From: Parapedobacter defluvii
GTDB lineage: Bacteria > Bacteroidota > Bacteroidia > Sphingobacteriales > Sphingobacteriaceae
Reading direction: 5' to 3'
DNA: 64,000 bases
NCBI RefSeq assembly: GCF_014642075.1
Contig: NZ_BMIK01000001.1
Span: 749,915-813,914, forward strand
This document shows, piece after piece, positions 1-64,000 of this stretch. Within the stretch, counting starts at the first letter, position 1, and every line of letters begins with the position of its first letter. Made by a program: the position numbers and the translations under genes. The notes beneath the pieces were generated by a model. That model was not told where the DNA came from and did no database searches. It saw only the letters and a list, made by a program, of their open reading frames with translations.

Positions 1-1919
1 GCCGTTTTTCCAGTATCGACCACGTTGATCCGTTGCTGACTTTATACGTGAATTGCCCCGAGGAGGATTCGCACCTAAAGTATACGGCACTGTTGGCGGT
101 CCGCAATAACCTGAGAGGAGCCGGTGTTGCAGAACAGGCGGTAAAAATGAAATGGGACGATACCAAACAGGGCACGATCGCGATGGCTATGCGCGACGTC
201 CCGTCACAGGCAGCTGCGACATTTGTATTGGATTATGTGCTCCATCACGATATACCGCACGATGTACTGCAGAAGAACCTCGAATTTATCGGTAGGTATG
301 CGAGTTCTGCACAGCTTTCGCAAATTGTGCCAATTATCACGGAAAAGTTTGCGGGCGATAAGCAGATCCAGCTCTCGCTGTTTCTCAATATTCAGGAAGG
401 GATTGCCCAGCGGGGGCTTGCCGTTAATCCAGCCCTGCGGACATGGGGTACACAGCTTGCCGGTCATTTCCTGAACGAGCTGTCAGACAATCAGGATACG
501 TGGATGAGTACACCGATGGAAAGCCGTCGGGACGATCTCAGCCCTTGGTTGATGTCAGATGCATTCCTTACGCAGGTGACGCCCGCCTTCCGGATTTACC
601 TGAGCGAACGAAATGGCTATAAGCCCCGGTCGATCCTTTACACCAAACCCTTTACACTGCCGGCTGAAATCCGCATGAATGTATTTGATAACGATGTGCA
701 TAACACGGAGGAAAAAGTAGGTACATCAAAAAATGCTGTACGTATCCGGTTGGCCGACGGCGATCAAGTTATTGCAGAATACCGCATGAAGCAGGACACC
801 AAGATGGAGTTTTCGGATCTCATTAAATCAACCACACTTGATTTGCATGAATATGAAGGTAAAATGGGCTATATCGAGGTGGTTGACAGCTCGGAGACAG
901 GATCCATCGGTATCGGGAAGTTGGAACCTGCAGTGGTTGACATGCCTCCTTACACCCCTTCAGATATAGATACTTGGCGGCAGCGGGCAGCTGAGATAGC
1001 CGGGAATCTGAAAATTACGGACTTAAGGAGTCGCCTTGTACAGGTATTTCAGGCATCCTGGATCCATGTCGATACACGCTTAGCGGCAGCGAATGCACTG
1101 GCCAATATGCCTGCAAGAGAAGATGCCGATTTATTGGGTAAGGTATTCGTAGATAAATCAACACCTGCTTTATTGAGGGAACGTTTGGCGGCGATTTTGG
1201 GACAGCTACCTCCCGAGCAATCACTTCCCTATCTTCAGGAGGCACTGGAAGGCAGTGCCAGACCCGTGCAACTCGCAGCAACCACTGCACTGGCGGGATC
1301 ATCCACCGGAATAGGGTTGCTTCTGCAAACCATGGAGGACGGAAAGGCAGCTGTCGATTTGCTTACGGAATTCCGGGTGAAAGAATTGCTGGAAGCTCAT
1401 GCGCAACCCAATCAGCAGGCGCGCATAAAAAACCTGTTGGCGAAGGGAGAAGATGAACGTGCTGCGAGGAAGAAACTGATCGAGGATCGCATTGCCAACT
1501 TTAAAGAGACCGGGACACGCACGGAAAAAGGTAAGGCGATCTTTGAAACCAACTGTGCGATATGCCATCAGATCGGTGGTTCCGGTGGGATGATCGGTCC
1601 GCAGCTTAACGGCATCGGCAACTGGGGTGTACGGGCACTGACGGAAAAGATATTGGATCCCAATCGGAACATTTCGGAATCTTTCCGCACATACAACATT
1701 ACGCTAAACGACGGAAAGCAACAAACCGGATTGTACCGGAGAACCGAGGGCGAAGTAATGGTTTTTGCAGATATCAGCGGCAAAGAGTTTAAGGTGGCCA
1801 AAAAGGACATGAAATCCTACACGCCGTCGCCTTACACATTGATGCCCGATCAATTCAGGCATATCCTTTCCGAGGAGGAATTCGGTTCGCTATTGGAGTA
1901 TCTGTTGAGTGTTAAATAA
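1..1919 (+). CDS. HEAT-repeat protein with C-terminal cytochrome c domain (5' truncated)
   Basis: The reading frame is open from base 3, so the gene starts upstream of the window; the TTG at 33 is only the first possible internal start. The visible part has a middle section of helical HEAT-like repeats (about 1000-1450) and a C-terminal haem-binding domain with a CxxCH motif (Cys-Ala-Ile-Cys-His, 1554-1568) and a later Met-Pro-Asp that could give the axial methionine. This layout is typical of the Planctomycete/Bacteroidota putative haem-binding proteins (TIGR02603-like), usually fused to a sugar-dehydrogenase-like propeller at the N-terminus; that part is not visible. The expected role is periplasmic electron transfer coupled to oxidation of a sugar-like compound (inference). 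The FG-GAP lipoprotein starts 18 bp downstream, suggesting co-transcription. The cytochrome domain is clear; the substrate is unknown. Confidence 0.82.
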   Translation, partial: RFSSIDHVDPLLTLYVNCPEEDSHLKYTALLAVRNNLRGAGVAEQAVKMKWDDTKQGTIAMAMRDVPSQAAATFVLDYVLHHDIPHDVLQKNLEFIGRYASSAQLSQIVPIITEKFAGDKQIQLSLFLNIQEGIAQRGLAVNPALRTWGTQLAGHFLNELSDNQDTWMSTPMESRRDDLSPWLMSDAFLTQVTPAFRIYLSERNGYKPRSILYTKPFTLPAEIRMNVFDNDVHNTEEKVGTSKNAVRIRLADGDQVIAEYRMKQDTKMEFSDLIKSTTLDLHEYEGKMGYIEVVDSSETGSIGIGKLEPAVVDMPPYTPSDIDTWRQRAAEIAGNLKITDLRSRLVQVFQASWIHVDTRLAAANALANMPAREDADLLGKVFVDKSTPALLRERLAAILGQLPPEQSLPYLQEALEGSARPVQLAATTALAGSSTGIGLLLQTMEDGKAAVDLLTEFRVKELLEAHAQPNQQARIKNLLAKGEDERAARKKLIEDRIANFKETGTRTEKGKAIFETNCAICHQIGGSGGMIGPQLNGIGNWGVRALTEKILDPNRNISESFRTYNITLNDGKQQTGLYRRTEGEVMVFADISGKEFKVAKKDMKSYTPSPYTLMPDQFRHILSEEEFGSLLEYLLSVK

Positions 1920-1937
1920 CAATCTTATAATACAAAG

Positions 1938-3125
1938 ATGATCATGGAAAAAACAACTGGAATGATGTTGATTGTGTTGTCGGTTTTATCGGTTAACATC
2001 AGTTGTATGGGACAACAAAAAAAGCAAAGAACAGTGTTGTTTGAGAAACATGTACTTTGCGACACCTTTGTGTCGGAAGGGGTTACTGTTGCAGACGTGA
2101 ATAAGGATGGACAGCTGGATATTGTTGCCGGCGCCTATTGGTTTGAAGCACCGGCATGGAAACAACACGAACTGGCCCAGCCGCAGGCCTTTGCGTATGA
2201 CAAAGGGTACAGCAATGCTTTTCTGCATTTTGCGCTCGATGTGGACCAGGATGGCTGGGTGGATATCATTCGGGTGGACTTCCCAGGAAAAGCGGTGGTT
2301 TGGCATGAAAATCCAAAAGGTGCTCCCGGCCACTGGAAAGAACATCCCATTTACAAAGCTTTCGGAAATGAGACACCGCTTTTCATCGATATTGACGGTG
2401 ATGGAAGGCCGGATCTGCTCGGCAACGATCCCGAAGCGCAGGAGGTGATCTGGCTGCAGGCCCCTCGTAAGCGCGGGGATACCGTATGGAAAAAGCACGT
2501 CATCAGCAAAGAAGCTGGACTCGGAACCCATCAATTCACACACGGACTGGGCGTCGGCGATCTAAACGAGGATGGCCGTCCGGACGTGTTGATTAACAAA
2601 GGCTGGTGGGAGGCTCCAGCCGTACACGATGACCTGCCCTGGAAATTTCATCCGGCGGATTTCGGGGAAGATTGCGCGCAAATGCATGTGTTCGATGTAA
2701 ACGGTGACGGTTTGGTGGATGTTATCAGCTCATCCGCACATAATTACGGGGTTTGGTGGCATGAGCAACAGCGCGACGCTACGGGCGGCTCCCGCTGGGA
2801 AAGGCACGTGATAGACAGCACGTTCTCGCAGAGCCATGCACTGACGTGGAAGGACATCAACAGCGACGGGCATCCTGACCTGATTACCGGAAAACGTTTT
2901 TTTGCACACAATGGGCATGATCCGGGGGCTTTCGAACCGGCGGTATTAAAATGGTATGAGTTTATGCCGGGTAAGGCGCCCTATTGGCGCGAACATCAGA
3001 TCGATGATAACAGCGGAGTGGGGCTGCAGGTCGTGGTCGAAGACGTAAACGGAGACGGAATGGAAGATGTTGTTGTTTCCAACAAAAAAGGGGTGTTTTT
3101 CTTAAAGCAATTAGGTCATAAATAG
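1938..3125 (+). CDS. FG-GAP/VCBS repeat lipoprotein, seven-bladed propeller
   Basis: A 395-residue exported protein. A hydrophobic N-terminus ends in a lipobox-like Asn-Ile-Ser-Cys with Cys at residue 23, so it is probably a lipoprotein; ATG 1944 is an alternative start. Seven repeats each carry a calcium-loop motif of the form DxNxDGxxD (variants DVNKDGQLD, DVDQDGWVD, DIDGDGRPD, DLNEDGRPD, DVNGDGLVD, DINSDGHPD, DVNGDGMED). Seven copies fit one closed FG-GAP beta-propeller. No catalytic motif is recognisable. Such proteins often accompany haem-containing dehydrogenase-like proteins in Bacteroidota and Planctomycetes, and the close spacing to the upstream cytochrome gene suggests a shared role at the cell surface or in the periplasm. 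Function beyond calcium-stabilised binding cannot be stated. Confidence 0.85.
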   Translation: MIMEKTTGMMLIVLSVLSVNISCMGQQKKQRTVLFEKHVLCDTFVSEGVTVADVNKDGQLDIVAGAYWFEAPAWKQHELAQPQAFAYDKGYSNAFLHFALDVDQDGWVDIIRVDFPGKAVVWHENPKGAPGHWKEHPIYKAFGNETPLFIDIDGDGRPDLLGNDPEAQEVIWLQAPRKRGDTVWKKHVISKEAGLGTHQFTHGLGVGDLNEDGRPDVLINKGWWEAPAVHDDLPWKFHPADFGEDCAQMHVFDVNGDGLVDVISSSAHNYGVWWHEQQRDATGGSRWERHVIDSTFSQSHALTWKDINSDGHPDLITGKRFFAHNGHDPGAFEPAVLKWYEFMPGKAPYWREHQIDDNSGVGLQVVVEDVNGDGMEDVVVSNKKGVFFLKQLGHK

Positions 3126-3198
3126 AAGGTAGAAAAGGCGATCAAACGAAAGGAGGTTTTACAAAAGGAATCAATAAATGTAAGTGGTTTGCCAAAAA

Positions 3199-3227
3199 TG
3201 CCGGTAGTGATGGAAGCACTACCGGCG
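3199..3227. terminator. hairpin between the cytochrome/propeller operon and the first SusC
   Basis: A perfect 10-bp inverted repeat, gccggtagtg (3200-3209) and cactaccggc (3217-3226), encloses a 7-nt loop. It lies 74 bp after the propeller gene and 90 bp before the SusC start. There is no T-run on the plus side; an A-run on the left gives a T-run only for minus-strand transcripts. It probably stabilises or ends the upstream transcript. Confidence 0.5.
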
Positions 3228-3257
3228 TGTAATGAGCAGATCTGTGATTAAATAGTA

Positions 3258-3274
3258 GCATGATTTGATCATGC
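3258..3274. promoter_or_regulatory. palindromic candidate operator upstream of STN-type susC
   Basis: A 17-bp palindrome, GCATGAT-TTG-ATCATGC, ends 42 bp before the SusC start. Position and symmetry fit a dimeric regulator site. No exact TAnnTTTG promoter was found in this gap, which would fit use of an alternative (ECF) sigma factor, as expected for a SusC with an STN domain. The assignment rests on symmetry alone. Confidence 0.3.
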
Positions 3275-3316
3275 CAATAAAGAGAAAACCAAGATAAACT
3301 CAAACATTGCAAAATT

Positions 3317-6300
3317 ATGTATTTAAATGGATTGGGCAAGTGGCTACGATGTCTTTTGCCGCTACCACACCTGACATTTTTAAAAAAAATGTCCGGAACA
3401 CAGCAACGAATGCTAATTATGAATCTATCCCTATTTTCTTTAGCTCTTGTCTGTTTCCAGTTCGCGTTTGCAGGGAAAATAGTTGCGCAGAAAGTTACCC
3501 TACAAGAAAAGGAAGCAACGGTTGTTCAATTATTGAATAAGATCGAGAAACAGACAGGCTTTACCGCATTTTATAGAAAGAAGGACATAGACGAGACAAA
3601 ACGCCTAAGCGTCAATTTGCGCGAAGTGGAGCTGAGGGAGGCTCTTCATGTGATTTTTGACGAATTGGCGTGTGATTATGAGATTAAGGAGCGAATAATT
3701 ATCGTGCGAAAAAGTGAGAAGAGAGAGCTCCAACAAGAAGTAACAAAGCCGCTAAAAGAGGTTCAGCATGAAGTTTTTGGAAAGGTTTTGAACCAATCTG
3801 GAGCTCCGTTGCCAGGGGTGACGGTTTCTTTAAAGGGCATGCAAGTGAGTACAGTAACTGATGAGGATGGAAATTTTCGGATTAACGCCGAAAAAGGTCA
3901 ACTACTGATTTTCACGAATATTGGTTATGAGACTCATGAGGCTGTTGTCAATGATCAAAATAATTTACAGATTGTATTAATTGAAACGTTGGCTGATCTT
4001 GATGAAGTGGTTGTTGTAGCTTTTGGTACACAAAAGAAGGCTACCATCACCGGGGCAATTACATCTGTTGGGCAGCAGGTTGTCAAATCAATTACCACTT
4101 CAGATTTATCCAAAGGATTGGCCGGCCGACTTCCAGGAGTCAGGGTAGTACAAAATTCAAGTGAACCGGGGTCTTTTGATACTAAATTCGATATCCGTGG
4201 ATTCTCTGATCCGCTGTTTATCGTTGATGGTATGGAAATGGCAAAGCGAGATTTTGTTAGGTTAAATCCAAACATTATAAAAGATATCAGTGTGCTGAAA
4301 GATGCTTCGGCTGCGGTGTACGGCGTAAAGGCAGCGAATGGTGTTATACTTGTCACCACCCAAAAAGGTGAGATAGGAAAGCCCGTAATAAGCTATTCAG
4401 GAGATTATGAGATCCAATCATTTACCAATACATTGACACCCTTGGACGCTTACCATTATGCTGTATTGAATACAGAGGCTGAAATCAATAACGGTATTCC
4501 ACCGAATGCGACGACCTTTAGTGCCGAAGATATTCAGGCCTATAAAGACGGTACTAAACAGAGTACAAATTGGTACGATTTGGTAACGAGACCTTATTCT
4601 GATAAACAACGTCATAACGTCAGTGTTAATGGCGGCAGCGAACGCATCCAATACTTTACCTCTATCGGTTACACAGGTGAAGATGGGATGTGGAGAAGTG
4701 GAGACCTTAATTATAAAAAGTACGATTTAAGAGCGAGTGTGACGGGTGAGATTACTGACAATCTAAAGATGAGTTTAAGCATTGACGGAATGCAGGATCA
4801 AAAAAATGAACCAGGAGCTCCGGCTTTTTTACCGGGAGTGATTGGAAGTATGTATTTCTCACTTTTCATGCAAGTTCCGACCAATCCTGTCTATGCAAAT
4901 AACAATCCAGCATATCTGCAGGATTCTTACGACGGGCAGCATCCATTAGCCATATCCAATGCCGATATCGGAGGCTATACACGTACGCAATTGAAAACTT
5001 TTCAGGGAAATTATACGATTGACTACGATGTGCCTTTCATTGAGGGGCTTAATGCCAGTCTCCGGTACGGTTATTATAACCTTGAACAATACATAAAGAA
5101 ATGGGCTCCGAAATTTCAGATGTATTCCTATGAGGAGTCTACGGGGACATACCGCAACACTGCTACAAAGAACGATCCGGCAAATTTGATGGGTGACTAT
5201 ACATCCATGCAGCGGCATACACTATATGGCCAACTAAACTACGCCAAATCGTTTTTAAAGAATAACCTCAATGTTACACTGGTCTTTGAGCAGAAACAAT
5301 TAAAAAACGATAATTTATCTGCTTACAGTGAATTTGATGCCAACGTTGATCAGTTTTTTGCGGGAACACGTAATCATCGGGTCACTTCTACTGATATTTA
5401 CGAAATCAACAACCAGAATATCATCAGTAAAGTCAATTATAATTATGATTCTAAGTATCTGTTAGAATCAGGATTTAATTTCGGTGGATCCTCACAATTT
5501 CCAGTGAATGGCCGGTGGGGATTTTTCCCATACGCATCTGTGGGTTGGGTAATATCACAGGAGAAATTCTTTAAGCCAATGTCGTCGTTCGTCTCCCAAT
5601 TGAAACTACGGGGATCGTGGGGGAAAATGGGCGACGATGGAGCAGCTGCATTCCAATTTTTGGAAGGATATGACTATCCCAGTGGCACATATGTTTTTGA
5701 TGACCGGATTACCCGGGGGCTGGGTTTTAGGAGTATTCCCAATCCTAACTTGACCTGGAGTACAAGTGTTACAAAGAACATTGGATTGGATTTGGATATC
5801 AAAAACAGGTTTGTTTATCTAAATCTCGATTTCTTTCAGCGGGATCGATCCGGATTGTTGGCTACCCGGACAACCATTATACCCGGCACCATCGGTCAAT
5901 CACTGTCTCAAGAGAATTTAAATAGTGACAAAATCCAGGGGTTGGAAATCGTGGTTGGGCATTCCAAAAAGAAAGGTGATTTTATGTATGATGTATCGGC
6001 CAATATGTCCTATACCCGCGGCCGGCTAATCCATATCGAGCGCAATGCTGATCCGAACTCCTGGGAGAATTGGAGAAATAACGGAACAGACAGGTGGACC
6101 AATATCGTTTGGGGATATGATTACATTGGACAGTTCCAGACCTATGAGGAAATCGTTAATTCACCTTTACAGGGTAATCATGCGCTTGCTAATCGGTTCT
6201 TGAAGCCGGGTGACCTCAAATACCGAGATGTGAATAATGATGGACTGATAAATCGGTTGGATGAGATCCCCATTGCACGGGGAAATACGCCGGAGATCAG

Positions 6301-6802
6301 TTTTGGTCTTGGAGGAACATTCAACTATAAGCAATTCGATTTGGACATCTTGTTTCAGGGAGCGGCTAATGTCAACTATCTGAACGACGGCCAGTGGTAT
6401 GCAAGGGAGGGTATTCATTGGATAGGACGTAATGGACTTATGAAATTTGCTGATAGGTGGCATCGCGAGGATTTGTTCGATGTAAACAGTCCATGGATTC
6501 CGGGCAGGTATCCGTCTACCTATTCGAGAGGGCCGGAATCACCTTCAACCCAATCCAATATTGCGAATTCAACATTTTGGGTAAACAATTCATCATATGT
6601 GCGGCTGAAAAGCGTGACATTTGGCTATACCTTGCAAAATGCTTTCCTCACTAAAATAGGTGTACAAAGTCTCCGGATCGTATTAAGCGGATTTAACCTA
6701 ATTACATGGACGGGATTGGAAGATGTGGATCCGGAGCGCCTTCAGAACTTGATCTATCCAAACACAAAAACATACAATTTTGGTTTGAACCTCCGGTTAT
6801 AA
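3317..6802 (+). CDS. SusC/RagA-family TonB-dependent transporter with N-terminal STN signalling domain
   Basis: A 1161-residue outer-membrane transporter expected to import oligosaccharides together with the SusD-like protein encoded 30 bp downstream. Order of parts: a long N-terminus with a hydrophobic signal segment about residues 33-57; an STN (secretin/TonB short N-terminal) domain about 59-131; a carboxypeptidase-regulatory-like beta-sandwich about 152-222; a TonB box (DEVVVVAFG) about 229-237; then plug and barrel to the C-terminus, ending in the usual aromatic/leucine-rich strand. The STN domain is the signature of transporters that report substrate binding to a FecR-type anti-sigma factor and an ECF sigma factor. 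No fecR gene is visible here. It is the only one of the five SusC proteins in the window with an STN. The start is uncertain: initiation nearer the hydrophobic segment (Met 32 or 35) is possible. Confidence 0.95.
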   Translation: MYLNGLGKWLRCLLPLPHLTFLKKMSGTQQRMLIMNLSLFSLALVCFQFAFAGKIVAQKVTLQEKEATVVQLLNKIEKQTGFTAFYRKKDIDETKRLSVNLREVELREALHVIFDELACDYEIKERIIIVRKSEKRELQQEVTKPLKEVQHEVFGKVLNQSGAPLPGVTVSLKGMQVSTVTDEDGNFRINAEKGQLLIFTNIGYETHEAVVNDQNNLQIVLIETLADLDEVVVVAFGTQKKATITGAITSVGQQVVKSITTSDLSKGLAGRLPGVRVVQNSSEPGSFDTKFDIRGFSDPLFIVDGMEMAKRDFVRLNPNIIKDISVLKDASAAVYGVKAANGVILVTTQKGEIGKPVISYSGDYEIQSFTNTLTPLDAYHYAVLNTEAEINNGIPPNATTFSAEDIQAYKDGTKQSTNWYDLVTRPYSDKQRHNVSVNGGSERIQYFTSIGYTGEDGMWRSGDLNYKKYDLRASVTGEITDNLKMSLSIDGMQDQKNEPGAPAFLPGVIGSMYFSLFMQVPTNPVYANNNPAYLQDSYDGQHPLAISNADIGGYTRTQLKTFQGNYTIDYDVPFIEGLNASLRYGYYNLEQYIKKWAPKFQMYSYEESTGTYRNTATKNDPANLMGDYTSMQRHTLYGQLNYAKSFLKNNLNVTLVFEQKQLKNDNLSAYSEFDANVDQFFAGTRNHRVTSTDIYEINNQNIISKVNYNYDSKYLLESGFNFGGSSQFPVNGRWGFFPYASVGWVISQEKFFKPMSSFVSQLKLRGSWGKMGDDGAAAFQFLEGYDYPSGTYVFDDRITRGLGFRSIPNPNLTWSTSVTKNIGLDLDIKNRFVYLNLDFFQRDRSGLLATRTTIIPGTIGQSLSQENLNSDKIQGLEIVVGHSKKKGDFMYDVSANMSYTRGRLIHIERNADPNSWENWRNNGTDRWTNIVWGYDYIGQFQTYEEIVNSPLQGNHALANRFLKPGDLKYRDVNNDGLINRLDEIPIARGNTPEISFGLGGTFNYKQFDLDILFQGAANVNYLNDGQWYAREGIHWIGRNGLMKFADRWHREDLFDVNSPWIPGRYPSTYSRGPESPSTQSNIANSTFWVNNSSYVRLKSVTFGYTLQNAFLTKIGVQSLRIVLSGFNLITWTGLEDVDPERLQNLIYPNTKTYNFGLNLRL

Positions 6803-6832
6803 TCCGTTTAGCAATTATCCAAATATAAAAAT

Positions 6833-8563
6833 ATGAAAACCAATTACATATATATGTTTGCGGGATTATGGTTGATGGTGGCCCTGACTTCCTGTAAAGA
6901 ATTTTTAAATACCAAACCATTAAATATCATCAGTGATGAGGACGTATTTAAAGACGAGTCATTAATCTTATCTTATCTGGCTACGCTTTATGACGCATTG
7001 CCGATGGACAATTTTGGCAACGCGATGTTAGGTCCGAATGAAAGTATAGGTGGTACGGGCAGTGGAGGTGATTTTTGGGGATACAATCACATACGAAGGG
7101 TCAATGCACTATTGGAAAAGCTGCCAGCGTCTCCGCTTAATGAAAACCTTAAAACAACTTTGATAGGAGAAGCGAAGTTTCTAAGAGCTTATTATTATTT
7201 CGGAATGGTAAAGCGATATGGAGGTGTACCGATAATCAAATCTGTGCAACAATATACTGGCGAAGGCGATATAAGTGTGTATCAGGTGCCCCGCGACGAA
7301 GAGGTTGATGTATACAATTTTATTTACGAAGATCTGGCCGAAGCAGCAACATTATTGCCAGAAACGAACAGCAAAGGCAGGGCGACGAAATTCAGCGCAT
7401 TAGCCCTCCAATCGAGGGCAATGTTGTACGCAGGCTCATCGGCCAAATATGCTCCCGTACAGCTGAATGGATTGGTAGGTATCCCCGAATCGGAACAAAA
7501 CAGATTCTGGCAATCGGCATTTGATGCGGCGGAGGCCATTATTAATTCCCGCAATTTTTCACTATATCAACAACAAACTGATTTAGCTGAGAACTTCGCG
7601 CAATTGTTTTTAGATGACAGTAATCCGGAGGCAATTTTTATACGGTATTATTCGTATCCTGAAAAAACGCACAACTACGATCGCGATGTGATTCCGTTCG
7701 GTGTTCGCGGCCCCGATGGTTATGGCTCGGGATCCACTCCGGTATTGGAATTCGTGGAACAATTTGAGTTGAAAGATGGGTCACCAGGTGCACTGAAAAT
7801 CGGCACACCCAATGCCCCCGTTTTTTACGATCATCCTATGGATCTTTTTGCTGATCATGATCCTCGGCTTTTGGGTACGGTTATTTTGCCAGCTAGTCTA
7901 TGGCGGGGAGAGGAGATCGATATTCAGGCAGGACTTTTTGATCAAGGCGTTAAAATTGAGTCAGGTGATCCCAATGTAAGGTATAATCCCGCAACCAAGC
8001 GAATTGATGCCAATGGAACTATTAAAGTAGTGGGATCAAGTGGTTTCGGCTCTGAAAAAACGCAAACAGGATTCTATTTAAGGAAATATCTTGATAATAC
8101 GTTGGCACGTGCCAATGTACGTACTAACGGTTCGTCGCAACATTGGATCGCGTTGCGTTACGGTGAGGTGCTATTGAATTACGCGGAGGCAGCTATTGAA
8201 CTTGGAAAAATTGCGGAGGCTAAGGAAGCTATGAATGAAATCAGATCAAGGGCGGGAATTAGTGTACTTACTGATGAAGAAGTTACCCTTGATCGGGTAC
8301 GGCATGAACGGGTGATAGAACTGGGCTTTGAAAGCCATAGCCTGTGGGACTATAAACGTTGGCGGTTGACGGATCGGTTGTACAATAATTCAACGGTTGG
8401 TGCACTTAAATGTTATTTCGACATCCAAGCCAATGCCTATCGATTCGAAACTTCAACCGTGCCAAATGCTTTTAAGACGTTTGTACCCACGTCATATTAT
8501 ACGGCAATACCTGCCTCCGAGTTAACGGCTAATCCGAATCTGATTCAAAATCCGGGATATTAA
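6833..8563 (+). CDS. SusD/RagB-family glycan-binding lipoprotein
   Basis: A 576-residue surface lipoprotein; a hydrophobic N-terminus ends in Leu-Thr-Ser-Cys, a good lipobox. TPR-like helices in the first half and the late motif with YAEAAIELG and RSRAGI, followed by an Arg-His-Glu-Arg signature (RHERVIELGFE), are characteristic of SusD/RagB. It caps the SusC barrel encoded just upstream and delivers glycan. It belongs to a different SusD subgroup from the four in the mirror-image quartets: those have a 'DGR/DGN' motif just after the lipobox and end in WQNPGW, whereas this one ends in QNPGY. It is followed after 5 bp by a DUF3823 gene, the usual partner of this subgroup. Confidence 0.95.
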   Translation: MKTNYIYMFAGLWLMVALTSCKEFLNTKPLNIISDEDVFKDESLILSYLATLYDALPMDNFGNAMLGPNESIGGTGSGGDFWGYNHIRRVNALLEKLPASPLNENLKTTLIGEAKFLRAYYYFGMVKRYGGVPIIKSVQQYTGEGDISVYQVPRDEEVDVYNFIYEDLAEAATLLPETNSKGRATKFSALALQSRAMLYAGSSAKYAPVQLNGLVGIPESEQNRFWQSAFDAAEAIINSRNFSLYQQQTDLAENFAQLFLDDSNPEAIFIRYYSYPEKTHNYDRDVIPFGVRGPDGYGSGSTPVLEFVEQFELKDGSPGALKIGTPNAPVFYDHPMDLFADHDPRLLGTVILPASLWRGEEIDIQAGLFDQGVKIESGDPNVRYNPATKRIDANGTIKVVGSSGFGSEKTQTGFYLRKYLDNTLARANVRTNGSSQHWIALRYGEVLLNYAEAAIELGKIAEAKEAMNEIRSRAGISVLTDEEVTLDRVRHERVIELGFESHSLWDYKRWRLTDRLYNNSTVGALKCYFDIQANAYRFETSTVPNAFKTFVPTSYYTAIPASELTANPNLIQNPGY

Positions 8564-8568
8564 AAACT

Positions 8569-9255
8569 ATGAATATGAACATTTCACGAATAATCATCAT
8601 CGTATTATCGGCTGTTTTCGCCTCTTGCAGTATCGATAATTATTCTCCGCCGAATGGGGGAATTCATGGAAAGCTGATCGATAAGATCACCAGTAAAAAC
8701 TTTCAAACACAGCAACCCAATGGATATAATGTATTATTATTTGAGAAAGGAGGATCTCAAAATATTCCGTTGGTAATCCCCGGGAAGCCTGATGGTACGT
8801 TTGAAAATTCCTATATTTTTCAAAATGAGTATAAAGTGGTCGTCACGGAGGGTGCTTTCTTTCCGCTTGACACGGTGACAGTGCAAGTAGGAGAACGCAC
8901 GCAGGTTGACTTCGAAGTGATGCCTTATCTGGCCTTGACTAACGTCAGTGTAACCACTTCACCTGGGAAAATCACTGCTACTTACAACATAGCCCGACAG
9001 GTGGAAAGCGGAAAGATATTGGATCGCATGACCTTGGTATCTGAGATCCCCACGGTTAATAACGTAGTGTTTGATCACCGACGAGCTACCGATTTGTCTG
9101 CTGTTGCCGACCCAGCGATATTAGCCGACACGTTTGTTGACGAGATCGACGGATTGACTTCAGGTAAGAAGTATTATGTGCGTGTAGCCGCGCGAATTCA
9201 ATCTGCGCTCGGGCGATATAATTACAGCGATGTTTTTGAAGTTACTATTCCTTAA
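8569..9255 (+). CDS. DUF3823 domain lipoprotein
   Basis: A 228-residue lipoprotein with lipobox Phe-Ala-Ser-Cys. The N-terminal half resembles a carboxypeptidase-regulatory-like beta-sandwich (GGIHGKLIDKITSK, then ENSYIFQNEYKVVV); the C-terminal half looks like a second beta-sandwich (LALTNVSVTTSPGKITATYN). This matches DUF3823 proteins encoded directly after SusD in many Bacteroidota loci, where they are thought to be surface glycan-binding accessories. No catalytic residues are apparent. It sits between SusD (5-bp gap) and the epimerase (4-bp gap), clearly in the same operon. Confidence 0.85.
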   Translation: MNMNISRIIIIVLSAVFASCSIDNYSPPNGGIHGKLIDKITSKNFQTQQPNGYNVLLFEKGGSQNIPLVIPGKPDGTFENSYIFQNEYKVVVTEGAFFPLDTVTVQVGERTQVDFEVMPYLALTNVSVTTSPGKITATYNIARQVESGKILDRMTLVSEIPTVNNVVFDHRRATDLSAVADPAILADTFVDEIDGLTSGKKYYVRVAARIQSALGRYNYSDVFEVTIP

Positions 9256-9259
9256 AAAA

Positions 9260-10114
9260 ATGACAAAATTCGGAATTAATACTTTTTTATTTACAGGATC
9301 GTTTACAAACGACAGTATATCTTTATTTTCAAGGTTTAAGGATTGGGGATTTGATTCGGTGGAGATTGCGATAGATGACCCAACTGTGCTTGATGTTCAG
9401 TTAATTAATAAAGGGTTGACTGAAAATGGATTAGTTTGCGGATCCGCCTGTGCGGCAATGGGGCCGGGCAGGGACTTGCGGGGTACCGTAGAAGAACAAG
9501 AAACCGCGATCCGTTACCTAGAATCATGTGTTGCATTGCTTGCTGAAATTAACTGCCCCGTATTGGTTGGTCCATTGTATTCAAGCGTTGGCAGAGCTGC
9601 TTTTGAAGAGAAAGCGGCCAGGGAAGAACAATGGCATACGGTTGTGAACCACCTGCGTCATTTGGGGAGCTATGCAGAAGATTGTGGGGTGACTTTGGCG
9701 ATTGAACCGCTCAACCGATATGAAACTGATTTTATAAATACCGCTTCTCAGGCTTTGGAGCTTGTTGACGAGATTGGTCTTCCGAGTGTAAGAGTACATT
9801 TGGATAGCTATCACATGAATATTGAAGAGAAATATCCTGCAGAAGCCATTCTTCGGACGGGCCGTCAACTTGCTCATTTTCATGCGTGTGGTGTGGATCG
9901 TGGGGCGCCGGGTAATGATCATACGGATTGGCTGAAAGTTATTGATGCATTGAAAAAAATTGATTATCAGGGGGATATCGTGATTGAATCGTTTACCCCG
10001 GATGTCAAAGTAATCGCTAAGGCTGCATCGATTTGGCGTACCACGGAGCCATCGCAGGAGTCCATTGCCCGCAAGGGACTGGATTTTCTGCGGGAACAGT
10101 GGGACAGGAGATAG
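9260..10114 (+). CDS. D-tagatose/psicose 3-epimerase family sugar epimerase (AP2 TIM barrel)
   Basis: A 284-residue cytoplasmic enzyme (no signal peptide) of the xylose-isomerase-like TIM-barrel superfamily. Visible metal ligands are Glu149 (AIEPLNRYE), Asp182 (VHLDSYHMN), His208 (HFHACG) and Glu243 (VIESF). Their number and spacing match those known for D-psicose/D-tagatose 3-epimerases (Glu150, Asp183, His209, Glu244 in the Agrobacterium enzyme), so activity is likely. ATG 9260 is preferred over an upstream TTG at 9230, which would overlap the DUF3823 gene. As the only cytoplasmic enzyme in the operon, it probably acts on a ketose derived from an imported sugar. Given three neighbouring rhamnosidase-type enzymes, an L-rhamnulose- or L-ribulose-type ketose is plausible but unproven. 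Confidence 0.88.
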   Translation: MTKFGINTFLFTGSFTNDSISLFSRFKDWGFDSVEIAIDDPTVLDVQLINKGLTENGLVCGSACAAMGPGRDLRGTVEEQETAIRYLESCVALLAEINCPVLVGPLYSSVGRAAFEEKAAREEQWHTVVNHLRHLGSYAEDCGVTLAIEPLNRYETDFINTASQALELVDEIGLPSVRVHLDSYHMNIEEKYPAEAILRTGRQLAHFHACGVDRGAPGNDHTDWLKVIDALKKIDYQGDIVIESFTPDVKVIAKAASIWRTTEPSQESIARKGLDFLREQWDRR

Positions 10115-10211
10115 ACCGGCGAATATTAAAAGATAGAAAGGGCCGGTAGCAGGTAGGAACAGGACAACGTAATCCAACAAATTTGTTTTCTTTGTTGAGA
10201 TTATAAACAAA

Positions 10212-12482
10212 ATGCCTGAAATGAGTACCCTGCACTTGAAAATTCTTTTTTTTTGTCCGTTACTGAATGCTGTACTGTTTCTAAATGCCCAACAGCTACA
10301 GGTGTCCGGGCTGATGGTGGATCATTTGCACCATTCAGATTTTCAGGTGGTCAATGGATATCCGGTTATTGGATCCGACGAAGAGGGAGATGGTCAGCGT
10401 GTAGAGATGGCTAATAAAAAGCCGGTATTGGGCTGGGAACTCGTCAACACGGTACGGGGTGCGTATCAATCCGCTTACCGTATACTTGTGTCAAGCAGTG
10501 CCGACAGCCTCGCCAAAGAGGTCGGTGATGTTTGGGATTCGGGTATGGTGGCATCGGATGAATCGACTAATGTATTGTATGCAGGAAAACCATTGGTACC
10601 CAATACGGGCTACATATGGAAGGTGATGATATGGGATGAGAAAGGTGAAGCTTCCGGTTGGTCGCCCGTGAGCCGTTTCCGGACCGCGGCGGAATTGACC
10701 GACTATCAGACAACTTTTTATCCCCTGCAGAAAACCGATGAAGCTCCCGTACGGATCTCCAAAGCAGGGAACATCATACGGGTAGACTTCGGTAAGGCTG
10801 CCTTCGGACAATTGCGGCTGACACTGAATTCACCTACCAAAATGGAAGCGGTGACTGTTAGGTTGGGAGAGGCTGTTCATCCCGACGGGAGCATCAATCG
10901 CAAGCCCGGTGGGACAATCCGGTATGCGGAATATCAATTGTCCTTAAATAAAGGAATATACACGTATCAACTGCAGTTCCGTCCTGACAGGCGCAATACC
11001 GGTCCACAGGCTGTAAAAATGCCCGAGTACATCGGTGAAGTGCTGCCGTTCCGTTATGTAGAGCTGGAAGGGTATACAAATGAATTGGAAAATACCGATG
11101 TCGTGCGCTCCAGTGTCCATTACCCGTTTGATGACTTTGCTTCGTATTTCGAGAGTTCGGATTCTGTACTCAATGCCGTGTGGGAGCTCTGTAAATATAG
11201 CGTCAAAGCCACGACCTTTGCGGGTATTTATGTGGATGGTGATCGCGAGCGCATTCCTTACGAAGCGGATGCATACATCAACCAGTTGTGTCACTACGGT
11301 GTAGATAAGGAATACAGTATGGCGCGTAGGTCTCACGAGTACCTGCTGCACCGTGCTACGTGGCCTACTGAATGGATTCTGCAATCGGTATTGATGGCGT
11401 ATAATGATTATTTGTATACTGGAGATACCCGGTCGGTAAGTTGCTACTACGAAGATCTGAAGGCTAAGCTTTTGTTGCCGCTACGTGACGCCAATGGGTT
11501 AATCAGCACGAAAACCGGGAAGCAGACCAAAGCATTGATGAAGACGATCCATTACCAGGGCGACTCGATTCGCGATATTGTGGATTGGCCGCATACAGGC
11601 GGTTTTGGCATGGTGGGCAATGGGGAAACCGATGGTTTCGTGTTTACTACCTACAATGCCGTGGTTAACGCCTTTCATTATAAAGCACTCAAGGATATGG
11701 TGGTATTGGCCACGGCCATTGGCCGGACGGAAGATGCGGCATTGTTTGCCGAAAAGGCTGCAGAGACGTACAAGGCTTTCCAGTCGTTGTTGTGGGACAA
11801 ACGTAAAAAGGTATTCCGCGATGGCATCGATACCGATCATGCTTCTTTGCACACCAATATGATGGCTCTGGCTTTCGGGTTGGTGGCTCCAAAACAGGAA
11901 GATGCCGTGATGGCATTCATCCGTTCGCGTGGCATGGCGTGCAGCGTGTATGGCAGCCAGTTCCTGATGGACGCTATTTATGCAGCCGGCGATGCGGATT
12001 ATGGCCTTTCACTACTTACCTCACAAAGTGACCGGAGCTGGTACAACATGATCCGCGCCGGCAGCACCATTACCATGGAGGCGTGGGACAATAAATACAA
12101 ACCTAACCAAGATTGGAACCACGTATGGGGAGCTGTTCCGGCTAATGTCATTCCCCGGAAATTGATGGGTGTCGAACCGTTGGAACCCGGTTGGAAAACA
12201 TTCCGTGTACGGCCTCAGATCGGCTCCTTGGAGTGGGCTAATAGTAAAGTGCCCACTATCAAAGGTGATGTAACGGTTTCCTGTAAGCAGGATCCATCCA
12301 CATATGTGATGCAGCTTGTTGTGCCAGGGAACACCAGCGGGACGGTGGAATTGCCCGTGGAATTAACGGGACATCCAAATATGAGAATTAACGGGGATCC
12401 CATAAAGGTTAACATAAAGGATGGTAGGATGGTTTCTCCGCCCCTAGGTGCGGGAAACTATGAGATTATCGTAAGTAGGTAA
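10212..12482 (+). CDS. GH78 alpha-L-rhamnosidase-like protein, short form
   Basis: A 756-residue secreted protein; start ATG 10212 or 10221, hydrophobic signal to about residue 27. It has the N-terminal Fn3-like domain of GH78 (about 70-158), a concanavalin-like sandwich (about 180-290) and an (alpha/alpha)6 barrel from about 310, ending in a C-terminal beta-domain. It lacks the roughly 200-residue CBM67-like domain present in the 949-residue GH78 at 20605-23454. The catalytic loop that reads CPQRDERLGWTGD there is here replaced by DGDRERIPYEAD: the presumed acid Glu (E346) remains but the preceding Asp is Arg. A later TMEAWD could supply the base. It is thus a divergent GH78 whose specificity may differ. 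The gene is followed 6 bp later by GH106. Confidence 0.85.
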   Translation: MPEMSTLHLKILFFCPLLNAVLFLNAQQLQVSGLMVDHLHHSDFQVVNGYPVIGSDEEGDGQRVEMANKKPVLGWELVNTVRGAYQSAYRILVSSSADSLAKEVGDVWDSGMVASDESTNVLYAGKPLVPNTGYIWKVMIWDEKGEASGWSPVSRFRTAAELTDYQTTFYPLQKTDEAPVRISKAGNIIRVDFGKAAFGQLRLTLNSPTKMEAVTVRLGEAVHPDGSINRKPGGTIRYAEYQLSLNKGIYTYQLQFRPDRRNTGPQAVKMPEYIGEVLPFRYVELEGYTNELENTDVVRSSVHYPFDDFASYFESSDSVLNAVWELCKYSVKATTFAGIYVDGDRERIPYEADAYINQLCHYGVDKEYSMARRSHEYLLHRATWPTEWILQSVLMAYNDYLYTGDTRSVSCYYEDLKAKLLLPLRDANGLISTKTGKQTKALMKTIHYQGDSIRDIVDWPHTGGFGMVGNGETDGFVFTTYNAVVNAFHYKALKDMVVLATAIGRTEDAALFAEKAAETYKAFQSLLWDKRKKVFRDGIDTDHASLHTNMMALAFGLVAPKQEDAVMAFIRSRGMACSVYGSQFLMDAIYAAGDADYGLSLLTSQSDRSWYNMIRAGSTITMEAWDNKYKPNQDWNHVWGAVPANVIPRKLMGVEPLEPGWKTFRVRPQIGSLEWANSKVPTIKGDVTVSCKQDPSTYVMQLVVPGNTSGTVELPVELTGHPNMRINGDPIKVNIKDGRMVSPPLGAGNYEIIVSR

Positions 12483-12488
12483 AATAAG

Positions 12489-15400
12489 ATGATAAACAAA
12501 AGCAAGAAAGCACTTTACACGTTGATCGCTGTCGCCGTTGTGTCGGCATTGACCGGTTGTGATTCCATCCGGTCCGGGAAAGGCGACTGGAAAACTATTG
12601 AACAGGTTTTCGCGGAAGCCCCCGACTCGATCCAAACCAGCGTGTATTGGTATTGGATTTCGGACAACCTCTCAAAGGAGGGTGTGGTCAATGACCTCCA
12701 CGCCATGAAAAAAGTGGGTATCAACCGGGCATTCATCGGCAACATCGGGCTGGATGACCTGCCCGGTGGCGGTTATGGGAAGGTTAAAATTTTTACGGAC
12801 GAATGGTGGGATATCCTTCACACGGCCCTAAAGACAGCTACGGAACTGGGAATCGATATCGGTATTTTCAACAGTCCGGGCTGGAGCCAATCGGGTGGTC
12901 CCTGGGTGAAGCCCGATCAGGCGATGCGTTACCTTGCCGCCACGGACACCCTTGTAAAAGGCCCTGCGAAGTTCACGGGCAGCCTGCGGTTGCCTCCGGG
13001 CGACTTTCAGCGGTTGAAGACGCTGGCATTCAGGACACCGAGGGATTACGGTAAAAGTATGGCGGATCTTCAACCGGAGGCAACGGCGGATTTTGCCGGA
13101 CAACCGTTGGGGAACCTGTTTGACAAGGACCGGCATACGGAGGTCGCCCTGCCGTCCGGCACGAAGTCTACGATCTCCCTATCGGTAGCGGATGCCTTTA
13201 CGGCCCGGAGTCTGACCATCTATCCCGCCCGGCGCAACATGGCATTCGACGTTACCCTGGAGGCGATGAGGAACGGAGCGTTCGAACCGGTTAAGTCGTT
13301 CCGGCTGGACCGCACCAACAATGCGCTGAATGTGGGGTTTGAGCCCTATGCGCCGGTGATTGTATCGTTCGATGCGGTGGAAAGCAATGTGTTCCGTTTC
13401 GTATTTGATAAAACGGTGGGGAATGCCGGCATTGCCGAGATCGAATTGAGCGCCACTCCGCGCGTGGAGCGTTTCAAGGAGAAATCGCTGGTACGCATGC
13501 ACCCCACCCCGTTGCCCTACTGGCACGATTACCAATGGGAGCGTCAGGCAGAACCGGAGGATGCACTTTTTACCGTGGTTCCTTCCGATGTAAGGGACAT
13601 CACCCCGCAGGTATCCGCCGCCGGCGAATTGACGTGGGACGTTCCCGAAGGCAGCTGGACGATCCTACAAACGGGGATGCTGCCCACTGGGGTCACCAAT
13701 GCACCGGCGAGTCCGGAGGGGACCGGCCTGGAAGTTGACAAAATGAACCACGAGCACGTTCTCCGGCACTTTGATGCGTTTCTTGGGGAGATACTGCGCC
13801 GCATACCGGAAGCCGACCGGAAAACTTTTAAAGTGGCGGTACAGGACAGTTATGAAACGGGCGGGCAGAACTGGACGGATGGTTTTGAGGATAAATTCAA
13901 GCAGACATTCGGATACGATCCGACACCTTACATCCCTGTTTTTTATGGGCATGTGGTGGGCAGCCAGGACCAGTCAGACCGGTTCCTTTGGGATGTGCGG
14001 CGTTTTGTGGCCGACAAAGTGGCCTATGAATACGTAGGCGGGCTCCGTGATGTGAGCCATAAACACGGGCTGACCATCTGGCTGGAGAACTACGGGCATT
14101 GGGGCTTTCCGGGCGAGTTCCTGCAATACGGCGGGCAGTCGGACGAAATCGGCGGTGAGTTCTGGAGCGAGGGTGAGCTGGGAGACATCGAAAACCGGGC
14201 CGCTTCTTCCGCTGCCCATATTTATGGGAAAAGAAAAGTATCAGCCGAATCATTTACGGCTGCGGGAAATACCTTCGGCCGGTATCCGGCGATGTTTAAA
14301 CAGCGCGGCGACCGTTTCTTTGCCGAGGGGATCAACAATACCCTACTGAGTGTCTACATCCATCAACCGTACGAGGATAAAAAGCCTGGGGTGAATGCCT
14401 GGTTTGGCAATGAGTTCAACCGCTTCAACACATGGTACTACGATATGGATCTTTTCGTGGATTACCTGAAGCGCAGCAATTTCCTGCTGCAGCAGGGGCT
14501 GTATGCGGCCGATGTCGCCTATTTCATCGGTGAGGATGCACCGAAAATGACCGGCATACAGGATCCACCGTTGCCCAAAGGTTATTCGTTCGACTACATC
14601 AATGCGGAGGTGATTTTGAACCGTATTTCCATGAAGGACGGCCGGTTTACCCTGCCGGACGGACTTTCGTACCGGGTGCTGGTGCTGCCGCAACTGGAAA
14701 CGATACGGCCGGAAGTGCTGCGGAAGATCGAGCAGCTGGTAAAGGATGGGGGCATTGTGCTGGGACCCAGGCCGCAGCGTTCGCCCGGCCTGGCTGACTA
14801 TGGCAAGGCTGATGAGGAAGTCCGGGCGCTGGCGGATAAGCTGTGGGGCGATGGGAAGGACACCCAGCAGAAAGAGCACGTTTACGGAAAAGGGCTGGTA
14901 TTGCAGGGAATGACCCTTCAGGAGGCCCTGAAACGGGCAGATGTACCGCCGGACGTGCAGCTTGCGGATTCGGACCCCGCGGTGTTCATACACCGCACAC
15001 TGCCCGATGGGGACATTTATTTTGTATCCAACCAAAGTGACGGAAAGATCCAGATCAACCCGACTTTCCGTATTTCGGGTAAGCAGCCGGAGCTCTGGGA
15101 CGCCGTTCACGGAACGATGCGGGACCTGCCGGAGTTTGACGATACGGGCAGTGGAACCACCGTACCGCTGGAACTGGATAGCTACGAAAGTGCCTTTATC
15201 GTATTCCGGGAAAAAGTCAATAAAATACCATCAGCTACAGGCAAAAATTTCCCCGCGCCCAAAAACACGGTACCGATACAGGGAGCTTGGCAGGTTGAAT
15301 TTAGACGACCGGATTCGACAGGCTTTACCCTACAGATGGATACCCTCACGGATTGGTCCCTGTCGGCCGACACTGCCGTGGCACATTTCTCCGGTGAGGC

Positions 15401-15746
15401 CTGGTATCGCAGGGAATTGCCATCGGTTGCTGTATCGAAGGGTGCACGCATTTATGTGAACCTGGGGTCGCTGGTAGCATTGGCGAAAGTGAAGGTCAAC
15501 GGCCAGGATGTAGGAGGGGTTTGGACACCGCCTTACCGGCTGGATATCACCTCCGCTTGGAAGGAAGGCAATAATACGATCGAAGTAAAGGTTGTCAATA
15601 CCTGGGTGAACCGGCTGATCGGCGATCAGAAATTACCACCCGAAAAGCGCTCCACATGGACACTTGTAAACCCTTATACGGCAAACAGTCCCTTGCATCC
15701 TGCCGGATTGACAGGACCGGTTACGCTTGAAGTTTTTAAGGATTAG
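12489..15746 (+). CDS. GH106 family alpha-L-rhamnosidase, lipoprotein
   Basis: A 1085-residue exported enzyme; lipobox Ala-Leu-Thr-Gly-Cys with Cys24. The N-terminal region (YWYWISDNLSKEGVVNDL, then FNSPGWSQSGGPWV) is typical of GH106. Two glutamates, Glu456 in QDSYE and Glu587 in AESFT, lie almost exactly where catalytic residues Glu461 and Glu593 lie in the characterised rhamnogalacturonan-II enzyme BT0986. A beta-sandwich interrupts the barrel (about 190-330), and a GH2-like sugar-binding domain ends the protein (about 950-1085). It should cleave alpha-L-rhamnosyl linkages in the periplasm or at the surface. By eye the gene is richer in G+C than the AT-rich susC-to-epimerase stretch upstream, which might reflect a separate origin; this was not computed. 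Confidence 0.92.
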   Translation: MINKSKKALYTLIAVAVVSALTGCDSIRSGKGDWKTIEQVFAEAPDSIQTSVYWYWISDNLSKEGVVNDLHAMKKVGINRAFIGNIGLDDLPGGGYGKVKIFTDEWWDILHTALKTATELGIDIGIFNSPGWSQSGGPWVKPDQAMRYLAATDTLVKGPAKFTGSLRLPPGDFQRLKTLAFRTPRDYGKSMADLQPEATADFAGQPLGNLFDKDRHTEVALPSGTKSTISLSVADAFTARSLTIYPARRNMAFDVTLEAMRNGAFEPVKSFRLDRTNNALNVGFEPYAPVIVSFDAVESNVFRFVFDKTVGNAGIAEIELSATPRVERFKEKSLVRMHPTPLPYWHDYQWERQAEPEDALFTVVPSDVRDITPQVSAAGELTWDVPEGSWTILQTGMLPTGVTNAPASPEGTGLEVDKMNHEHVLRHFDAFLGEILRRIPEADRKTFKVAVQDSYETGGQNWTDGFEDKFKQTFGYDPTPYIPVFYGHVVGSQDQSDRFLWDVRRFVADKVAYEYVGGLRDVSHKHGLTIWLENYGHWGFPGEFLQYGGQSDEIGGEFWSEGELGDIENRAASSAAHIYGKRKVSAESFTAAGNTFGRYPAMFKQRGDRFFAEGINNTLLSVYIHQPYEDKKPGVNAWFGNEFNRFNTWYYDMDLFVDYLKRSNFLLQQGLYAADVAYFIGEDAPKMTGIQDPPLPKGYSFDYINAEVILNRISMKDGRFTLPDGLSYRVLVLPQLETIRPEVLRKIEQLVKDGGIVLGPRPQRSPGLADYGKADEEVRALADKLWGDGKDTQQKEHVYGKGLVLQGMTLQEALKRADVPPDVQLADSDPAVFIHRTLPDGDIYFVSNQSDGKIQINPTFRISGKQPELWDAVHGTMRDLPEFDDTGSGTTVPLELDSYESAFIVFREKVNKIPSATGKNFPAPKNTVPIQGAWQVEFRRPDSTGFTLQMDTLTDWSLSADTAVAHFSGEAWYRRELPSVAVSKGARIYVNLGSLVALAKVKVNGQDVGGVWTPPYRLDITSAWKEGNNTIEVKVVNTWVNRLIGDQKLPPEKRSTWTLVNPYTANSPLHPAGLTGPVTLEVFKD

Positions 15747-15756
15747 AAAAATTGAA

Positions 15757-17640
15757 ATGAGAACTTATTTTTTAACCGTTATCTTTTTTTTATCCGTATC
15801 CAACTCTCTTTTTAGCCAAATTGAAGATCGGTTATTTCCTTTGGCACCCAACAGTATTCATTTGGATGGATACTTGGATTCTTATATCCAACGGTCGATT
15901 GAGCAATGGAATAAAGGTGATTTGCCCTATTCGGAATTTGTGAATTTCTTTAAAGAGGGACGGCCTCAGTTTGCCTTGGGCGAAATGTGGGGAAAAGCTG
16001 TCCGTTCGGGTTGTATGTTTTATCGCTACACGCGCGACCCGGAATTAAAACGGATAATGCAAGAAACAGTCAGTGATATGTTGTCCGCCCAGGATACGAA
16101 TGGCTGCATCAGTTGTTCGGAACCGGAAAAACAACCCGATGGCCCGAATGGCGACCTGTGGGAACGGAAATACGTCATGCTCGGCATGGAAGAATATTAC
16201 GAATGGGTGAATCCGGATCCGGCGGTTTTATCGAGTTTAATCCGGCAGGCCGATTGTATCATGTCCCAGGTGGGCAAGGCACCGAAAATAGAAATCACTG
16301 ATTTGGGATGGAGTGCGACGAATATCGGATACGAGCCCTGCCATATTGAATCCAGTTCCCTGCTGGAGCCTTTTATGCGGCTTTATGAATGGACAGGAGA
16401 GCAGCGTTTTTTGGATTTTGCGACTTATATTATTGAATCCGGGGGGACCAAGCATTACAACATCTTTGAGATGGCCCTGAAAAATGTCCAGCCGTATAAA
16501 ATGGCGGGACATTATCCCAAGGCGTATGAAATGCTATCCATTTTTGAAGGACTGGTTGAATATTACCGGGTAACCGGAAAGCCGGAAATCAAACAGATGT
16601 TTCTTAATTTATTTCATAACGTCAGAAAGTACGAAATCACCGTCATCGGGAATGGAGGGTCTGACCAACCCTACCATCCGCAGGTTGCTGGGGAAGCCTG
16701 GGGAAATACGGCCTTGGAGCAGACCAACCCCGATATTACCCGTATGATGGAAACGTGTGTGGGCGTTACGTGGCTGAAATTTTGCAGTCAGGTATTGCGC
16801 ATTACCGGCGATCCATCGGCCATGGATGAAATAGAGAAGTACGTTTACAATGGACTTATCGGCGCCATGAAACCAACAGGGGACGGCTTTAGCTATGTGA
16901 ACCTGCTGAATGGCTGTAAGGTAAATGGTCACGGTTGGGGATGGCATTTTGATGATTTGCATGTGACCTGCTGTAACCTCAACGGCCCCATGGGATTGGC
17001 ATATATACCCTACGTAGCGGCGATGAATTCGCGGGAGGGCCCCGTCATCAATCTGTATAATCAGGGCGAAATCCATTTTCGGTCTCCGCGAAGGAAGCCC
17101 GGTACGATTGCCATTGCCACGGATTACCCCGTTTCGGGCGATATCCACATGAAGGTGAGTCTCGGAGGAACGGAGAAGTTTACCCTAAAATTCAGGATTC
17201 CTGAATGGAGCAAAGCAACGACTTTACGGATAAATAACCAGGAGGTGTCTGTTGTTCCGGGCTCTTATGCTGAAATCACGAGGAAGTGGAAAGCGGGCGA
17301 TGAGATCGCCCTGTCATTGGATATGAGGTGCCGGGTGTTGGATGCTCCCCATGGAAGTAACCGGGCAGGAGATAATTTTCAAGCCGTTTTATACGGACCG
17401 TTAGTATTGGCGAGGGACGAAAACATGGACAAGGATTATAACCAGCCGGTGACACTTCAATCCAAAGATGGGTTCATCCAGGCAATACAAAGTACGCCAA
17501 CGGCCCAACCCATTAATCTTCAGTTTTCTGTACCGATCGAAGGGGGAAAATACATTACGATGATTGATTATGCCTCCGTCAACAATTGGGATAATGGGAA
17601 GCATGTATGTACATGGATTCCGAAGAAAGAGAAAGAATAG
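15757..17640 (+). CDS. GH127/DUF1680-type beta-L-arabinofuranosidase-like enzyme, secreted
   Basis: A 627-residue protein with signal peptide (hydrophobic, ending Leu-Phe-Ser-Gln). ATG 15757 is chosen over the TTG at 15727, which overlaps the GH106 gene; ATG lies 10 bp after that stop. The fold is an (alpha/alpha)6 barrel followed by beta-sandwiches. The zinc-thiolate site of the family is visible: Glu332 and Cys334 (METC) plus Cys405-Cys406 (TCCNLNG) correspond to Glu338, Cys340, Cys417 and Cys418 of HypBA1, where Cys417 is the nucleophile. Glu313 in AGEAWG fits the acid/base. It is a likely exo-enzyme on beta-L-arabinofuranosides or a related sugar. It is the last gene of the operon, followed by a strong hairpin. 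Confidence 0.85.
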   Translation: MRTYFLTVIFFLSVSNSLFSQIEDRLFPLAPNSIHLDGYLDSYIQRSIEQWNKGDLPYSEFVNFFKEGRPQFALGEMWGKAVRSGCMFYRYTRDPELKRIMQETVSDMLSAQDTNGCISCSEPEKQPDGPNGDLWERKYVMLGMEEYYEWVNPDPAVLSSLIRQADCIMSQVGKAPKIEITDLGWSATNIGYEPCHIESSSLLEPFMRLYEWTGEQRFLDFATYIIESGGTKHYNIFEMALKNVQPYKMAGHYPKAYEMLSIFEGLVEYYRVTGKPEIKQMFLNLFHNVRKYEITVIGNGGSDQPYHPQVAGEAWGNTALEQTNPDITRMMETCVGVTWLKFCSQVLRITGDPSAMDEIEKYVYNGLIGAMKPTGDGFSYVNLLNGCKVNGHGWGWHFDDLHVTCCNLNGPMGLAYIPYVAAMNSREGPVINLYNQGEIHFRSPRRKPGTIAIATDYPVSGDIHMKVSLGGTEKFTLKFRIPEWSKATTLRINNQEVSVVPGSYAEITRKWKAGDEIALSLDMRCRVLDAPHGSNRAGDNFQAVLYGPLVLARDENMDKDYNQPVTLQSKDGFIQAIQSTPTAQPINLQFSVPIEGGKYITMIDYASVNNWDNGKHVCTWIPKKEKE

Positions 17641-17658
17641 GTATTCATCTGAAAAAAA

Positions 17659-17695
17659 TGCCTCAATCGGGATAAGTTAGCTCCCGATTGAGGCA
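17659..17695. terminator. bidirectional hairpin terminator between converging operons
   Basis: A perfect 14-bp inverted repeat, tgcctcaatcggga (17659-17672) and tcccgattgaggca (17682-17695), encloses a 9-nt loop. Seven A residues just to the left become a T-run for the minus-strand transcript, making it a canonical intrinsic terminator for that operon. The plus-strand operon also ends here, with a weaker downstream tract. Confidence 0.9.
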
Positions 17696-17702
17696 ATGTC
17701 TG

Positions 17703-20561
17703 TTATTTAAATGTGATATCGATCCATTTTCCGCTAAGTTCACCGTCGATGTTCAATACCATATTCCCGTCTTTAACAACGTGTTTAATATCCGACTTTC
17801 CGTTCTTTACCGCGGCCTTTCCGGCAGCAAACGGAACCGGTAAGCTAATTTCGCCCTCACCTGCCACACGCAGTTGATAGATCTTTAAACCTGCATCCAA
17901 CGGAACGTAGCAAATATCAACGGGTTGACTGCTAAACTTGTAGTTGACATTGTCTACCGTGATGCCTGTACATTGAACGCCGTTGAATGCAATCAGCTTA
18001 CCCGAATCATCTGTACGGAAAGCTACGTTCATTTTTCCCCGATAGGTCACATCACGACCGTTGATTTTCAGGTGTTGGATATCCAATTCATCGGAAGGTA
18101 GGGGATTCGCTGCCAATGCTTTTGCATCGGCTTCTTCATTCCGGGAAAATCCGCCCTCCCAGTTTTCACGGTGCGTTCGGTAATGCTTTACCAGGGCAGT
18201 GGTGCCGTTTGGAAATTTGGTGGCAAAGAAATCGGTCGTACGAGACACATAGGTGGGGTTGTCGTTTTCCGTGAATTTGCCGGTGGATGGATAGGCATTC
18301 GCGGCTGACAGGATTTCGAACAGCGTGCGCGATTCGTAGCCGAGGCTGGCCGACTGATCGTCACGGGGTCGGAATCCGCAATAGTAGGCAACGCCTTTCC
18401 CCTTTTTTAATTGCGTTCCCACAATCTGATTTTCAACTTTTGCTACGACGGTTGCTGCCGGTGAAGTGGTGCTGACGGGATAGATCCGGTCTACCAGGAA
18501 GTCGGTCAGAATTACTTGTTCGGGTACGTTTGAAAAACTATTTTCAAACGAGATTTGCTTTCCGCTGGCTATTTCCCCCATATAGGCATCGAATGGGTAG
18601 CTGACACCGAACAGCGATTGCCATTTTGTTGAACAGTCGTTTCCTTTGCTGTCGATCAGCGGAGGCGCACTGCACCAGATGACTTTGCCCCCGTTTTCCA
18701 CAAATTGATCCATCATGTCGAGCAATCCGGCCTCGGGCAATGGCTCAAACAGCGCAACCAGGGTACTGTATTTTTTGTCAGCAACCTGGATCTGGCCATC
18801 CGGAAGCACTTTACCCATTTCCAGCAGCTTATCGGCCGTGAGGTAATTCGCATAGCCATACTGCGTCATCCAGCTACCGAACCGTTCTTCTACCGCTACG
18901 AGGTTCATCGGGTATAAGATCAGGACCTCGATATCCCGGTGGACGTTATCGGTCATTAATTTCATCGGCTTCGAAGGCTGGGCACCGAAGGCTTCGTTGA
19001 GCATATTCTTCCAATGGAGCGCAGCATTCGGGAATCCCCAAGCGGCGGCATAGGCATTCGGATATTTGTTGACCACGCCGATGGAAGTGCCCATGGCTGC
19101 GCCGTAATAGTTGCGGTCACCCCATCCACATTCCGCAAAATCGTTTCCGGTGGGCTGGAGGTACTCGCCCCACTTGAAATAATCATAACATGCTGCAGCG
19201 GCCTGGTGTACCGTATTGCTCCAGACGAAGTTTGATGTATATTCATATTTATAGGCATTGTCGTGGAGTTTTTCGACGTCCCATAAATCAATGGTAGGGC
19301 TTTCAGCCCACGATGAATGCGCACTCGTTGGCATCTCCCGGTCAAATAATTGCTCGGCGTAGTCTTTCGCGTGTTTAAACAGGTCGACCACCCCGTGGTT
19401 TAGCAGCTTGTAGTACCGGTCCCTTAACAAATAGGTACGATGGATGTCTTCCGGTTTTTCACCCATCACGTATTGAACGTTGCGTACCGCTCCGGCGGTC
19501 GCCTGGTAATAAGGTGCTCCATAGGCAAAATAGAGCATGTACTTGTCATCCAGTGGTTGACCATATTTTTGCTGGTATTGTTTGGAGAAACCCTCCGTTA
19601 AAAAACGGGTGTTAAATTGACCGCCCTCGTGATGCGAGAAATAGACCCAGTCCTGCTGTATGTGCATTTCATCGGAATAGAAAGCAGTTAAATTTACGCC
19701 CTTCTTCTTATATTTATCAATCAGACTGTTCAGAAACGCTGGTGCTTTCTCACTGAAATAATCCATTTCCGGGGTTTCATATTCCAATAAAACCATCACA
19801 CGATCGTACCCTTCCAATTGTTTCGGGCCGTCGTAGTAAACCCGCAGGTTTCGGACCGGATAAATCATGTCGGCCGGATCGTTTTTTATGCCGTATCCAT
19901 TACCACCGACGTCTATTGTATCACCCGCTTCGTATTTAATATCCTTTATTTCAATGATATCATCCGGATTAACCGCAATATGGTGCGATGCTTGTACCGG
20001 TTTTTCTTTGAACGCATACGCCTTTATGTTTTTCAGTGTAACGCGGAATTTTCCTTTGTTGTTTGTCCAGAAAAGCTGTTGCCACATCGAAATGCTGAAC
20101 TGACCGTCAGAAGGATTGCGCAGCCCTACTTTGTAACCCAACCATCTTCCGGCTTCCTGGGTTTGATTTTTATAGGCTGGGCCAAGTTCAAGTGGACTAA
20201 GCAGACTCAGGCAGATGCCCATTCCATATTGTTTGGCAAAATCACTGATGAATTTGATTTTATCGACGTATTCATCCATGTCTGGGGTTAAGCGCCGCTC
20301 TGTGCCCGCTTGGGGGCGGTATTGCCTGAAAAATTCATCAAACGCAATCGTCAGCTCTTTGTCGCCCCGTTGTTTTCCTGCTTCGCACACATCCCGCAGG
20401 CTGCGTATGGAACGTGTAAAGCCGAGGGACATATCAATTTTCTTGTCCGGGTCCATTAGGTCATAAAGCTGCTGATCGCTGGTCAGGATGATCACTTCGG
20501 ATCTTGCCGGTTGCAGAAAGCCTGCAACCAGTACCAAGAGAATAATTAGCTGTTTGTTCAT
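17703..20561 (-). CDS. large secreted hydrolase-like protein of unassigned family (TIM barrel plus GATase-like domain)
   Basis: A 952-residue protein with a clear Sec signal (to Ala-Arg-Ser, about residue 21). No family was recognised with certainty. The N-terminal region reads like the first strands of a TIM barrel; a beta-sandwich-like insertion occupies about 150-260; then follows YSDEMH with Asp297-Glu298, a likely catalytic acid on a barrel strand. A Rossmann/GATase-like stretch near 620-690 (ENGGKVIWCSAPPLI) resembles beta-galactosidase trimerisation domains, and beta-rich sequence follows. This architecture resembles GH42-like clan members and the protein at 61595-63793. It is the last gene of the minus-strand arm, 43 bp after GH78, so a role in trimming a rhamnosylated glycan is likely. 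Enzymatic activity is inferred only. Confidence 0.7.
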   Translation of the reverse strand: MNKQLIILLVLVAGFLQPARSEVIILTSDQQLYDLMDPDKKIDMSLGFTRSIRSLRDVCEAGKQRGDKELTIAFDEFFRQYRPQAGTERRLTPDMDEYVDKIKFISDFAKQYGMGICLSLLSPLELGPAYKNQTQEAGRWLGYKVGLRNPSDGQFSISMWQQLFWTNNKGKFRVTLKNIKAYAFKEKPVQASHHIAVNPDDIIEIKDIKYEAGDTIDVGGNGYGIKNDPADMIYPVRNLRVYYDGPKQLEGYDRVMVLLEYETPEMDYFSEKAPAFLNSLIDKYKKKGVNLTAFYSDEMHIQQDWVYFSHHEGGQFNTRFLTEGFSKQYQQKYGQPLDDKYMLYFAYGAPYYQATAGAVRNVQYVMGEKPEDIHRTYLLRDRYYKLLNHGVVDLFKHAKDYAEQLFDREMPTSAHSSWAESPTIDLWDVEKLHDNAYKYEYTSNFVWSNTVHQAAAACYDYFKWGEYLQPTGNDFAECGWGDRNYYGAAMGTSIGVVNKYPNAYAAAWGFPNAALHWKNMLNEAFGAQPSKPMKLMTDNVHRDIEVLILYPMNLVAVEERFGSWMTQYGYANYLTADKLLEMGKVLPDGQIQVADKKYSTLVALFEPLPEAGLLDMMDQFVENGGKVIWCSAPPLIDSKGNDCSTKWQSLFGVSYPFDAYMGEIASGKQISFENSFSNVPEQVILTDFLVDRIYPVSTTSPAATVVAKVENQIVGTQLKKGKGVAYYCGFRPRDDQSASLGYESRTLFEILSAANAYPSTGKFTENDNPTYVSRTTDFFATKFPNGTTALVKHYRTHRENWEGGFSRNEEADAKALAANPLPSDELDIQHLKINGRDVTYRGKMNVAFRTDDSGKLIAFNGVQCTGITVDNVNYKFSSQPVDICYVPLDAGLKIYQLRVAGEGEISLPVPFAAGKAAVKNGKSDIKHVVKDGNMVLNIDGELSGKWIDITFK

Positions 20562-20604
20562 CTGTATTATCTTTAATGGTGATCGTATTTGTCTGGAGCT
20601 ATTT

Positions 20605-23454
20605 TTACGGCCGAATGGTTATGTCATAATCACCCGAGCCCAGTTTAAGAATAAAGCCGGTCTCTGACGCTGTAATTTCCTGGACCAGCTTGCTTTTCGT
20701 AAGGGATTCTCCATTGATGTCTACCTGTGCCTGTGAGGGAGATACCAGGTGGAAATAAGCCGTTGTATTGACCGGTATTTCCAAGTGGTGTTTTTTGATC
20801 GCACCGGAATAGTCCCAAGTCGATGCGATCCGCCCGGCGATGGAATGATAGGATCCTGTTGCTTTCTTCAATTCGACACCTGGGCCGGGAATTTCCGGCT
20901 TGATGTGAAACGTCTGGTATCCTCTGTCAATGGGTTGTATACCCAGGATGTTTTCGAATATCCATTCGTTGACCGCTCCGAAGGCATAGTGGCTGAATGA
21001 GTTCATGGCAGCATTGTGAATGAAGCCTTTATCTTTGGTATAGCTATCCCACCGTTCCCAGATGGAAGTGGCTCCGTTGGCTACCTCGTAGCCCAAAGAA
21101 GGATATTCGGTACTCAATAGGAGGCCATATGCTTTGTCAGATGAGCCGGTCATGGACAATGCAGGCAATAGGGGTTTAAAGCCCAGAAATCCGGTGGTGA
21201 GTTTATCACCATTCGCTTCCAAAAGGCTACGGAGATGGTCGCCGATGCGTGTCAAGTCCGGCTCATCCAATAGATTCATATAGATTGCGTTGGCGTATGC
21301 AGTTTGGGTATGGCCAGAAAATCCATTTTGCCCTTCTACGTAACCTTCACCGTTCCCGTAAACACGTTCGTCGATATTGAATTTGCCGTTTTTCAGGTAG
21401 TAATCTTTAAAAGCACGTTTGATAGCCGATGCCTGTTCGGAATAAGTAGTTGCGAGAGCTGCTTGGTTAGCGGCATCACACATTTCTGCCATGAGCCGCG
21501 TGCAATAGTAGTAATACATAGCCGCCAGTAGGTCCGGACTGGTTTTCTTTCCGACTGAAAGCCAATCGCCAAAACCGCCTTTCGGGCCGATGTCATCGTA
21601 GGCACCTTCCCTGACCACACCATCTTTATCCGCTTTGGATTTGAGGAAATCCATGAATTTGACCATATAGGGAAGGGACTCTTCAACGATTCTCGTATCA
21701 TTATAGGCCCTGAAAATTTCATACGTGCAGATGATGCCCGCCTCTGACCAACCCGGCGAATAGGTGTCTGTGGCCCTGACGGCCGCCAACCCGTTTTTAT
21801 CAAGCGGTATGGGCGCATAAATGGGAAATGCACCGTTAGGCCATTGTGCATCGTTCAGGTCACGGATCCATTTTTTGTGAAAAACCGCAATATCGCTGTT
21901 ATAGGCCGCCGAACGGATATATATTTGGGCATCGCCTGTCCATCCCAGACGTTCGTCGCGTTGGGGACAATCGGTGGGGATATCGACATAATTGGCCCAC
22001 TGCGTCCACACGATATTGCGATAGATTTGGTTTAGCAGGCTGTTGTCCGTTTCAAAATGACCGGCGTTCTCCAGATCCGATGTCAGTACAAGTCCGGTAA
22101 GAAAGTCGTTGGCCGGCATTTCGCGAAGGCCGGATACCTCTACATACTGAAAACCATGGTAGGTGAAGGAGGGACTCCATACCTCTTCCCGAGCGGCACC
22201 CTTCAGAATATACGTGTCGGTTGCGCGGGCTGTACGGAGATTTTCCGTCACCAGGGTACCGTCGGGATGCAACATCTCGCCATATCGGAAGATCAGGGAA
22301 TCGTGCGCTTTTCCTTTGATTTTCAACCGGATATTTCCTGCAAAATTTTGGCCGAAATCGACGAGATACTTTCCATTTGCCAATTTCTTTATGGTCTTTA
22401 TCGGCAATTCTTTGACCACCCTGACCGGATTACTCGGATAAAGCTGGAGTATGCTTTTTGGATGGTCTGCAACTACTTGCACCGGATCCCACGCCGCATC
22501 GTTAAAGGCGGGCTGGTTCCAGTCCTCTTTTTCTTTCGTGGCGTCATAGGTTTCGCCCTGCAACAGGTCAGATTCCATAACGGCGCCCGTTGAAGCCTTC
22601 CAATCGCTATCGGTAGATATGACCTGCTTGCTTCCATCTTCAAAAACAAGTTCCAGTTGGGCTTTCAGCAGGGGGCTATCGCCATAGTACTGATTGACTT
22701 TTTCGGCGCCCACCAATAGCGCATAGCCAATATAACCCGCGTACCAGCCATTAGACAAGATAGCACCCAATGCGTTGGTACCTTTCTGCATGTGGGAGGT
22801 TACATCGTATACATTGTAATAAATCCGTTTATTATAGTCCGTCCATCCCGATGCAAAGTAGTCGCGGCCGATCTTCGCACCGTTTATATAAAATTCGTTC
22901 AATCCGAGCGAACTCAGGTAGAGCCGGGCCGATTTGACCTTTTTGGATAGGGTAACTTCTTTTCTCAAATAGGGCGACGGTGGCAAATGGTATTTACCGG
23001 GCTTGGACAGGTCATTCAGATCATAGCCGATCCAGCGTGCACTCCAGTCGGTATTTTGAAGCAATCCCATTTCCCAATAGGCAGGGTCACTCCATTTTCC
23101 TTGCTGGTTTTCCGCATTCCATACCCTGACTTTCCACCAAACCTGCTGTCTGGATTGGAGGGGTTTGCCCTGGTATTCGATTTGGTTGGTCCGGCTAGAA
23201 GAAACCTTTCCCGAGTCCCAAATGTCGCCTTGATCTTTATTCAGTTTGTCTTCGGAGGAAGCAACGATAAGCTGGTAGGCCGACTGATACTGATTATGTT
23301 TATCGGATGTTAACTCCCAGCTCAACCGGGGAGCCGGTTCATCTAAAAAGGGGTTGTGCTTATATTCGGCACGGAGATTTACCGGGGTGATGTCAAACGC
23401 CAATGCGGATAGACCGATATGCAACAAGCAAACGCTAAAAACGTATCTTATCAT
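20605..23454 (-). CDS. GH78 alpha-L-rhamnosidase, full length
   Basis: A 949-residue secreted enzyme (signal to about Ala-Leu-Ala, residue 19). Domains: Fn3-like N-terminal domain (about 22-130); a CBM67-type domain (about 135-330, containing LYLSSLGLNEFYING); a sandwich (about 350-445); an (alpha/alpha)6 catalytic barrel with CPQRDERLGWTGD, giving Asp500 and Glu501 at the position of the general acid; and a C-terminal beta-domain (ATSIWERWDSY supplies the second Glu). All hallmark residues of active GH78 enzymes are present, in contrast to the short relative at 10212-12482. It should release terminal alpha-L-rhamnose. It lies in the minus-strand operon after the mutarotase-like lipoprotein (86-bp gap). 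Confidence 0.95.
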   Translation of the reverse strand: MIRYVFSVCLLHIGLSALAFDITPVNLRAEYKHNPFLDEPAPRLSWELTSDKHNQYQSAYQLIVASSEDKLNKDQGDIWDSGKVSSSRTNQIEYQGKPLQSRQQVWWKVRVWNAENQQGKWSDPAYWEMGLLQNTDWSARWIGYDLNDLSKPGKYHLPPSPYLRKEVTLSKKVKSARLYLSSLGLNEFYINGAKIGRDYFASGWTDYNKRIYYNVYDVTSHMQKGTNALGAILSNGWYAGYIGYALLVGAEKVNQYYGDSPLLKAQLELVFEDGSKQVISTDSDWKASTGAVMESDLLQGETYDATKEKEDWNQPAFNDAAWDPVQVVADHPKSILQLYPSNPVRVVKELPIKTIKKLANGKYLVDFGQNFAGNIRLKIKGKAHDSLIFRYGEMLHPDGTLVTENLRTARATDTYILKGAAREEVWSPSFTYHGFQYVEVSGLREMPANDFLTGLVLTSDLENAGHFETDNSLLNQIYRNIVWTQWANYVDIPTDCPQRDERLGWTGDAQIYIRSAAYNSDIAVFHKKWIRDLNDAQWPNGAFPIYAPIPLDKNGLAAVRATDTYSPGWSEAGIICTYEIFRAYNDTRIVEESLPYMVKFMDFLKSKADKDGVVREGAYDDIGPKGGFGDWLSVGKKTSPDLLAAMYYYYCTRLMAEMCDAANQAALATTYSEQASAIKRAFKDYYLKNGKFNIDERVYGNGEGYVEGQNGFSGHTQTAYANAIYMNLLDEPDLTRIGDHLRSLLEANGDKLTTGFLGFKPLLPALSMTGSSDKAYGLLLSTEYPSLGYEVANGATSIWERWDSYTKDKGFIHNAAMNSFSHYAFGAVNEWIFENILGIQPIDRGYQTFHIKPEIPGPGVELKKATGSYHSIAGRIASTWDYSGAIKKHHLEIPVNTTAYFHLVSPSQAQVDINGESLTKSKLVQEITASETGFILKLGSGDYDITIRP

Positions 23455-23540
23455 GTTTACAAAATATGGGTTATTAATAAAGTAATGATTTTTTTAGTGT
23501 TAACGGACATCGCGATAACGGAACCGGCTGTTGGGGATTT

Positions 23541-25010
23541 TCAACTTCCTAGTTTTATTCGTTTGATTTTTGCTTGCCCTTCTTTCGAAAAAGTGATTTT
23601 TAGATTTTTCATCGCACCCTGGTAGTTTGCAGAATCTCCGAGGTAAATTCGGTAAATGCGATTGCTGCCATCTGCAGAAATGGGTTGTTGAATTTGGAAA
23701 GATACCGCTTTTGGAAAGTCCCCCGATTTCTGCTGATTTTCTTTCGCTATATTTTTATCACCTTCCGACCAGTTTAGCCAATCCGTGAGGTCGGACTTAC
23801 CTACAGGTTGAATTTCGATCGTGAGCGACAATTCAGGATTTGCTGAAGTTATTTCTCCCTCGATTTCAAGGTAGGGTGTTTCAGCCGCTTTCCAAAAAGT
23901 TACAGGGCTGACAAGTGAAGTATTTTCTTTAAAATTAATGTGTAGACCATCCTGAACGGGGAAACCTGAGTCGGTTATGTCTCCCTCATAATACCAGTTT
24001 TGCCGTGACTGCTGGAAATTCCACTCGGGCTGGGGCTCAACCTTCCGGTTCGCTTTCGCGTAACCGCGGATATCCGATTCTGTTCCCAGAATTAGCGAGG
24101 TTGTATACGTCCACTTGATGTTATGATCTAAGATTTGCTTACCTATGGGGGCTGTGTGCCCCGTTTGTACATCTTTTTCCCCGCCAAAACCTTTGTGGCT
24201 ATCGTTTGGGTGGAACCCGCCGTTGAATGTCATCACTTCAGGCTGGAAAACTCCTATTCCATATCCCTTGTCGTCGAGCAGTGCCACCCAATTTTCGGGT
24301 GTATAAAAGTGCACCCATGGCCATCCTTTATTGTCTGACTTATCTACGACGACGGTGGTAGGCTGGTCGGTAAATGGTTGGTCGCCCAGGTAGGTTACCA
24401 ATTTATACCAGGGTCCATTTGTGTACACTGCTGGCATTTCTTGGGAACAGGCCTGATATTGGGTTGTATCGGAGCGGTGGTTGACGATTGTGGCCTCCAG
24501 GGTAATTACATTATCTGTTAAGGTATAAAGGCATTCAAATTCGCATTCTCCGGCCACACCCGTCTTGTGGGGCCATTGCATGGGAATGGCACGGACGAAT
24601 AGGACATTGTCGCCATACTTTTCGAAGTCAATGACTTGCGAACGATGCCCGCCTGCGTCTCCGGATTGGATGGGATTCCAGCCCAACCCCGCCCATTCAG
24701 GGGTTGGGGTTTCTCCATTCGGCCCCACATACGGCCAGGGGCCGCTGTAATAAGACAGTTGGATTTGGCGTCCCCAATCGTGGCTATTGATCATATTCTG
24801 TCCGCCGTTTTCCCGATCGGACAAAAAGGTAACCGCACCGCCTAGACTTAGATCAATACCCAGTTTGATGCGGTCGTTTTCCAGATACCGCATGGACGAT
24901 TCGACTACTGTTTCCTTCGCCGCAGGCTTTTGTGAACATGCGGTGAAGGTACCGAAGGATAGGTGAACCAATGGGACTAACAATAAACTGTATTTTTGCA
25001 TTATTCCCAT
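23541..25010 (-). CDS. lipoprotein with mutarotase-like and C-terminal beta-sandwich domains, function unknown
   Basis: A 489-residue lipoprotein with lipobox Phe-Thr-Ala-Cys. ATG 25010 lies 2 bp after the SusD stop; ATG 25001 is also possible, and the TTG at 25034 overlaps SusD and is less likely. The first two thirds (YLENDRIKLGIDLSLGGAV, then WGRQIQLSYYSGPWPY) look like a galactose-mutarotase-like supersandwich with many conserved aromatic residues. The last 130 residues (YLEIEGEI, then YRIYLGDSANYQGAMKNLKI) resemble a jelly-roll carbohydrate-binding module. No catalytic motif could be named. Position between SusD and GH78 suggests a surface glycan-binding or glycan-cleaving role. It might be an unassigned hydrolase or lyase, since supersandwich folds occur in both. 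Confidence 0.7.
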   Translation of the reverse strand: MGIMQKYSLLLVPLVHLSFGTFTACSQKPAAKETVVESSMRYLENDRIKLGIDLSLGGAVTFLSDRENGGQNMINSHDWGRQIQLSYYSGPWPYVGPNGETPTPEWAGLGWNPIQSGDAGGHRSQVIDFEKYGDNVLFVRAIPMQWPHKTGVAGECEFECLYTLTDNVITLEATIVNHRSDTTQYQACSQEMPAVYTNGPWYKLVTYLGDQPFTDQPTTVVVDKSDNKGWPWVHFYTPENWVALLDDKGYGIGVFQPEVMTFNGGFHPNDSHKGFGGEKDVQTGHTAPIGKQILDHNIKWTYTTSLILGTESDIRGYAKANRKVEPQPEWNFQQSRQNWYYEGDITDSGFPVQDGLHINFKENTSLVSPVTFWKAAETPYLEIEGEITSANPELSLTIEIQPVGKSDLTDWLNWSEGDKNIAKENQQKSGDFPKAVSFQIQQPISADGSNRIYRIYLGDSANYQGAMKNLKITFSKEGQAKIKRIKLGS

Positions 25011-25012
25011 TT

Positions 25013-27292
25013 TTACCAACCTGGATTTTGCCAATTTTGACCGGTGTAAGACTGCATCTTCGTAGCTTCCGACTGGCTGATGGGCTGCAACAGGTATTTA
25101 TCCGAATTTGTGTTGCGATCCTGCAGTTTGAATCTTGAATAGGTATAGCCATCGCCAGTCTTTGTAATCCGCATTCCTGTTACAAATTTGTCCGTTTCGT
25201 TGAGGATTTTCCACCGTCTTACGTCAAAAAAGCGATGTTCTTCGAAGGCTAGTTCAACCTGACGTTCGTTGCGATAGCGTACTTCGAAATTTTCTTTGCT
25301 TAGTCCCGAAGGTAGTGGAGGCATATCAACACGCGCCCTGATCCGGTTGAGTGCTTCCCGCGCCGAAAGTGCGCTGGCACCGCTTGCTTTAGCTTCTACC
25401 GCTGCATCTGGTCCGACAGACTGATAAGCTGCTTCGGCAAAGTTGAGGTAAAGTTCTCCTAAGCGGAAAATCTTCATGAGTCCGTCTGCATCTACACTAA
25501 CCCCAGATTTATAATTGTTGAATTTACGGAGGTAGTAACCGGTCCGTGTATACCGGGTTTCTGTGATGTTGCTGGAAATACCACTGTTGCCACCTACGTA
25601 CGTTTCAACCGGAGTGGCCGAAGGTGGATTGGTGAACGATTCGATCCGCAGATTGCGGATCGTGATTTCGTATCCATCCCCCCCGGTAGGATCAAACCGC
25701 AGAAAGTGATTTTCCGGCGATTGTCCACCATTGGAATTGACGCCGAAACCGAAATTTTCGATTGCGGTACTTAAATCGTATTCAAAGCGGGTCCACTCCG
25801 ATGCTTCTTGGATCGTGATGTTTTCTCCCGACGAAACTCCACCCTGAGGTCCGCCAGCTACGCAGAAGAAGAACTCGGCGTTGTTAACGGTTTTGTTGCT
25901 CTTGTATTCAAAACTGATCACACGACGTTCTCCGGCGCTCAGTGTATTACCCAATGTGGTCGTGAATACCCAAGGGTCACTGGAAGTTGTACGGATGGTT
26001 TGCTCTCCACCATTGGTTGTTAAATCAACGTTATTGAGTGGTGTCGTAAACGTAAGTGGATATAGATCTTTGTCTACGGAACCGCTGGTAAGCGAGCGGG
26101 GAGAATTATTGTAATAAACGGACGCATAGAAGCGTGGATCCCGCCCTTCATAGGGATTCTCGGGATTATAGCCCGAAGCAGGATTAAGGATCGGCTGAAG
26201 ATGCTGGGCATCGGAGTAGCCAAGTACTGGCATTTCACCCGTCGATTGCATGCCGTACGCGTCAACAAGTTCCTGTGAAGGGCCTGCACCCGCTTTTTCC
26301 GCTCCACTGGTAATCGGGGTTCCCGCAAATTTCCATACGTTGGTACGCGCTGTGGTCGATTCGAAGATGGTTTCTTTATCAATGGCACGACTGGGGTCAG
26401 ACCGCAGGATAAAGTAGTACGCATATGCGTTTTGAGCGATGTCCTCCGCCGGTTTTGTCTTAAAGAGTTCGAAGCCGTGGGTGAGGCATTGATCAAGTGC
26501 CTCTTTCGTAATTTCCGTCGCTTTTTCCCAGGTATATTTACTTCCGGCCTCATACCAGAGCGGGCTTGCGGCATACAGCGCAGCCTGTGATTTGACGGCA
26601 TATGCAAAAGCGCGTGTGATGGTTCCCCGTTCACTATCGCTAATATCCCACCGGAATCCGGTTGTGGCTGAATTGGTTTCAGGCAACGCCAGTGCTGCAT
26701 CACAGTCAGCGAGGATGAAGTCAACGCATTCTTCAAAACTGGCCCTACGATCTTGAGAGAAATCATGGGTTACTTCATAAGGTGTGTTGATGATCGGCAC
26801 GCCACCAAACCGTTTGATCAGTTGAAGATAGAAGTAGGCACGTAATACATGTATCTGCCCAATCCAACCATTTTTTTCGTTCTCGTCGATATTGGCTGTA
26901 GCAATGGACGGATCGGCAATATTGGTCAGAAAAGTATTGCATTTACGTATTCCCTGAAAGTAATGCGCCCAAGAGTAGGCACCTGCAACCGGATTGTTGG
27001 TCGAAGAAGTACGGTCATTGTACCAATCATTTACATTGCCATTGGCTCCGTCACTGGCATCGTGTGCTTCGTCGCTGAACGAGGCAAGCGGTGTACGTTG
27101 TCCCTGATACATAAAGCCGACCTGAGGCATATAGGAAAGGCATGCACCATAATAATTTCTTGTCCGTTGGTAGTTGCCAAAGACATCGGCTAAGGTCATC
27201 CTGCCATCTGAAGGTAAATCCAGGTCGGCACACGATTCCAAGCCGAAAAGACCAAAGAATATAATAGTTAATTTAAAAAATTGCTTCTTCAT
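25013..27292 (-). CDS. SusD-like lipoprotein A2 with an inserted beta-sandwich module
   Basis: A 759-residue SusD/RagB protein, about 170 residues longer than its paralogue at 44492. ATG 27292 (MKKQFFKL) starts 10 bp after the SusC stop; the upstream TTG overlaps SusC. The lipobox is Leu-Glu-Ser-Cys. Typical SusD features are present: LRAYFYLQLIKRFGGVPI, GRDPRFYASVYYN, NRIRARVDMP, YRNERQVELAFEEHRFFDVRRW and the terminal WQNPGW. Between residues about 402 and 560 it carries an extra beta-rich module that is cleanly absent from the paralogue, where PRNLGGGSG runs straight into VETFVGG. The insert resembles the N-terminal module of the DUF5722 protein at 46291 and may add a second glycan-binding surface. 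Confidence 0.93.
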   Translation of the reverse strand: MKKQFFKLTIIFFGLFGLESCADLDLPSDGRMTLADVFGNYQRTRNYYGACLSYMPQVGFMYQGQRTPLASFSDEAHDASDGANGNVNDWYNDRTSSTNNPVAGAYSWAHYFQGIRKCNTFLTNIADPSIATANIDENEKNGWIGQIHVLRAYFYLQLIKRFGGVPIINTPYEVTHDFSQDRRASFEECVDFILADCDAALALPETNSATTGFRWDISDSERGTITRAFAYAVKSQAALYAASPLWYEAGSKYTWEKATEITKEALDQCLTHGFELFKTKPAEDIAQNAYAYYFILRSDPSRAIDKETIFESTTARTNVWKFAGTPITSGAEKAGAGPSQELVDAYGMQSTGEMPVLGYSDAQHLQPILNPASGYNPENPYEGRDPRFYASVYYNNSPRSLTSGSVDKDLYPLTFTTPLNNVDLTTNGGEQTIRTTSSDPWVFTTTLGNTLSAGERRVISFEYKSNKTVNNAEFFFCVAGGPQGGVSSGENITIQEASEWTRFEYDLSTAIENFGFGVNSNGGQSPENHFLRFDPTGGDGYEITIRNLRIESFTNPPSATPVETYVGGNSGISSNITETRYTRTGYYLRKFNNYKSGVSVDADGLMKIFRLGELYLNFAEAAYQSVGPDAAVEAKASGASALSAREALNRIRARVDMPPLPSGLSKENFEVRYRNERQVELAFEEHRFFDVRRWKILNETDKFVTGMRITKTGDGYTYSRFKLQDRNTNSDKYLLQPISQSEATKMQSYTGQNWQNPGW
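25613..26089 (-). other. inserted beta-sandwich module within SusD A2
   Basis: This marks the roughly 160-residue insert in SusD A2. Key matches to residues 40-170 of the DUF5722 protein: IRTTSSDPWV against IRTTGADPYI, ISFEYKSNKTV against LAFEYQTTSSL, EWTRFEYDLSTAI against SWKTFSIDLGDQI, LRFDPTGG against IRLDFGDE, and ITIRNLRI against LDIKNVQL. The pattern fits a carbohydrate-binding-type jelly roll. Boundaries come from comparison with the insert-free paralogue and are accurate to about 10 residues. Confidence 0.7.
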
Positions 27293-27302
27293 ACCCTGTT
27301 TT

Positions 27303-30300
27303 TTAGAAGTTTGCACTTAAGCCAAGATTAAATACCCGATAGGGTTGAAACGTACTCATGCTCCCGATTTCAGGATCAACATACTTTGACCGCATGCGGT
27401 CAAAGGTGAATAAGTTTTGCGCCGTGAATGCCACCCGGATTCTTTCGGATTTTATCCGCTGCGATATGCTTTCCGGCAGTTGGTATGCGATTGTTAAGTT
27501 TCGTAATCGTAAGTAGGAGCGGCTGCTCAGGAAGTAATCATTAGCAACATGGTTGGTAGAAGGCGACAACGACAATGCCGGATAAGAGATTGTCTCACCC
27601 GCAGCATAACGCTCGGGTGTCCAAGCATGCAAGTGTATATCGTTGAAGATACCTTTCCCCAAATTTTCGTAGGCACCTATGCCGCTTAGGAACTGAGACG
27701 CGTGGTTGACACCGTGCAACAAGAAGGAAAACTCCCAGTTTTTCCAGGTAGCTCCTGCTGTTAAACTATATTCCTGCTCAGGTAACCGTGCATATCCCAT
27801 AGGAGCCATATCGCGTTCGTCAATGATGCCGTCTGCATTCAGGTCTTGATAGATGAAATCACCCACCCTGGGCGATCCGAATGAGTAGTCGAGTCCAGAA
27901 TTCGCGAGCTCCTCCGCAGAATTGAACATTCCATTGCCGTTCTGGTAGTCGATTTTATAACCCCAAAGTTGACCAAGGGCATAACCCTGGGAACGGTAAG
28001 GGTACGCATAATCGTCTCCTTTTGATGCTTCGTTAATGTCAATGACCTTGTTTTTTGCTTGCATGAAATTCGCTTGAGCGAAAACAGAAAAGTCCTTCGT
28101 GAACGTTTTGTTATAACCCAATGACAATTCCACCCCTTTGTTTTCCATCACACCGTCGTTCAACTTTGGATAGTAATTTAAGGGGATACCTTGGTATTCG
28201 GGTATTCTGGAACTGCTGTTTATCAGCATATTATTTACTTTATGGGTGAAATAGTCAACATTCAATGTAAATTGATTCCACAATCCGAGATCAAGCCCAA
28301 GGTTCAACTTTTTAATTCGCTCAGCTTCGAGCGCCGGATTACCCCGTTCCAATTCCGATCCATCGGACCGGATGTTATCCAGATACAGAAATCTCGAATC
28401 GCCCAATTGATCGTTGGCTGTAATGCCGTATGAAGCGCGCAATTTGAGCAGAGTCAGCAGGTTTGAATCGAAAAAGTCCTCTTTTGACGCAATCCAGGCA
28501 CCGGATATGGCGGGTGTGCTTGCGTACCGGTTGTCGGGGTGAAATTGCTCCGAACCTGAAAAACCGTAATCGGCTTTCAGGAAATACCGGTCTTTATAGC
28601 CATAGAGCACCGTTACCCCATAATTCTGACGCATATAAGGGAGCACAGTATTGCTGCTACCTGCGGCTTCTTTTTCCTGTTTTAGGTAATAGGTATGGGC
28701 AGAAGCATCCATGCTATGGTCGCCAAACCGGCGATTATAGTCCACGCTAGCCAACAGGTTCAGGTAATAAAAGAAAGTTGAGCCTTTGCCATAAGACAGG
28801 GGAGTATTTTCAAAGGATTTGTACGTGGAGAAGTCAGTTAACGTAGAGAAATCATCGCCTCTGAGTACCCTTTTATAGCTTTGAAGGGTATTAGTTTCAT
28901 TCCGTAGATACGTTTGGTAGGCCATTCCTCCTTTGACAGACAATCCCTTCGTCAAAAAATCCATGTTTAAATTGAGTCCCGTTTGGGCAATTACATTGGT
29001 TTCGATAATTGAGCGATAACCGGATCGATTTAACATGCCATAGACAGGATTATCCAAATCGGTTACGGTTACCACCTGATTGCTCATTTCAGGGTTGTCT
29101 TCGATGATTGGAGACAAGGGTCCGAACATCGTGGGGGGCTGCTGGAAAATCTGCTCATATATGCTCCATCCCATGCCACCGCCGGCTAGAATCTCTCGTT
29201 TTACGTTGCCCGTTAACCGCATGTATCCGCTCAGGTAGTTGTTAAACTTTACATCCATGTTGGTACGGAAATTTCCAATATTCACCCGTGGAGTGGGATC
29301 ATATTTCCGGTCCGGCTCATCGGCAATGATAAAAGGTTCCCCTTGATTGACGAAACTCAGGTTGGAAAAATAACGGAATTTTTCACTTCCACCGGAGACA
29401 TTCACTCCAATGCGTTGCCGCATTACGAAGTCTTTAATATACTGGTCAAACCAATTATTGTTTGGATATCCGATATCGCTTCCCAAACGGAACTGTTCAA
29501 TGTCATTTTCAGAGAACTGGGAAAAAGGACCTAAACCATCGCGTTCGCCAGCAGCATTACGTAGCTCCGCATATTGCGCTGAGTTGATGAATAAAGGCCG
29601 TTTAGTCATTTGCTGAAAAGACTGGTCTACATAACCCTCTACATTTAATTTGCCATTGTGGCCGCGCTTTGTGGTGATTACAATTGCACCTGAAGACCCC
29701 TGTATGCCATAAATGGCCGTAGCGGAAGCATCCTTTAGCACGGAAACACTTTCGATTTCTTTGGGCGAAATGAATTCGACATATTGAGTGGGGGCAATGA
29801 CTCCGTCAATGATAAGTAATGGATTATTGCCGTTTACGGATGAGGATCCGCGGATCGCTTTGGATAGGTTTCCATAACCGAAGAATGTCAACTCAGCGAT
29901 ATTGGAAACGACCGTTAGTCCAGGAAGCCGCCCTGCATAGGTTTCCGAGAGAACGTTGCTAGGTGTTTTATCCAATTCGGCACCCGAAACTGACGAAACG
30001 GCACCGGTAATAGACTCGCGGGTATAGGACTGATAACCATAGTTCACCGATCCACCCATATGATGAGGGTCAATTTTAAGAACAATTTCCTGATTGGCTA
30101 TCTGATCGAGTGATATACGTAGATTTTGATATCCCGATGCGGAAATCAGTAGGTAGTCTCCACCTGCAATTTCGGGCAAAGGGAAGGTGCCGTCTTTGGC
30201 TGTCAGCGATACATTTTTGCCGTCTTCCGTGGCGATAATTGCGCCACCTATAGGCTGATTAAATTCATTTATGATTCGAATTGATGCCGTACTCGCCTGT

Positions 30301-30371
30301 TGTGCGAAAAGCGGTGCTGCCATCATGAACAGGATGATGTAGAGTGCAGCGATTTTTATATTTTTTTCCAT
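27303..30371 (-). CDS. SusC-like TonB-dependent transporter A2, atypical TonB box
   Basis: A 1022-residue SusC-family transporter with signal peptide (to Leu-Phe-Ala-Gln), a carboxypeptidase-regulatory-like domain (about 26-100), plug (GRLPGLTVV, ALYGIQ-type motif SATAIYGIQGSSGAIVITTKRG region) and barrel, ending in FNLGLSANF. There is no STN domain. The usual acidic-valine TonB box (LDEVVVVGYG) is missing and is replaced near residues 106-114 by GGSVNYGYQ. It pairs with SusD A2 10 bp downstream and follows SusD A1 by 18 bp. Its closest relative in the window is the transporter at 41335-44472, which also has an altered TonB box. Import of an oligosaccharide is expected; coupling to TonB may differ from the first transporter of the quartet. 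Confidence 0.94.
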   Translation of the reverse strand: MEKNIKIAALYIILFMMAAPLFAQQASTASIRIINEFNQPIGGAIIATEDGKNVSLTAKDGTFPLPEIAGGDYLLISASGYQNLRISLDQIANQEIVLKIDPHHMGGSVNYGYQSYTRESITGAVSSVSGAELDKTPSNVLSETYAGRLPGLTVVSNIAELTFFGYGNLSKAIRGSSSVNGNNPLLIIDGVIAPTQYVEFISPKEIESVSVLKDASATAIYGIQGSSGAIVITTKRGHNGKLNVEGYVDQSFQQMTKRPLFINSAQYAELRNAAGERDGLGPFSQFSENDIEQFRLGSDIGYPNNNWFDQYIKDFVMRQRIGVNVSGGSEKFRYFSNLSFVNQGEPFIIADEPDRKYDPTPRVNIGNFRTNMDVKFNNYLSGYMRLTGNVKREILAGGGMGWSIYEQIFQQPPTMFGPLSPIIEDNPEMSNQVVTVTDLDNPVYGMLNRSGYRSIIETNVIAQTGLNLNMDFLTKGLSVKGGMAYQTYLRNETNTLQSYKRVLRGDDFSTLTDFSTYKSFENTPLSYGKGSTFFYYLNLLASVDYNRRFGDHSMDASAHTYYLKQEKEAAGSSNTVLPYMRQNYGVTVLYGYKDRYFLKADYGFSGSEQFHPDNRYASTPAISGAWIASKEDFFDSNLLTLLKLRASYGITANDQLGDSRFLYLDNIRSDGSELERGNPALEAERIKKLNLGLDLGLWNQFTLNVDYFTHKVNNMLINSSSRIPEYQGIPLNYYPKLNDGVMENKGVELSLGYNKTFTKDFSVFAQANFMQAKNKVIDINEASKGDDYAYPYRSQGYALGQLWGYKIDYQNGNGMFNSAEELANSGLDYSFGSPRVGDFIYQDLNADGIIDERDMAPMGYARLPEQEYSLTAGATWKNWEFSFLLHGVNHASQFLSGIGAYENLGKGIFNDIHLHAWTPERYAAGETISYPALSLSPSTNHVANDYFLSSRSYLRLRNLTIAYQLPESISQRIKSERIRVAFTAQNLFTFDRMRSKYVDPEIGSMSTFQPYRVFNLGLSANF

Positions 30372-30389
30372 ACTAATAGTCCTTGTAGT

Positions 30390-32210
30390 TTACCATCCCG
30401 GATTTTGCCATTTTTGCCCCGTAACCGACTCTAGCGTAGCCGCCTCATTCAAGGGTAGGGGCAGCAGGAGATCACGGTTTTGATAGCCGCCACGCGGATT
30501 GTTGGAAATATTTCTGCGTGTATAGGTATAGCTGCCGTTCCCATTTTTGGTAATAACCATGGCGGTCAGCCACTTATTTAACTCGCTTAAATCTCCATCG
30601 GGGGTTTGCCAGCGTCTTACGTCAAAATAACGCTGTTCTTCCCAGGCTAGCTCTATTCTCCGCTCGTTCCGGATGCGCAGAATCAATTCTGCCGGTGATA
30701 GATCTGCAGGAAGTGCCGGCATTCCTGATCGAGCCCGTACCTCGTTTGCCGCGGCTCTTGCGTCTTCAAGATTGCCGGACTCGGCTGCCGCTTCGGCCAA
30801 ATCCAATAAGGTTTCGCCCAAGCGATAATATTTCCAGTTGGAATTGTTGATTTGATTGATTCCACTGGCACCGGGTGTGACGAGCTTGCAATGGTAATAA
30901 CCCGTGCGAGAAGCCATACGGTTTGTGATGTCAAAACTTGGTGCATGTTTTCCACCGGTGAACGTCTCTATTTCTACCGTTTGGTTGTCCCATATAATGT
31001 TGCTCCCATTGTACAATGCAGTTTCCGCCATCCGGGGATCGCGGTTTGCATAGGGATTGTTGGGATCATACAAGGTGTTTTTCGGATTGTAGTTGGGTTG
31101 CAGGTGTTTTTCATCCAAGTAAGGCTTATTGAGATCCAATACCGGCTGGCCATCAATGGTCTCGAACGCATCGATCAGTTCCTGAGTTGGAGAAGAAGCA
31201 CACTTATAAGTATTGGACATGTTGCTGCCGATATAGCCGATGTGCCATACGAATACGCCGCCAGACCTTACTTGAAAGATTGTTTCCTTGTCGCGTGGTG
31301 TTGCTGAATAATCGGCGTCTTGACATACCAGTTGGCGTAATGCTGCGGCAGGTCCGTTACCGAATACAGCGGGTTGTGTGGTCTGTGTAAACAACTCGTA
31401 TCCATTGGCCTTTAGTTGGGTCACCGCTTGCTTAATCACGTTGTAAGCTTCCGGCCAGTAATTTTGACCTTCGTTATGAAGCGGACTGGCGGCAAACAAC
31501 ATGGCTTTTGCTTTTAATGCACATGCCAGTGCTTTGGTCATCCGCATTGCGTCGTTCGGATCAGTGATGCGCCATGGTAAGTTTGTTTCCGCAATCGCAG
31601 CATCACATTCTGCAACAATAAATTTGGCTACATCATATACCGATGACCGGGTCAATGACGAAAAGTCGGCATCAAAGGGTACCGTGGCATCTAATATAGG
31701 CACTTTGCCGAACCATTTGACAAGCTCCATATAAAAGAAGGCACGCAATACCCTCGCTTCTGCTTTAAATCGCCCGCGGTTGCTTTCCGTTTTTACCGCC
31801 GCATTATCAATGAGTTCAATGAATTGAGAACACAGGCGGATTTGCTGCCAGGAGCGGTTCCAGTAATCCGTATTACCGGCCCCGTGACCATCGGGCGCAT
31901 CACGCAGGCTGTGGGAGGAAGCAGAGTTGTTATCATTGTAAAGGCCGGTAGTGATGACCCCCTGTGCTTCGTCGGAAGTCCACGCATCGTCGGTAGCTGC
32001 CACCACAGCTTCTTCGAAGAACCAGTACGCGTATCCTTTTTGTGGAATGTTTTGATAGCAGGTATTCAACAATGCTTCTACTTTTTCCGGATCGGACAAT
32101 ACCTCGTCCATCTGCATATTGCCGTCCGGTGCCATGTCTAAGGCATCGGTACAACTTGCATAAGGAAGCACGAAAAGCAATATCATGAAGGTTAATCGTT
32201 GGAATTTCAT
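30390..32210 (-). CDS. SusD-like lipoprotein A1
   Basis: A 606-residue SusD/RagB surface lipoprotein; lipobox Tyr-Ala-Ser-Cys. ATG 32210 is preferred over a TTG at 32219. Near-N-terminal DALDMAPDG, central LRAFFYMELVKWFGKVPIL, NRDPRMAETALYNGS, NEVRARSGMPALP, RIRNERRIELAWEEQRYFDVRRW and the terminal WQNPGW place it in the same subgroup as SusD B1 (39418-41331), its clear paralogue. It starts 18 bp after the SusC A1 stop. The expected role is glycan capture for SusC A1. Confidence 0.95.
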   Translation of the reverse strand: MKFQRLTFMILLFVLPYASCTDALDMAPDGNMQMDEVLSDPEKVEALLNTCYQNIPQKGYAYWFFEEAVVAATDDAWTSDEAQGVITTGLYNDNNSASSHSLRDAPDGHGAGNTDYWNRSWQQIRLCSQFIELIDNAAVKTESNRGRFKAEARVLRAFFYMELVKWFGKVPILDATVPFDADFSSLTRSSVYDVAKFIVAECDAAIAETNLPWRITDPNDAMRMTKALACALKAKAMLFAASPLHNEGQNYWPEAYNVIKQAVTQLKANGYELFTQTTQPAVFGNGPAAALRQLVCQDADYSATPRDKETIFQVRSGGVFVWHIGYIGSNMSNTYKCASSPTQELIDAFETIDGQPVLDLNKPYLDEKHLQPNYNPKNTLYDPNNPYANRDPRMAETALYNGSNIIWDNQTVEIETFTGGKHAPSFDITNRMASRTGYYHCKLVTPGASGINQINNSNWKYYRLGETLLDLAEAAAESGNLEDARAAANEVRARSGMPALPADLSPAELILRIRNERRIELAWEEQRYFDVRRWQTPDGDLSELNKWLTAMVITKNGNGSYTYTRRNISNNPRGGYQNRDLLLPLPLNEAATLESVTGQKWQNPGW

Positions 32211-32228
32211 ATCATGCAACTTAAAAGG

Positions 32229-35200
32229 TTAGAAAGTAATATTAAGACCAAAATTGATCATCTTGGTCAATGGATAAACCAACGGGTCATTTTGCTCGGG
32301 ATCTACCGTGTCAATCGGGAATTTCTTAAACGTCAAAAGGTTATTTCCGTTTATATAGGCCCTCAACTGCTGCACCCGGATTGGTTTCAGCAATTTGTCG
32401 GGAAGGCGATAACCAACTTCCATGTTTTTCAGGCGTAGAAACGAGCGGTCCATAATGAAAAAGTCATTGGCAACATGACTGACGCCCGAACTCATGGCAA
32501 GTGCGGGATAGGCGATGGCCTCGCCGTTTGCATACCGTTCGGGAGTCCAGGCTTGGCGGTGCCAGCCATTATAAAATCCAACTAATGCGAATTCATTGAC
32601 ACCCCATCCATTTGTATATTTGTTGCTTTGACCGATGCCTGTGAGCAGAAACGATAAGTCGAAATTCTTATAGTTCAACGTACCTGAGAAACCATAAGAT
32701 ACCCGCGGAACATCTGGATACCCGATCGGTACCAAGTCACGGTCGTTAATGACATTATCCCCATTGACGTCGACGTATTTGAAATCTCCTAGACGGGGGG
32801 TCCCACCCATTTGGTAGTCGGGTAAGTTATCAAGTTCTTCTTGGGTATTGATATACCCATTGCCATTGCTGTAATCAATCTTGTATCCGAATGGTTGACC
32901 GATGCTGAATCCTGTTCTGCGGTAGCGATAAGCATAGTCTTCACCATAACGGACCTCATCGTAATTAACGATTGTATTCTTATTGTATGCGAAGTTTCCT
33001 TTCAGCACGACTGAAAAATCCGTACTCATATTTTTGCGGTAAATGAGCTCCGCTTCAAAACCTTTGTTATCCACAACGCCGATATTAACTTTGGGGATAT
33101 TGTCTAAGGGGACACCTTGCAAAGCTGGGACGGTTTTGCGGCTGATCAATATTTTATCCCGGTGTTCTTTAAATACATCGATATTCAGGGAGATACTATT
33201 CAAAAATCCGAGCTCAAGACCGATGTTGGTTTTGCGGGCTATTTCCCATTGGAGGGCTTCGTTACCCATTCTTCCCTGCGTGATGCCCTGACCCCGTCCC
33301 AATGTGGGGAACACACCACCCCCGATGTTGATGAAACTTTGATACAGAAATCGGTCTTCACCCATTTTATCATTTCCGGTGAGACCGTGTGATGCACGTA
33401 ACTTTAAGTTGGTCAGTACAGGATTGTCTGCAAGGAACGCCTCGTTGCTTGCTACCCAGCCGACTGAAAATGCTGGAAATGAACCGAATCGATTTTTCGG
33501 TGAGAACTGTTCCGATCCGTTGTAGCCATAGTTAAACTCGGCTAGATAACGATCGTCGTAGTTATAGGTTGCTCGTCCTACGATACCCACAATGTTGTAG
33601 GGCAAATCGGCTGAGTACTTATCCCAATTGTCCCGCTGATAAAGGAACATACCGCCGACATTATGCCGTCCAAATGCCCGGCTGTAATTAAGCGATGTTT
33701 GATAATTCATATAATAGCGTGTCGACATCGATTTGGATAACCGGATTGCAGCATCCTGATTCGTACGGATCGCCGAATATCCACTGGGGTCGTCTGCGCT
33801 GCGCCCCACATGAAATGCATAGGTGTCGAGGCTACGCACTCCTTGTAAAATGGTGCCAGCCTGGCTGTCGAAGGCGATCATTCCTTTGGCTGATAATCCC
33901 TTTGTGATAAAGTCCAATCCCCAGTCCAGCGCGAACGACGAGTTCAGCATGTTGGTTGTTTCCTGCCGGTAACCGCGACGGTTGATTTCTCCGTATGTAT
34001 TTCGATCTTGACCCGATTGTGCGATGATCTCATTTTCAGGAACTCCATATCCGGCAACCGTCACTGGCCCCGGATCTGTAGGAGGTGTTCCCCAAGTGTA
34101 GGCAATCATGTTTTGTACCATCCCCGCAACACTACCGCCGAATAAGTCGATCGTTTGCGGTGTATTCATTTTTTCCAGATATGTGGCAATATTCAACGAT
34201 GCCTTTAGATTTTTGGCGATATTATAATCGATGTTACCGCGGAAATTATAGCGATCCATTTTATAGCTCGGATCGTAACCGAGGAAACTTTCAGGTTCTG
34301 TTTTGAAGTTTCCGCCTTGCCCGATGTATCCTGCATTCAGGAAATAAGTGAACCGCTCGCCTCCGCCATTGAAATTAGCGTTGGCTCGGGTTTGCGGGGC
34401 CCAATCGCGGAAGTAATCGTGAAATACGTCGCGATCGGGATAAAATATGGGATCCTCCCCGCTCCTGTATTTATCGATCATGTATTGGGTAAAAGGCATT
34501 TGATCTTCCGTCGCGTCAGGATTGGAATTCAGGAATGCCTGGTTTCGCAATTCAGCAAATTCCCAAGAGTGGATGCGATCTGCTTGGGACAAAAAGCGTT
34601 GGATACTATGATCTACCGAGACGTTTAACTCCGATTTGCCTGCTTCACCCCGGCGCGTGGTGATCATGATGACACCATTGGCACCACGGACTCCGAATAC
34701 CGCAGTTGCAGATGCATCTTTCAAAATACTGATGGATTCTACTTCACTGGGATCTATTTTACTGATGTTATCACGTGGGATACCATCAATTAGAATCAAA
34801 GGGGAGTTGTCGTTCAGGGTTCCCAATCCACGGAGGTATAGATTGACCATGTCATTTCCCGGTTGTCCTGAAGATTGCAGTCCTACCAATCCGGGTAACC
34901 GACCGGCCAATGAGGTGGATAAATTGGCAGATGCGCTATGCTTTAAATCTTTGGTATCGATGGTTGAAATGGCGGCTGTTACGGAAACCTTCTTTTGTAC
35001 ACCATAACCTACAACCACTACTTCGTCCAGACCAAAGTTTTCGGATTCTAATGTGACTTCAATAAACTTTGCATCGCGGACGGGGATTTCCTGCCCTAAA
35101 TAACCCACCAAGCGAAACGTCAGCGTATCGCCAATGCTTATTCCCGTCAGTGAGAATATACCGTCTGTATTTGACGATGCGGCGGCACGCTTATTTTTAA

Positions 35201-35360
35201 CACTGACTGTTACACCAGCCAATGGGCCGTCAGCATCTTTCACTCTTCCGCTTATATCCAGTCCCTGTTGCGCATTTAAGGCAATTGGTGTGGAAGCTAA
35301 GGCGAAAACAAGCGTACATAACAGCCACGAATTTTTTAAATTTCGGAAGCGTTTAGACAT
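32229..35360 (-). CDS. SusC-like TonB-dependent transporter A1
   Basis: A 1043-residue transporter, first gene of the minus-strand arm. ATG 35360 is preferred over a TTG at 35369. Signal peptide to about Ala-Leu-Asn-Ala; carboxypeptidase-regulatory-like domain about 33-105; canonical TonB box LDEVVVVGYG at 111-120; plug with LAGRLPGLVGLQ, LILIDGIPRDN and DASATAVFGVRGANGVI; barrel ending in MINFGLNITF. No STN domain, so regulation is likely by a factor other than a FecR/ECF pair. Its paralogue is SusC B1 (36232-39405), transcribed divergently from the far side of the 871-bp intergenic region; the two share box position, plug sequence and C-terminus. Confidence 0.95.
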   Translation of the reverse strand: MSKRFRNLKNSWLLCTLVFALASTPIALNAQQGLDISGRVKDADGPLAGVTVSVKNKRAAASSNTDGIFSLTGISIGDTLTFRLVGYLGQEIPVRDAKFIEVTLESENFGLDEVVVVGYGVQKKVSVTAAISTIDTKDLKHSASANLSTSLAGRLPGLVGLQSSGQPGNDMVNLYLRGLGTLNDNSPLILIDGIPRDNISKIDPSEVESISILKDASATAVFGVRGANGVIMITTRRGEAGKSELNVSVDHSIQRFLSQADRIHSWEFAELRNQAFLNSNPDATEDQMPFTQYMIDKYRSGEDPIFYPDRDVFHDYFRDWAPQTRANANFNGGGERFTYFLNAGYIGQGGNFKTEPESFLGYDPSYKMDRYNFRGNIDYNIAKNLKASLNIATYLEKMNTPQTIDLFGGSVAGMVQNMIAYTWGTPPTDPGPVTVAGYGVPENEIIAQSGQDRNTYGEINRRGYRQETTNMLNSSFALDWGLDFITKGLSAKGMIAFDSQAGTILQGVRSLDTYAFHVGRSADDPSGYSAIRTNQDAAIRLSKSMSTRYYMNYQTSLNYSRAFGRHNVGGMFLYQRDNWDKYSADLPYNIVGIVGRATYNYDDRYLAEFNYGYNGSEQFSPKNRFGSFPAFSVGWVASNEAFLADNPVLTNLKLRASHGLTGNDKMGEDRFLYQSFINIGGGVFPTLGRGQGITQGRMGNEALQWEIARKTNIGLELGFLNSISLNIDVFKEHRDKILISRKTVPALQGVPLDNIPKVNIGVVDNKGFEAELIYRKNMSTDFSVVLKGNFAYNKNTIVNYDEVRYGEDYAYRYRRTGFSIGQPFGYKIDYSNGNGYINTQEELDNLPDYQMGGTPRLGDFKYVDVNGDNVINDRDLVPIGYPDVPRVSYGFSGTLNYKNFDLSFLLTGIGQSNKYTNGWGVNEFALVGFYNGWHRQAWTPERYANGEAIAYPALAMSSGVSHVANDFFIMDRSFLRLKNMEVGYRLPDKLLKPIRVQQLRAYINGNNLLTFKKFPIDTVDPEQNDPLVYPLTKMINFGLNITF

Positions 35361-35535
35361 AATTTGCAATTAATTGGATAAATAATCTAGTTCATACTTG
35401 GTTTCCATTGCGGATTTCTCTCCGTTAAGGGGTTATCGCATTTGAATAATGCCTATTTATCAAAATCTGAACTTTAATATAAGGTTATTAATAAGAAGAA
35501 ATGTCTCCAGTGTGTCGGTCCCTCGGCCAACGATG

Positions 35536-35559
35536 GTTGACGTTTAACTAATAGTCAAC
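35536..35559. repeat. inverted repeat GTTGAC-N12-GTCAAC in the minus-arm leader
   Basis: A perfect 6-bp inverted repeat with a 12-bp spacer. It lies in the predicted 5' leader of the minus-arm operon, about 175 bp upstream of the SusC A1 start. It could be a regulator-binding site or an RNA hairpin; short length makes chance occurrence possible. Confidence 0.25.
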
Positions 35560-35637
35560 GATACTTAATAGGCGTCCACTATACTTTTTTCATAACATGT
35601 AAAGCTGGGGTCATATAATATTGGTTTTACAACTACA

Positions 35638-35668
35638 CAAAAATAGTGACGAATCTTCTTCCGGCAAC
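35638..35668 (-). promoter_or_regulatory. predicted promoter of minus-strand SusCD arm
   Basis: On the minus strand the sequence reads GTTG (35668-35665), 19 bp, then TATTTTTG (35645-35638). This matches the Bacteroidota primary-sigma consensus TTTG-N19-TAnnTTTG with a single mismatch in the -33 box. Transcription would start near 35630, leaving a leader of about 270 nt before SusC A1. Confidence 0.5.
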
Positions 35669-35793
35669 CCGATCCATACCGTAGTGACCTGTGCTGTCCT
35701 GCTATAAATATAGGCCGTTAACTGCATAACAAGTGAAATAGTGGAGTAAAAGTAAAAAAAATGGAGTCTTTCAAACTTCTCAGGATAGTGCGG

Positions 35794-35825
35794 GTTGCGG
35801 GCTGCCGTTGTCGTCATTACTTTTG
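35794..35825 (+). promoter_or_regulatory. predicted promoter of plus-strand SusCD arm
   Basis: The plus strand reads GTTG (35794-35797), 20 bp, then TACTTTTG (35818-35825), an exact -7 match to TAnnTTTG. It points towards SusC B1, with a start near 35832 and a leader of about 400 nt. It is divergent to and 125 bp from the minus-arm promoter, so one regulator bound between them could control both. Confidence 0.45.
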
Positions 35826-36231
35826 TTTCACTACCAAGTAAAACAGATTATAGATGCAATTTGCTAACGGTATCACAATTATAATCTTCTGTTGTATTTA
35901 CTTTTAAGAAAAAAAGTATCTTATAAGAAGCAGTATCGTTAACCAATTTTTAATGTCCGGGATGATTGTGAGTGTGTTTTTTATCATTTATTGTCGCTTT
36001 ATCTATTGTTCAATAGAAATTCTCCTGTTTCAATTATTGTATTGCAATTGTTGGTAATCGAGCGGTATGTGACGTTCGCCTGGAGGGATATTAGAATTGA
36101 AATTGCTAACCAAAATAAAGGATTTATGGAAAATGTGGAAAATCGGGTAGCAACGAAAATGTTTCAAATGTTTAACAGCACGTTGTCACAGTGTGTTGAA
36201 TTCACCTTAAAATAATTCTAACGTTTAAATT

Positions 36232-39200
36232 ATGAGAACAAAGAAAGCATACATGCAAATGGGGACGGTGGTGATGACGTTGCTCGCACTCATAAGTTTC
36301 AACTTTATCAGTTATGCTCAGGAACAGATTACGGTGACGGGTACGGTGCTGGATTCATTGGATAACATTCCGCTGCCGGGTGTTACCGTCAGTGTCGAAG
36401 GGGCAACTACCAGTACCAAAACCAATGAGGATGGCGAATTTAGTCTCAATGTGCCACGTGAAGCTACGTTAGTTTTTGCTTATTTGGGATACAACACGGC
36501 TTATAGGACCTTACAGGGGGAAGACCACATCGATGTTCGACTCAGTTCCGCGATACAAGGCCTTGATGAGGTAGTGGTGGTAGGGTATGGGCAGCAAAAA
36601 AAAATATCCGTAACCGGTGCGGTTTCGAGTGTGGGTAACAAAGAACTGCGCAAAAGTTCGTCTGCAAGCTTAGCGGTAGCATTGGCAGGAAAGCTGCCGG
36701 GGTTGGCGTCCTTGCAGCGGGGAGGTGGGCAGCCGGGACGTGACGATGCGACGATGTTTTTAAGGGGGGCAGCGACGACCAATGGTCAATCGCCGCTGAT
36801 CTTGATTGACGGTGTGCCGAGGGATAATATCCGCACATTGGATGCCAATGAAGTGGAATCGGTAACGGTGTTGAAGGATGCGTCCGCAACGGCCGTGTTC
36901 GGGGTTAGGGGAGCCAATGGTGTCATTCTCGTTACGACACGGAGAGGACAGGAGGGGAAGATGGAACTTAATGTAAGCCTCGATCAAAGTTATACGTCGC
37001 TGACCCGGGAACCTGAACGCCTGCATTCTTGGGACTATATGGCATTGCGCAATGAAGCAGCTAAAAACGATGGTGTTGAAACCCCTCCGTTCAGTCAGGA
37101 GGTAATTGACCGCTATATCAATCCCCTGGCAGGGTTGGATCCCAATGATCCGGATTATGCGCAACAGGCCCGCATCCGGGAGTATATGTATCCCGATCAC
37201 GACTATTATCGGATGTTTATTTCGAAATATACGCCTCAAACGCGGCTGAATGTCAACGCCGTTGGGGGTACAGATAAGGTCAGCTATTTCGTAAATGGCG
37301 CATTGCTCCGGCAGGGCGGGAATCTGAACACTGAACCGAAGTCGGTGCTGGGGTACGATCCGTCCTCCTGGTTGGAACGCTATAATTTCAGGGCGAACCT
37401 TGACTATAATGTCAGCTCGTCTGTGAAAGCATTCCTGAATATCGGTAATTACATTGAGAAGGTTAACATGCCTTCAGCAGGGCTATATGGTGGGGATACC
37501 AATTGGATGATACGGGATTTAATCTACCAAGCCCAGTCCGTTTTGCCTATTACGCCCGGCCCCGTAACCATTGATGGATTCGGTGTAGCGCCGGGGCAGG
37601 TGGTGGATCCGGGATATATGGACCGTTCGGCGTTTGAAATCATCAATCGGATGGGGTACCGGAATGAAGTGCGATCAAACTTGAATGCCTCATTGGGGGT
37701 AGATGTTTCGCTTGAAAAAATTACTCCCGGATTGAGTATCCGGGGTATGGTTTCGTACGATTCCCGTGCAACGACGGCCATGCAGGGCTACAAAACCGAG
37801 CGGTTGTATTTGGCTGAAGTCAATCCGGAGACCAACGCGATGAGTTATGCCGTTAAGCGCTCGGATGAGACATTGCTTAGCTTGGAAAAGGGAGCAGATT
37901 CGCGGTACAATATCAACTTGCAGGGATCTATAAATTATGCCCGTACGTTTGCCGATAAACATGAAGTGGGCGGGATGATCCTTGCCCAACGGGATTATTG
38001 GGAGTCGACCGCTGGGGAAATTCCCTTTAATGTAATTGGCGTGGCGGGTAGGATTACGTATGGATACGACAACCGCTACTTAGCAGAATTCAACATGGGC
38101 TATAATGGTTCGGAGCAGTTTGCGCCGAGTCGCCGGTTCGGTTTCTTCCCGGCTGCCTCCGTGGGGTGGGTAGTTACGAATGAACATTTTATGCCGGAAA
38201 GCAATGTGCTTTCCAACTTGAAGTTAAGAGCTTCTTATGGAAAGGTAGGCAACGACCGGATTGGAGATATCCGCTTCCTATACCAGTCTGATATTACGAT
38301 TGGCGGGGGACCGTTAGGTAGTTTAGGAAGAGGCCAGGGTATCAATCAAGGGTTGCTGGGGAATCCGAACATCACCTGGGAAGTGGCAGAGAAACAAAAT
38401 TATGGTGTGGACATGGGGTTGTTCAATGCGGTGAATATCGCCTTCGATTATTTTATTGAGGATCGTAGTGATATTTTGATTAGACGGCAGTCTGTACCTG
38501 AGTTTCAAGGAGTACCGCTCGATAACGTGCCCCGTTTCAACATGGGAGTCGTCCAAAACAAAGGATTCGAAGTTGAACTCAATTATAACAAAACAATTAA
38601 CGATAAGCTGAACCTGACGTTTACAGGTAACTATGGGCAGAATGCCAATGTGGTTAAATTCATGGACGAACCCTCCCGGGATGAAGATTATGTCCATCGG
38701 TATCGTAACACGGGGTATGCGCTTAACCAAAATTGGGGATACAAGATCGACTACAGCAACGGCAATGGGATGTTTAATTCACAGGAGGAATTGGACGCAT
38801 ACATGGCCACCACTTCCTATGGTTTTGGTGTTCCAAGGGTGGGCGATTTCAAATACATCGATGTGAACAAGGATGGCGTGGTTGACGACCGCGATCAGGT
38901 ACCTATCCATTACAGTTCCATTCCGGGTATTGTATATGGTTTCGGACTGTCGGTGGGGTATTCGGGTTTTGAATTATCAGCTTTTTTCCAGGGGGTTGGG
39001 AAGTATTCCGCCATGTGGGATGCCAGCCAGGGCGTCTATGAGTATACCTATCAAGGCACCTATTTCGGTTACCATAGGAATGCCTGGACACCTGAGCGCT
39101 ATGCAAACGGCGATAAAATAACATACCCCGCGTTGAGTACACATAGCACAACAAACCACGTAGCGAATGATTTTTTCATCATGGACCGTTCTTACCTGCG

Positions 39201-39405
39201 TCTCCGAAACATTGAACTCGCCTATACAGTGCCATCTGATGTGTTCAAAAGAATCGGAATAAATACCCTGCGTATCTATGTGGGCGGACAAAATCTTTTC
39301 TTGTGGGATAAGTTACCGATGGACCATTTGGATCCGGAAAATATAGATCCGATCGGTTATCCGGTGACCAAGATGATAAATTTCGGGTTAAATGCAACTT
39401 TTTAA
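36232..39405 (+). CDS. SusC-like TonB-dependent transporter B1
   Basis: A 1057-residue transporter, first gene of the plus-strand arm. Signal peptide to about Ser-Tyr-Ala-Gln (residue 30); carboxypeptidase-regulatory-like domain about 34-105; TonB box LDEVVVVGYG at 111-120; plug with LAGKLPGLASLQ, LILIDGVPRDN and DASATAVFGVRGANGVI; barrel ending in MINFGLNATF. No STN domain. It is the paralogue of SusC A1, with the box at the identical residue number. It is followed by SusD B1 (ATG 12 bp after the stop). Expected role: TonB-dependent import of an oligosaccharide across the outer membrane. Confidence 0.95.
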   Translation: MRTKKAYMQMGTVVMTLLALISFNFISYAQEQITVTGTVLDSLDNIPLPGVTVSVEGATTSTKTNEDGEFSLNVPREATLVFAYLGYNTAYRTLQGEDHIDVRLSSAIQGLDEVVVVGYGQQKKISVTGAVSSVGNKELRKSSSASLAVALAGKLPGLASLQRGGGQPGRDDATMFLRGAATTNGQSPLILIDGVPRDNIRTLDANEVESVTVLKDASATAVFGVRGANGVILVTTRRGQEGKMELNVSLDQSYTSLTREPERLHSWDYMALRNEAAKNDGVETPPFSQEVIDRYINPLAGLDPNDPDYAQQARIREYMYPDHDYYRMFISKYTPQTRLNVNAVGGTDKVSYFVNGALLRQGGNLNTEPKSVLGYDPSSWLERYNFRANLDYNVSSSVKAFLNIGNYIEKVNMPSAGLYGGDTNWMIRDLIYQAQSVLPITPGPVTIDGFGVAPGQVVDPGYMDRSAFEIINRMGYRNEVRSNLNASLGVDVSLEKITPGLSIRGMVSYDSRATTAMQGYKTERLYLAEVNPETNAMSYAVKRSDETLLSLEKGADSRYNINLQGSINYARTFADKHEVGGMILAQRDYWESTAGEIPFNVIGVAGRITYGYDNRYLAEFNMGYNGSEQFAPSRRFGFFPAASVGWVVTNEHFMPESNVLSNLKLRASYGKVGNDRIGDIRFLYQSDITIGGGPLGSLGRGQGINQGLLGNPNITWEVAEKQNYGVDMGLFNAVNIAFDYFIEDRSDILIRRQSVPEFQGVPLDNVPRFNMGVVQNKGFEVELNYNKTINDKLNLTFTGNYGQNANVVKFMDEPSRDEDYVHRYRNTGYALNQNWGYKIDYSNGNGMFNSQEELDAYMATTSYGFGVPRVGDFKYIDVNKDGVVDDRDQVPIHYSSIPGIVYGFGLSVGYSGFELSAFFQGVGKYSAMWDASQGVYEYTYQGTYFGYHRNAWTPERYANGDKITYPALSTHSTTNHVANDFFIMDRSYLRLRNIELAYTVPSDVFKRIGINTLRIYVGGQNLFLWDKLPMDHLDPENIDPIGYPVTKMINFGLNATF

Positions 39406-39417
39406 TTGGGAGAGAAA

Positions 39418-41331
39418 ATGATACAGCAAATTAAAAAATACGTAGTATGGGGTATGGTGTGTCTACCGCTTTTGAGTGTTTCGATCTCCTGTAAAAAGGC
39501 GTTGGACATGGCACCTGACGGCCGGTTGACATACGATGAAATATTCGCTGAAAACGACAAAGTCGGGGCATTCTTGAATTCCTGCTATACGTATATGCCT
39601 GCGAAAGGGGTGCGTTACTTCTTTTGGAGCCGGGGGCCGGTCGAGTGGAGTGACGAAGCCTGGGACACAGATGCCGAATCGGAATCCGGACTGATGTCGG
39701 GCCGGCTTTATAACGGCGATGCGTCGGCCGCGAATCATCCGGCGGTCAATGTCAGTGAAGATAGCGGAAATGGAAATTATTGGGGACGTTACTGGGCAGG
39801 TATACGCAACAGTACCGTGTTTATCAACCGTATTGACAGTGCAGTAGTAGACAACGAGTCGGATCGCAAACGGTGGAAGGCGGAAGCGCATTTATTGCGC
39901 GCATATTATTACCACGAACTGCTCAAGTGGTACGGAGCGGTTTTACCCATTGTTCGGGAACCTTATGACTTCGATGCAGATTTTTCGCAAGTGCAGAAAG
40001 CCAGTTATTACGAGGTGACAAAATTTATCATGGAAGACTGCGATGCGGCCCTGGCTACGGACGAGTTGCCCTGGCGGATTACATCCGACGGAGAAGCTTA
40101 TCGGCTTACGAAGGCTTTTGCCGAGGCCATTAAGTCCAAAATGATCCTGTTCGCAGCCAGTCCGCAGAACAACGCCGGCGAAAACCGGTGGCAGGAAGCG
40201 TATGAGGTCAATAAACAGTCGTTAGCCAATTTGCGGAACCAAGGCTACGAACTGTACAATAAAGTGAATTTTCCACAGACTTACCTTTCGGACAATGCAT
40301 TTATTGGCCCCGACAAAAATGAAAAAGCCGCTTTGTACAACGAATATTTCACACAGACCACGCAATTTGCGGCTGCTCCCGTCGATCGGGAGACCATTTA
40401 TCAAAGCCGGGATAGCCAGGGAGATGTCTGGAACATAGATGGCATAGGTGCACAAGACGGTTACAAATCAGGCACCTGCCCCTCTCAGGAGTTGGTTGAT
40501 GCTTATGAAACGATTGATGGACAGCCCATACTGGACTTGGCAAATCCATATGCAGATGAAAAGCACCTGCAACCCAACTACAATCCGGAAAACACGTTGT
40601 ATGATCCGGCTGATCCCTATGCCAACCGTGATCCCCGTTTTTACGCATCTATTTATTACAACGGGTCCAGGCGGTATGCGTTTTGGAATTTTGCCGAAGC
40701 GAAGGAATCGGTGGAAAACTATCCCGCACCGATGGGTGCAAGGACCCGGATTATTGCTACCTGGGCAGGCGAACCTCAAACCGGTCTTCATCCCACGGTG
40801 CGGAAAGCAACCCGTACCGGCTATTTCCAACGGAAATTTCTGCATCCCAATTCCGGCACGAACAACCGCGTCACCGGCGCCAACTGGAAGATTTTCCGTT
40901 TGGGTGAAGTCATTCTGAATTTCGCGGAAGCAGCCGCCGAAGCGGGGCATCTCGATGAAGCACGGGAAGCAGTTAACGAGATTCGTAGCCGGGTCGGAAT
41001 GCCCGAACTACCCGCAGACCTAAATCAAGCGCAACTGATACTCAGAATCCGTCACGAACGCCGTGTTGAACTGGCAATGGAAGAGAATCGGTATTTCGAT
41101 GTAAGGCGTTGGCTCAATCCCGGTGAAGATCTTTCCAAAACCGACAAATGGATTACCGCAGCGAACATAATCCGCAATGGCGACGGTACGTATACCTACG
41201 GCAGGCGCACCGTTCGCGATGTGGAACGCCGGAATTATACAAGCCGGTTTGTCTGGCTGCCCATTCCATTGGATGAAGCAAACCGGTTGAGGTCAGCAAC
41301 GGGAGTAGACTGGCAGAATCCAGGATGGTAG
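39418..41331 (+). CDS. SusD-like lipoprotein B1
   Basis: A 637-residue SusD/RagB lipoprotein; lipobox Ser-Ile-Ser-Cys. ATG 39418 has a purine-rich GGGAGAG just upstream and is preferred over the TTG at 39406 that abuts the SusC stop. KKALDMAPDGR near the N-terminus, LRAYYYHELLKWYG, NRDPRFYASIYYNG, NEIRSRVGMPELP, RIRHERRVELAMEENRYFDVRRW and the terminal WQNPGW match SusD A1, its paralogue. Its extra length includes a short loop (about 285-320, SDNAFIGPDKNEKAALY) not seen in A1. Expected to bind glycan over SusC B1. Confidence 0.95.
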   Translation: MIQQIKKYVVWGMVCLPLLSVSISCKKALDMAPDGRLTYDEIFAENDKVGAFLNSCYTYMPAKGVRYFFWSRGPVEWSDEAWDTDAESESGLMSGRLYNGDASAANHPAVNVSEDSGNGNYWGRYWAGIRNSTVFINRIDSAVVDNESDRKRWKAEAHLLRAYYYHELLKWYGAVLPIVREPYDFDADFSQVQKASYYEVTKFIMEDCDAALATDELPWRITSDGEAYRLTKAFAEAIKSKMILFAASPQNNAGENRWQEAYEVNKQSLANLRNQGYELYNKVNFPQTYLSDNAFIGPDKNEKAALYNEYFTQTTQFAAAPVDRETIYQSRDSQGDVWNIDGIGAQDGYKSGTCPSQELVDAYETIDGQPILDLANPYADEKHLQPNYNPENTLYDPADPYANRDPRFYASIYYNGSRRYAFWNFAEAKESVENYPAPMGARTRIIATWAGEPQTGLHPTVRKATRTGYFQRKFLHPNSGTNNRVTGANWKIFRLGEVILNFAEAAAEAGHLDEAREAVNEIRSRVGMPELPADLNQAQLILRIRHERRVELAMEENRYFDVRRWLNPGEDLSKTDKWITAANIIRNGDGTYTYGRRTVRDVERRNYTSRFVWLPIPLDEANRLRSATGVDWQNPGW

Positions 41332-41334
41332 AAC

Positions 41335-44300
41335 ATGGAAAACTTTATTCAGATGACAAAGTATTTGATTGATACGGCAAGGTGGAGCGCTTTGGCAATT
41401 TTAGTGTCCCTTTGTTCTTGGGTCTATGCACAGGAAAATACCCAAACAGTAAGCGGTCGTGTGGTAGATGAATTAGGCCGCCCGTTGCCCGGCATCGGAG
41501 TCCAATCTGAAAACGGCAAAAATGGCACCTCTTCCGACTGGGAAGGCAGCTTCTCGATTGACGTTTCGGATGGCAGCACCTATCTTGTCTTTGCGGGCGA
41601 CGACTACCGCACACAACGTGTCGTTTTGGCGGACGCGGAAGAGGGAATGGAAATAACGATGGTAAAGGATAACGATCGTCAGGACCAACTTGTTGAGTTG
41701 GGGTACACCCGCCAGCTCAGGCAGGAAATGACGGGCGCGGTTGCTACCGTATCGGGCAGCGTATTGGAGCGGCATCCCGTAGCCAATCTGAGTCAAACCT
41801 TTGCGGGTCGGTTGGCGGGGCTGACTACTCAGGAAACCTTTTCCGAACTGTCACGGGCCAATACAAGCTTGTACGTCCGGGGTATTTCCAGCGCGCGGTT
41901 GAATAGTCCCTTGGTGATCATTGACGGCATCCCGACTTCTTACAACAGCAGTCAGTCCCTGGAGTATATATCGGCAAATGAAATCGAATCAATCAGCGTG
42001 CTCAAAGATGCATCCACACAAGCATTATACGGAATACAAAGCGCCAATGGTGTTATTGTGGTAACCACCAAGCGGGGCAGGCCGGGCAAGGTTGACATCA
42101 ACGCACGGATCGACCAGTCCATCCAACAGGTAACCACCAGGCCGGTGTTTTACACGGCGGCAGAATATGCAGAAATGCGCAATCAAGCGGCATTTAACGA
42201 TGGTATCGAAAATCCGTTTACGGAGGAGCAGCTTGCCCATTTCCGGAGCCGGGATTTACCCGACTTGTATCCAAGCAACGACTGGTACGACCGTTTTATG
42301 CGTGATTTTGCGTCTATGCAACGGGTAGGAGTGAACGTGACCGGTGGTAATGACCGGGTAACGTATTTTTCCAACCTGAATTTCATGCATCAGGGAGGAT
42401 ATTTCAAGACCGATCAGGACCGGTACAACTCCAATGCGAACAACGTATGGATAAATTACCGTTCGAATGTCGATATGCGTTTCAACGATTACCTGACGGG
42501 CTTTGTTCGGCTTAGTGGAAATATTAAACGTGAGCGTACACCGGGTGGGGCATCCAATGCCGATGTATATGGAAGCATCTTCCAATTGCCGCCTACCCTG
42601 TATGGACCCACCACTCCTCAGGTACTTGATCCGGAGACGGGGGAAGTGCTCGACCCGGGTGGGGAAGTCATTACCACCCAGGCAATTGATTCGCCAACCT
42701 ATGGGTTATTGAATCGGACCGGATATATCCGGCATACGGTAACGAACATTACCTCCCAATTCGGCCTGGATCTCGATATGAGTTTCTTAACCAAGGGATT
42801 GAACCTTTCAGGGGTATTTGCGTACCAAACCAATTCGGTGGGGAGTCTGAGCACCTTGCAGGACTTTGAGCGCTATCAACGCACGAACAATTGGGATGTG
42901 CTGGAGTTTACCAAAAAAGGGGGAGAGCAGAACACGCCGCTGCGGTACGAAAAAGGTCACCAATATTACTATCATTTGACCTATAAGGCACAATTGGATT
43001 ACCAGCGTACATTCGGAAACCATCAACTGAGTGGGTTGGGATACATGTTTTACCAAAACCTGACCAAAGCCGATGTCAGTTCGCCGGAATTGCTGCCGTA
43101 CAATCGGGTAAATACAGGAATCGAGTTGAATTACGGTTTTGCAAACCGGTATTTTATCAAAGCGGTAACCGGTTACTCTGCGTCTGAACAATATGCGCGG
43201 AACCATCGGTACGTATTTACCCCGGCAGTCGGCGCCAGTTGGCTGGTCTCCAACGAACGTTTCATGGAGGGATCAAAAAATTGGCTTTCTCTGCTAAAAA
43301 TCCGGGGTTCCTGGGGTAAGACCGGTAACGACCAAAGCGGACTAAGCAGATACGCATATCTAGATAATATCCGGCAAGCGTCGGGCGGCCCCTTAGCTTA
43401 CCTTCAATACCTAATCATCGAAGAACAGACGGGCAATCCCTTGATACAGGCGGAGATATCCACGAAAACAAACCTCGGTTTGGACTTGGGATTATTTAAT
43501 GCATTCAGTTTAAGTGTGGATGTATTCAAGGAACGGATGGAAAATATGGTGGTCGGCGCGACGGCTACCGTTCCTACCTACCAAGGTGTGCCACTTGATA
43601 ATTATCCCGCGGTAAATGCCGGTATTTTCGAGAACAAAGGCTACGAAATTACGCTTGGATATTCAAAAACGGTCAACCCCAGGCTTTCATTCGATGTGCA
43701 GGGGATATTTGCCTACACGAAAAATAAGGTAATAGATGTTAATGAGGCGATGAGAACGGAAGATTACGCCTACCGCCGGAGGGAGGAGGGCTTTCCCTTT
43801 GGTCAGGAATTCGGTTATTTAGTAGATTATAGCAACGGCAATGGCTTTTTCAATTCCACAGACGAAATCACCCAGAGCGGATTAGCGTACGGCTTCGGCA
43901 CACCCAGGGTGGGCGACCTGAAATACCGTGACCTGAATGGCGATGGAACCATTGACGAACGGGATCTGGCACCCATCGGTTACGGAGCGATCCCCCGCAT
44001 GACCTATTCCCTGTCGGGCGGGGTCAGGTACGGTGCATTTGACTTAAATGTTATTTTCCAGGGAATCGGCCAGTATTCGTCTATTATCGATGGTGCCGGG
44101 GTATGGGAAACCGAATATGACGGACTTTTCGGTTCATTACACCGAAATGCATGGACACCGGAACGGTATGAAAATGGCGAGACCATCACGTGGCCAGCAC
44201 TTTCAACGACCAAATCGGTTAACCACGAAAACAGCGATTTTGTGAATTTTGACCGCTCGTACCTACGGCTCAAAAACCTGGAAATCGGTTATACGCTATC

Positions 44301-44472
44301 GGGAGCCAGGATCAAAGCGCTTCGCATGAATCAGATCCGATTTGTACTGAGCGGGCAGAATCTGATTACGTGGGACCATATGAAAACCAAGGATTTCGGC
44401 CCGGAAGGGGATGGTTTTCTGTCGTTTCCCGTGTATCGGGTATACAGCGTAGGAATCAATGTGATGTTATAA
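41335..44472 (+). CDS. SusC-like TonB-dependent transporter B2, atypical TonB box
   Basis: A 1045-residue transporter starting 3 bp after the SusD B1 stop; ATG 41353 is an alternative start. Signal peptide to about Val-Tyr-Ala-Gln; carboxypeptidase-regulatory-like domain about 37-110. In place of LDEVVVVGYG it has QDQLVELGY (about 116-124). Plug motifs (FAGRLAGL, LVIIDGIPTSYN, DASTQALYGIQSANGVI) and barrel are intact. It is the paralogue of SusC A2, sharing YGIQ, the GHQ/GNHQLSG-type mid-barrel and the altered TonB box. It is followed 19 bp later by SusD B2. Expected to import an oligosaccharide, perhaps different in size or sugar from that of SusC B1. Confidence 0.94.
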   Translation: MENFIQMTKYLIDTARWSALAILVSLCSWVYAQENTQTVSGRVVDELGRPLPGIGVQSENGKNGTSSDWEGSFSIDVSDGSTYLVFAGDDYRTQRVVLADAEEGMEITMVKDNDRQDQLVELGYTRQLRQEMTGAVATVSGSVLERHPVANLSQTFAGRLAGLTTQETFSELSRANTSLYVRGISSARLNSPLVIIDGIPTSYNSSQSLEYISANEIESISVLKDASTQALYGIQSANGVIVVTTKRGRPGKVDINARIDQSIQQVTTRPVFYTAAEYAEMRNQAAFNDGIENPFTEEQLAHFRSRDLPDLYPSNDWYDRFMRDFASMQRVGVNVTGGNDRVTYFSNLNFMHQGGYFKTDQDRYNSNANNVWINYRSNVDMRFNDYLTGFVRLSGNIKRERTPGGASNADVYGSIFQLPPTLYGPTTPQVLDPETGEVLDPGGEVITTQAIDSPTYGLLNRTGYIRHTVTNITSQFGLDLDMSFLTKGLNLSGVFAYQTNSVGSLSTLQDFERYQRTNNWDVLEFTKKGGEQNTPLRYEKGHQYYYHLTYKAQLDYQRTFGNHQLSGLGYMFYQNLTKADVSSPELLPYNRVNTGIELNYGFANRYFIKAVTGYSASEQYARNHRYVFTPAVGASWLVSNERFMEGSKNWLSLLKIRGSWGKTGNDQSGLSRYAYLDNIRQASGGPLAYLQYLIIEEQTGNPLIQAEISTKTNLGLDLGLFNAFSLSVDVFKERMENMVVGATATVPTYQGVPLDNYPAVNAGIFENKGYEITLGYSKTVNPRLSFDVQGIFAYTKNKVIDVNEAMRTEDYAYRRREEGFPFGQEFGYLVDYSNGNGFFNSTDEITQSGLAYGFGTPRVGDLKYRDLNGDGTIDERDLAPIGYGAIPRMTYSLSGGVRYGAFDLNVIFQGIGQYSSIIDGAGVWETEYDGLFGSLHRNAWTPERYENGETITWPALSTTKSVNHENSDFVNFDRSYLRLKNLEIGYTLSGARIKALRMNQIRFVLSGQNLITWDHMKTKDFGPEGDGFLSFPVYRVYSVGINVML

Positions 44473-44491
44473 TGGGCAAACAAATAGGGTT

Positions 44492-46261
44492 ATGAAGGCA
44501 ATCAGTAAAATAAGCTATATATTTTTAGTGACGTTGATCACATCGGCTTGCCAAAAGCAGCTGGATTTGGATCCCGACGGACGGATTACCATGGACGAAG
44601 TGTTCAGTGACTACAATCGCACACGGGGATACCTCAATTCGTGTTATGGATATGCGCCTGCACCCAATATGGACCGTGCTTCATTTACTGACGAAGCGCA
44701 GGATGCAGATGACGCAATCGCGAACTCAAAATTTACCATCTGGTATGCGGGAAGTATCACCTCTTCTTCTTTTCCCACTTACTCCGTAGACGGTAACCCC
44801 TGGATAGACCTCTACGAAGGTATCCGGAAGTGCAATGTCTTTTTGGAGAATATCCAAACCGCAACTGTATATGTGTCGGAAGAGGAAAAAAATGGCTGGA
44901 TCGCGCAAGCGCATACATTACGGGCATTGTATTATCTGCAGCTCATAAAGCGCTACGGCGGCGTGCCTATTTTTGATAAGCCACTGGAAATAGATCACGA
45001 TTTTTCAATGGATAGGCGGGCATCGTTTTCGGAAGTTGTGCAGTTTATTTTGAACGACTGCGATGCGGCATTGGCGGTACCGGCTACACGCGATGGGTTT
45101 TCATGGCAGATTTACGAAAATCAGTTCGGGAAAATGAGCCGTGCGGTCGCTTACGCTATCAAGTCCCAAGCGATTACATACGCTGCCAGCCCATTGTGGT
45201 CCGACGGCACGTTTACCTGGGAAGATGCGACGCGGATCAATGCCGAGGCATTGGCCCAGTGTTTGGCAAACGACTATCGGTTGTTTGACGTGCAACCCGG
45301 AGCAGACGTAGCACAGAATGCGTATGCGCTGTATTTTATTACCTCTTCAGACGATGAACGTGCAGTCGACAAAGAAACCATTTATCAGTTGGGAGAGCAG
45401 ATGGCCGTGTGGCGTGATGCAGGTATGCCCACCAATCCGGGCATGGACCGCTCAGGCCCCGGGCCTACCCAGGATTTGATAGACAGTTACGAGATGGCCA
45501 ACGGGGAACCGGCTATCCTGGGATATGAGGATGCAGATCGGCTTAAGCCGATCATCAATCCGGCGTCGGGATACAATGAAAACGATCCCTATACGGGAAG
45601 AGATCCGAGGTTCTACGCCTCCATTTATTACAATGGTGCGCCACGCAACCTGGGCGGAGGCTCGGGGCGTACCGTAGAGACGTTTGTTGGAGGTGCGGAT
45701 GGGATTTCTTCGAACGACCGGAAACATACCCGTACGGGCTACTACATGCGGAAATTCAACAACCATCGTTCGGGTCAGAACAATAGTGCCGATGGCGCTA
45801 TACGCTTGTTCCGATTGGCGGAATTATACCTGAACTTTGCGGAGGCAGCTTACCAATCTGCCGGCCCGGATGTAACGATTACGGAAGGTAATCTATCGAT
45901 GAGTGCCCGGGATGCGGTGAATGCCGTAAGGGCACGGGCGAAGATGCCCCCATTGCCGGCTGGGCTTAGCAACGAAGATTTTGAGCGTAGATACCGCAAC
46001 GAACGGCGGATAGAACTCGCTTTTGAAGAACATCGTTATTTTGATGTCAGGCGTTGGAAGATCTTGTCCGAAACCGATAAATTTGTTACCGGTATGCGCA
46101 TTCAAAAACAGGGTGAAACACTTGCTTACTCCCGTTTCAAACTTAGGAACCGGAATAGCTTTTCTGACAAGTATCTGCTGTATCCGATTGATCAGGATGA
46201 AGTTAATAAGATTTTTAACCTGACCGGAGAGAACTGGCAGAATCCGGGTTGGTTGGATTGA
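44492..46261 (+). CDS. SusD-like lipoprotein B2
   Basis: A 589-residue SusD/RagB lipoprotein; lipobox Thr-Ser-Ala-Cys. LDLDPDGRITMDEVFSDYNR near the N-terminus, LRALYYLQLIKRYGGVPIF, GRDPRFYASIYYNGAPRNLG, RARAKMPPLPAGLS, YRNERRIELAFEEHRYFDVRRW and the terminal WQNPGW make it the paralogue of SusD A2. It lacks the 160-residue insert of A2: GGGSGRTVETFVGG runs uninterrupted. The next gene, 29 bp on, encodes the DUF5722 protein whose N-terminal module matches that insert. Confidence 0.95.
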   Translation: MKAISKISYIFLVTLITSACQKQLDLDPDGRITMDEVFSDYNRTRGYLNSCYGYAPAPNMDRASFTDEAQDADDAIANSKFTIWYAGSITSSSFPTYSVDGNPWIDLYEGIRKCNVFLENIQTATVYVSEEEKNGWIAQAHTLRALYYLQLIKRYGGVPIFDKPLEIDHDFSMDRRASFSEVVQFILNDCDAALAVPATRDGFSWQIYENQFGKMSRAVAYAIKSQAITYAASPLWSDGTFTWEDATRINAEALAQCLANDYRLFDVQPGADVAQNAYALYFITSSDDERAVDKETIYQLGEQMAVWRDAGMPTNPGMDRSGPGPTQDLIDSYEMANGEPAILGYEDADRLKPIINPASGYNENDPYTGRDPRFYASIYYNGAPRNLGGGSGRTVETFVGGADGISSNDRKHTRTGYYMRKFNNHRSGQNNSADGAIRLFRLAELYLNFAEAAYQSAGPDVTITEGNLSMSARDAVNAVRARAKMPPLPAGLSNEDFERRYRNERRIELAFEEHRYFDVRRWKILSETDKFVTGMRIQKQGETLAYSRFKLRNRNSFSDKYLLYPIDQDEVNKIFNLTGENWQNPGWLD

Positions 46262-46290
46262 TTTTTAGAAACTAACCAGTATATAAACAA

Positions 46291-48444
46291 ATGATGAAAA
46301 GGATGAAGACAAATTGCATGACCGCAATTACGTTTTGTTGCGGTTTCATGTTTTTTTTGGCGTGCAGGGGAAATCCGCCGGAGCCGCCACCCGTTATTAA
46401 ACAAACCGCTTATCTTTCGTTTGATGCAGCAACGGCCAACCAACTCGATATTACGGCTAAGAGCAGTCATCAATATCAAATACGAACGACGGGCGCGGAC
46501 CCGTATATCCAGCTATTACCGTTGACATCCGGACTTGCGGATGGCCATGTGGTATTAGCATTTGAATATCAAACCACTTCATCACTTCATCATTTACAGG
46601 TTTTTTTGGGGGCTCCGGTTAGCGAAGAACGTTCGCTAAAGACTTCACAGGTAGCATCCGCTCCGTCGTGGAAAACATTCTCCATTGATTTGGGCGACCA
46701 AATCAGGGATTTCAGTTGGGGCAACACGGGAGATTTCATCCGGCTGGACTTTGGCGATGAAGCGAACATCACGTTGGATATTAAGAATGTGCAGTTGCGC
46801 AAAAGAAATGAAGCGGAAGAAAAATTGGCCCGGGAGCGGGAGCTTTTCAGGCAGGATGACGAGGCATTGAACCAGGAGATTGCGGCCTATTTGAATCGGA
46901 GTTATCCCGCAGAAATTGCAGATGTATCGGTGAGTAAGGAGACAATTACGATACGTGGAACCCTCCCTGGGGGCGAAGCGGCGGTACTTGCGGAAGTTAT
47001 GCCTTATGAGCAGCTTAGCCGGATTGAGACATTTAAAAATAAACATCCGATCGATGGCTCACCGTTCAGTCTATCGTTGGATCGCTATGTAGAGCAGGAG
47101 GGATTTCGGTACGATAGAGCGCTTTCGGCGTGGGCGGTTGTTCGTGAAGGCGGTACCCGGGACGAGCTATTGTCACATGCCCACTATGCGAACGATATTC
47201 AGGCCCAATGGAGTATGCCAGCTCAGTCGCTTGCCCATAAAAAAGGGCTGGGAGGATTTTCCGCCAACCGGGGCTTTATCGAAGATCTCGATGACCTGCC
47301 GGTAGGTAGCGTAACCGTCAATGTGCCGATAACCAGCTTCCTCTATTTGAATGCACACCCAGGCGCTTACGTTCACGAATACGGTGGCCGGCCCTATTAT
47401 TTTGACCGTGCAAAAATAGACGAGTTGGATAAAACCTTCCGTGCTGCAGCGGCAAAAAATATCATTGTCTCTGCCATCATTTTAGTACAAAAAGCGGCGG
47501 AATGTGCAGATCCGGCAGTTGGCAGGTTGCTGCAGCACGAACACTATACCGCGGATGCGTTTTTTACGATGCCGAGGTTAGACAATGCGGAAAGCGTATA
47601 CTGCTATGCTGCGGCACTTGATTTTCTTGCCGACCGGTATTGCCGGCCCGGAAGCCCCTATGGACGGATCCATCACTGGATTATGCACAACGAAGTCGAC
47701 GCGGGAAGTACCTGGACCAACATGGGAAAAAATAGACCCTTGTTCGTGTTTTTAGACAACTATTACAAGTCAATGCGCATCTGCTATACCATTGCGAGAA
47801 ATTACGATGAACGGTCCGAAGTATTGGGGTCGTTTACCCATTCGTGGACAAATCCGGCTCCTGGCGGTGACTACGCTACCCTGGATATGATTAATGGATT
47901 ACTCCGGTATTCCGAGGTTGAAGGCGATTTCCAGTGGGGCTTAGCCTATCATCCCTATCCGGAAGATTTGAATGAACCCAAAACCTGGAACGATAGCCAG
48001 GCAACGTTCAGCACGAAAACTCCCCTGGTTACGTTCAAAAACCTGGAGGTACTGGATAATTGGGCTAAAAAACCGGAGAATACCTATTTGAAAACAAACA
48101 AGCGGACGATTTGGCTCTCAGAAAATGGGACCAATTCCCGTACGTATGCCGAAAAGGATTTACAAGAACAGGCTGCTGGGCTTGCCTATGCGTGGAAAAA
48201 ACTGGAACGTCTGGACGGAATTGATGCCATGCAGTGGCATAACTGGATCGATAACCGGGGTGAGTTCGGCTTACGGATCGGACTGCGCAGGTTTCCGGAT
48301 GATGAAGAGGATCCCGGAGGCAGGAAGCCGGTTTGGTATGTCTATCAGGCAGCGGGAACGGAACGTGAAGACGCTGTTTTCGAGCCGTATAAGTCAATCA
48401 TAGGCCTAAGTAATTGGGATGAGATTATCAAAGACATACAATGA
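46291..48444 (+). CDS. DUF5722 family lipoprotein, putative clan-A-like glycoside hydrolase
   Basis: A 717-residue lipoprotein; lipobox Phe-Phe-Leu-Ala-Cys with Cys25. Parts: an N-terminal beta-sandwich (about 37-170) of carbohydrate-binding type; a short charged helix (about 173-200); a small beta region; then a TIM-barrel-like domain from about 260 to the end, matching what I recall as DUF5722. The barrel has Asn467-Glu468 (MHNEVD) and Glu611 (WLSENG), the order and approximate separation expected for the acid/base on strand 4 and nucleophile on strand 7 of a retaining clan GH-A enzyme. The first residues (LGGFSANRGFIEDL) lie at the start of the barrel. This suggests an active endo- or exo-hydrolase, but the substrate is unknown. 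The N-terminal module recurs inside SusD A2. Confidence 0.8.
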   Translation: MMKRMKTNCMTAITFCCGFMFFLACRGNPPEPPPVIKQTAYLSFDAATANQLDITAKSSHQYQIRTTGADPYIQLLPLTSGLADGHVVLAFEYQTTSSLHHLQVFLGAPVSEERSLKTSQVASAPSWKTFSIDLGDQIRDFSWGNTGDFIRLDFGDEANITLDIKNVQLRKRNEAEEKLARERELFRQDDEALNQEIAAYLNRSYPAEIADVSVSKETITIRGTLPGGEAAVLAEVMPYEQLSRIETFKNKHPIDGSPFSLSLDRYVEQEGFRYDRALSAWAVVREGGTRDELLSHAHYANDIQAQWSMPAQSLAHKKGLGGFSANRGFIEDLDDLPVGSVTVNVPITSFLYLNAHPGAYVHEYGGRPYYFDRAKIDELDKTFRAAAAKNIIVSAIILVQKAAECADPAVGRLLQHEHYTADAFFTMPRLDNAESVYCYAAALDFLADRYCRPGSPYGRIHHWIMHNEVDAGSTWTNMGKNRPLFVFLDNYYKSMRICYTIARNYDERSEVLGSFTHSWTNPAPGGDYATLDMINGLLRYSEVEGDFQWGLAYHPYPEDLNEPKTWNDSQATFSTKTPLVTFKNLEVLDNWAKKPENTYLKTNKRTIWLSENGTNSRTYAEKDLQEQAAGLAYAWKKLERLDGIDAMQWHNWIDNRGEFGLRIGLRRFPDDEEDPGGRKPVWYVYQAAGTEREDAVFEPYKSIIGLSNWDEIIKDIQ
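46408..46800 (+). other. N-terminal beta-sandwich module of the DUF5722 protein
   Basis: Codes for residues about 40-170. Recurrent motifs are IRTTGADPYI, LAFEYQTTSS, SWKTFSIDL and LDIKNVQLR, shared in the same order with the insert in SusD A2 (25613-26089). It is probably a jelly-roll carbohydrate-binding module that holds the enzyme near its glycan. Confidence 0.65.
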
Positions 48445-48483
48445 TGAATAACCTGAATTGAACTACAGAAAGATACTAAAACT

Positions 48484-50289
48484 ATGAATAAATTAACACG
48501 TAATTTTATCGTCCTCATTGGACTTGCGCTTCCCACGATGCTTCATGCCCAATTCATCAACAGCGACCAATGGGCCATGACCGATGCGTTGGGCCGGAAA
48601 GCGAGCGGATATGAGATTGCCGGAGGCAAGAAAAAAGATAAGTTCGTCGCGATGTTTTATTGGACATGGCACCAAGGTAACGACGATACGACTTATCAGG
48701 TAAAGAATATCACAGAAATCGTCCGGGAACACCCCGAGGCGATGAAGGATTACAACCACCCGGCGTGGGGAACCAAAAGACCCGGTTTTTTTTACTGGGA
48801 ACAACCCTTGTTTGGCTATTACAAAACTACCGATCCCTGGGTGTTGCGCAAGCATGCGGAGATGCTGGCGGATGCAGGCGTGGATGCCGTGTTTTTTGAC
48901 TGCACCAACGGCAGTCTCACGTGGCAGGACTCATACGAAGCGCTGCTAAAAACCTGGGACCAGGCACAGCGTGATGGCGTGAAGGTTCCCAAAATTGCGT
49001 TTATGCTGCCTTTTGGCCCGGTACCCAATGCATTGGTTTCGTTGCGACAGCTTTATCAAGATCTTTATAAGCCGGGCCGGTATAAAGACCTTTGGTTTGT
49101 CTGGAAAGGAAAGCCGTGTATCATGGGCTATCCCGATAACCTGACCGATACGGAAGAAGATCGGGAGATTGCTGAGTTTTTTACCTTCCGTCCGGGCCAA
49201 CCGGATTATGTGGACGGCCCTAAACGGGATGACCAATGGGGATGGCTGGAAAACTACCCGCAGCATGGCTATGTAAAAGGAAGTGATGGTAAATTTGAAC
49301 AGGTTACTGTGGGGGTTGCGCAGAATGCCGGTCCGGAAACCAACGGTCATTGCAGCGCCTTTAACCTGCCGGGTACATTCGGACGCAGCTTCAGCCAGCG
49401 CAACGGGTTTGACCCACGGGTAGATGGTTATCTATACGGCTGGAATTTCCAGGAGCAATGGGACCGGGCCAATGAACTCGATCCGGAACTGGTATTTATA
49501 ACCGGATGGAACGAATACATTGCAGGTCAATGGCTGCCCGAACACGGTTGGACCGGCGACCCTTTTTCATTTGTCGACCAATTCGATTGGGAACACAGCC
49601 GTGATATCGAGCCGAACAAGGGATGGGGCGATAAAGGCGATGTATATTACCTCCAATTGATTGACAATGTGCGTAAATTCAAAGGGATGGCACCCCCTGA
49701 AAAGGCATCGGCACCTAAAACCGTACGGATCAATAGGTGGGCGGATTGGGACAATGTAACTCCTTATTTCAAGCACTACAAGGGCAATACGCTACACCGC
49801 GACCATCGCGGACGGTACGATCGGTATTACACAAACACTACCGGAAGAAACGACATTGTCGGCGCCAAGGTGGCACGGGATGACAAACAACTCTATTTTT
49901 ATGTAGAAACTGCCGATAAGCTGACCTCACCGCAGGACCGGAACTGGATGATGCTGTTCATCGATACCGACCGTAATAAAGCCACGGGGTGGAATGGTTA
50001 CGACATCATTGTGAACCGGGTGAATCCGCGGGGCAACCAAGCGGTGGTGGAACGGAATGTAGGAAACCGATGGGAATGGGAAGAAACGGCAGCGGTACCC
50101 TTTTCGGTCGATGGAAATAAACTCACATTCGGCGTAGATAAGCATGTGCTTGGTTTGGGAGCGGGAGCCGTGGATATTGAATTTAAATGGAATGACAACA
50201 TGCAGGAAAACGGGAACATCATGGATTTCTATGTAAATGGAGATGCAGCTCCCGGCGGACGGTTTAATTTTGTCTATTCTGCAAAATGA
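48484..50289 (+). CDS. GH71/GH99-like secreted hydrolase with CBM9-like C-terminal domain (paralogue 1)
   Basis: A 601-residue secreted protein (signal to Leu-His-Ala-Gln). The TIM-barrel-like N-terminal domain (about 50-390) has FYWTWHQG, MLADAGVDAVFFDCTN and FITGWNEYIAG with Glu344, the pattern seen in GH71/GH99-like and WbsX proteins. The C-terminal 190 residues (ADWDNVTPYFKHY, GRNDIVGAKVARDDKQLYFYVETAD, LFIDTDRNKATGWNGYDIIV) form a beta-sandwich resembling CBM9. The next two paralogues (51375 and 56392) share this architecture, starting DALGR or DDLGR and ending near DGD/NGDAAPGGRFN. The exact family was not assigned. Its stop overlaps the start of the following decayed gene (ATGA), indicating coupled translation. 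Confidence 0.82.
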   Translation: MNKLTRNFIVLIGLALPTMLHAQFINSDQWAMTDALGRKASGYEIAGGKKKDKFVAMFYWTWHQGNDDTTYQVKNITEIVREHPEAMKDYNHPAWGTKRPGFFYWEQPLFGYYKTTDPWVLRKHAEMLADAGVDAVFFDCTNGSLTWQDSYEALLKTWDQAQRDGVKVPKIAFMLPFGPVPNALVSLRQLYQDLYKPGRYKDLWFVWKGKPCIMGYPDNLTDTEEDREIAEFFTFRPGQPDYVDGPKRDDQWGWLENYPQHGYVKGSDGKFEQVTVGVAQNAGPETNGHCSAFNLPGTFGRSFSQRNGFDPRVDGYLYGWNFQEQWDRANELDPELVFITGWNEYIAGQWLPEHGWTGDPFSFVDQFDWEHSRDIEPNKGWGDKGDVYYLQLIDNVRKFKGMAPPEKASAPKTVRINRWADWDNVTPYFKHYKGNTLHRDHRGRYDRYYTNTTGRNDIVGAKVARDDKQLYFYVETADKLTSPQDRNWMMLFIDTDRNKATGWNGYDIIVNRVNPRGNQAVVERNVGNRWEWEETAAVPFSVDGNKLTFGVDKHVLGLGAGAVDIEFKWNDNMQENGNIMDFYVNGDAAPGGRFNFVYSAK

Positions 50290-51363
50290 CAACAAAGAAT
50301 AACCTGTCGTTTTTACTCCTTATTTTCTGTTGTAATTTTAGTTACACATTGAAAGGACAGGAAACGCCCATTCACAGCATCGGCAATGGTCAGATGCTGG
50401 TTTACGGTCGGCAAGCATGTGGAGTTTACGGGATACCTCATCATCCAAGCATTCAACTACTTGGAAGAAACCGGAGACGATGCGTTTGTAAAAGAGATCT
50501 TCCCGATGCTTAACTGGGCCTGGCAGGTGCAGGCCGAGGAATTGATCCAGGGAATGCTTCCGTTTAATGGCGATGAAACTTATGTAGCCGGGGGTATTTT
50601 GCCGAGAGAGGCACTTTGCGATGGTTCCGCGGAAGCCACGTTGCTATTCATCAATGCAAGTGAGGATTTGCTGGCATGGTCAAAAGATAAACAGATGTGG
50701 AATGAGAAAGAAATGACTTTGGCCGAACAGATTTTAACGGATACTAAAGACCGCTATCGGAGAAATTTTATTTCGGAAGGCAGGTTGCAAACCAATAACC
50801 CCGACCGGATGGAAGGGCAGGAATATCCGTTGTTTCGGCATGGGGTATGCGAGCAGATAGGCCGCGTTGAAGGTTGCGAAGTCTTCGGATGGACACAAAA
50901 AACCCAGACCAACCGATATCTTTGCGCCAATTGTTTTGCCAAATCGTCGCTTCCGGCCGTTCGGTCGAACGTTTATTTCATACCTTCCGTTACCCTGACA
51001 CCCTGTTATATCAACGATTCTTTTCTTGACGGGAATTTGACGTCCCGTTTTGTCGAAGAGCTGGCCAGCGATTACATAAAAACGGGCAGATTCCCGTCTC
51101 AACAGCAGGGTACGGGGCAGTATAAGATATTGGGGTATGACTACGGCTTTTTCCTTTATGCGCTAACCCAAATTAATCATCAGCTTCGATATAAAATCTA
51201 TGAAGAAATGATGGAGGCGATCGATAAAACGGGAGCTTGGGTGGAATATTACATGGAAGGTAAACCAAACGGAACCTTTTGCCGTCCCTGGGAGAGTGCC
51301 ATCAATATAGAGGCAGCTATTCTCTTTGCTGAACGTGAAGGGGCAATGGATAAAAAGAAATAA
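50286..51363 (+). pseudogene. decayed secreted (alpha/alpha)-barrel-like protein: intact start, frameshift and internal loss
   Basis: Translation would start at ATG 50286, overlapping the upstream stop, and gives a good signal peptide (MTTKNNLSFLLLIF to LKGQ) plus about 18 residues (IGNGQMLVYG) before running out of frame and stopping at 50513. The rest of a helical enzyme-like protein is read in the next frame from about 50410 to 51363 (GYLIIQAFNYLEETGDDAF, LNWAWQVQAEELIQGMLPFNGDETYVAGGILPRE). An 8-bp direct repeat gtttacgg (50400-50407 and 50424-50431) sits at the junction. The simplest reading is that the N-terminal half has been deleted, leaving signal and C-terminal parts out of frame. 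The C-terminal part looks like an (alpha/alpha)6 barrel, but no family was recognised. A functional internal start at 50386 is possible but would lack a signal peptide. Confidence 0.65.
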
Positions 51364-51374
51364 TAAAAAATCAA

Positions 51375-53450
51375 ATGAGAAATTTGTTTCGCAACCCGAC
51401 GATTATCTTATTATTGCCGATAATGGTGTTTTTTACGGCATGTAAATCGGTACAAAAGAATCGTAACCTAACGATCGAAAAACAACAGCAATCCGGAGCT
51501 TTGGATTCCAATTACCGCGATTTGTATACAGACACGTGGGTCGCTTCGGATGCCTTAGGCCGGACAATGCCAACCTACGAAGAAGTCGGCCCCGTGAAAG
51601 ACGACCAACGCAGGGTGGTTGGTATTTTTTACATTACCTGGCATGGCGATAGCAACGCCGATCAACCGGCACCCTATACGGCCGACGTGTCCCGTATATT
51701 AGCGGCCGACCCGGCAGCCCGGTTGGATGCAAAGCATCCGTTGTGGACCGCGGGATCGTACCATTGGGGCGAGCCTGAAATGGGGTATTTCCTGAGTAAA
51801 GATACCTATGTGATCCGGAAAGACATGTCCATGTTGGCCGATGCCGGCGTGGATGTGCTGGTGATGGACGTCACCAATGCGGTGCGCTACTGGGATGAAT
51901 GGGAGGTACTTTTTAAGACCATGCAGGAGATGAGGGCCGAAGGTAATAAAGTGCCGCAATTCTGTTTCTGGGCATTTAACGGGCCGGTGATTACCGTCGT
52001 GCAGGATCTCTACGACCGTATTTATAAAACAGAACGCTTCCGTGACTTGTGGTTCTACTGGGATGGTAAACCGTTGCTGCTGTATAACGGAAATCCGAAA
52101 TACGACGCCAATGGACAGGATGCCAAGCAGCCCAACCCGCATTATGATCCGGCGGCCAAAACCGACGTCAACCATCCCCATTACGGCGATCCGGACTATA
52201 CGGAGGAGTTTTACAGCGATTATACCCGGGAGGTAAAGGATTTTTTTACCTTACGTACCATGTGGTGGGGTTATTATAAATGGGCGGGTAAACGGTTTGT
52301 GGGTACGGAAGACAACTGGAGTTTTGGTTATGATCTTGGCAATGAATCTGTGCGGGGAATGGATCCGGACAGCCTGGTTTCAAGGCACGAGGGAAAAAAG
52401 GAGCAGGCGGCGGTCACTCCGGCCCAGCATCCGTCGAGTCTGGTGGGTAAATCGTGGACCCGCCAACATGGGGAGCCCCGCCTGAACGATCAGGACCTGC
52501 CTGAGCCTGTGGAAGTACCCTGGCTGAAGAAAACCGTTGTCCATCCGGAAGGTTATGGAATTTACTTTCAGGAGCGGTGGGAAGAAGCGCTCCGTTCTGA
52601 TCCGCAATTTTTATACCTCAACGACTGGAATGAATGGACTGCGGGAAAATACCATCCCGAAGAAGGAAAAACAACCGACTTTATGCGGCGTAAAAGTCCG
52701 TATTTCTTTGTAGACCAATACAATGCTGAATTCAATCGGGCTATTCAACCCATGAAAGGAGGCTATACGGACAATTATTACATGCAAATGGCGCAGAACA
52801 TCCGCAGGTATAAGGGGGTACGGCCCATTCCCGAATTATATGGAAACCATCCCGTAGCAATCGATGGCAATTTTACCGATTGGAATGAGGTCGCAGTGGA
52901 ATACCGTGATACGAAGGCAGATGTAGCGCATCGTGATTACAAAGGATATGGTGGGCTGCATTATTCGAACACATCCGGCCGGAATGATATGATTACCACC
53001 AAGGTCGCGTTCGATAAGACATCGGTTGCCTTCTATGTGCAAACATCCGGAAACCTGTCGCCCCACACCGATCATAACTGGATGCTGCTATTGATTGATG
53101 CCGATCAGAACCCCGAAACCGGATGGTTTGGCTACGATTTTTTGGTAAACAAAAACGTGAAAAACGGCAACCAAACTACACTCATGCGTTACGATGCCAC
53201 ACGCAAAGAGGATCCCTGGCAGCTTGTCACGGAATTGGACTATCGTTACCAAGGGGATAAAATGGAACTAGCCATTCCAAGGAAACTGCTCGGACTTACC
53301 GGGAATTCTGTGAGCTTTGATTTTAAATGGAGCGATAATGCTGCTGATTTGACCGACCCGATTTCTCTCTGTGTAGACGGGGATACGGCACCCAACAGGC
53401 GGTTCAACTACCGTTGTATATGGCATAAAAAAGAAGATAAGATAAGATAG
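51375..53450 (+). CDS. GH71/GH99-like lipoprotein hydrolase with CBM9-like domain (paralogue 2)
   Basis: A 691-residue lipoprotein; lipobox Phe-Phe-Thr-Ala-Cys with Cys23. It has the same architecture as the proteins at 48484 and 56392: SDALGRTMPTYEEVG, FYITWHG, MLADAGVDVLVMDVTN, then FLYLNDWNEWTAGKY with candidate catalytic Glu420, then a C-terminal CBM9-like sandwich (GRNDMITTKVAFDKTSVAFYVQTSG, LLIDADQNPETGWFGYDFLV). It differs by an insertion near residues 243-290 (a loop rich in Pro, His and Asp) and another near 325-360. The C-terminus carries an extra tail, CIWHKKE, which is partly repeated in the intergenic DNA at 53592-53633. Confidence 0.82.
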   Translation: MRNLFRNPTIILLLPIMVFFTACKSVQKNRNLTIEKQQQSGALDSNYRDLYTDTWVASDALGRTMPTYEEVGPVKDDQRRVVGIFYITWHGDSNADQPAPYTADVSRILAADPAARLDAKHPLWTAGSYHWGEPEMGYFLSKDTYVIRKDMSMLADAGVDVLVMDVTNAVRYWDEWEVLFKTMQEMRAEGNKVPQFCFWAFNGPVITVVQDLYDRIYKTERFRDLWFYWDGKPLLLYNGNPKYDANGQDAKQPNPHYDPAAKTDVNHPHYGDPDYTEEFYSDYTREVKDFFTLRTMWWGYYKWAGKRFVGTEDNWSFGYDLGNESVRGMDPDSLVSRHEGKKEQAAVTPAQHPSSLVGKSWTRQHGEPRLNDQDLPEPVEVPWLKKTVVHPEGYGIYFQERWEEALRSDPQFLYLNDWNEWTAGKYHPEEGKTTDFMRRKSPYFFVDQYNAEFNRAIQPMKGGYTDNYYMQMAQNIRRYKGVRPIPELYGNHPVAIDGNFTDWNEVAVEYRDTKADVAHRDYKGYGGLHYSNTSGRNDMITTKVAFDKTSVAFYVQTSGNLSPHTDHNWMLLLIDADQNPETGWFGYDFLVNKNVKNGNQTTLMRYDATRKEDPWQLVTELDYRYQGDKMELAIPRKLLGLTGNSVSFDFKWSDNAADLTDPISLCVDGDTAPNRRFNYRCIWHKKEDKIR
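53415..53450 (+). repeat. first copy of duplicated gene tail (CIWHKKE)
   Basis: The end of paralogue 2. The 18-bp stretch atatggcataaaaaagaa at 53418-53435 recurs exactly at 53601-53618 in the following intergenic region, in the same orientation, 183 bp away. Confidence 0.8.
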
Positions 53451-53474
53451 ATAGTTGCTGTGCATAGTTGCGGG

Positions 53475-53490
53475 CCACCCATTGGGGTGG
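53475..53490 (+). terminator. weak hairpin after GH99-like paralogue 2
   Basis: ccaccc (53475-53480), a 4-nt loop attg, then gggtgg (53485-53490): a GC-rich stem shortly after the stop at 53450. No T-run follows, so termination is probably partial at best. A new promoter lies just downstream. Confidence 0.3.
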
Positions 53491-53542
53491 GAGCGGGTTG
53501 TCAATACGAAGGTTATCTGACTTATAGGTCAGTATAGTACGG

Positions 53543-53573
53543 GTTGCCGATGCTGGCCGGGTGGTTATATTTG
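53543..53573 (+). promoter_or_regulatory. predicted internal promoter of the plus-arm operon
   Basis: GTTG (53543-53546), 19 bp, TATATTTG (53566-53573): exact -7 box and one mismatch at -33 to the Bacteroidota consensus. It would start transcripts near 53580, about 60 nt before the WbsX-like lipoprotein, allowing the last three genes of the arm to be expressed separately from the upstream quartet. Confidence 0.55.
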
Positions 53574-53591
53574 CGATGTTATAAATCTATG

Positions 53592-53633
53592 TGTCACTGC
53601 ATATGGCATAAAAAAGAAACTAAAGCAAAATAA
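53592..53633 (+). repeat. second, non-coding copy of the duplicated gene tail
   Basis: Read in frame it gives Cys-His-Cys-Ile-Trp-His-Lys-Lys-Glu followed by a short tail and TAA, echoing the real C-terminus of paralogue 2. It has no upstream frame of its own and lies between the predicted promoter (53543-53573) and the next gene. It looks like the remnant of a partial duplication or of a lost paralogue. Confidence 0.6.
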
Positions 53634-53641
53634 CACAGTAT

Positions 53642-54832
53642 ATGTACCTACTAACCCGAAACAGCAACCTGTTCCTCTGGACGATATTGACCGTCGGAAT
53701 AGTAGCAGGCTGCCAACAACCGGAAAAACCCAAACAAGCATACGATGTGGCTGCTTTTTACTGGCCGGCGTATCATTACGAACCCCGTGCAGAATTTCTG
53801 TTCCCCGATAAAAAGGGCGAATGGGAAATTATCTACAATGCCAAACCCAAAGAGGAAGGGCATGCACAACCCAAGGTGCCGCTGTGGGGGTATCTGGACG
53901 AAGCCGATTCGGCCGATATGGATAAAAAAATAACAGCGGCGGTGAGTCATGGCGTCAATACCTTCATCTTTGACTGGTATTGGTACGAAGGACAGCCCTT
54001 CCTGGAAAGCTGCGTGAACGATGGATTCCTGAAAGCGAATAAAGGGCGCATGAATTTTTACCTGATGTGGGCCAACCACGACGCGACTACGTATTGGGAT
54101 GTGGATAACCCGAAAATCGATTCGGTGATCTGGAAAGGTGGAGTGGACCGCGAACAGTTTGATAACGTAGTGGATCGGGTAATTGAAAAATATTTCCGTG
54201 ATCCATCGTATTACAAAATCAAGGGTGAACCGGTGTTTTGTATCTATGAGCTACAGACTTTGATCAACGGTTTGGGAGGCCCTCAGCAAACCAAGGAAGC
54301 GTTGGATGATTTTCGGGCGAAAGTAAAAGCCGCAGGTTTCCCGGGACTACATCTGCAGGGGATCCTATGGTCGGCCCTGCCCTCCACGATTGCGGGGGTA
54401 CCCGGCGATCAGATTGAAACGCAGGAAGACGTCCTGAAGTACTTCGGGTTCAATAGCCTGACTAACTATTGCTGGGCGCACCTCCAAAATCCCGATGGGG
54501 ACTATACGCAGTGGGCGGAAGCTTCCACGGCCATGTGGACCGATTTTGACCGGGATTTTTCCATTCCTTATTTTCCAAACGTAACGGTGGGATGGGATGC
54601 AAACCCCCGCTTTCTTTTCAAGGCGGGATACATTACCAATCCGGCGCCCGAAAAGTTTGCCACGTATGTGGAAAAGGCCAAAGCCTACGCAGACGCTCAT
54701 CCCGACCAGCCCAAGTTAATTACCATCAACGCATGGAACGAGTGGTCCGAGGGGAGTTACCTGGAACCGGATACGGTACATGGTCTGGGTTATTTGGAAG
54801 TGCTAAAAAAAGCCTTTGTTGAAAATGAATAA
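53642..54832 (+). CDS. WbsX/GH99-like domain lipoprotein
   Basis: A 396-residue lipoprotein; lipobox Val-Ala-Gly-Cys with Cys24. The single barrel domain begins VAAFYWPAYHYEP, has TFIFDWYWYEGQPFLE and MNFYLMWANHD, and ends with NAWNEWSEGSYLEPD, all typical of the WbsX/GH99-like family, where related enzymes are endo-alpha-mannanases/mannosidases or of unknown specificity. The Glu in NEWSEG is the likely catalytic residue. Unlike the three larger paralogues it has no CBM9-like domain. Its own promoter is predicted upstream. The next gene (GH20) starts inside its last codons (ATG 54825), so the two are probably co-translated. Confidence 0.85.
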   Translation: MYLLTRNSNLFLWTILTVGIVAGCQQPEKPKQAYDVAAFYWPAYHYEPRAEFLFPDKKGEWEIIYNAKPKEEGHAQPKVPLWGYLDEADSADMDKKITAAVSHGVNTFIFDWYWYEGQPFLESCVNDGFLKANKGRMNFYLMWANHDATTYWDVDNPKIDSVIWKGGVDREQFDNVVDRVIEKYFRDPSYYKIKGEPVFCIYELQTLINGLGGPQQTKEALDDFRAKVKAAGFPGLHLQGILWSALPSTIAGVPGDQIETQEDVLKYFGFNSLTNYCWAHLQNPDGDYTQWAEASTAMWTDFDRDFSIPYFPNVTVGWDANPRFLFKAGYITNPAPEKFATYVEKAKAYADAHPDQPKLITINAWNEWSEGSYLEPDTVHGLGYLEVLKKAFVENE

Positions 54833-56441
54833 TTTATCTTTTGCCTTTATCGTATTTACCTCCGTTGCATGCCTGCAAGCAGGATATGCACAGGAATCCA
54901 CCATTCGGGTATTGCCCGAGCCTAAGCAGGTAACCGCACCCGGTAATTACGTTACATTTCCCGTGAAGATGTCCGTATACCTTGATAAAAATCTGTCAAT
55001 AGACCGGGAATATGCAACGGTGCTGTTGGGTGAAATCGGTATTGAGCCGGTATTTACGCTACAGCGGAAACAGGCACACCTCTCGCTTGTGCGTGGGAAA
55101 CAAGGGGGGAAAGGCGCAGAATCGTACCGGCTTCAGGTAACAGTCCATGGCGATAAACAGGCCATACAGGTAGCGGCCAATACGGGCACCGGTGCTATTT
55201 TTGCGCTGCAAACCTTGCGGCAACTGGTGAAAAGCCAAGCGGATGGACAGTTGACTGTCCCCGTCTGCGAAATCAAGGACGAACCCTATTTCTCCTGGCG
55301 GGCCTTTATGCTGGATGAAAGCCGCCACTTCCATGGCAAGGAAATGGTGAAGCAGCTCCTCGACGAAATGGTTCGTCTCAAATTCAACACATTTCATTGG
55401 CACCTGGTAGACGATCCCGCTTGGCGCATTGAAATCAAGAAATATCCGTTGTTGACCGAAATCTCATCAAAAGGAGATTACACACACATGTCCAAGGGAA
55501 TCGACCCGGCCAAGTGGGACAGCCTGTATCAGCATAAGCCGGGCCTTTTTTATACGCAGCAGGATATCCGTGAAATCGTTGCATACGCTGCGGAACGGGG
55601 TATCCGCATTATCCCTGAAATTGAGGTGCCGGGCCATGTGTCAGCATCGGTCTATGCGTATCCGTGGCTGGGTGCTTCCAGTAAAAAGGCCGGTAAGCTG
55701 GTTCCCGGCGATCTATACGATGTGACAGATCCGAAAGTAACCCAGTTCCTGCACGACGTGTTGGATGAAATTATCGGTCTGTTCCCCGGGGGAATTATCC
55801 ACATCGGAGGTGACGAAGCCAATTATGCCCACTGGCAGCAGTCCGAACCGATTAACGCCTTCATGAAGAAAGAGGGGATTCCAACCTATGCCGATTTGCA
55901 GGTATGGGCAATCAATCGGCTGTCGACTTACATCGCTTCCAAGGGGTACCAGATGATCGGATGGAATGAGATTACGGGCGACAATGTCAGGGGCGAGGCA
56001 CACATCGAAGCCAGTCAATCGGAAAAATTGGCGCCCGGTACCATCGTGCAGTTTTGGGATGGCGAGGTGACCCTAATCAACAAGGCAATTGCCAAAGGCT
56101 ACGACGTAGTCAATTCCAATCGCTTTTTTACCTACCTGGATTACCCCTACGAAACAACTTCGCTGGAAAAGGCCTATTCCTTTAATCCGATCCCGGATGG
56201 CATCGCCCCGCAGGATCGAAAGAAAATCCTCGGATTGGGCTGCCAACTGTGGGGTGAATTTACACCTACCACGGCCCGGATATACTACCAGTTGTTTCCG
56301 CGGTTGGCGGCGTTTGCAGTCATCGGATGGGTAGATCCGGATCAGAAACCTACGTACGAACAATTTATTCAGAATTTTAAACCCATCGAAGATGTTTGGA
56401 AAGAAAAAGGATACCTCAGTGACCAACCGTATCGGAATTAA
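54825..56441 (+). CDS. GH20 beta-N-acetylhexosaminidase, secreted
   Basis: A 538-residue exported enzyme. ATG 54825 overlaps the previous stop by 8 bp; the TTG at 54816 is less likely. Signal peptide to about Gly-Tyr-Ala-Gln. The N-terminal alpha/beta domain (about 25-150) is followed by the GH20 TIM barrel (about 155-500): DESRHFHGKEMV, HWHLVDDPAWRIEI, IPEIEVPGH and HIGGDEA with Asp330-Glu331, the catalytic pair of the family. A second WGEF motif near the end contributes to the active site. It should release terminal beta-linked GlcNAc or GalNAc, indicating that the target glycan carries HexNAc or that a related substrate is used. The last 50 bp overlap the next gene in another frame. Confidence 0.94.
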   Translation: MNNLSFAFIVFTSVACLQAGYAQESTIRVLPEPKQVTAPGNYVTFPVKMSVYLDKNLSIDREYATVLLGEIGIEPVFTLQRKQAHLSLVRGKQGGKGAESYRLQVTVHGDKQAIQVAANTGTGAIFALQTLRQLVKSQADGQLTVPVCEIKDEPYFSWRAFMLDESRHFHGKEMVKQLLDEMVRLKFNTFHWHLVDDPAWRIEIKKYPLLTEISSKGDYTHMSKGIDPAKWDSLYQHKPGLFYTQQDIREIVAYAAERGIRIIPEIEVPGHVSASVYAYPWLGASSKKAGKLVPGDLYDVTDPKVTQFLHDVLDEIIGLFPGGIIHIGGDEANYAHWQQSEPINAFMKKEGIPTYADLQVWAINRLSTYIASKGYQMIGWNEITGDNVRGEAHIEASQSEKLAPGTIVQFWDGEVTLINKAIAKGYDVVNSNRFFTYLDYPYETTSLEKAYSFNPIPDGIAPQDRKKILGLGCQLWGEFTPTTARIYYQLFPRLAAFAVIGWVDPDQKPTYEQFIQNFKPIEDVWKEKGYLSDQPYRN

Positions 56442-58170
56442 ATGTGCCCTAGCCCTTGCCATGCTGGCAAGTCCTTCCCACAGTTGGGCTCAGGTGCTTG
56501 CAGGTACGGACGATCTGGGACGGATTGTACCGCAGTTTGAAGAGGTGGGTGCCCCAATAGCCGATCGGCAAGTCGGCCTGTTTTACTTCTTATGGCAGGG
56601 CGACAAAGGATCACCTACGTCCGAGAAACACTGGGACCTGAACGAACTGTATGAACGGACACCGGAAGTGTTTCCTGATTTTGACCATCCCGGTTGGGGT
56701 GGAGGAGCCGGCCGGCCGGGAAGGTATTATTTCTGGGGAGAGTCGATATACGGGTACTACCGGGGCGACGACTACTGGGTGCACCTGAAAAATATGCAAT
56801 TGCTTACAGATGCAGGGGTAGATTTCCTGGTGCTTGATGCGACAAACCGGCTTACCTACCGCGAGCAGTCCGATGCATTGATGAGAGCCATAGATGCCCT
56901 CCAAAAGCAGGGCAAAAAAGCTCCGAAAGTCGTTTTTTATACCAATACGGCTTCGGGTGAAGGTATGCAGGAAATTTATGAGAATCACTACAAGGAGGGG
57001 GCACCAAGCCGTTATCCAAACTGCTGGTTTTACCTCGAAGGCAAGCCGCTGATTATTGGCCTGTCCAAAGAGGCGGTAGGTCGTGATTATGCCGATTTCT
57101 TTACCATCCGGGAATCGCAATGGCCGAATGAGCCGGAAAAAGTAAATGGATGGCCCTGGATTGAATTCCAGCGTCCTCAAAAAGTATACAAAAACCACAA
57201 AGGCGAACGGGAGATTGTCAATGTTGCAGCCGCGCAGCATCCCAATCTGGATGCCTCGATGGGCGGATCGGCTTTCTACGGACAGCCGGGCAATTGGGGA
57301 AGAAGTTACCGGAACGGTTCACCGGGGGATCCGGCAAAAGACCTTTGGTACGGGTACAACATCCAGGAACAATGGGATTTTGCATTGAAGCAAAACGTGC
57401 CGTTCATCTTCATCACAGGTTGGAACGAATGGATTGCAGGAAAGTGGCGCCGGAACAGTGGCGACAAAAACCAGGCGCTCTTTGTTGACCAGGCCAGTCC
57501 GGAATACAGCCGCGATATCGAACCCTCGCTGACGGCGGGACTGCGTGATCATTACTACATGCAGATGGTCTGTAACATCCGGCGTTATAAGGGAGTAGAC
57601 TCCCTGCAAACCATCGGGAGGGTGCAGTCTATCAAAGATTGGTCCGATTGGAAAGCGATAACCCCCATTTATGTTGACTATGTAGGCGATGTATTGCACC
57701 GTCGTCATCCGGGAGCGCAGTCCGATCCACAGGTCACCTATGTGAATGAGACGGGCCGTAACGATTTCGATGCCCTCAAGGTAGCTGCAAGCGGCGACAG
57801 GCTGTTTTTTTATGTGGCAACGGTGGATGCCATCACCCCCGCTTCCGGCGATAATTGGATGACACTTTGGTTGGATGTCGATCGGTCAGCCCTTTCAGGA
57901 TGGCACGGATACGATTTCCGGGTGGTACGGGGCGATCGGCTCCAACGTTATGTGAACGGCGCTTGGCTGGAGATTCAAACTGTGGATAGCAAGGTCTTGG
58001 GCAACCAGTTGATGATCAGTATTCCCCTCGCAACGTTGGGCTTGCCTTCACAAGGCGCAAAGCTGGAGTTCAAATGGTCGGACAACATGCAGAAAGCAGA
58101 TCCACTGGATTGGTATGTCAATGGCGATGCCGCTCCGGGAGGAAGGTTCAATGTACTGGTGAAATGGTGA
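56392..58170 (+). CDS. GH71/GH99-like secreted hydrolase with CBM9-like C-terminal domain (paralogue 3)
   Basis: A 592-residue protein whose ATG lies 50 bp inside the GH20 gene. The N-terminus (basic, then CALALAMLASPSHSWAQ) is a plausible signal peptide, which supports this start despite the overlap. Features match the proteins at 48484 and 51375: DDLGRIVPQFEEVG, FYFLWQGD, LLTDAGVDFLVLDATN, AAQHPNLDASMGG, FITGWNEWIAGKW with candidate Glu346, then a CBM9-like domain (GRNDFDALKVAASGDRLFFYVATVD, LWLDVDRSALSGWHGYDFRV) ending NGDAAPGGRFN. It is the last gene of the arm and converges with the GH140-like gene 25 bp later. Confidence 0.82.
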   Translation: MFGKKKDTSVTNRIGIKCALALAMLASPSHSWAQVLAGTDDLGRIVPQFEEVGAPIADRQVGLFYFLWQGDKGSPTSEKHWDLNELYERTPEVFPDFDHPGWGGGAGRPGRYYFWGESIYGYYRGDDYWVHLKNMQLLTDAGVDFLVLDATNRLTYREQSDALMRAIDALQKQGKKAPKVVFYTNTASGEGMQEIYENHYKEGAPSRYPNCWFYLEGKPLIIGLSKEAVGRDYADFFTIRESQWPNEPEKVNGWPWIEFQRPQKVYKNHKGEREIVNVAAAQHPNLDASMGGSAFYGQPGNWGRSYRNGSPGDPAKDLWYGYNIQEQWDFALKQNVPFIFITGWNEWIAGKWRRNSGDKNQALFVDQASPEYSRDIEPSLTAGLRDHYYMQMVCNIRRYKGVDSLQTIGRVQSIKDWSDWKAITPIYVDYVGDVLHRRHPGAQSDPQVTYVNETGRNDFDALKVAASGDRLFFYVATVDAITPASGDNWMTLWLDVDRSALSGWHGYDFRVVRGDRLQRYVNGAWLEIQTVDSKVLGNQLMISIPLATLGLPSQGAKLEFKWSDNMQKADPLDWYVNGDAAPGGRFNVLVKW

Positions 58171-58195
58171 TTTGATACCATAGTGGATCATTTGC

Positions 58196-59884
58196 TCATT
58201 TTGTTCTGAATCGGAGCATTAAAATGGCATCGGTATCGCTATCCGAAGTTGCCTCAATATAGTCAGGTCCGTGCGTCACCGAGGCAGTTTTATACGTACC
58301 TGTGGCAGGATAATACCATTGGGCGGTTTTGAGTGTTGCCGGAAGGGTATGGCTGATGCGGAGGGTCTGCACGGTGGGAACATAAACCAATACGGTGCGG
58401 GCATCCGTGTCTGCCAGAGCCATCGTCGTGTTAAATACATTTTTTTCATCGTTCCGTTTCTTCAACCTCTCCGGTGCGGGTCTCAGTTCCCACCATTTAA
58501 ATTGGTTGAAAAACAAGGGGAGACGGCCGACCTGTATGCTTGCTTTGCTGCGGATCCCGTCTTCCCACGTATATTTTGAAGGCTTCTTCATCCCATGGTT
58601 GTAGGATGTTTCCCCAATGCGCAACCAGGGCCAAGTGCTCCATGCGCCGTATCCAACTCCCGCTACCGGCGCACTGAAGATGCTCCATAAAATGCTTTTC
58701 CTGACTTCATAGTCATTTTCCTGTTCGCCCTGTGCCTCATACACCGGTTCGGTATCAATGATCGGGCGAGGTATAAGGCTCCGCCAATTGGCAGTAACCG
58801 GGCCCCGTGTTTTCCACCGAACGGCAGATTCGGAGTTCGCATGACCCGTTTGGTAAGATATCAGGTCAAGCCATGTTTCTCCATCGTATTCGTTGGCATA
58901 CCATTGGAATCCCGCCGTATGGAGGGTGACGATACGTTGCTGCGCATCGGTTTCCCCGAATACAGCCCGGCCGATTTGCTTCCATTTCGCTGCATTGCCG
59001 TCCGTGAAAATACCGTCGCCGCCCAAATTCCATAAAACGTGGTATGCATCGTATCGGGCTTTGATATACTTTGCCAATTGAATAGCGCTCGGAATAGGCA
59101 GGTCAATACCGGGATTGCCTGCACCTTTCCAGGCCCAAAGCATAACGGGAGCCGCTATTAAGCCCGCTTGGTTGATTTGCTCAATTTTCCTGTCGAGTGC
59201 TTGAAAAAAGGCCGGATGGATGGTCAATGTATCTATACCGGTAAAAGCGGGTTCCTCTAAAGCCTCTGCGGGAAGCCCCCGCCATTGCGTCGTAATAAAC
59301 TGAATGGCTGTATAATGGTTTTCCTTTCGATGGTCAAGATATGTTTTCCATTCTTCATCTGTAGAACGCATAGCGCCATTCCAGGCCGTACAGCCCAGAT
59401 AGAAGAAAGGTGTGCCATCGGCGTGGGTAAGGTGGTAGTTGCCTTTCTGATGCGTGATTTTTCCATGCCGATAGATAGCGAGTGGTGAACGGTTGCGTTT
59501 GCAGGTAAATTGTCCGGTTTGATGGTGTAATGCGCCGTTTGTCAGATCGGTACACCGGGTTTGGAAATGCCAGGTTCCTTTTTCATTTGGCATGAATCTG
59601 ATTTTCCAACTGTTTCCCCCATCCCAGAATCCCTCAGCTTTATATTGTTTCCCCGAAGGAGAGGTGAAAATGCCTTCTATTGCAACATCGTATACCGGGT
59701 TCGTGTAAGACACCGGGCTGTTTAAGGTAATTTCAAACCGGTTCCAAATATCGATCTGTGGTCTTTTTTCTACTGCTGACAGTAAGAATGGGCAATAAAA
59801 GAGCATCATCAAAATGATCCAATTGAGACATATGCCCTTGGTGCTTAAGGATATTTCTGCTGGTTTCATAGGTGTACGATTCAT
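58196..59884 (-). CDS. DUF5060/DUF4038 protein, GH140-like (apiosidase family)
   Basis: A 562-residue secreted protein; ATG 59884, with 59869 an alternative. The N-terminal beta-sandwich (about 45-125) with WNRFEITLNSPVSYTNPVYDV matches DUF5060; the TIM barrel (about 140-470) matches DUF4038, and a beta-domain ends the protein. Asp290 (WNLGGDG) and Glu379 (IDTEPVYE) have roughly the spacing of catalytic Asp187 and Glu284 of apiosidase BT1012 (GH140). The substrate need not be apiose, since DUF4038 proteins are diverse. A monocistronic gene with its own promoter, converging on the plus-arm operon with almost no gap. Confidence 0.82.
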   Translation of the reverse strand: MNRTPMKPAEISLSTKGICLNWIILMMLFYCPFLLSAVEKRPQIDIWNRFEITLNSPVSYTNPVYDVAIEGIFTSPSGKQYKAEGFWDGGNSWKIRFMPNEKGTWHFQTRCTDLTNGALHHQTGQFTCKRNRSPLAIYRHGKITHQKGNYHLTHADGTPFFYLGCTAWNGAMRSTDEEWKTYLDHRKENHYTAIQFITTQWRGLPAEALEEPAFTGIDTLTIHPAFFQALDRKIEQINQAGLIAAPVMLWAWKGAGNPGIDLPIPSAIQLAKYIKARYDAYHVLWNLGGDGIFTDGNAAKWKQIGRAVFGETDAQQRIVTLHTAGFQWYANEYDGETWLDLISYQTGHANSESAVRWKTRGPVTANWRSLIPRPIIDTEPVYEAQGEQENDYEVRKSILWSIFSAPVAGVGYGAWSTWPWLRIGETSYNHGMKKPSKYTWEDGIRSKASIQVGRLPLFFNQFKWWELRPAPERLKKRNDEKNVFNTTMALADTDARTVLVYVPTVQTLRISHTLPATLKTAQWYYPATGTYKTASVTHGPDYIEATSDSDTDAILMLRFRTK

Positions 59885-59924
59885 TTCCTGAGCGATTTAT
59901 AATGGGTGAGCGCAATAAACGCCG

Positions 59925-59953
59925 CCTTGATCATTGATCATTACGATCAAAGG
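59925..59953. promoter_or_regulatory. candidate operator with tandem TTGATCA and dyad symmetry
   Basis: Two adjacent TTGATCA copies (59927-59933, 59934-59940) lie inside a larger dyad, CCTTGATC (59925-59932) and GATCAAAGG (59945-59953). The right arm overlaps the -7 box of the minus-strand promoter, a good position for a repressor controlling the GH140-like gene. Confidence 0.4.
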
Positions 59954-59979
59954 TAACAGGTATGGAAAAAACTTCCAAC
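59948..59979 (-). promoter_or_regulatory. predicted promoter of the GH140-like gene
   Basis: Minus strand: GTTG (59979-59976), 20 bp, TACCTTTG (59955-59948), an exact TAnnTTTG match. Transcription would begin near 59940, with a leader of about 55 nt. Confidence 0.55.
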
Positions 59980-60030
59980 CTGTGCCATACCGAAAAAAGG
60001 TCAATGGCAGCGGTTTATTGCACGGAAACC

Positions 60031-60061
60031 TGTGAGAATTACGATAAAAATACTAATTTCG
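60031..60061 (+). promoter_or_regulatory. possible promoter of the acetylesterase gene
   Basis: TGTG (60031-60034), 19 bp, TAATTTCG (60054-60061): one mismatch in each box of the Bacteroidota consensus. It lies 40 bp before the acetylesterase start. Weaker than the other three predicted sites. Confidence 0.25.
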
Positions 60062-60101
60062 GAGCGTCCAAAGGTTGTCTTTGTGTAAATTATAAACGAT
60101 T

Positions 60102-61568
60102 ATGAATAAATATTCAATAACACTTTGCATCGGTCTGATGCTTTCAATTCAGGCGTTGATCGCCGATGTCAGGTTGCCGCAGATTTTTGCTAATGGAATG
60201 GTGCTTCAACGGAATCAACCCATTGCAGTTTGGGGATGGGCCGATCCGGGTGAGCAGGTAAAAGTTGGCCTCAATACGCAACAGCAGGAAACGACCGCCA
60301 ATGCGGACGGAACATGGAAGCTGACACTTTCGGCCGAAGAGGCCGGAGGACCGTTTCAATTGGTGGTATCTGGCAAAAACACATTGACGTTATCGGATGT
60401 GCTCATCGGAGAAGTTTGGATCTGTTCGGGTCAGTCCAATATGCAGTGGACCGTGGCCAATTCTGACCGTGCCGAACAGGAGATAGCCGGCGCCAATTAT
60501 CCGCAGATCAGGCAGGTGGAGATCCCGAGAAAAACATCGGGTGTGCCCTTGGATGATGTTGAGGAACCGTTGGAATGGAAGGAAGCCAATCCCCAAAATG
60601 TAGGTAATTTTACTGCGGTGGGTTATTTCTACGCCCGCGAACTTTATAAGCAATTAAATGTCCCCATCGGCCTTATCAATACGTCGTGGGGAGGTACTAT
60701 CGTGGAGACCTGGATCAGCAAAGAAGCGCTGGAAAAAGATAAAAGCCTGAAAAGGGCCGTCCATGTTTTCGAGCAAGTGCCCGCAGACACCGTACGTAAA
60801 AACACAGATCCGAATCACTACCCAACCCTGCTGTTCAACGCAATGATTAATCCGTTGATTCCATACACCATAAAGGGGGCAATCTGGTATCAAGGAGAAA
60901 GCAACGCTGGTAGAGCCTATGAGTATCGGAAATCGTTCCCGATGATGATCAAAGACTGGCGTAAGCGGTGGGGACTGGGTGATTTTCCCTTTTATTTTGT
61001 GCAATTGGCTAGCTTTAAGGCAGCCGGTGGTATCAGTGCCACCGGAAGTACGTGGGCTGAGTTGAGGGAAGCGCAGCACATGACCTTATCGTTGCCCCAT
61101 ACAGGCGAGGCGGTAACCATTGACATCGGCAATACGGATGACATCCATCCGCGTAATAAACAGGACGTTGGAAAGCGGTTGGCAGCCATTGCTTTGCATG
61201 ATAGCTATGGTCGGGATGTGGTGTACAGTGGTCCGGTATATCGAAAATTTGAAATAAACGGAGCACAGGCCACGATATCCTTCGATCACGTGAATGGTGG
61301 ATTAACCACCAAAGGGGCAGACAAGGTAGTTGGATTTGAAATCGCGGGTGCCGATAAACATTTTTATCCCGCGGAGGCTCGGATTGAAGGCGAAACGATT
61401 GTAGTAAGCTCGCCTACCGTAACCAAACCCAAGGCAGTACGCTATGCGTGGGCAGATGATCCCGGAAAAAGTAACCTTTTCAATGAAGAGGGTTTTCCGG
61501 CTTCCCCGTTCCGAACAGATAATTGGACGCCAGCAACCAAGAATGCCGTTTATGAATTGAAGAACTAA
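60102..61568 (+). CDS. sialate O-acetylesterase-type SGNH carbohydrate esterase
   Basis: A 488-residue secreted enzyme (signal to about Ala-Leu-Ile-Ala). An Ig-like N-terminal domain (about 22-100; LPQIFANGMVLQRNQPIAVWG) is followed by the SASA/DUF303 SGNH-hydrolase domain: CSGQSNM with nucleophile Ser112, INTSWGGT, IWYQGESNA and TDDIHPRNK, which supplies the catalytic Asp-His. The family removes O-acetyl groups from sialic acids, xylans and pectins; here it probably deacetylates the target glycan in the periplasm. It is followed 26 bp later by an unassigned hydrolase-like gene, likely the same operon. Despite the family name there is no sialidase in the window, so sialic acid is not indicated. 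Confidence 0.92.
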   Translation: MNKYSITLCIGLMLSIQALIADVRLPQIFANGMVLQRNQPIAVWGWADPGEQVKVGLNTQQQETTANADGTWKLTLSAEEAGGPFQLVVSGKNTLTLSDVLIGEVWICSGQSNMQWTVANSDRAEQEIAGANYPQIRQVEIPRKTSGVPLDDVEEPLEWKEANPQNVGNFTAVGYFYARELYKQLNVPIGLINTSWGGTIVETWISKEALEKDKSLKRAVHVFEQVPADTVRKNTDPNHYPTLLFNAMINPLIPYTIKGAIWYQGESNAGRAYEYRKSFPMMIKDWRKRWGLGDFPFYFVQLASFKAAGGISATGSTWAELREAQHMTLSLPHTGEAVTIDIGNTDDIHPRNKQDVGKRLAAIALHDSYGRDVVYSGPVYRKFEINGAQATISFDHVNGGLTTKGADKVVGFEIAGADKHFYPAEARIEGETIVVSSPTVTKPKAVRYAWADDPGKSNLFNEEGFPASPFRTDNWTPATKNAVYELKN

Positions 61569-61594
61569 GTAAACGGTATCTAATATCATAGGTA

Positions 61595-63793
61595 ATGCAA
61601 TGCTTCTTCAATCCGTATCGCTTGATTAAGCTTGGATTAATTTTCTGCTTGAATTCCTATCTGCCTGTTGGTTTGGGACAGGAAACCGTCAGCACTGGAA
61701 GCTGGTTGCCAATGGCGTGTTGGTTTTGGGGTGTCGATGAATTTAAACCCGATGGGTACAAACCTTTTATAGACCAATATGAAAAGTATTCGGCGACGGG
61801 AGTGTTGACTGCTAGCTTACGGTCATCGGGCGAACTTACCGATGAAAACGTAGTCCGTCAGATACGAGATGCGGCTCAATATGCTCAGGAAAAAGGCCTT
61901 GGTTTAGTGATGGATTTGGATATCCGTTTGGCGCGTGCGGAGTTTCGAAAGCGTTATCCGCAAGATCTGCAGGAAATTGTGTTGGTTCGTGAATTTCCAC
62001 TTGACGGTTCTATGTCGTTGCAGGCAACCATTGAATTGCCAAGCTATTCCGATCACTATACTGCCGGGCGATACCCATATGGCCCCGTTGGAGTTCGGTT
62101 GGAACGCCTATATTCGTATGAAAAAGATGAGGGAGCCATCAAGTCCAGTTCTTTGAAGGATATCACCTCCTACGGCAGTTTAGCAGGAGGAAAACAACTA
62201 AGCCTATCGGTACCCCATGAATCCAGCGAAAAAATGAACTGGGCCTGTGCGCTGATCGTGGTTACCATCAATACGCCCGATCTGTTCTCAATCAACTTGC
62301 TTCGCTTTCAGCGTGAAGTTTTGAAGCTGTATGCCGGTAGCGGGTTGATCGGCGCAGCAAAAGACGAATGGGGTTTTCCAGGCAGATTCCACCCTACTAC
62401 AGATGATTTGTGGTATTCCGAAGCAATGGCTTCAGTGTATCGGGAAAAACATCCTGGGCATGAACTTATCAGGGATATTTTATTGATGGCAAAGGGTGAA
62501 CAGGGAAGAGAGGCAGACAGGAAGGAAGCTATTAACCGATATATGCGGATGATTTATGAACGAAACTGGGAGATTGAAGGTGACTTTTTTGAAAGTGTGA
62601 AAGAACTTTTTGGGATAGATGCAATGGTCGGTACACACCCTACCTGGTACCCCTATCCGAATGCGATGGAAATCTTCAAAAACGGACTATCATGGTGGAA
62701 TACTAAGCGGGAACTGGCACAAACGGATGAAGCAACGCCCTTTTCAGTCAGAACCGCCTTAGCAAAAAAGTGGGGAAGTGCAGTTTGGTATAACATGTTT
62801 TATGATACGCAGCCAGAGCGATACGCGATTGACATCTGGCGGGCAGTATTAGGAGGCGGTCGACTGAATATTCATCCGCCCTATCCTTCTAAGGATGTCA
62901 ATCGTAAATATGCATTGCTGGAAGGAGAATTGTTTCAGGCTATCCAGCGAATTCATTTATTGGACTATATTTCTTCAGCGCCGGTACATTGTCCCGTAGC
63001 CATTGTTTTTGATCATTCATCCGTGTTGAACTGGGCAGATCAAAGCCGCTTTGCCGATGTGGGGTTGCGGTTGGCGGATGCGCTTTGGGAAAAAGGAGTA
63101 TACGCTGACTTGATCCCCAGCTCCGAGATTGTTAATGGGGCAGTTACCATAGCAGAAAACGGTAAAATTCGGTACGGAACTCAATTGTACGAGGTGGCTG
63201 TTTACTATAAGCCGGGATATGACAATGAGCAGGTGTCTGCGCTTTTTGACCGGGTATTGAATGGGGCTACATCTATCTTTCAGACAGAAGGTCAGCCAGA
63301 TGAGACAATACAGGGAATCCTGCAAGTTCTAAAAAAAAGACGCATTCCGCCACAGACCACAGGGTCAATGATCGGATTGGCTGATTTCCCCCCCTCCGTG
63401 GTACCTGATGCATCCGGTCATATCCGGTTAATCGATGGGACTTTTATTGCGGCTTCGGGCAGCAGCGATGTAATGGGAGATCCGATAAAGCGGCGGTTTT
63501 ATGTTGATGGACATGCGGTGAACGTTGATGCGGAAGGGCTTGTAGGGCTACGATTCGATAAATCGGGTAAATTACAAGCATTGGCGTGTGGTGGTTTGAA
63601 GTCGTTTCGGACGGGAAATGTTCGGATAGATCTTCCGGATCGACTAGATATTGCTTTGTTCAAGGAAGCGGGTGAGTGGCGCGGGATTATACATGGGGAA
63701 GAGCAGGATCTCCCTGGTGACTTGGCAAAGTTTACCGTAAATTGGCAGTTTGTTAAACAACCGCACGGAAAACTTCCTGCATTCAGGGATTGA
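61595..63793 (+). CDS. secreted hydrolase-like protein of unassigned family (barrel, beta insert, GATase-like domain)
   Basis: A 732-residue protein with signal peptide (LGLIFCLNSYLPVGLGQ). Not assigned to a known family. The first part (WFWGVDEFKPDG, then ATGVLTASLRSSGELTDE and EKGLGLVMDLDIRLARAEFRKRYP) looks like the first half of a TIM barrel of the GH106/GH42 type. A beta-sandwich insertion follows (about 125-230), then GAAKDEWGF with Asp257-Glu258 as candidate catalytic residue, more barrel, and a GATase-like Rossmann section (about 460-560). The C-terminus is beta-rich. The order barrel, beta insert, DE, barrel, GATase-like resembles that of the protein at 17703-20561. Probably an exo-hydrolase; substrate unknown. 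Confidence 0.7.
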   Translation: MQCFFNPYRLIKLGLIFCLNSYLPVGLGQETVSTGSWLPMACWFWGVDEFKPDGYKPFIDQYEKYSATGVLTASLRSSGELTDENVVRQIRDAAQYAQEKGLGLVMDLDIRLARAEFRKRYPQDLQEIVLVREFPLDGSMSLQATIELPSYSDHYTAGRYPYGPVGVRLERLYSYEKDEGAIKSSSLKDITSYGSLAGGKQLSLSVPHESSEKMNWACALIVVTINTPDLFSINLLRFQREVLKLYAGSGLIGAAKDEWGFPGRFHPTTDDLWYSEAMASVYREKHPGHELIRDILLMAKGEQGREADRKEAINRYMRMIYERNWEIEGDFFESVKELFGIDAMVGTHPTWYPYPNAMEIFKNGLSWWNTKRELAQTDEATPFSVRTALAKKWGSAVWYNMFYDTQPERYAIDIWRAVLGGGRLNIHPPYPSKDVNRKYALLEGELFQAIQRIHLLDYISSAPVHCPVAIVFDHSSVLNWADQSRFADVGLRLADALWEKGVYADLIPSSEIVNGAVTIAENGKIRYGTQLYEVAVYYKPGYDNEQVSALFDRVLNGATSIFQTEGQPDETIQGILQVLKKRRIPPQTTGSMIGLADFPPSVVPDASGHIRLIDGTFIAASGSSDVMGDPIKRRFYVDGHAVNVDAEGLVGLRFDKSGKLQALACGGLKSFRTGNVRIDLPDRLDIALFKEAGEWRGIIHGEEQDLPGDLAKFTVNWQFVKQPHGKLPAFRD

Positions 63794-63920
63794 CGCCCGC
63801 CACCAGCTCTTTTCAGGAGAGTGCAGGACAGTGACTGCCGTTAACTTTTAGTATTATTGTGTCAATTATAAACAGAAATAATCGAAGGTTCATTAAGAAT
63901 CAGTTAAGGCAAGGGTACCA

Positions 63921-64000
63921 ATGGTGAATGTCGGGCCTGAAATCGGGGAAAAGGCAGTGCTGTCGCAATTGCGTGATGGCAGCTATGAAGCCTTTGAGTA
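63921..64000 (+). CDS. ECF-type RNA polymerase sigma factor, 5' end only (3' truncated by window)
   Basis: An ATG at 63921 opens a frame that runs off the window after 26 codons. The peptide contains EKAVLSQLRDGSYEAFE, the hallmark opening of Bacteroidota ECF sigma factors (leucine-rich, then a GD/GS, A-F-E/x pattern of region 2). A purine-rich AAGGCAAGG just upstream fits a ribosome-binding site. It lies 127 bp after the unassigned hydrolase gene. If a FecR-like gene and a STN-type susC follow outside the window, this would begin another transporter module; it might also serve the STN-type SusC at 3317, though 57 kb away. The call rests on a short peptide. Confidence 0.6.
   Translation, partial: MVNVGPEIGEKAVLSQLRDGSYEAFE

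What the first reader, a model, noticed from the sequence alone, without database searches (positions are those of the whole stretch)
25613..26089. Beta-sandwich module inserted into a SusD matches the N-terminus of a nearby DUF5722 enzyme
Seen: SusD A2 has about 160 extra residues exactly where its paralogue SusD B2 has none, and the insert shares ordered motifs (IRTT-x2-DP, FEY, W-x2-F-x3-DL, IRN/IKN) with residues 40-170 of the DUF5722 protein, encoded directly after SusD B2. Inference: a carbohydrate-binding module has moved between an enzyme and a transporter lid, so a SusD may have gained a second glycan site or an enzyme-like docking surface. Domain insertions in SusD proteins are rarely noted.
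Basis: partly seen in the sequence, partly recalled or inferred. Interest (0 to 1): 0.8.

Follow-up and report, generated by a model that had tools for sequence, protein, structure and literature searches.

The report
Sugar-binding-type module built into transporter lid
In one family of bacterial sugar importers, the lid protein repeatedly carries an extra domain shaped like a carbohydrate-binding module at one fixed spot, and enzymes and surface-binding proteins of the same kind of gene cluster carry relatives of that domain, so bacteria appear to graft a glycan-catching domain onto the importer itself.

Summary
Confirmed and enlarged. SusD A2 (25013-27292, minus) carries a 156-residue insert (25610-26077) that its paralogue SusD B2 lacks. 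It is homologous to residues 40-173 of the DUF5722 protein (BLASTP 30% identity, E 2e-13; profile-profile 99.9%, E 5e-36). AlphaFold2 gives a confident beta-sandwich (pLDDT 94.8); the best PDB matches are carbohydrate-binding modules, CBM29 first. Pfam and NCBIfam lack the family.

It is not a quirk of this genome: 54 of 80 related loci kept by a ranked scan carry it in the same SusD loop. It is also the C-terminal domain of lipoprotein-like proteins beside such SusDs. Three SusDs carry an unrelated module at that loop, 48-54% identical to one in GH99-like proteins of this cluster type: a recurrent socket.

The window's two copies are anciently separated. Five of eight genomes with an insert-bearing SusD have no DUF5722, arguing against docking to that enzyme. 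Most likely the module adds a glycan-binding surface to the lid; binding is untested.

The parts
25013..27292 (-). SusD A2 (759 aa from ATG 27292; GTG 27316 also open): lid protein with inserted module
   Evidence: Pfam SusD_RagB PF07980 E 3.9e-40 in two stretches, SusD-like_3 PF14322 E 4.5e-16; lipobox-like cysteine at residue 21 read by eye
25610..26077 (-). Inserted type I module, residues 406-561 of SusD A2
   Evidence: Absent from SusD B2; homologous to the DUF5722 N-terminus; beta-sandwich, pLDDT 94.8 (modelled segment 25604-26077); CBM fold
44492..46261 (+). SusD B2 (589 aa), paralogue without insert; empty site at about residue 391
46291..48444 (+). DUF5722 protein (717 aa), lipobox-like cysteine at residue 25 read by eye
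   Evidence: PF18989 E 7.9e-115, residues 313-712; sequence
46408..46809 (+). Type I module at the N-terminus of the DUF5722 protein, residues 40-173
27303..30371 (-). SusC partner of SusD A2 (SusC name from recall)
   Evidence: ORF, adjacent to SusD A2; SusC1-SusD1-SusC2-SusD2 order kept in relatives
30390..32219 (-). SusD A1 (first lid of the double pair), no insert
   Evidence: ORF; gene order
32229..35369 (-). SusC A1 (name from recall)
   Evidence: ORF; gene order
23541..25034 (-). 497-aa protein directly downstream of SusD A2; family unknown
   Evidence: No Pfam or NCBIfam hit; homologues in many of the same clusters; two remote homologues (L041, L042) bear a weak N-terminal match to the module (E 3.5e-7 and 3.6e-6)

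Best explanation
The insert is a mobile carbohydrate-binding-type module (type I) grafted into a loop of the SusD lid of a double SusCD importer. It most likely gives the lid an additional glycan-binding surface on the outside of the transporter, doing in cis the job that the C-terminal domain of a separate surface glycan-binding protein (SGBP) does elsewhere: holding the polymer beside the lid and the surface enzymes so that released oligosaccharides are captured. Shown here: homology between SusD insert, DUF5722 module and SGBP-type C-terminal module; CBM-type fold; fixed insertion site; repeated gain, loss or exchange. Inferred: sugar binding, its specificity, its position in the closed complex, and the direction of transfer.
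For: Homology in three contexts. Confident beta-sandwich; all 39 PDB matches with E <= 0.001 are CBMs or other sugar-binding modules, an SGBP-B (7kwb) or a multimodular xanthanase (two entries). Same loop used in 60 of 87 SusD2 hosts: 28-33 residues between fixed motifs without an insert, 167-210 with one. Module at the C-terminus of lipoprotein-like proteins near SusD in 9 loci; the eight of ten such proteins that I scanned have DUF4959 (one weakly), Big_2, BACON or F5/8-C partner domains. The known levan SGBP C-terminal domain docks beside SusD and the enzyme (PMC7618045, passages). An unrelated module shared with GH99-like proteins uses the same site in 3 SusDs.
Against: No binding data. 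TM-scores to the 39 matches are moderate (0.36-0.59 by query length) with 7-16% identity, so no sugar-binding residues can be transferred. The most conserved residues (DP, W, R-x-D) may be structural. No full-length model was obtained: the single-sequence job gave pLDDT 32. Module-bearing SGBP-type proteins are not the strict alternative to inserts: 6 of 26 insert-less loci and 3 of 56 type I loci have one. Where the insert sits relative to the lid's ligand site is not shown.
Confidence: 0.64

Rival explanations
1. The insert is an assembly or docking module: it holds the lid against another surface component (enzyme, second SusCD pair, SGBP) through protein contacts, perhaps module to module.
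For: The same module occurs in several proteins of one cluster type; utilisomes are real assemblies (PMC7618045, passages).
Against: 5 of 8 genomes with an insert-bearing SusD have no DUF5722, so that protein is not a necessary partner; the fold matches sugar-binding modules; an unrelated module occupies the same site in 3 SusDs. Other partners are not excluded.
Confidence: 0.18
2. The insert is a passive spacer or steric element, for example widening the gap between lid and enzymes, kept without ligand.
For: SusD tolerates extra loops (F5_SusD-like has an extra region 382-444 and does not bind glycan alone: PMC9599597, passages); 27 of 87 hosts lack any insert.
Against: A folded, conserved module related to parts of sugar-processing proteins is more than a spacer needs; its core motifs persist across distant hosts.
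Confidence: 0.13
3. Recent transfer inside this genome from DUF5722 into SusD A2.
For: Both genes lie in one window and SusD B2 is next to DUF5722.
Against: Only 30% identity; the SusD A2 insert is up to 71% identical to SusD inserts of other species and sits in an all-SusD group.
Confidence: 0.02

Closest known systems
SusD / SGBP-A lids (PF07980, PF14322), e.g. Bt1762
   Same: Host protein is a SusD by Pfam and by its place beside SusC
   Different: Carries a 156-residue CBM-like module in a loop. By rough profile coordinates the loop lies some 10-15 residues before the position of the Bt1762 ligand contact R368; not shown in three dimensions
F5_SusD-like (PMC9599597, passages)
   Same: A SusD with extra regions (328-340 and 382-444)
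   Different: Described there as random coil with some beta-sheets, about 63 residues, not a CBM-like domain; whether it uses the same loop was not tested
SGBP-B / SusE-F-type surface glycan-binding lipoproteins
   Same: Relatives of the module form the C-terminal domain of DUF4959, Big_2 or BACON lipoprotein-like proteins near these SusDs; SGBP-B 7kwb is a fold match
   Different: Here the module is covalently part of the transporter lid, not a separate protein
CBM29, also CBM4, CBM11, CBM30, CBM35, CBM86 folds
   Same: Beta-sandwich fold, Foldseek E from 1.6e-5
   Different: No sequence match to a Pfam or NCBIfam CBM family; 7-16% identity
DUF5722 (PF18989) protein N-terminal region
   Same: Homologous module, one copy, or three in tandem in two proteins of G250
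   Different: Different protein context; ancient split
CBM35 inserted in the catalytic module of GH66 cycloisomaltooligosaccharide-forming enzymes
   Same: A CBM inserted inside another fold (PMC10316084, passage)
   Different: That host is an enzyme, not a transporter lid

Membership tests
SusD family | SusD_RagB and SusD-like domains above gathering score | tested here: met
   138.8 vs 23.1 bits and 60.1 vs 27 bits
SusD family | Gene next to its SusC | tested here: met
   27303-30371; order kept in relatives. SusC itself was named by recall and by mutual similarity, not by a family search
SusD family | Lipoprotein signal | tested here: inconclusive
   Cysteine 21 after a hydrophobic stretch read by eye; no predictor run
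Carbohydrate-binding module | CBM-type beta-sandwich fold | tested here: met
   (predicted model; moderate TM-scores)
Carbohydrate-binding module (a named CBM family) | Sequence match to a named CBM family | tested here: not met
   No Pfam family hits more than 2 of 75 members, best E 0.0035; no NCBIfam hit for the two window modules; PDB profile best E 1.3. CAZy's own models were not at hand
Carbohydrate-binding module | Binds a carbohydrate | not testable with these tools
   Needs an assay
DUF5722 N-terminal module family | Homology to the N-terminal module of DUF5722 proteins | tested here: met
SGBP-type C-terminal module | Homology to C-terminal modules of lipoprotein-like proteins near SusD | tested here: met
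   E 1.1e-41
Type II insert (module of GH99-like and GH130-like proteins) | Homology to type II | tested here: not met
   Probability 0.1%, E 0.51

The most novel reading that the evidence does not exclude
One loop of a SusD subfamily is an evolutionary socket into which unrelated sugar-binding-type modules, of kinds carried by the enzymes and binding proteins of the same cluster type, have been plugged, swapped and lost. This makes a covalent, one-chain counterpart of the SGBP arm of the utilisome and lets the importer lid itself catch polymer.
Probability: 0.45. Interest if true: 0.78.

Novelty: new variant of a known kind. Interest (0 to 1): 0.63.

Why it matters
SusD lids are usually treated as one-fold proteins, with polymer capture assigned to separate lipoproteins (my recall of the field). 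A lid subfamily that carries CBM-type modules at a fixed site, of kinds shared with the clusters' other proteins, would show that capture can be built into the transporter, and gives isolated, testable modules and natural with/without/swapped pairs. It may also help name the unknown substrate of this widespread double-SusCD cluster, which carries DUF5722 and GH99-like proteins with no function assigned by the libraries searched.

Tried and rejected
Structure of SusD A2 from its single sequence: pLDDT 32, discarded. That cost one of the two jobs, so the full-length lid, the DUF5722 module and the type II module were not modelled. A second structural aligner was not available. The first profile was too variable for the public genome scan, so the full SusD alignment was used. 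Plasmid search: no match. PDB sequence search with the type I profile: one hit, E 1.3; type II: none. Two weak matches were set aside by eye: L004 (E 0.81) and L014 (G505, E 2.6e-4, a long protein of another kind). Chance similarity rejected (against 94). Strict exchange of SGBP for insert rejected: 3 type I loci have both.

Withdrawn on checking: that the insertion slot lies between the Bt1762 ligand contacts R368 and Y395. The PDB chain of 6z8i appears to be numbered from the precursor, 18 residues ahead of the paper's mature numbering (chain 6zlt is 18 shorter), which puts the slot some 10-15 residues before R368. Weakened on checking: that insert-less lineages are basal in the A2 half; the two host trees disagree.

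Literature: DUF5722, 0 papers. SusD with 'domain insertion', 3 papers listed, of which I saw one passage of one (an enzyme insertion). Other word searches. I saw passages only, of eight papers, and listings of the rest. None of the passages describes a folded module inserted in a SusD; one describes extra loops and regions in a SusD. The library is open-access only and the searches were few.

Full report
What is there. The window holds a divergent pair of clusters, each with SusC-SusD-SusC-SusD. In the minus arm the second lid, SusD A2, has 156 extra residues (406-561; 25610-26077) against SusD B2 of the plus arm, which otherwise matches at 50% and 65% identity on either side. The insert is homologous to residues 40-173 of the DUF5722 protein encoded 29 bases after SusD B2. 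Names such as SusC, GH78, GH106, GH127 and GH99-like are mine from recall; the only library support for 'GH99-like' is a Pfam match below cut-off (14.4 of 33 bits) for the window protein at 51375-53450, and searches found no catalytic family for the others tested.

Is it more than chance? BLASTP gives E 2e-13 for the single comparison. Profiles built from 57 SusD inserts and from 28 DUF5722 modules match at 99.9% probability, E 5e-36. Both sets were collected with a first model that contained members of both kinds (A1), so set membership is not independent; the pairwise match is. The insert profile against the unrelated type II family gives 0.1%.

Fold. With 75 sequences aligned AlphaFold2 gives pLDDT 94.8, pTM 0.87, a beta-sandwich. 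Foldseek against the PDB gives 39 matches with E <= 0.001: CBM29 first (1gwk, E 1.6e-5, TM 0.59/0.63), then CBM4, CBM30, CBM11, CBM35, CBM86 and other sugar-binding modules and the SGBP-B 7kwb; two are a multimodular xanthanase. Identity is 7-16% and TM by query 0.36-0.59, so this is a fold-level match. Pfam and NCBIfam do not know the module (75 members scanned against Pfam, no family in more than 2).

Breadth. In draws not chosen by similarity the module is rare. Family: 6 of 151 genomes with a single-sequence query (4 with an insert-bearing SusD, 2 with a DUF5722 protein only). Order: 12 of 400 (8 with an insert-bearing SusD, 2 DUF5722 only, 2 with the weak match in homologues of the 497-aa protein). 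Genus: 2 of 9. Phylum: 3 of 395, one of them the discarded G505. In some searches at most ten candidates per genome were scored. A scan of one genome per species (84,980 held) with the SusD alignment found 291 relatives and kept the best 80. By hand count, 54 of these 80 have a type I insert, 3 a type II insert and 23 none. Since the query was mostly insert-bearing and hits were ranked, these shares are not frequencies in nature. Type I hosts by record title include Sphingobacterium, Parapedobacter, 'bacterium A37T11', Membranihabitans, Proteiniphilum, Draconibacterium, Maribellus and many Tannerella-like and other Bacteroidales MAGs. The window's own genome has a second type I SusD (L002, 39% identical over the insert region).

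The site. Across 87 distinct hosts the stretch between the FYASxYYN-type and TRTGYY-type motifs is 28-33 residues in 27 and 167-210 in 60. In close hosts NGAVRFLDQP-DGKK-VETFVGG (L082) stands against NGAVRYLDQP-[type II module]-VVETFVGG (L136), and type I inserts open in the same slot. Relative to Bt1762, profile positions 361-578 match chain residues 355-570 of 6z8i. Allowing for precursor numbering (6zlt, the same protein, is 18 shorter), the slot falls some 10-15 residues before R368, one of the seven ligand residues in PMC7782687 (passages). The alignment itself was not printed, so this is rough and says little about distance in space.

Type II. In L136, L138 and L141 the slot holds another module. 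It is 48-54% identical to a module inside GH99-like proteins (L136:13312-15966 and L141:13615-16116, in the same loci as their SusD; L107:12369-14873, in a locus with a type I SusD) and 30-45% to one in proteins of about 490 aa, two of them cut by locus ends. Of three of the latter scanned, one passes Pfam's GH130 cut-off and two match it below cut-off. The three GH99-like proteins carry a T9SS sorting domain, fitting export. L110, nearest host to L136 and L141 (support 100), carries type I, so unrelated modules alternate at the site among close hosts.

Third context. In 9 loci a separate lipoprotein-like protein ends in the type I module (10 copies: L098, L099 twice, L101, L139, L144, L145, L149, L154, L163). 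It is the next gene after SusD2 in seven of these loci (with a second copy following in L099) and one gene further on in L098 and L101. Eight of the ten were scanned: three have DUF4959 above cut-off, one a weak DUF4959 match, three Big_2, one BACON; one of the Big_2 proteins also has an F5/8-C domain. This is the build of an SGBP; the lipoprotein signal was read by eye. Six of 26 insert-less loci and 3 of 56 type I loci have one; loci are of unequal length, so absences are soft.

History. Host tree (84 of 87 rows, three partial ones left out, insert columns removed): at least 13 changes of state, strong branches forcing 5 for type I. A rooted version (93 rows: 12 outgroup SusDs, six hosts left out) also gives 13, the outgroup counted as a fourth label. 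Gains and losses cannot be told apart. In the rooted tree the insert-less branches L146/147, L149/154 and L139/144/145 lie at the base of the A2 half, and five of these seven have the separate lipoprotein-like protein, which would suggest a move from there into the lid. But the backbone branches have 86-94 support, and in the unrooted tree the same seven form one group (89) nested among insert-bearing hosts. So this polarity is only a hint. Module tree (89 of 95 rows; six lost to name clashes): DUF5722 modules form one group. A careful tree of 77 rows (no lipoprotein modules, seven divergent SusD rows and one DUF row left out) splits SusD from DUF at 93/87, and puts 8 B2-type inserts next to the DUF modules at 100/99. 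One ancient transfer followed by descent and losses is therefore possible for type I; the direction depends on the root.

Does the insert need DUF5722? Of 8 genomes of the window's family in which I found a type I SusD, 3 have DUF5722 (window genome, G068, G101) and 5 do not (G019, G627, G715, G698, G590, each 97% complete or more, E <= 1e-10). Of 4 insert-less ones, 2 do. The 6 DUF5722 proteins in these 12 genomes all have the module. So the SusD module is kept without that protein.

How it most likely works. In the levan utilisome the C-terminal sugar-binding domain of the SGBP docks beside SusD and the enzyme (PMC7618045, passages). Here such a domain would be part of the lid: it would hold polymer while surface enzymes cut it, then the lid closes over the product. 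Binding, specificity and geometry are inference. The recalled GH106-, GH78- and GH127-type neighbours suggest a rhamnose- and arabinose-bearing glycan.

Novelty. No paper that I found in the open library describes a CBM-type module inserted in a SusD (listings and passages only). Kept as a new variant of a known kind: the host is an ordinary SusD, the module a CBM-like fold; the combination, its fixed site and the swap of unrelated modules are what is new to me.

Noticed in passing
L166:1121-3322 (minus), window genome contig C7: A third SusD of this genome (733 aa) has a different, about 130-residue CBM4_9-like stretch (resemblance from recall; no Pfam CBM hit for it) in another loop near its C-terminus, so lids of this genome carry inserts at two sites.
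   Followed up: partly
L027:4513-8724 and 10285-14490: Two DUF5722 proteins of genome G250 (about 1400 aa) have three type I modules in tandem.
   Followed up: no
L083:9065-13129 (same record as L152): A 1355-aa ORF joins type I module, DUF5722 and a GH99-like protein in one chain; in L082 the two are neighbouring genes.
   Followed up: no
window 50386-51363: 325-aa ORF whose homologues in L107 and L124 are about 675 aa: probably a fragment of a longer gene.
   Followed up: no
L041:1393-3231 and L042:1393-3231: Homologues of the window's 497-aa protein start with a stretch weakly matching the module (E 3.5e-7 and 3.6e-6), perhaps a bridge to a larger module superfamily.
   Followed up: no
L136:13312-15966, L141:13615-16116, L107:12369-14873: GH99-like proteins with the type II module carry T9SS type A sorting domains (L136).
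   Followed up: partly
L074: In G019 two SusC genes stand beside the insert-bearing SusD but no ORF was assigned to the first SusD of the double pair.
   Followed up: no
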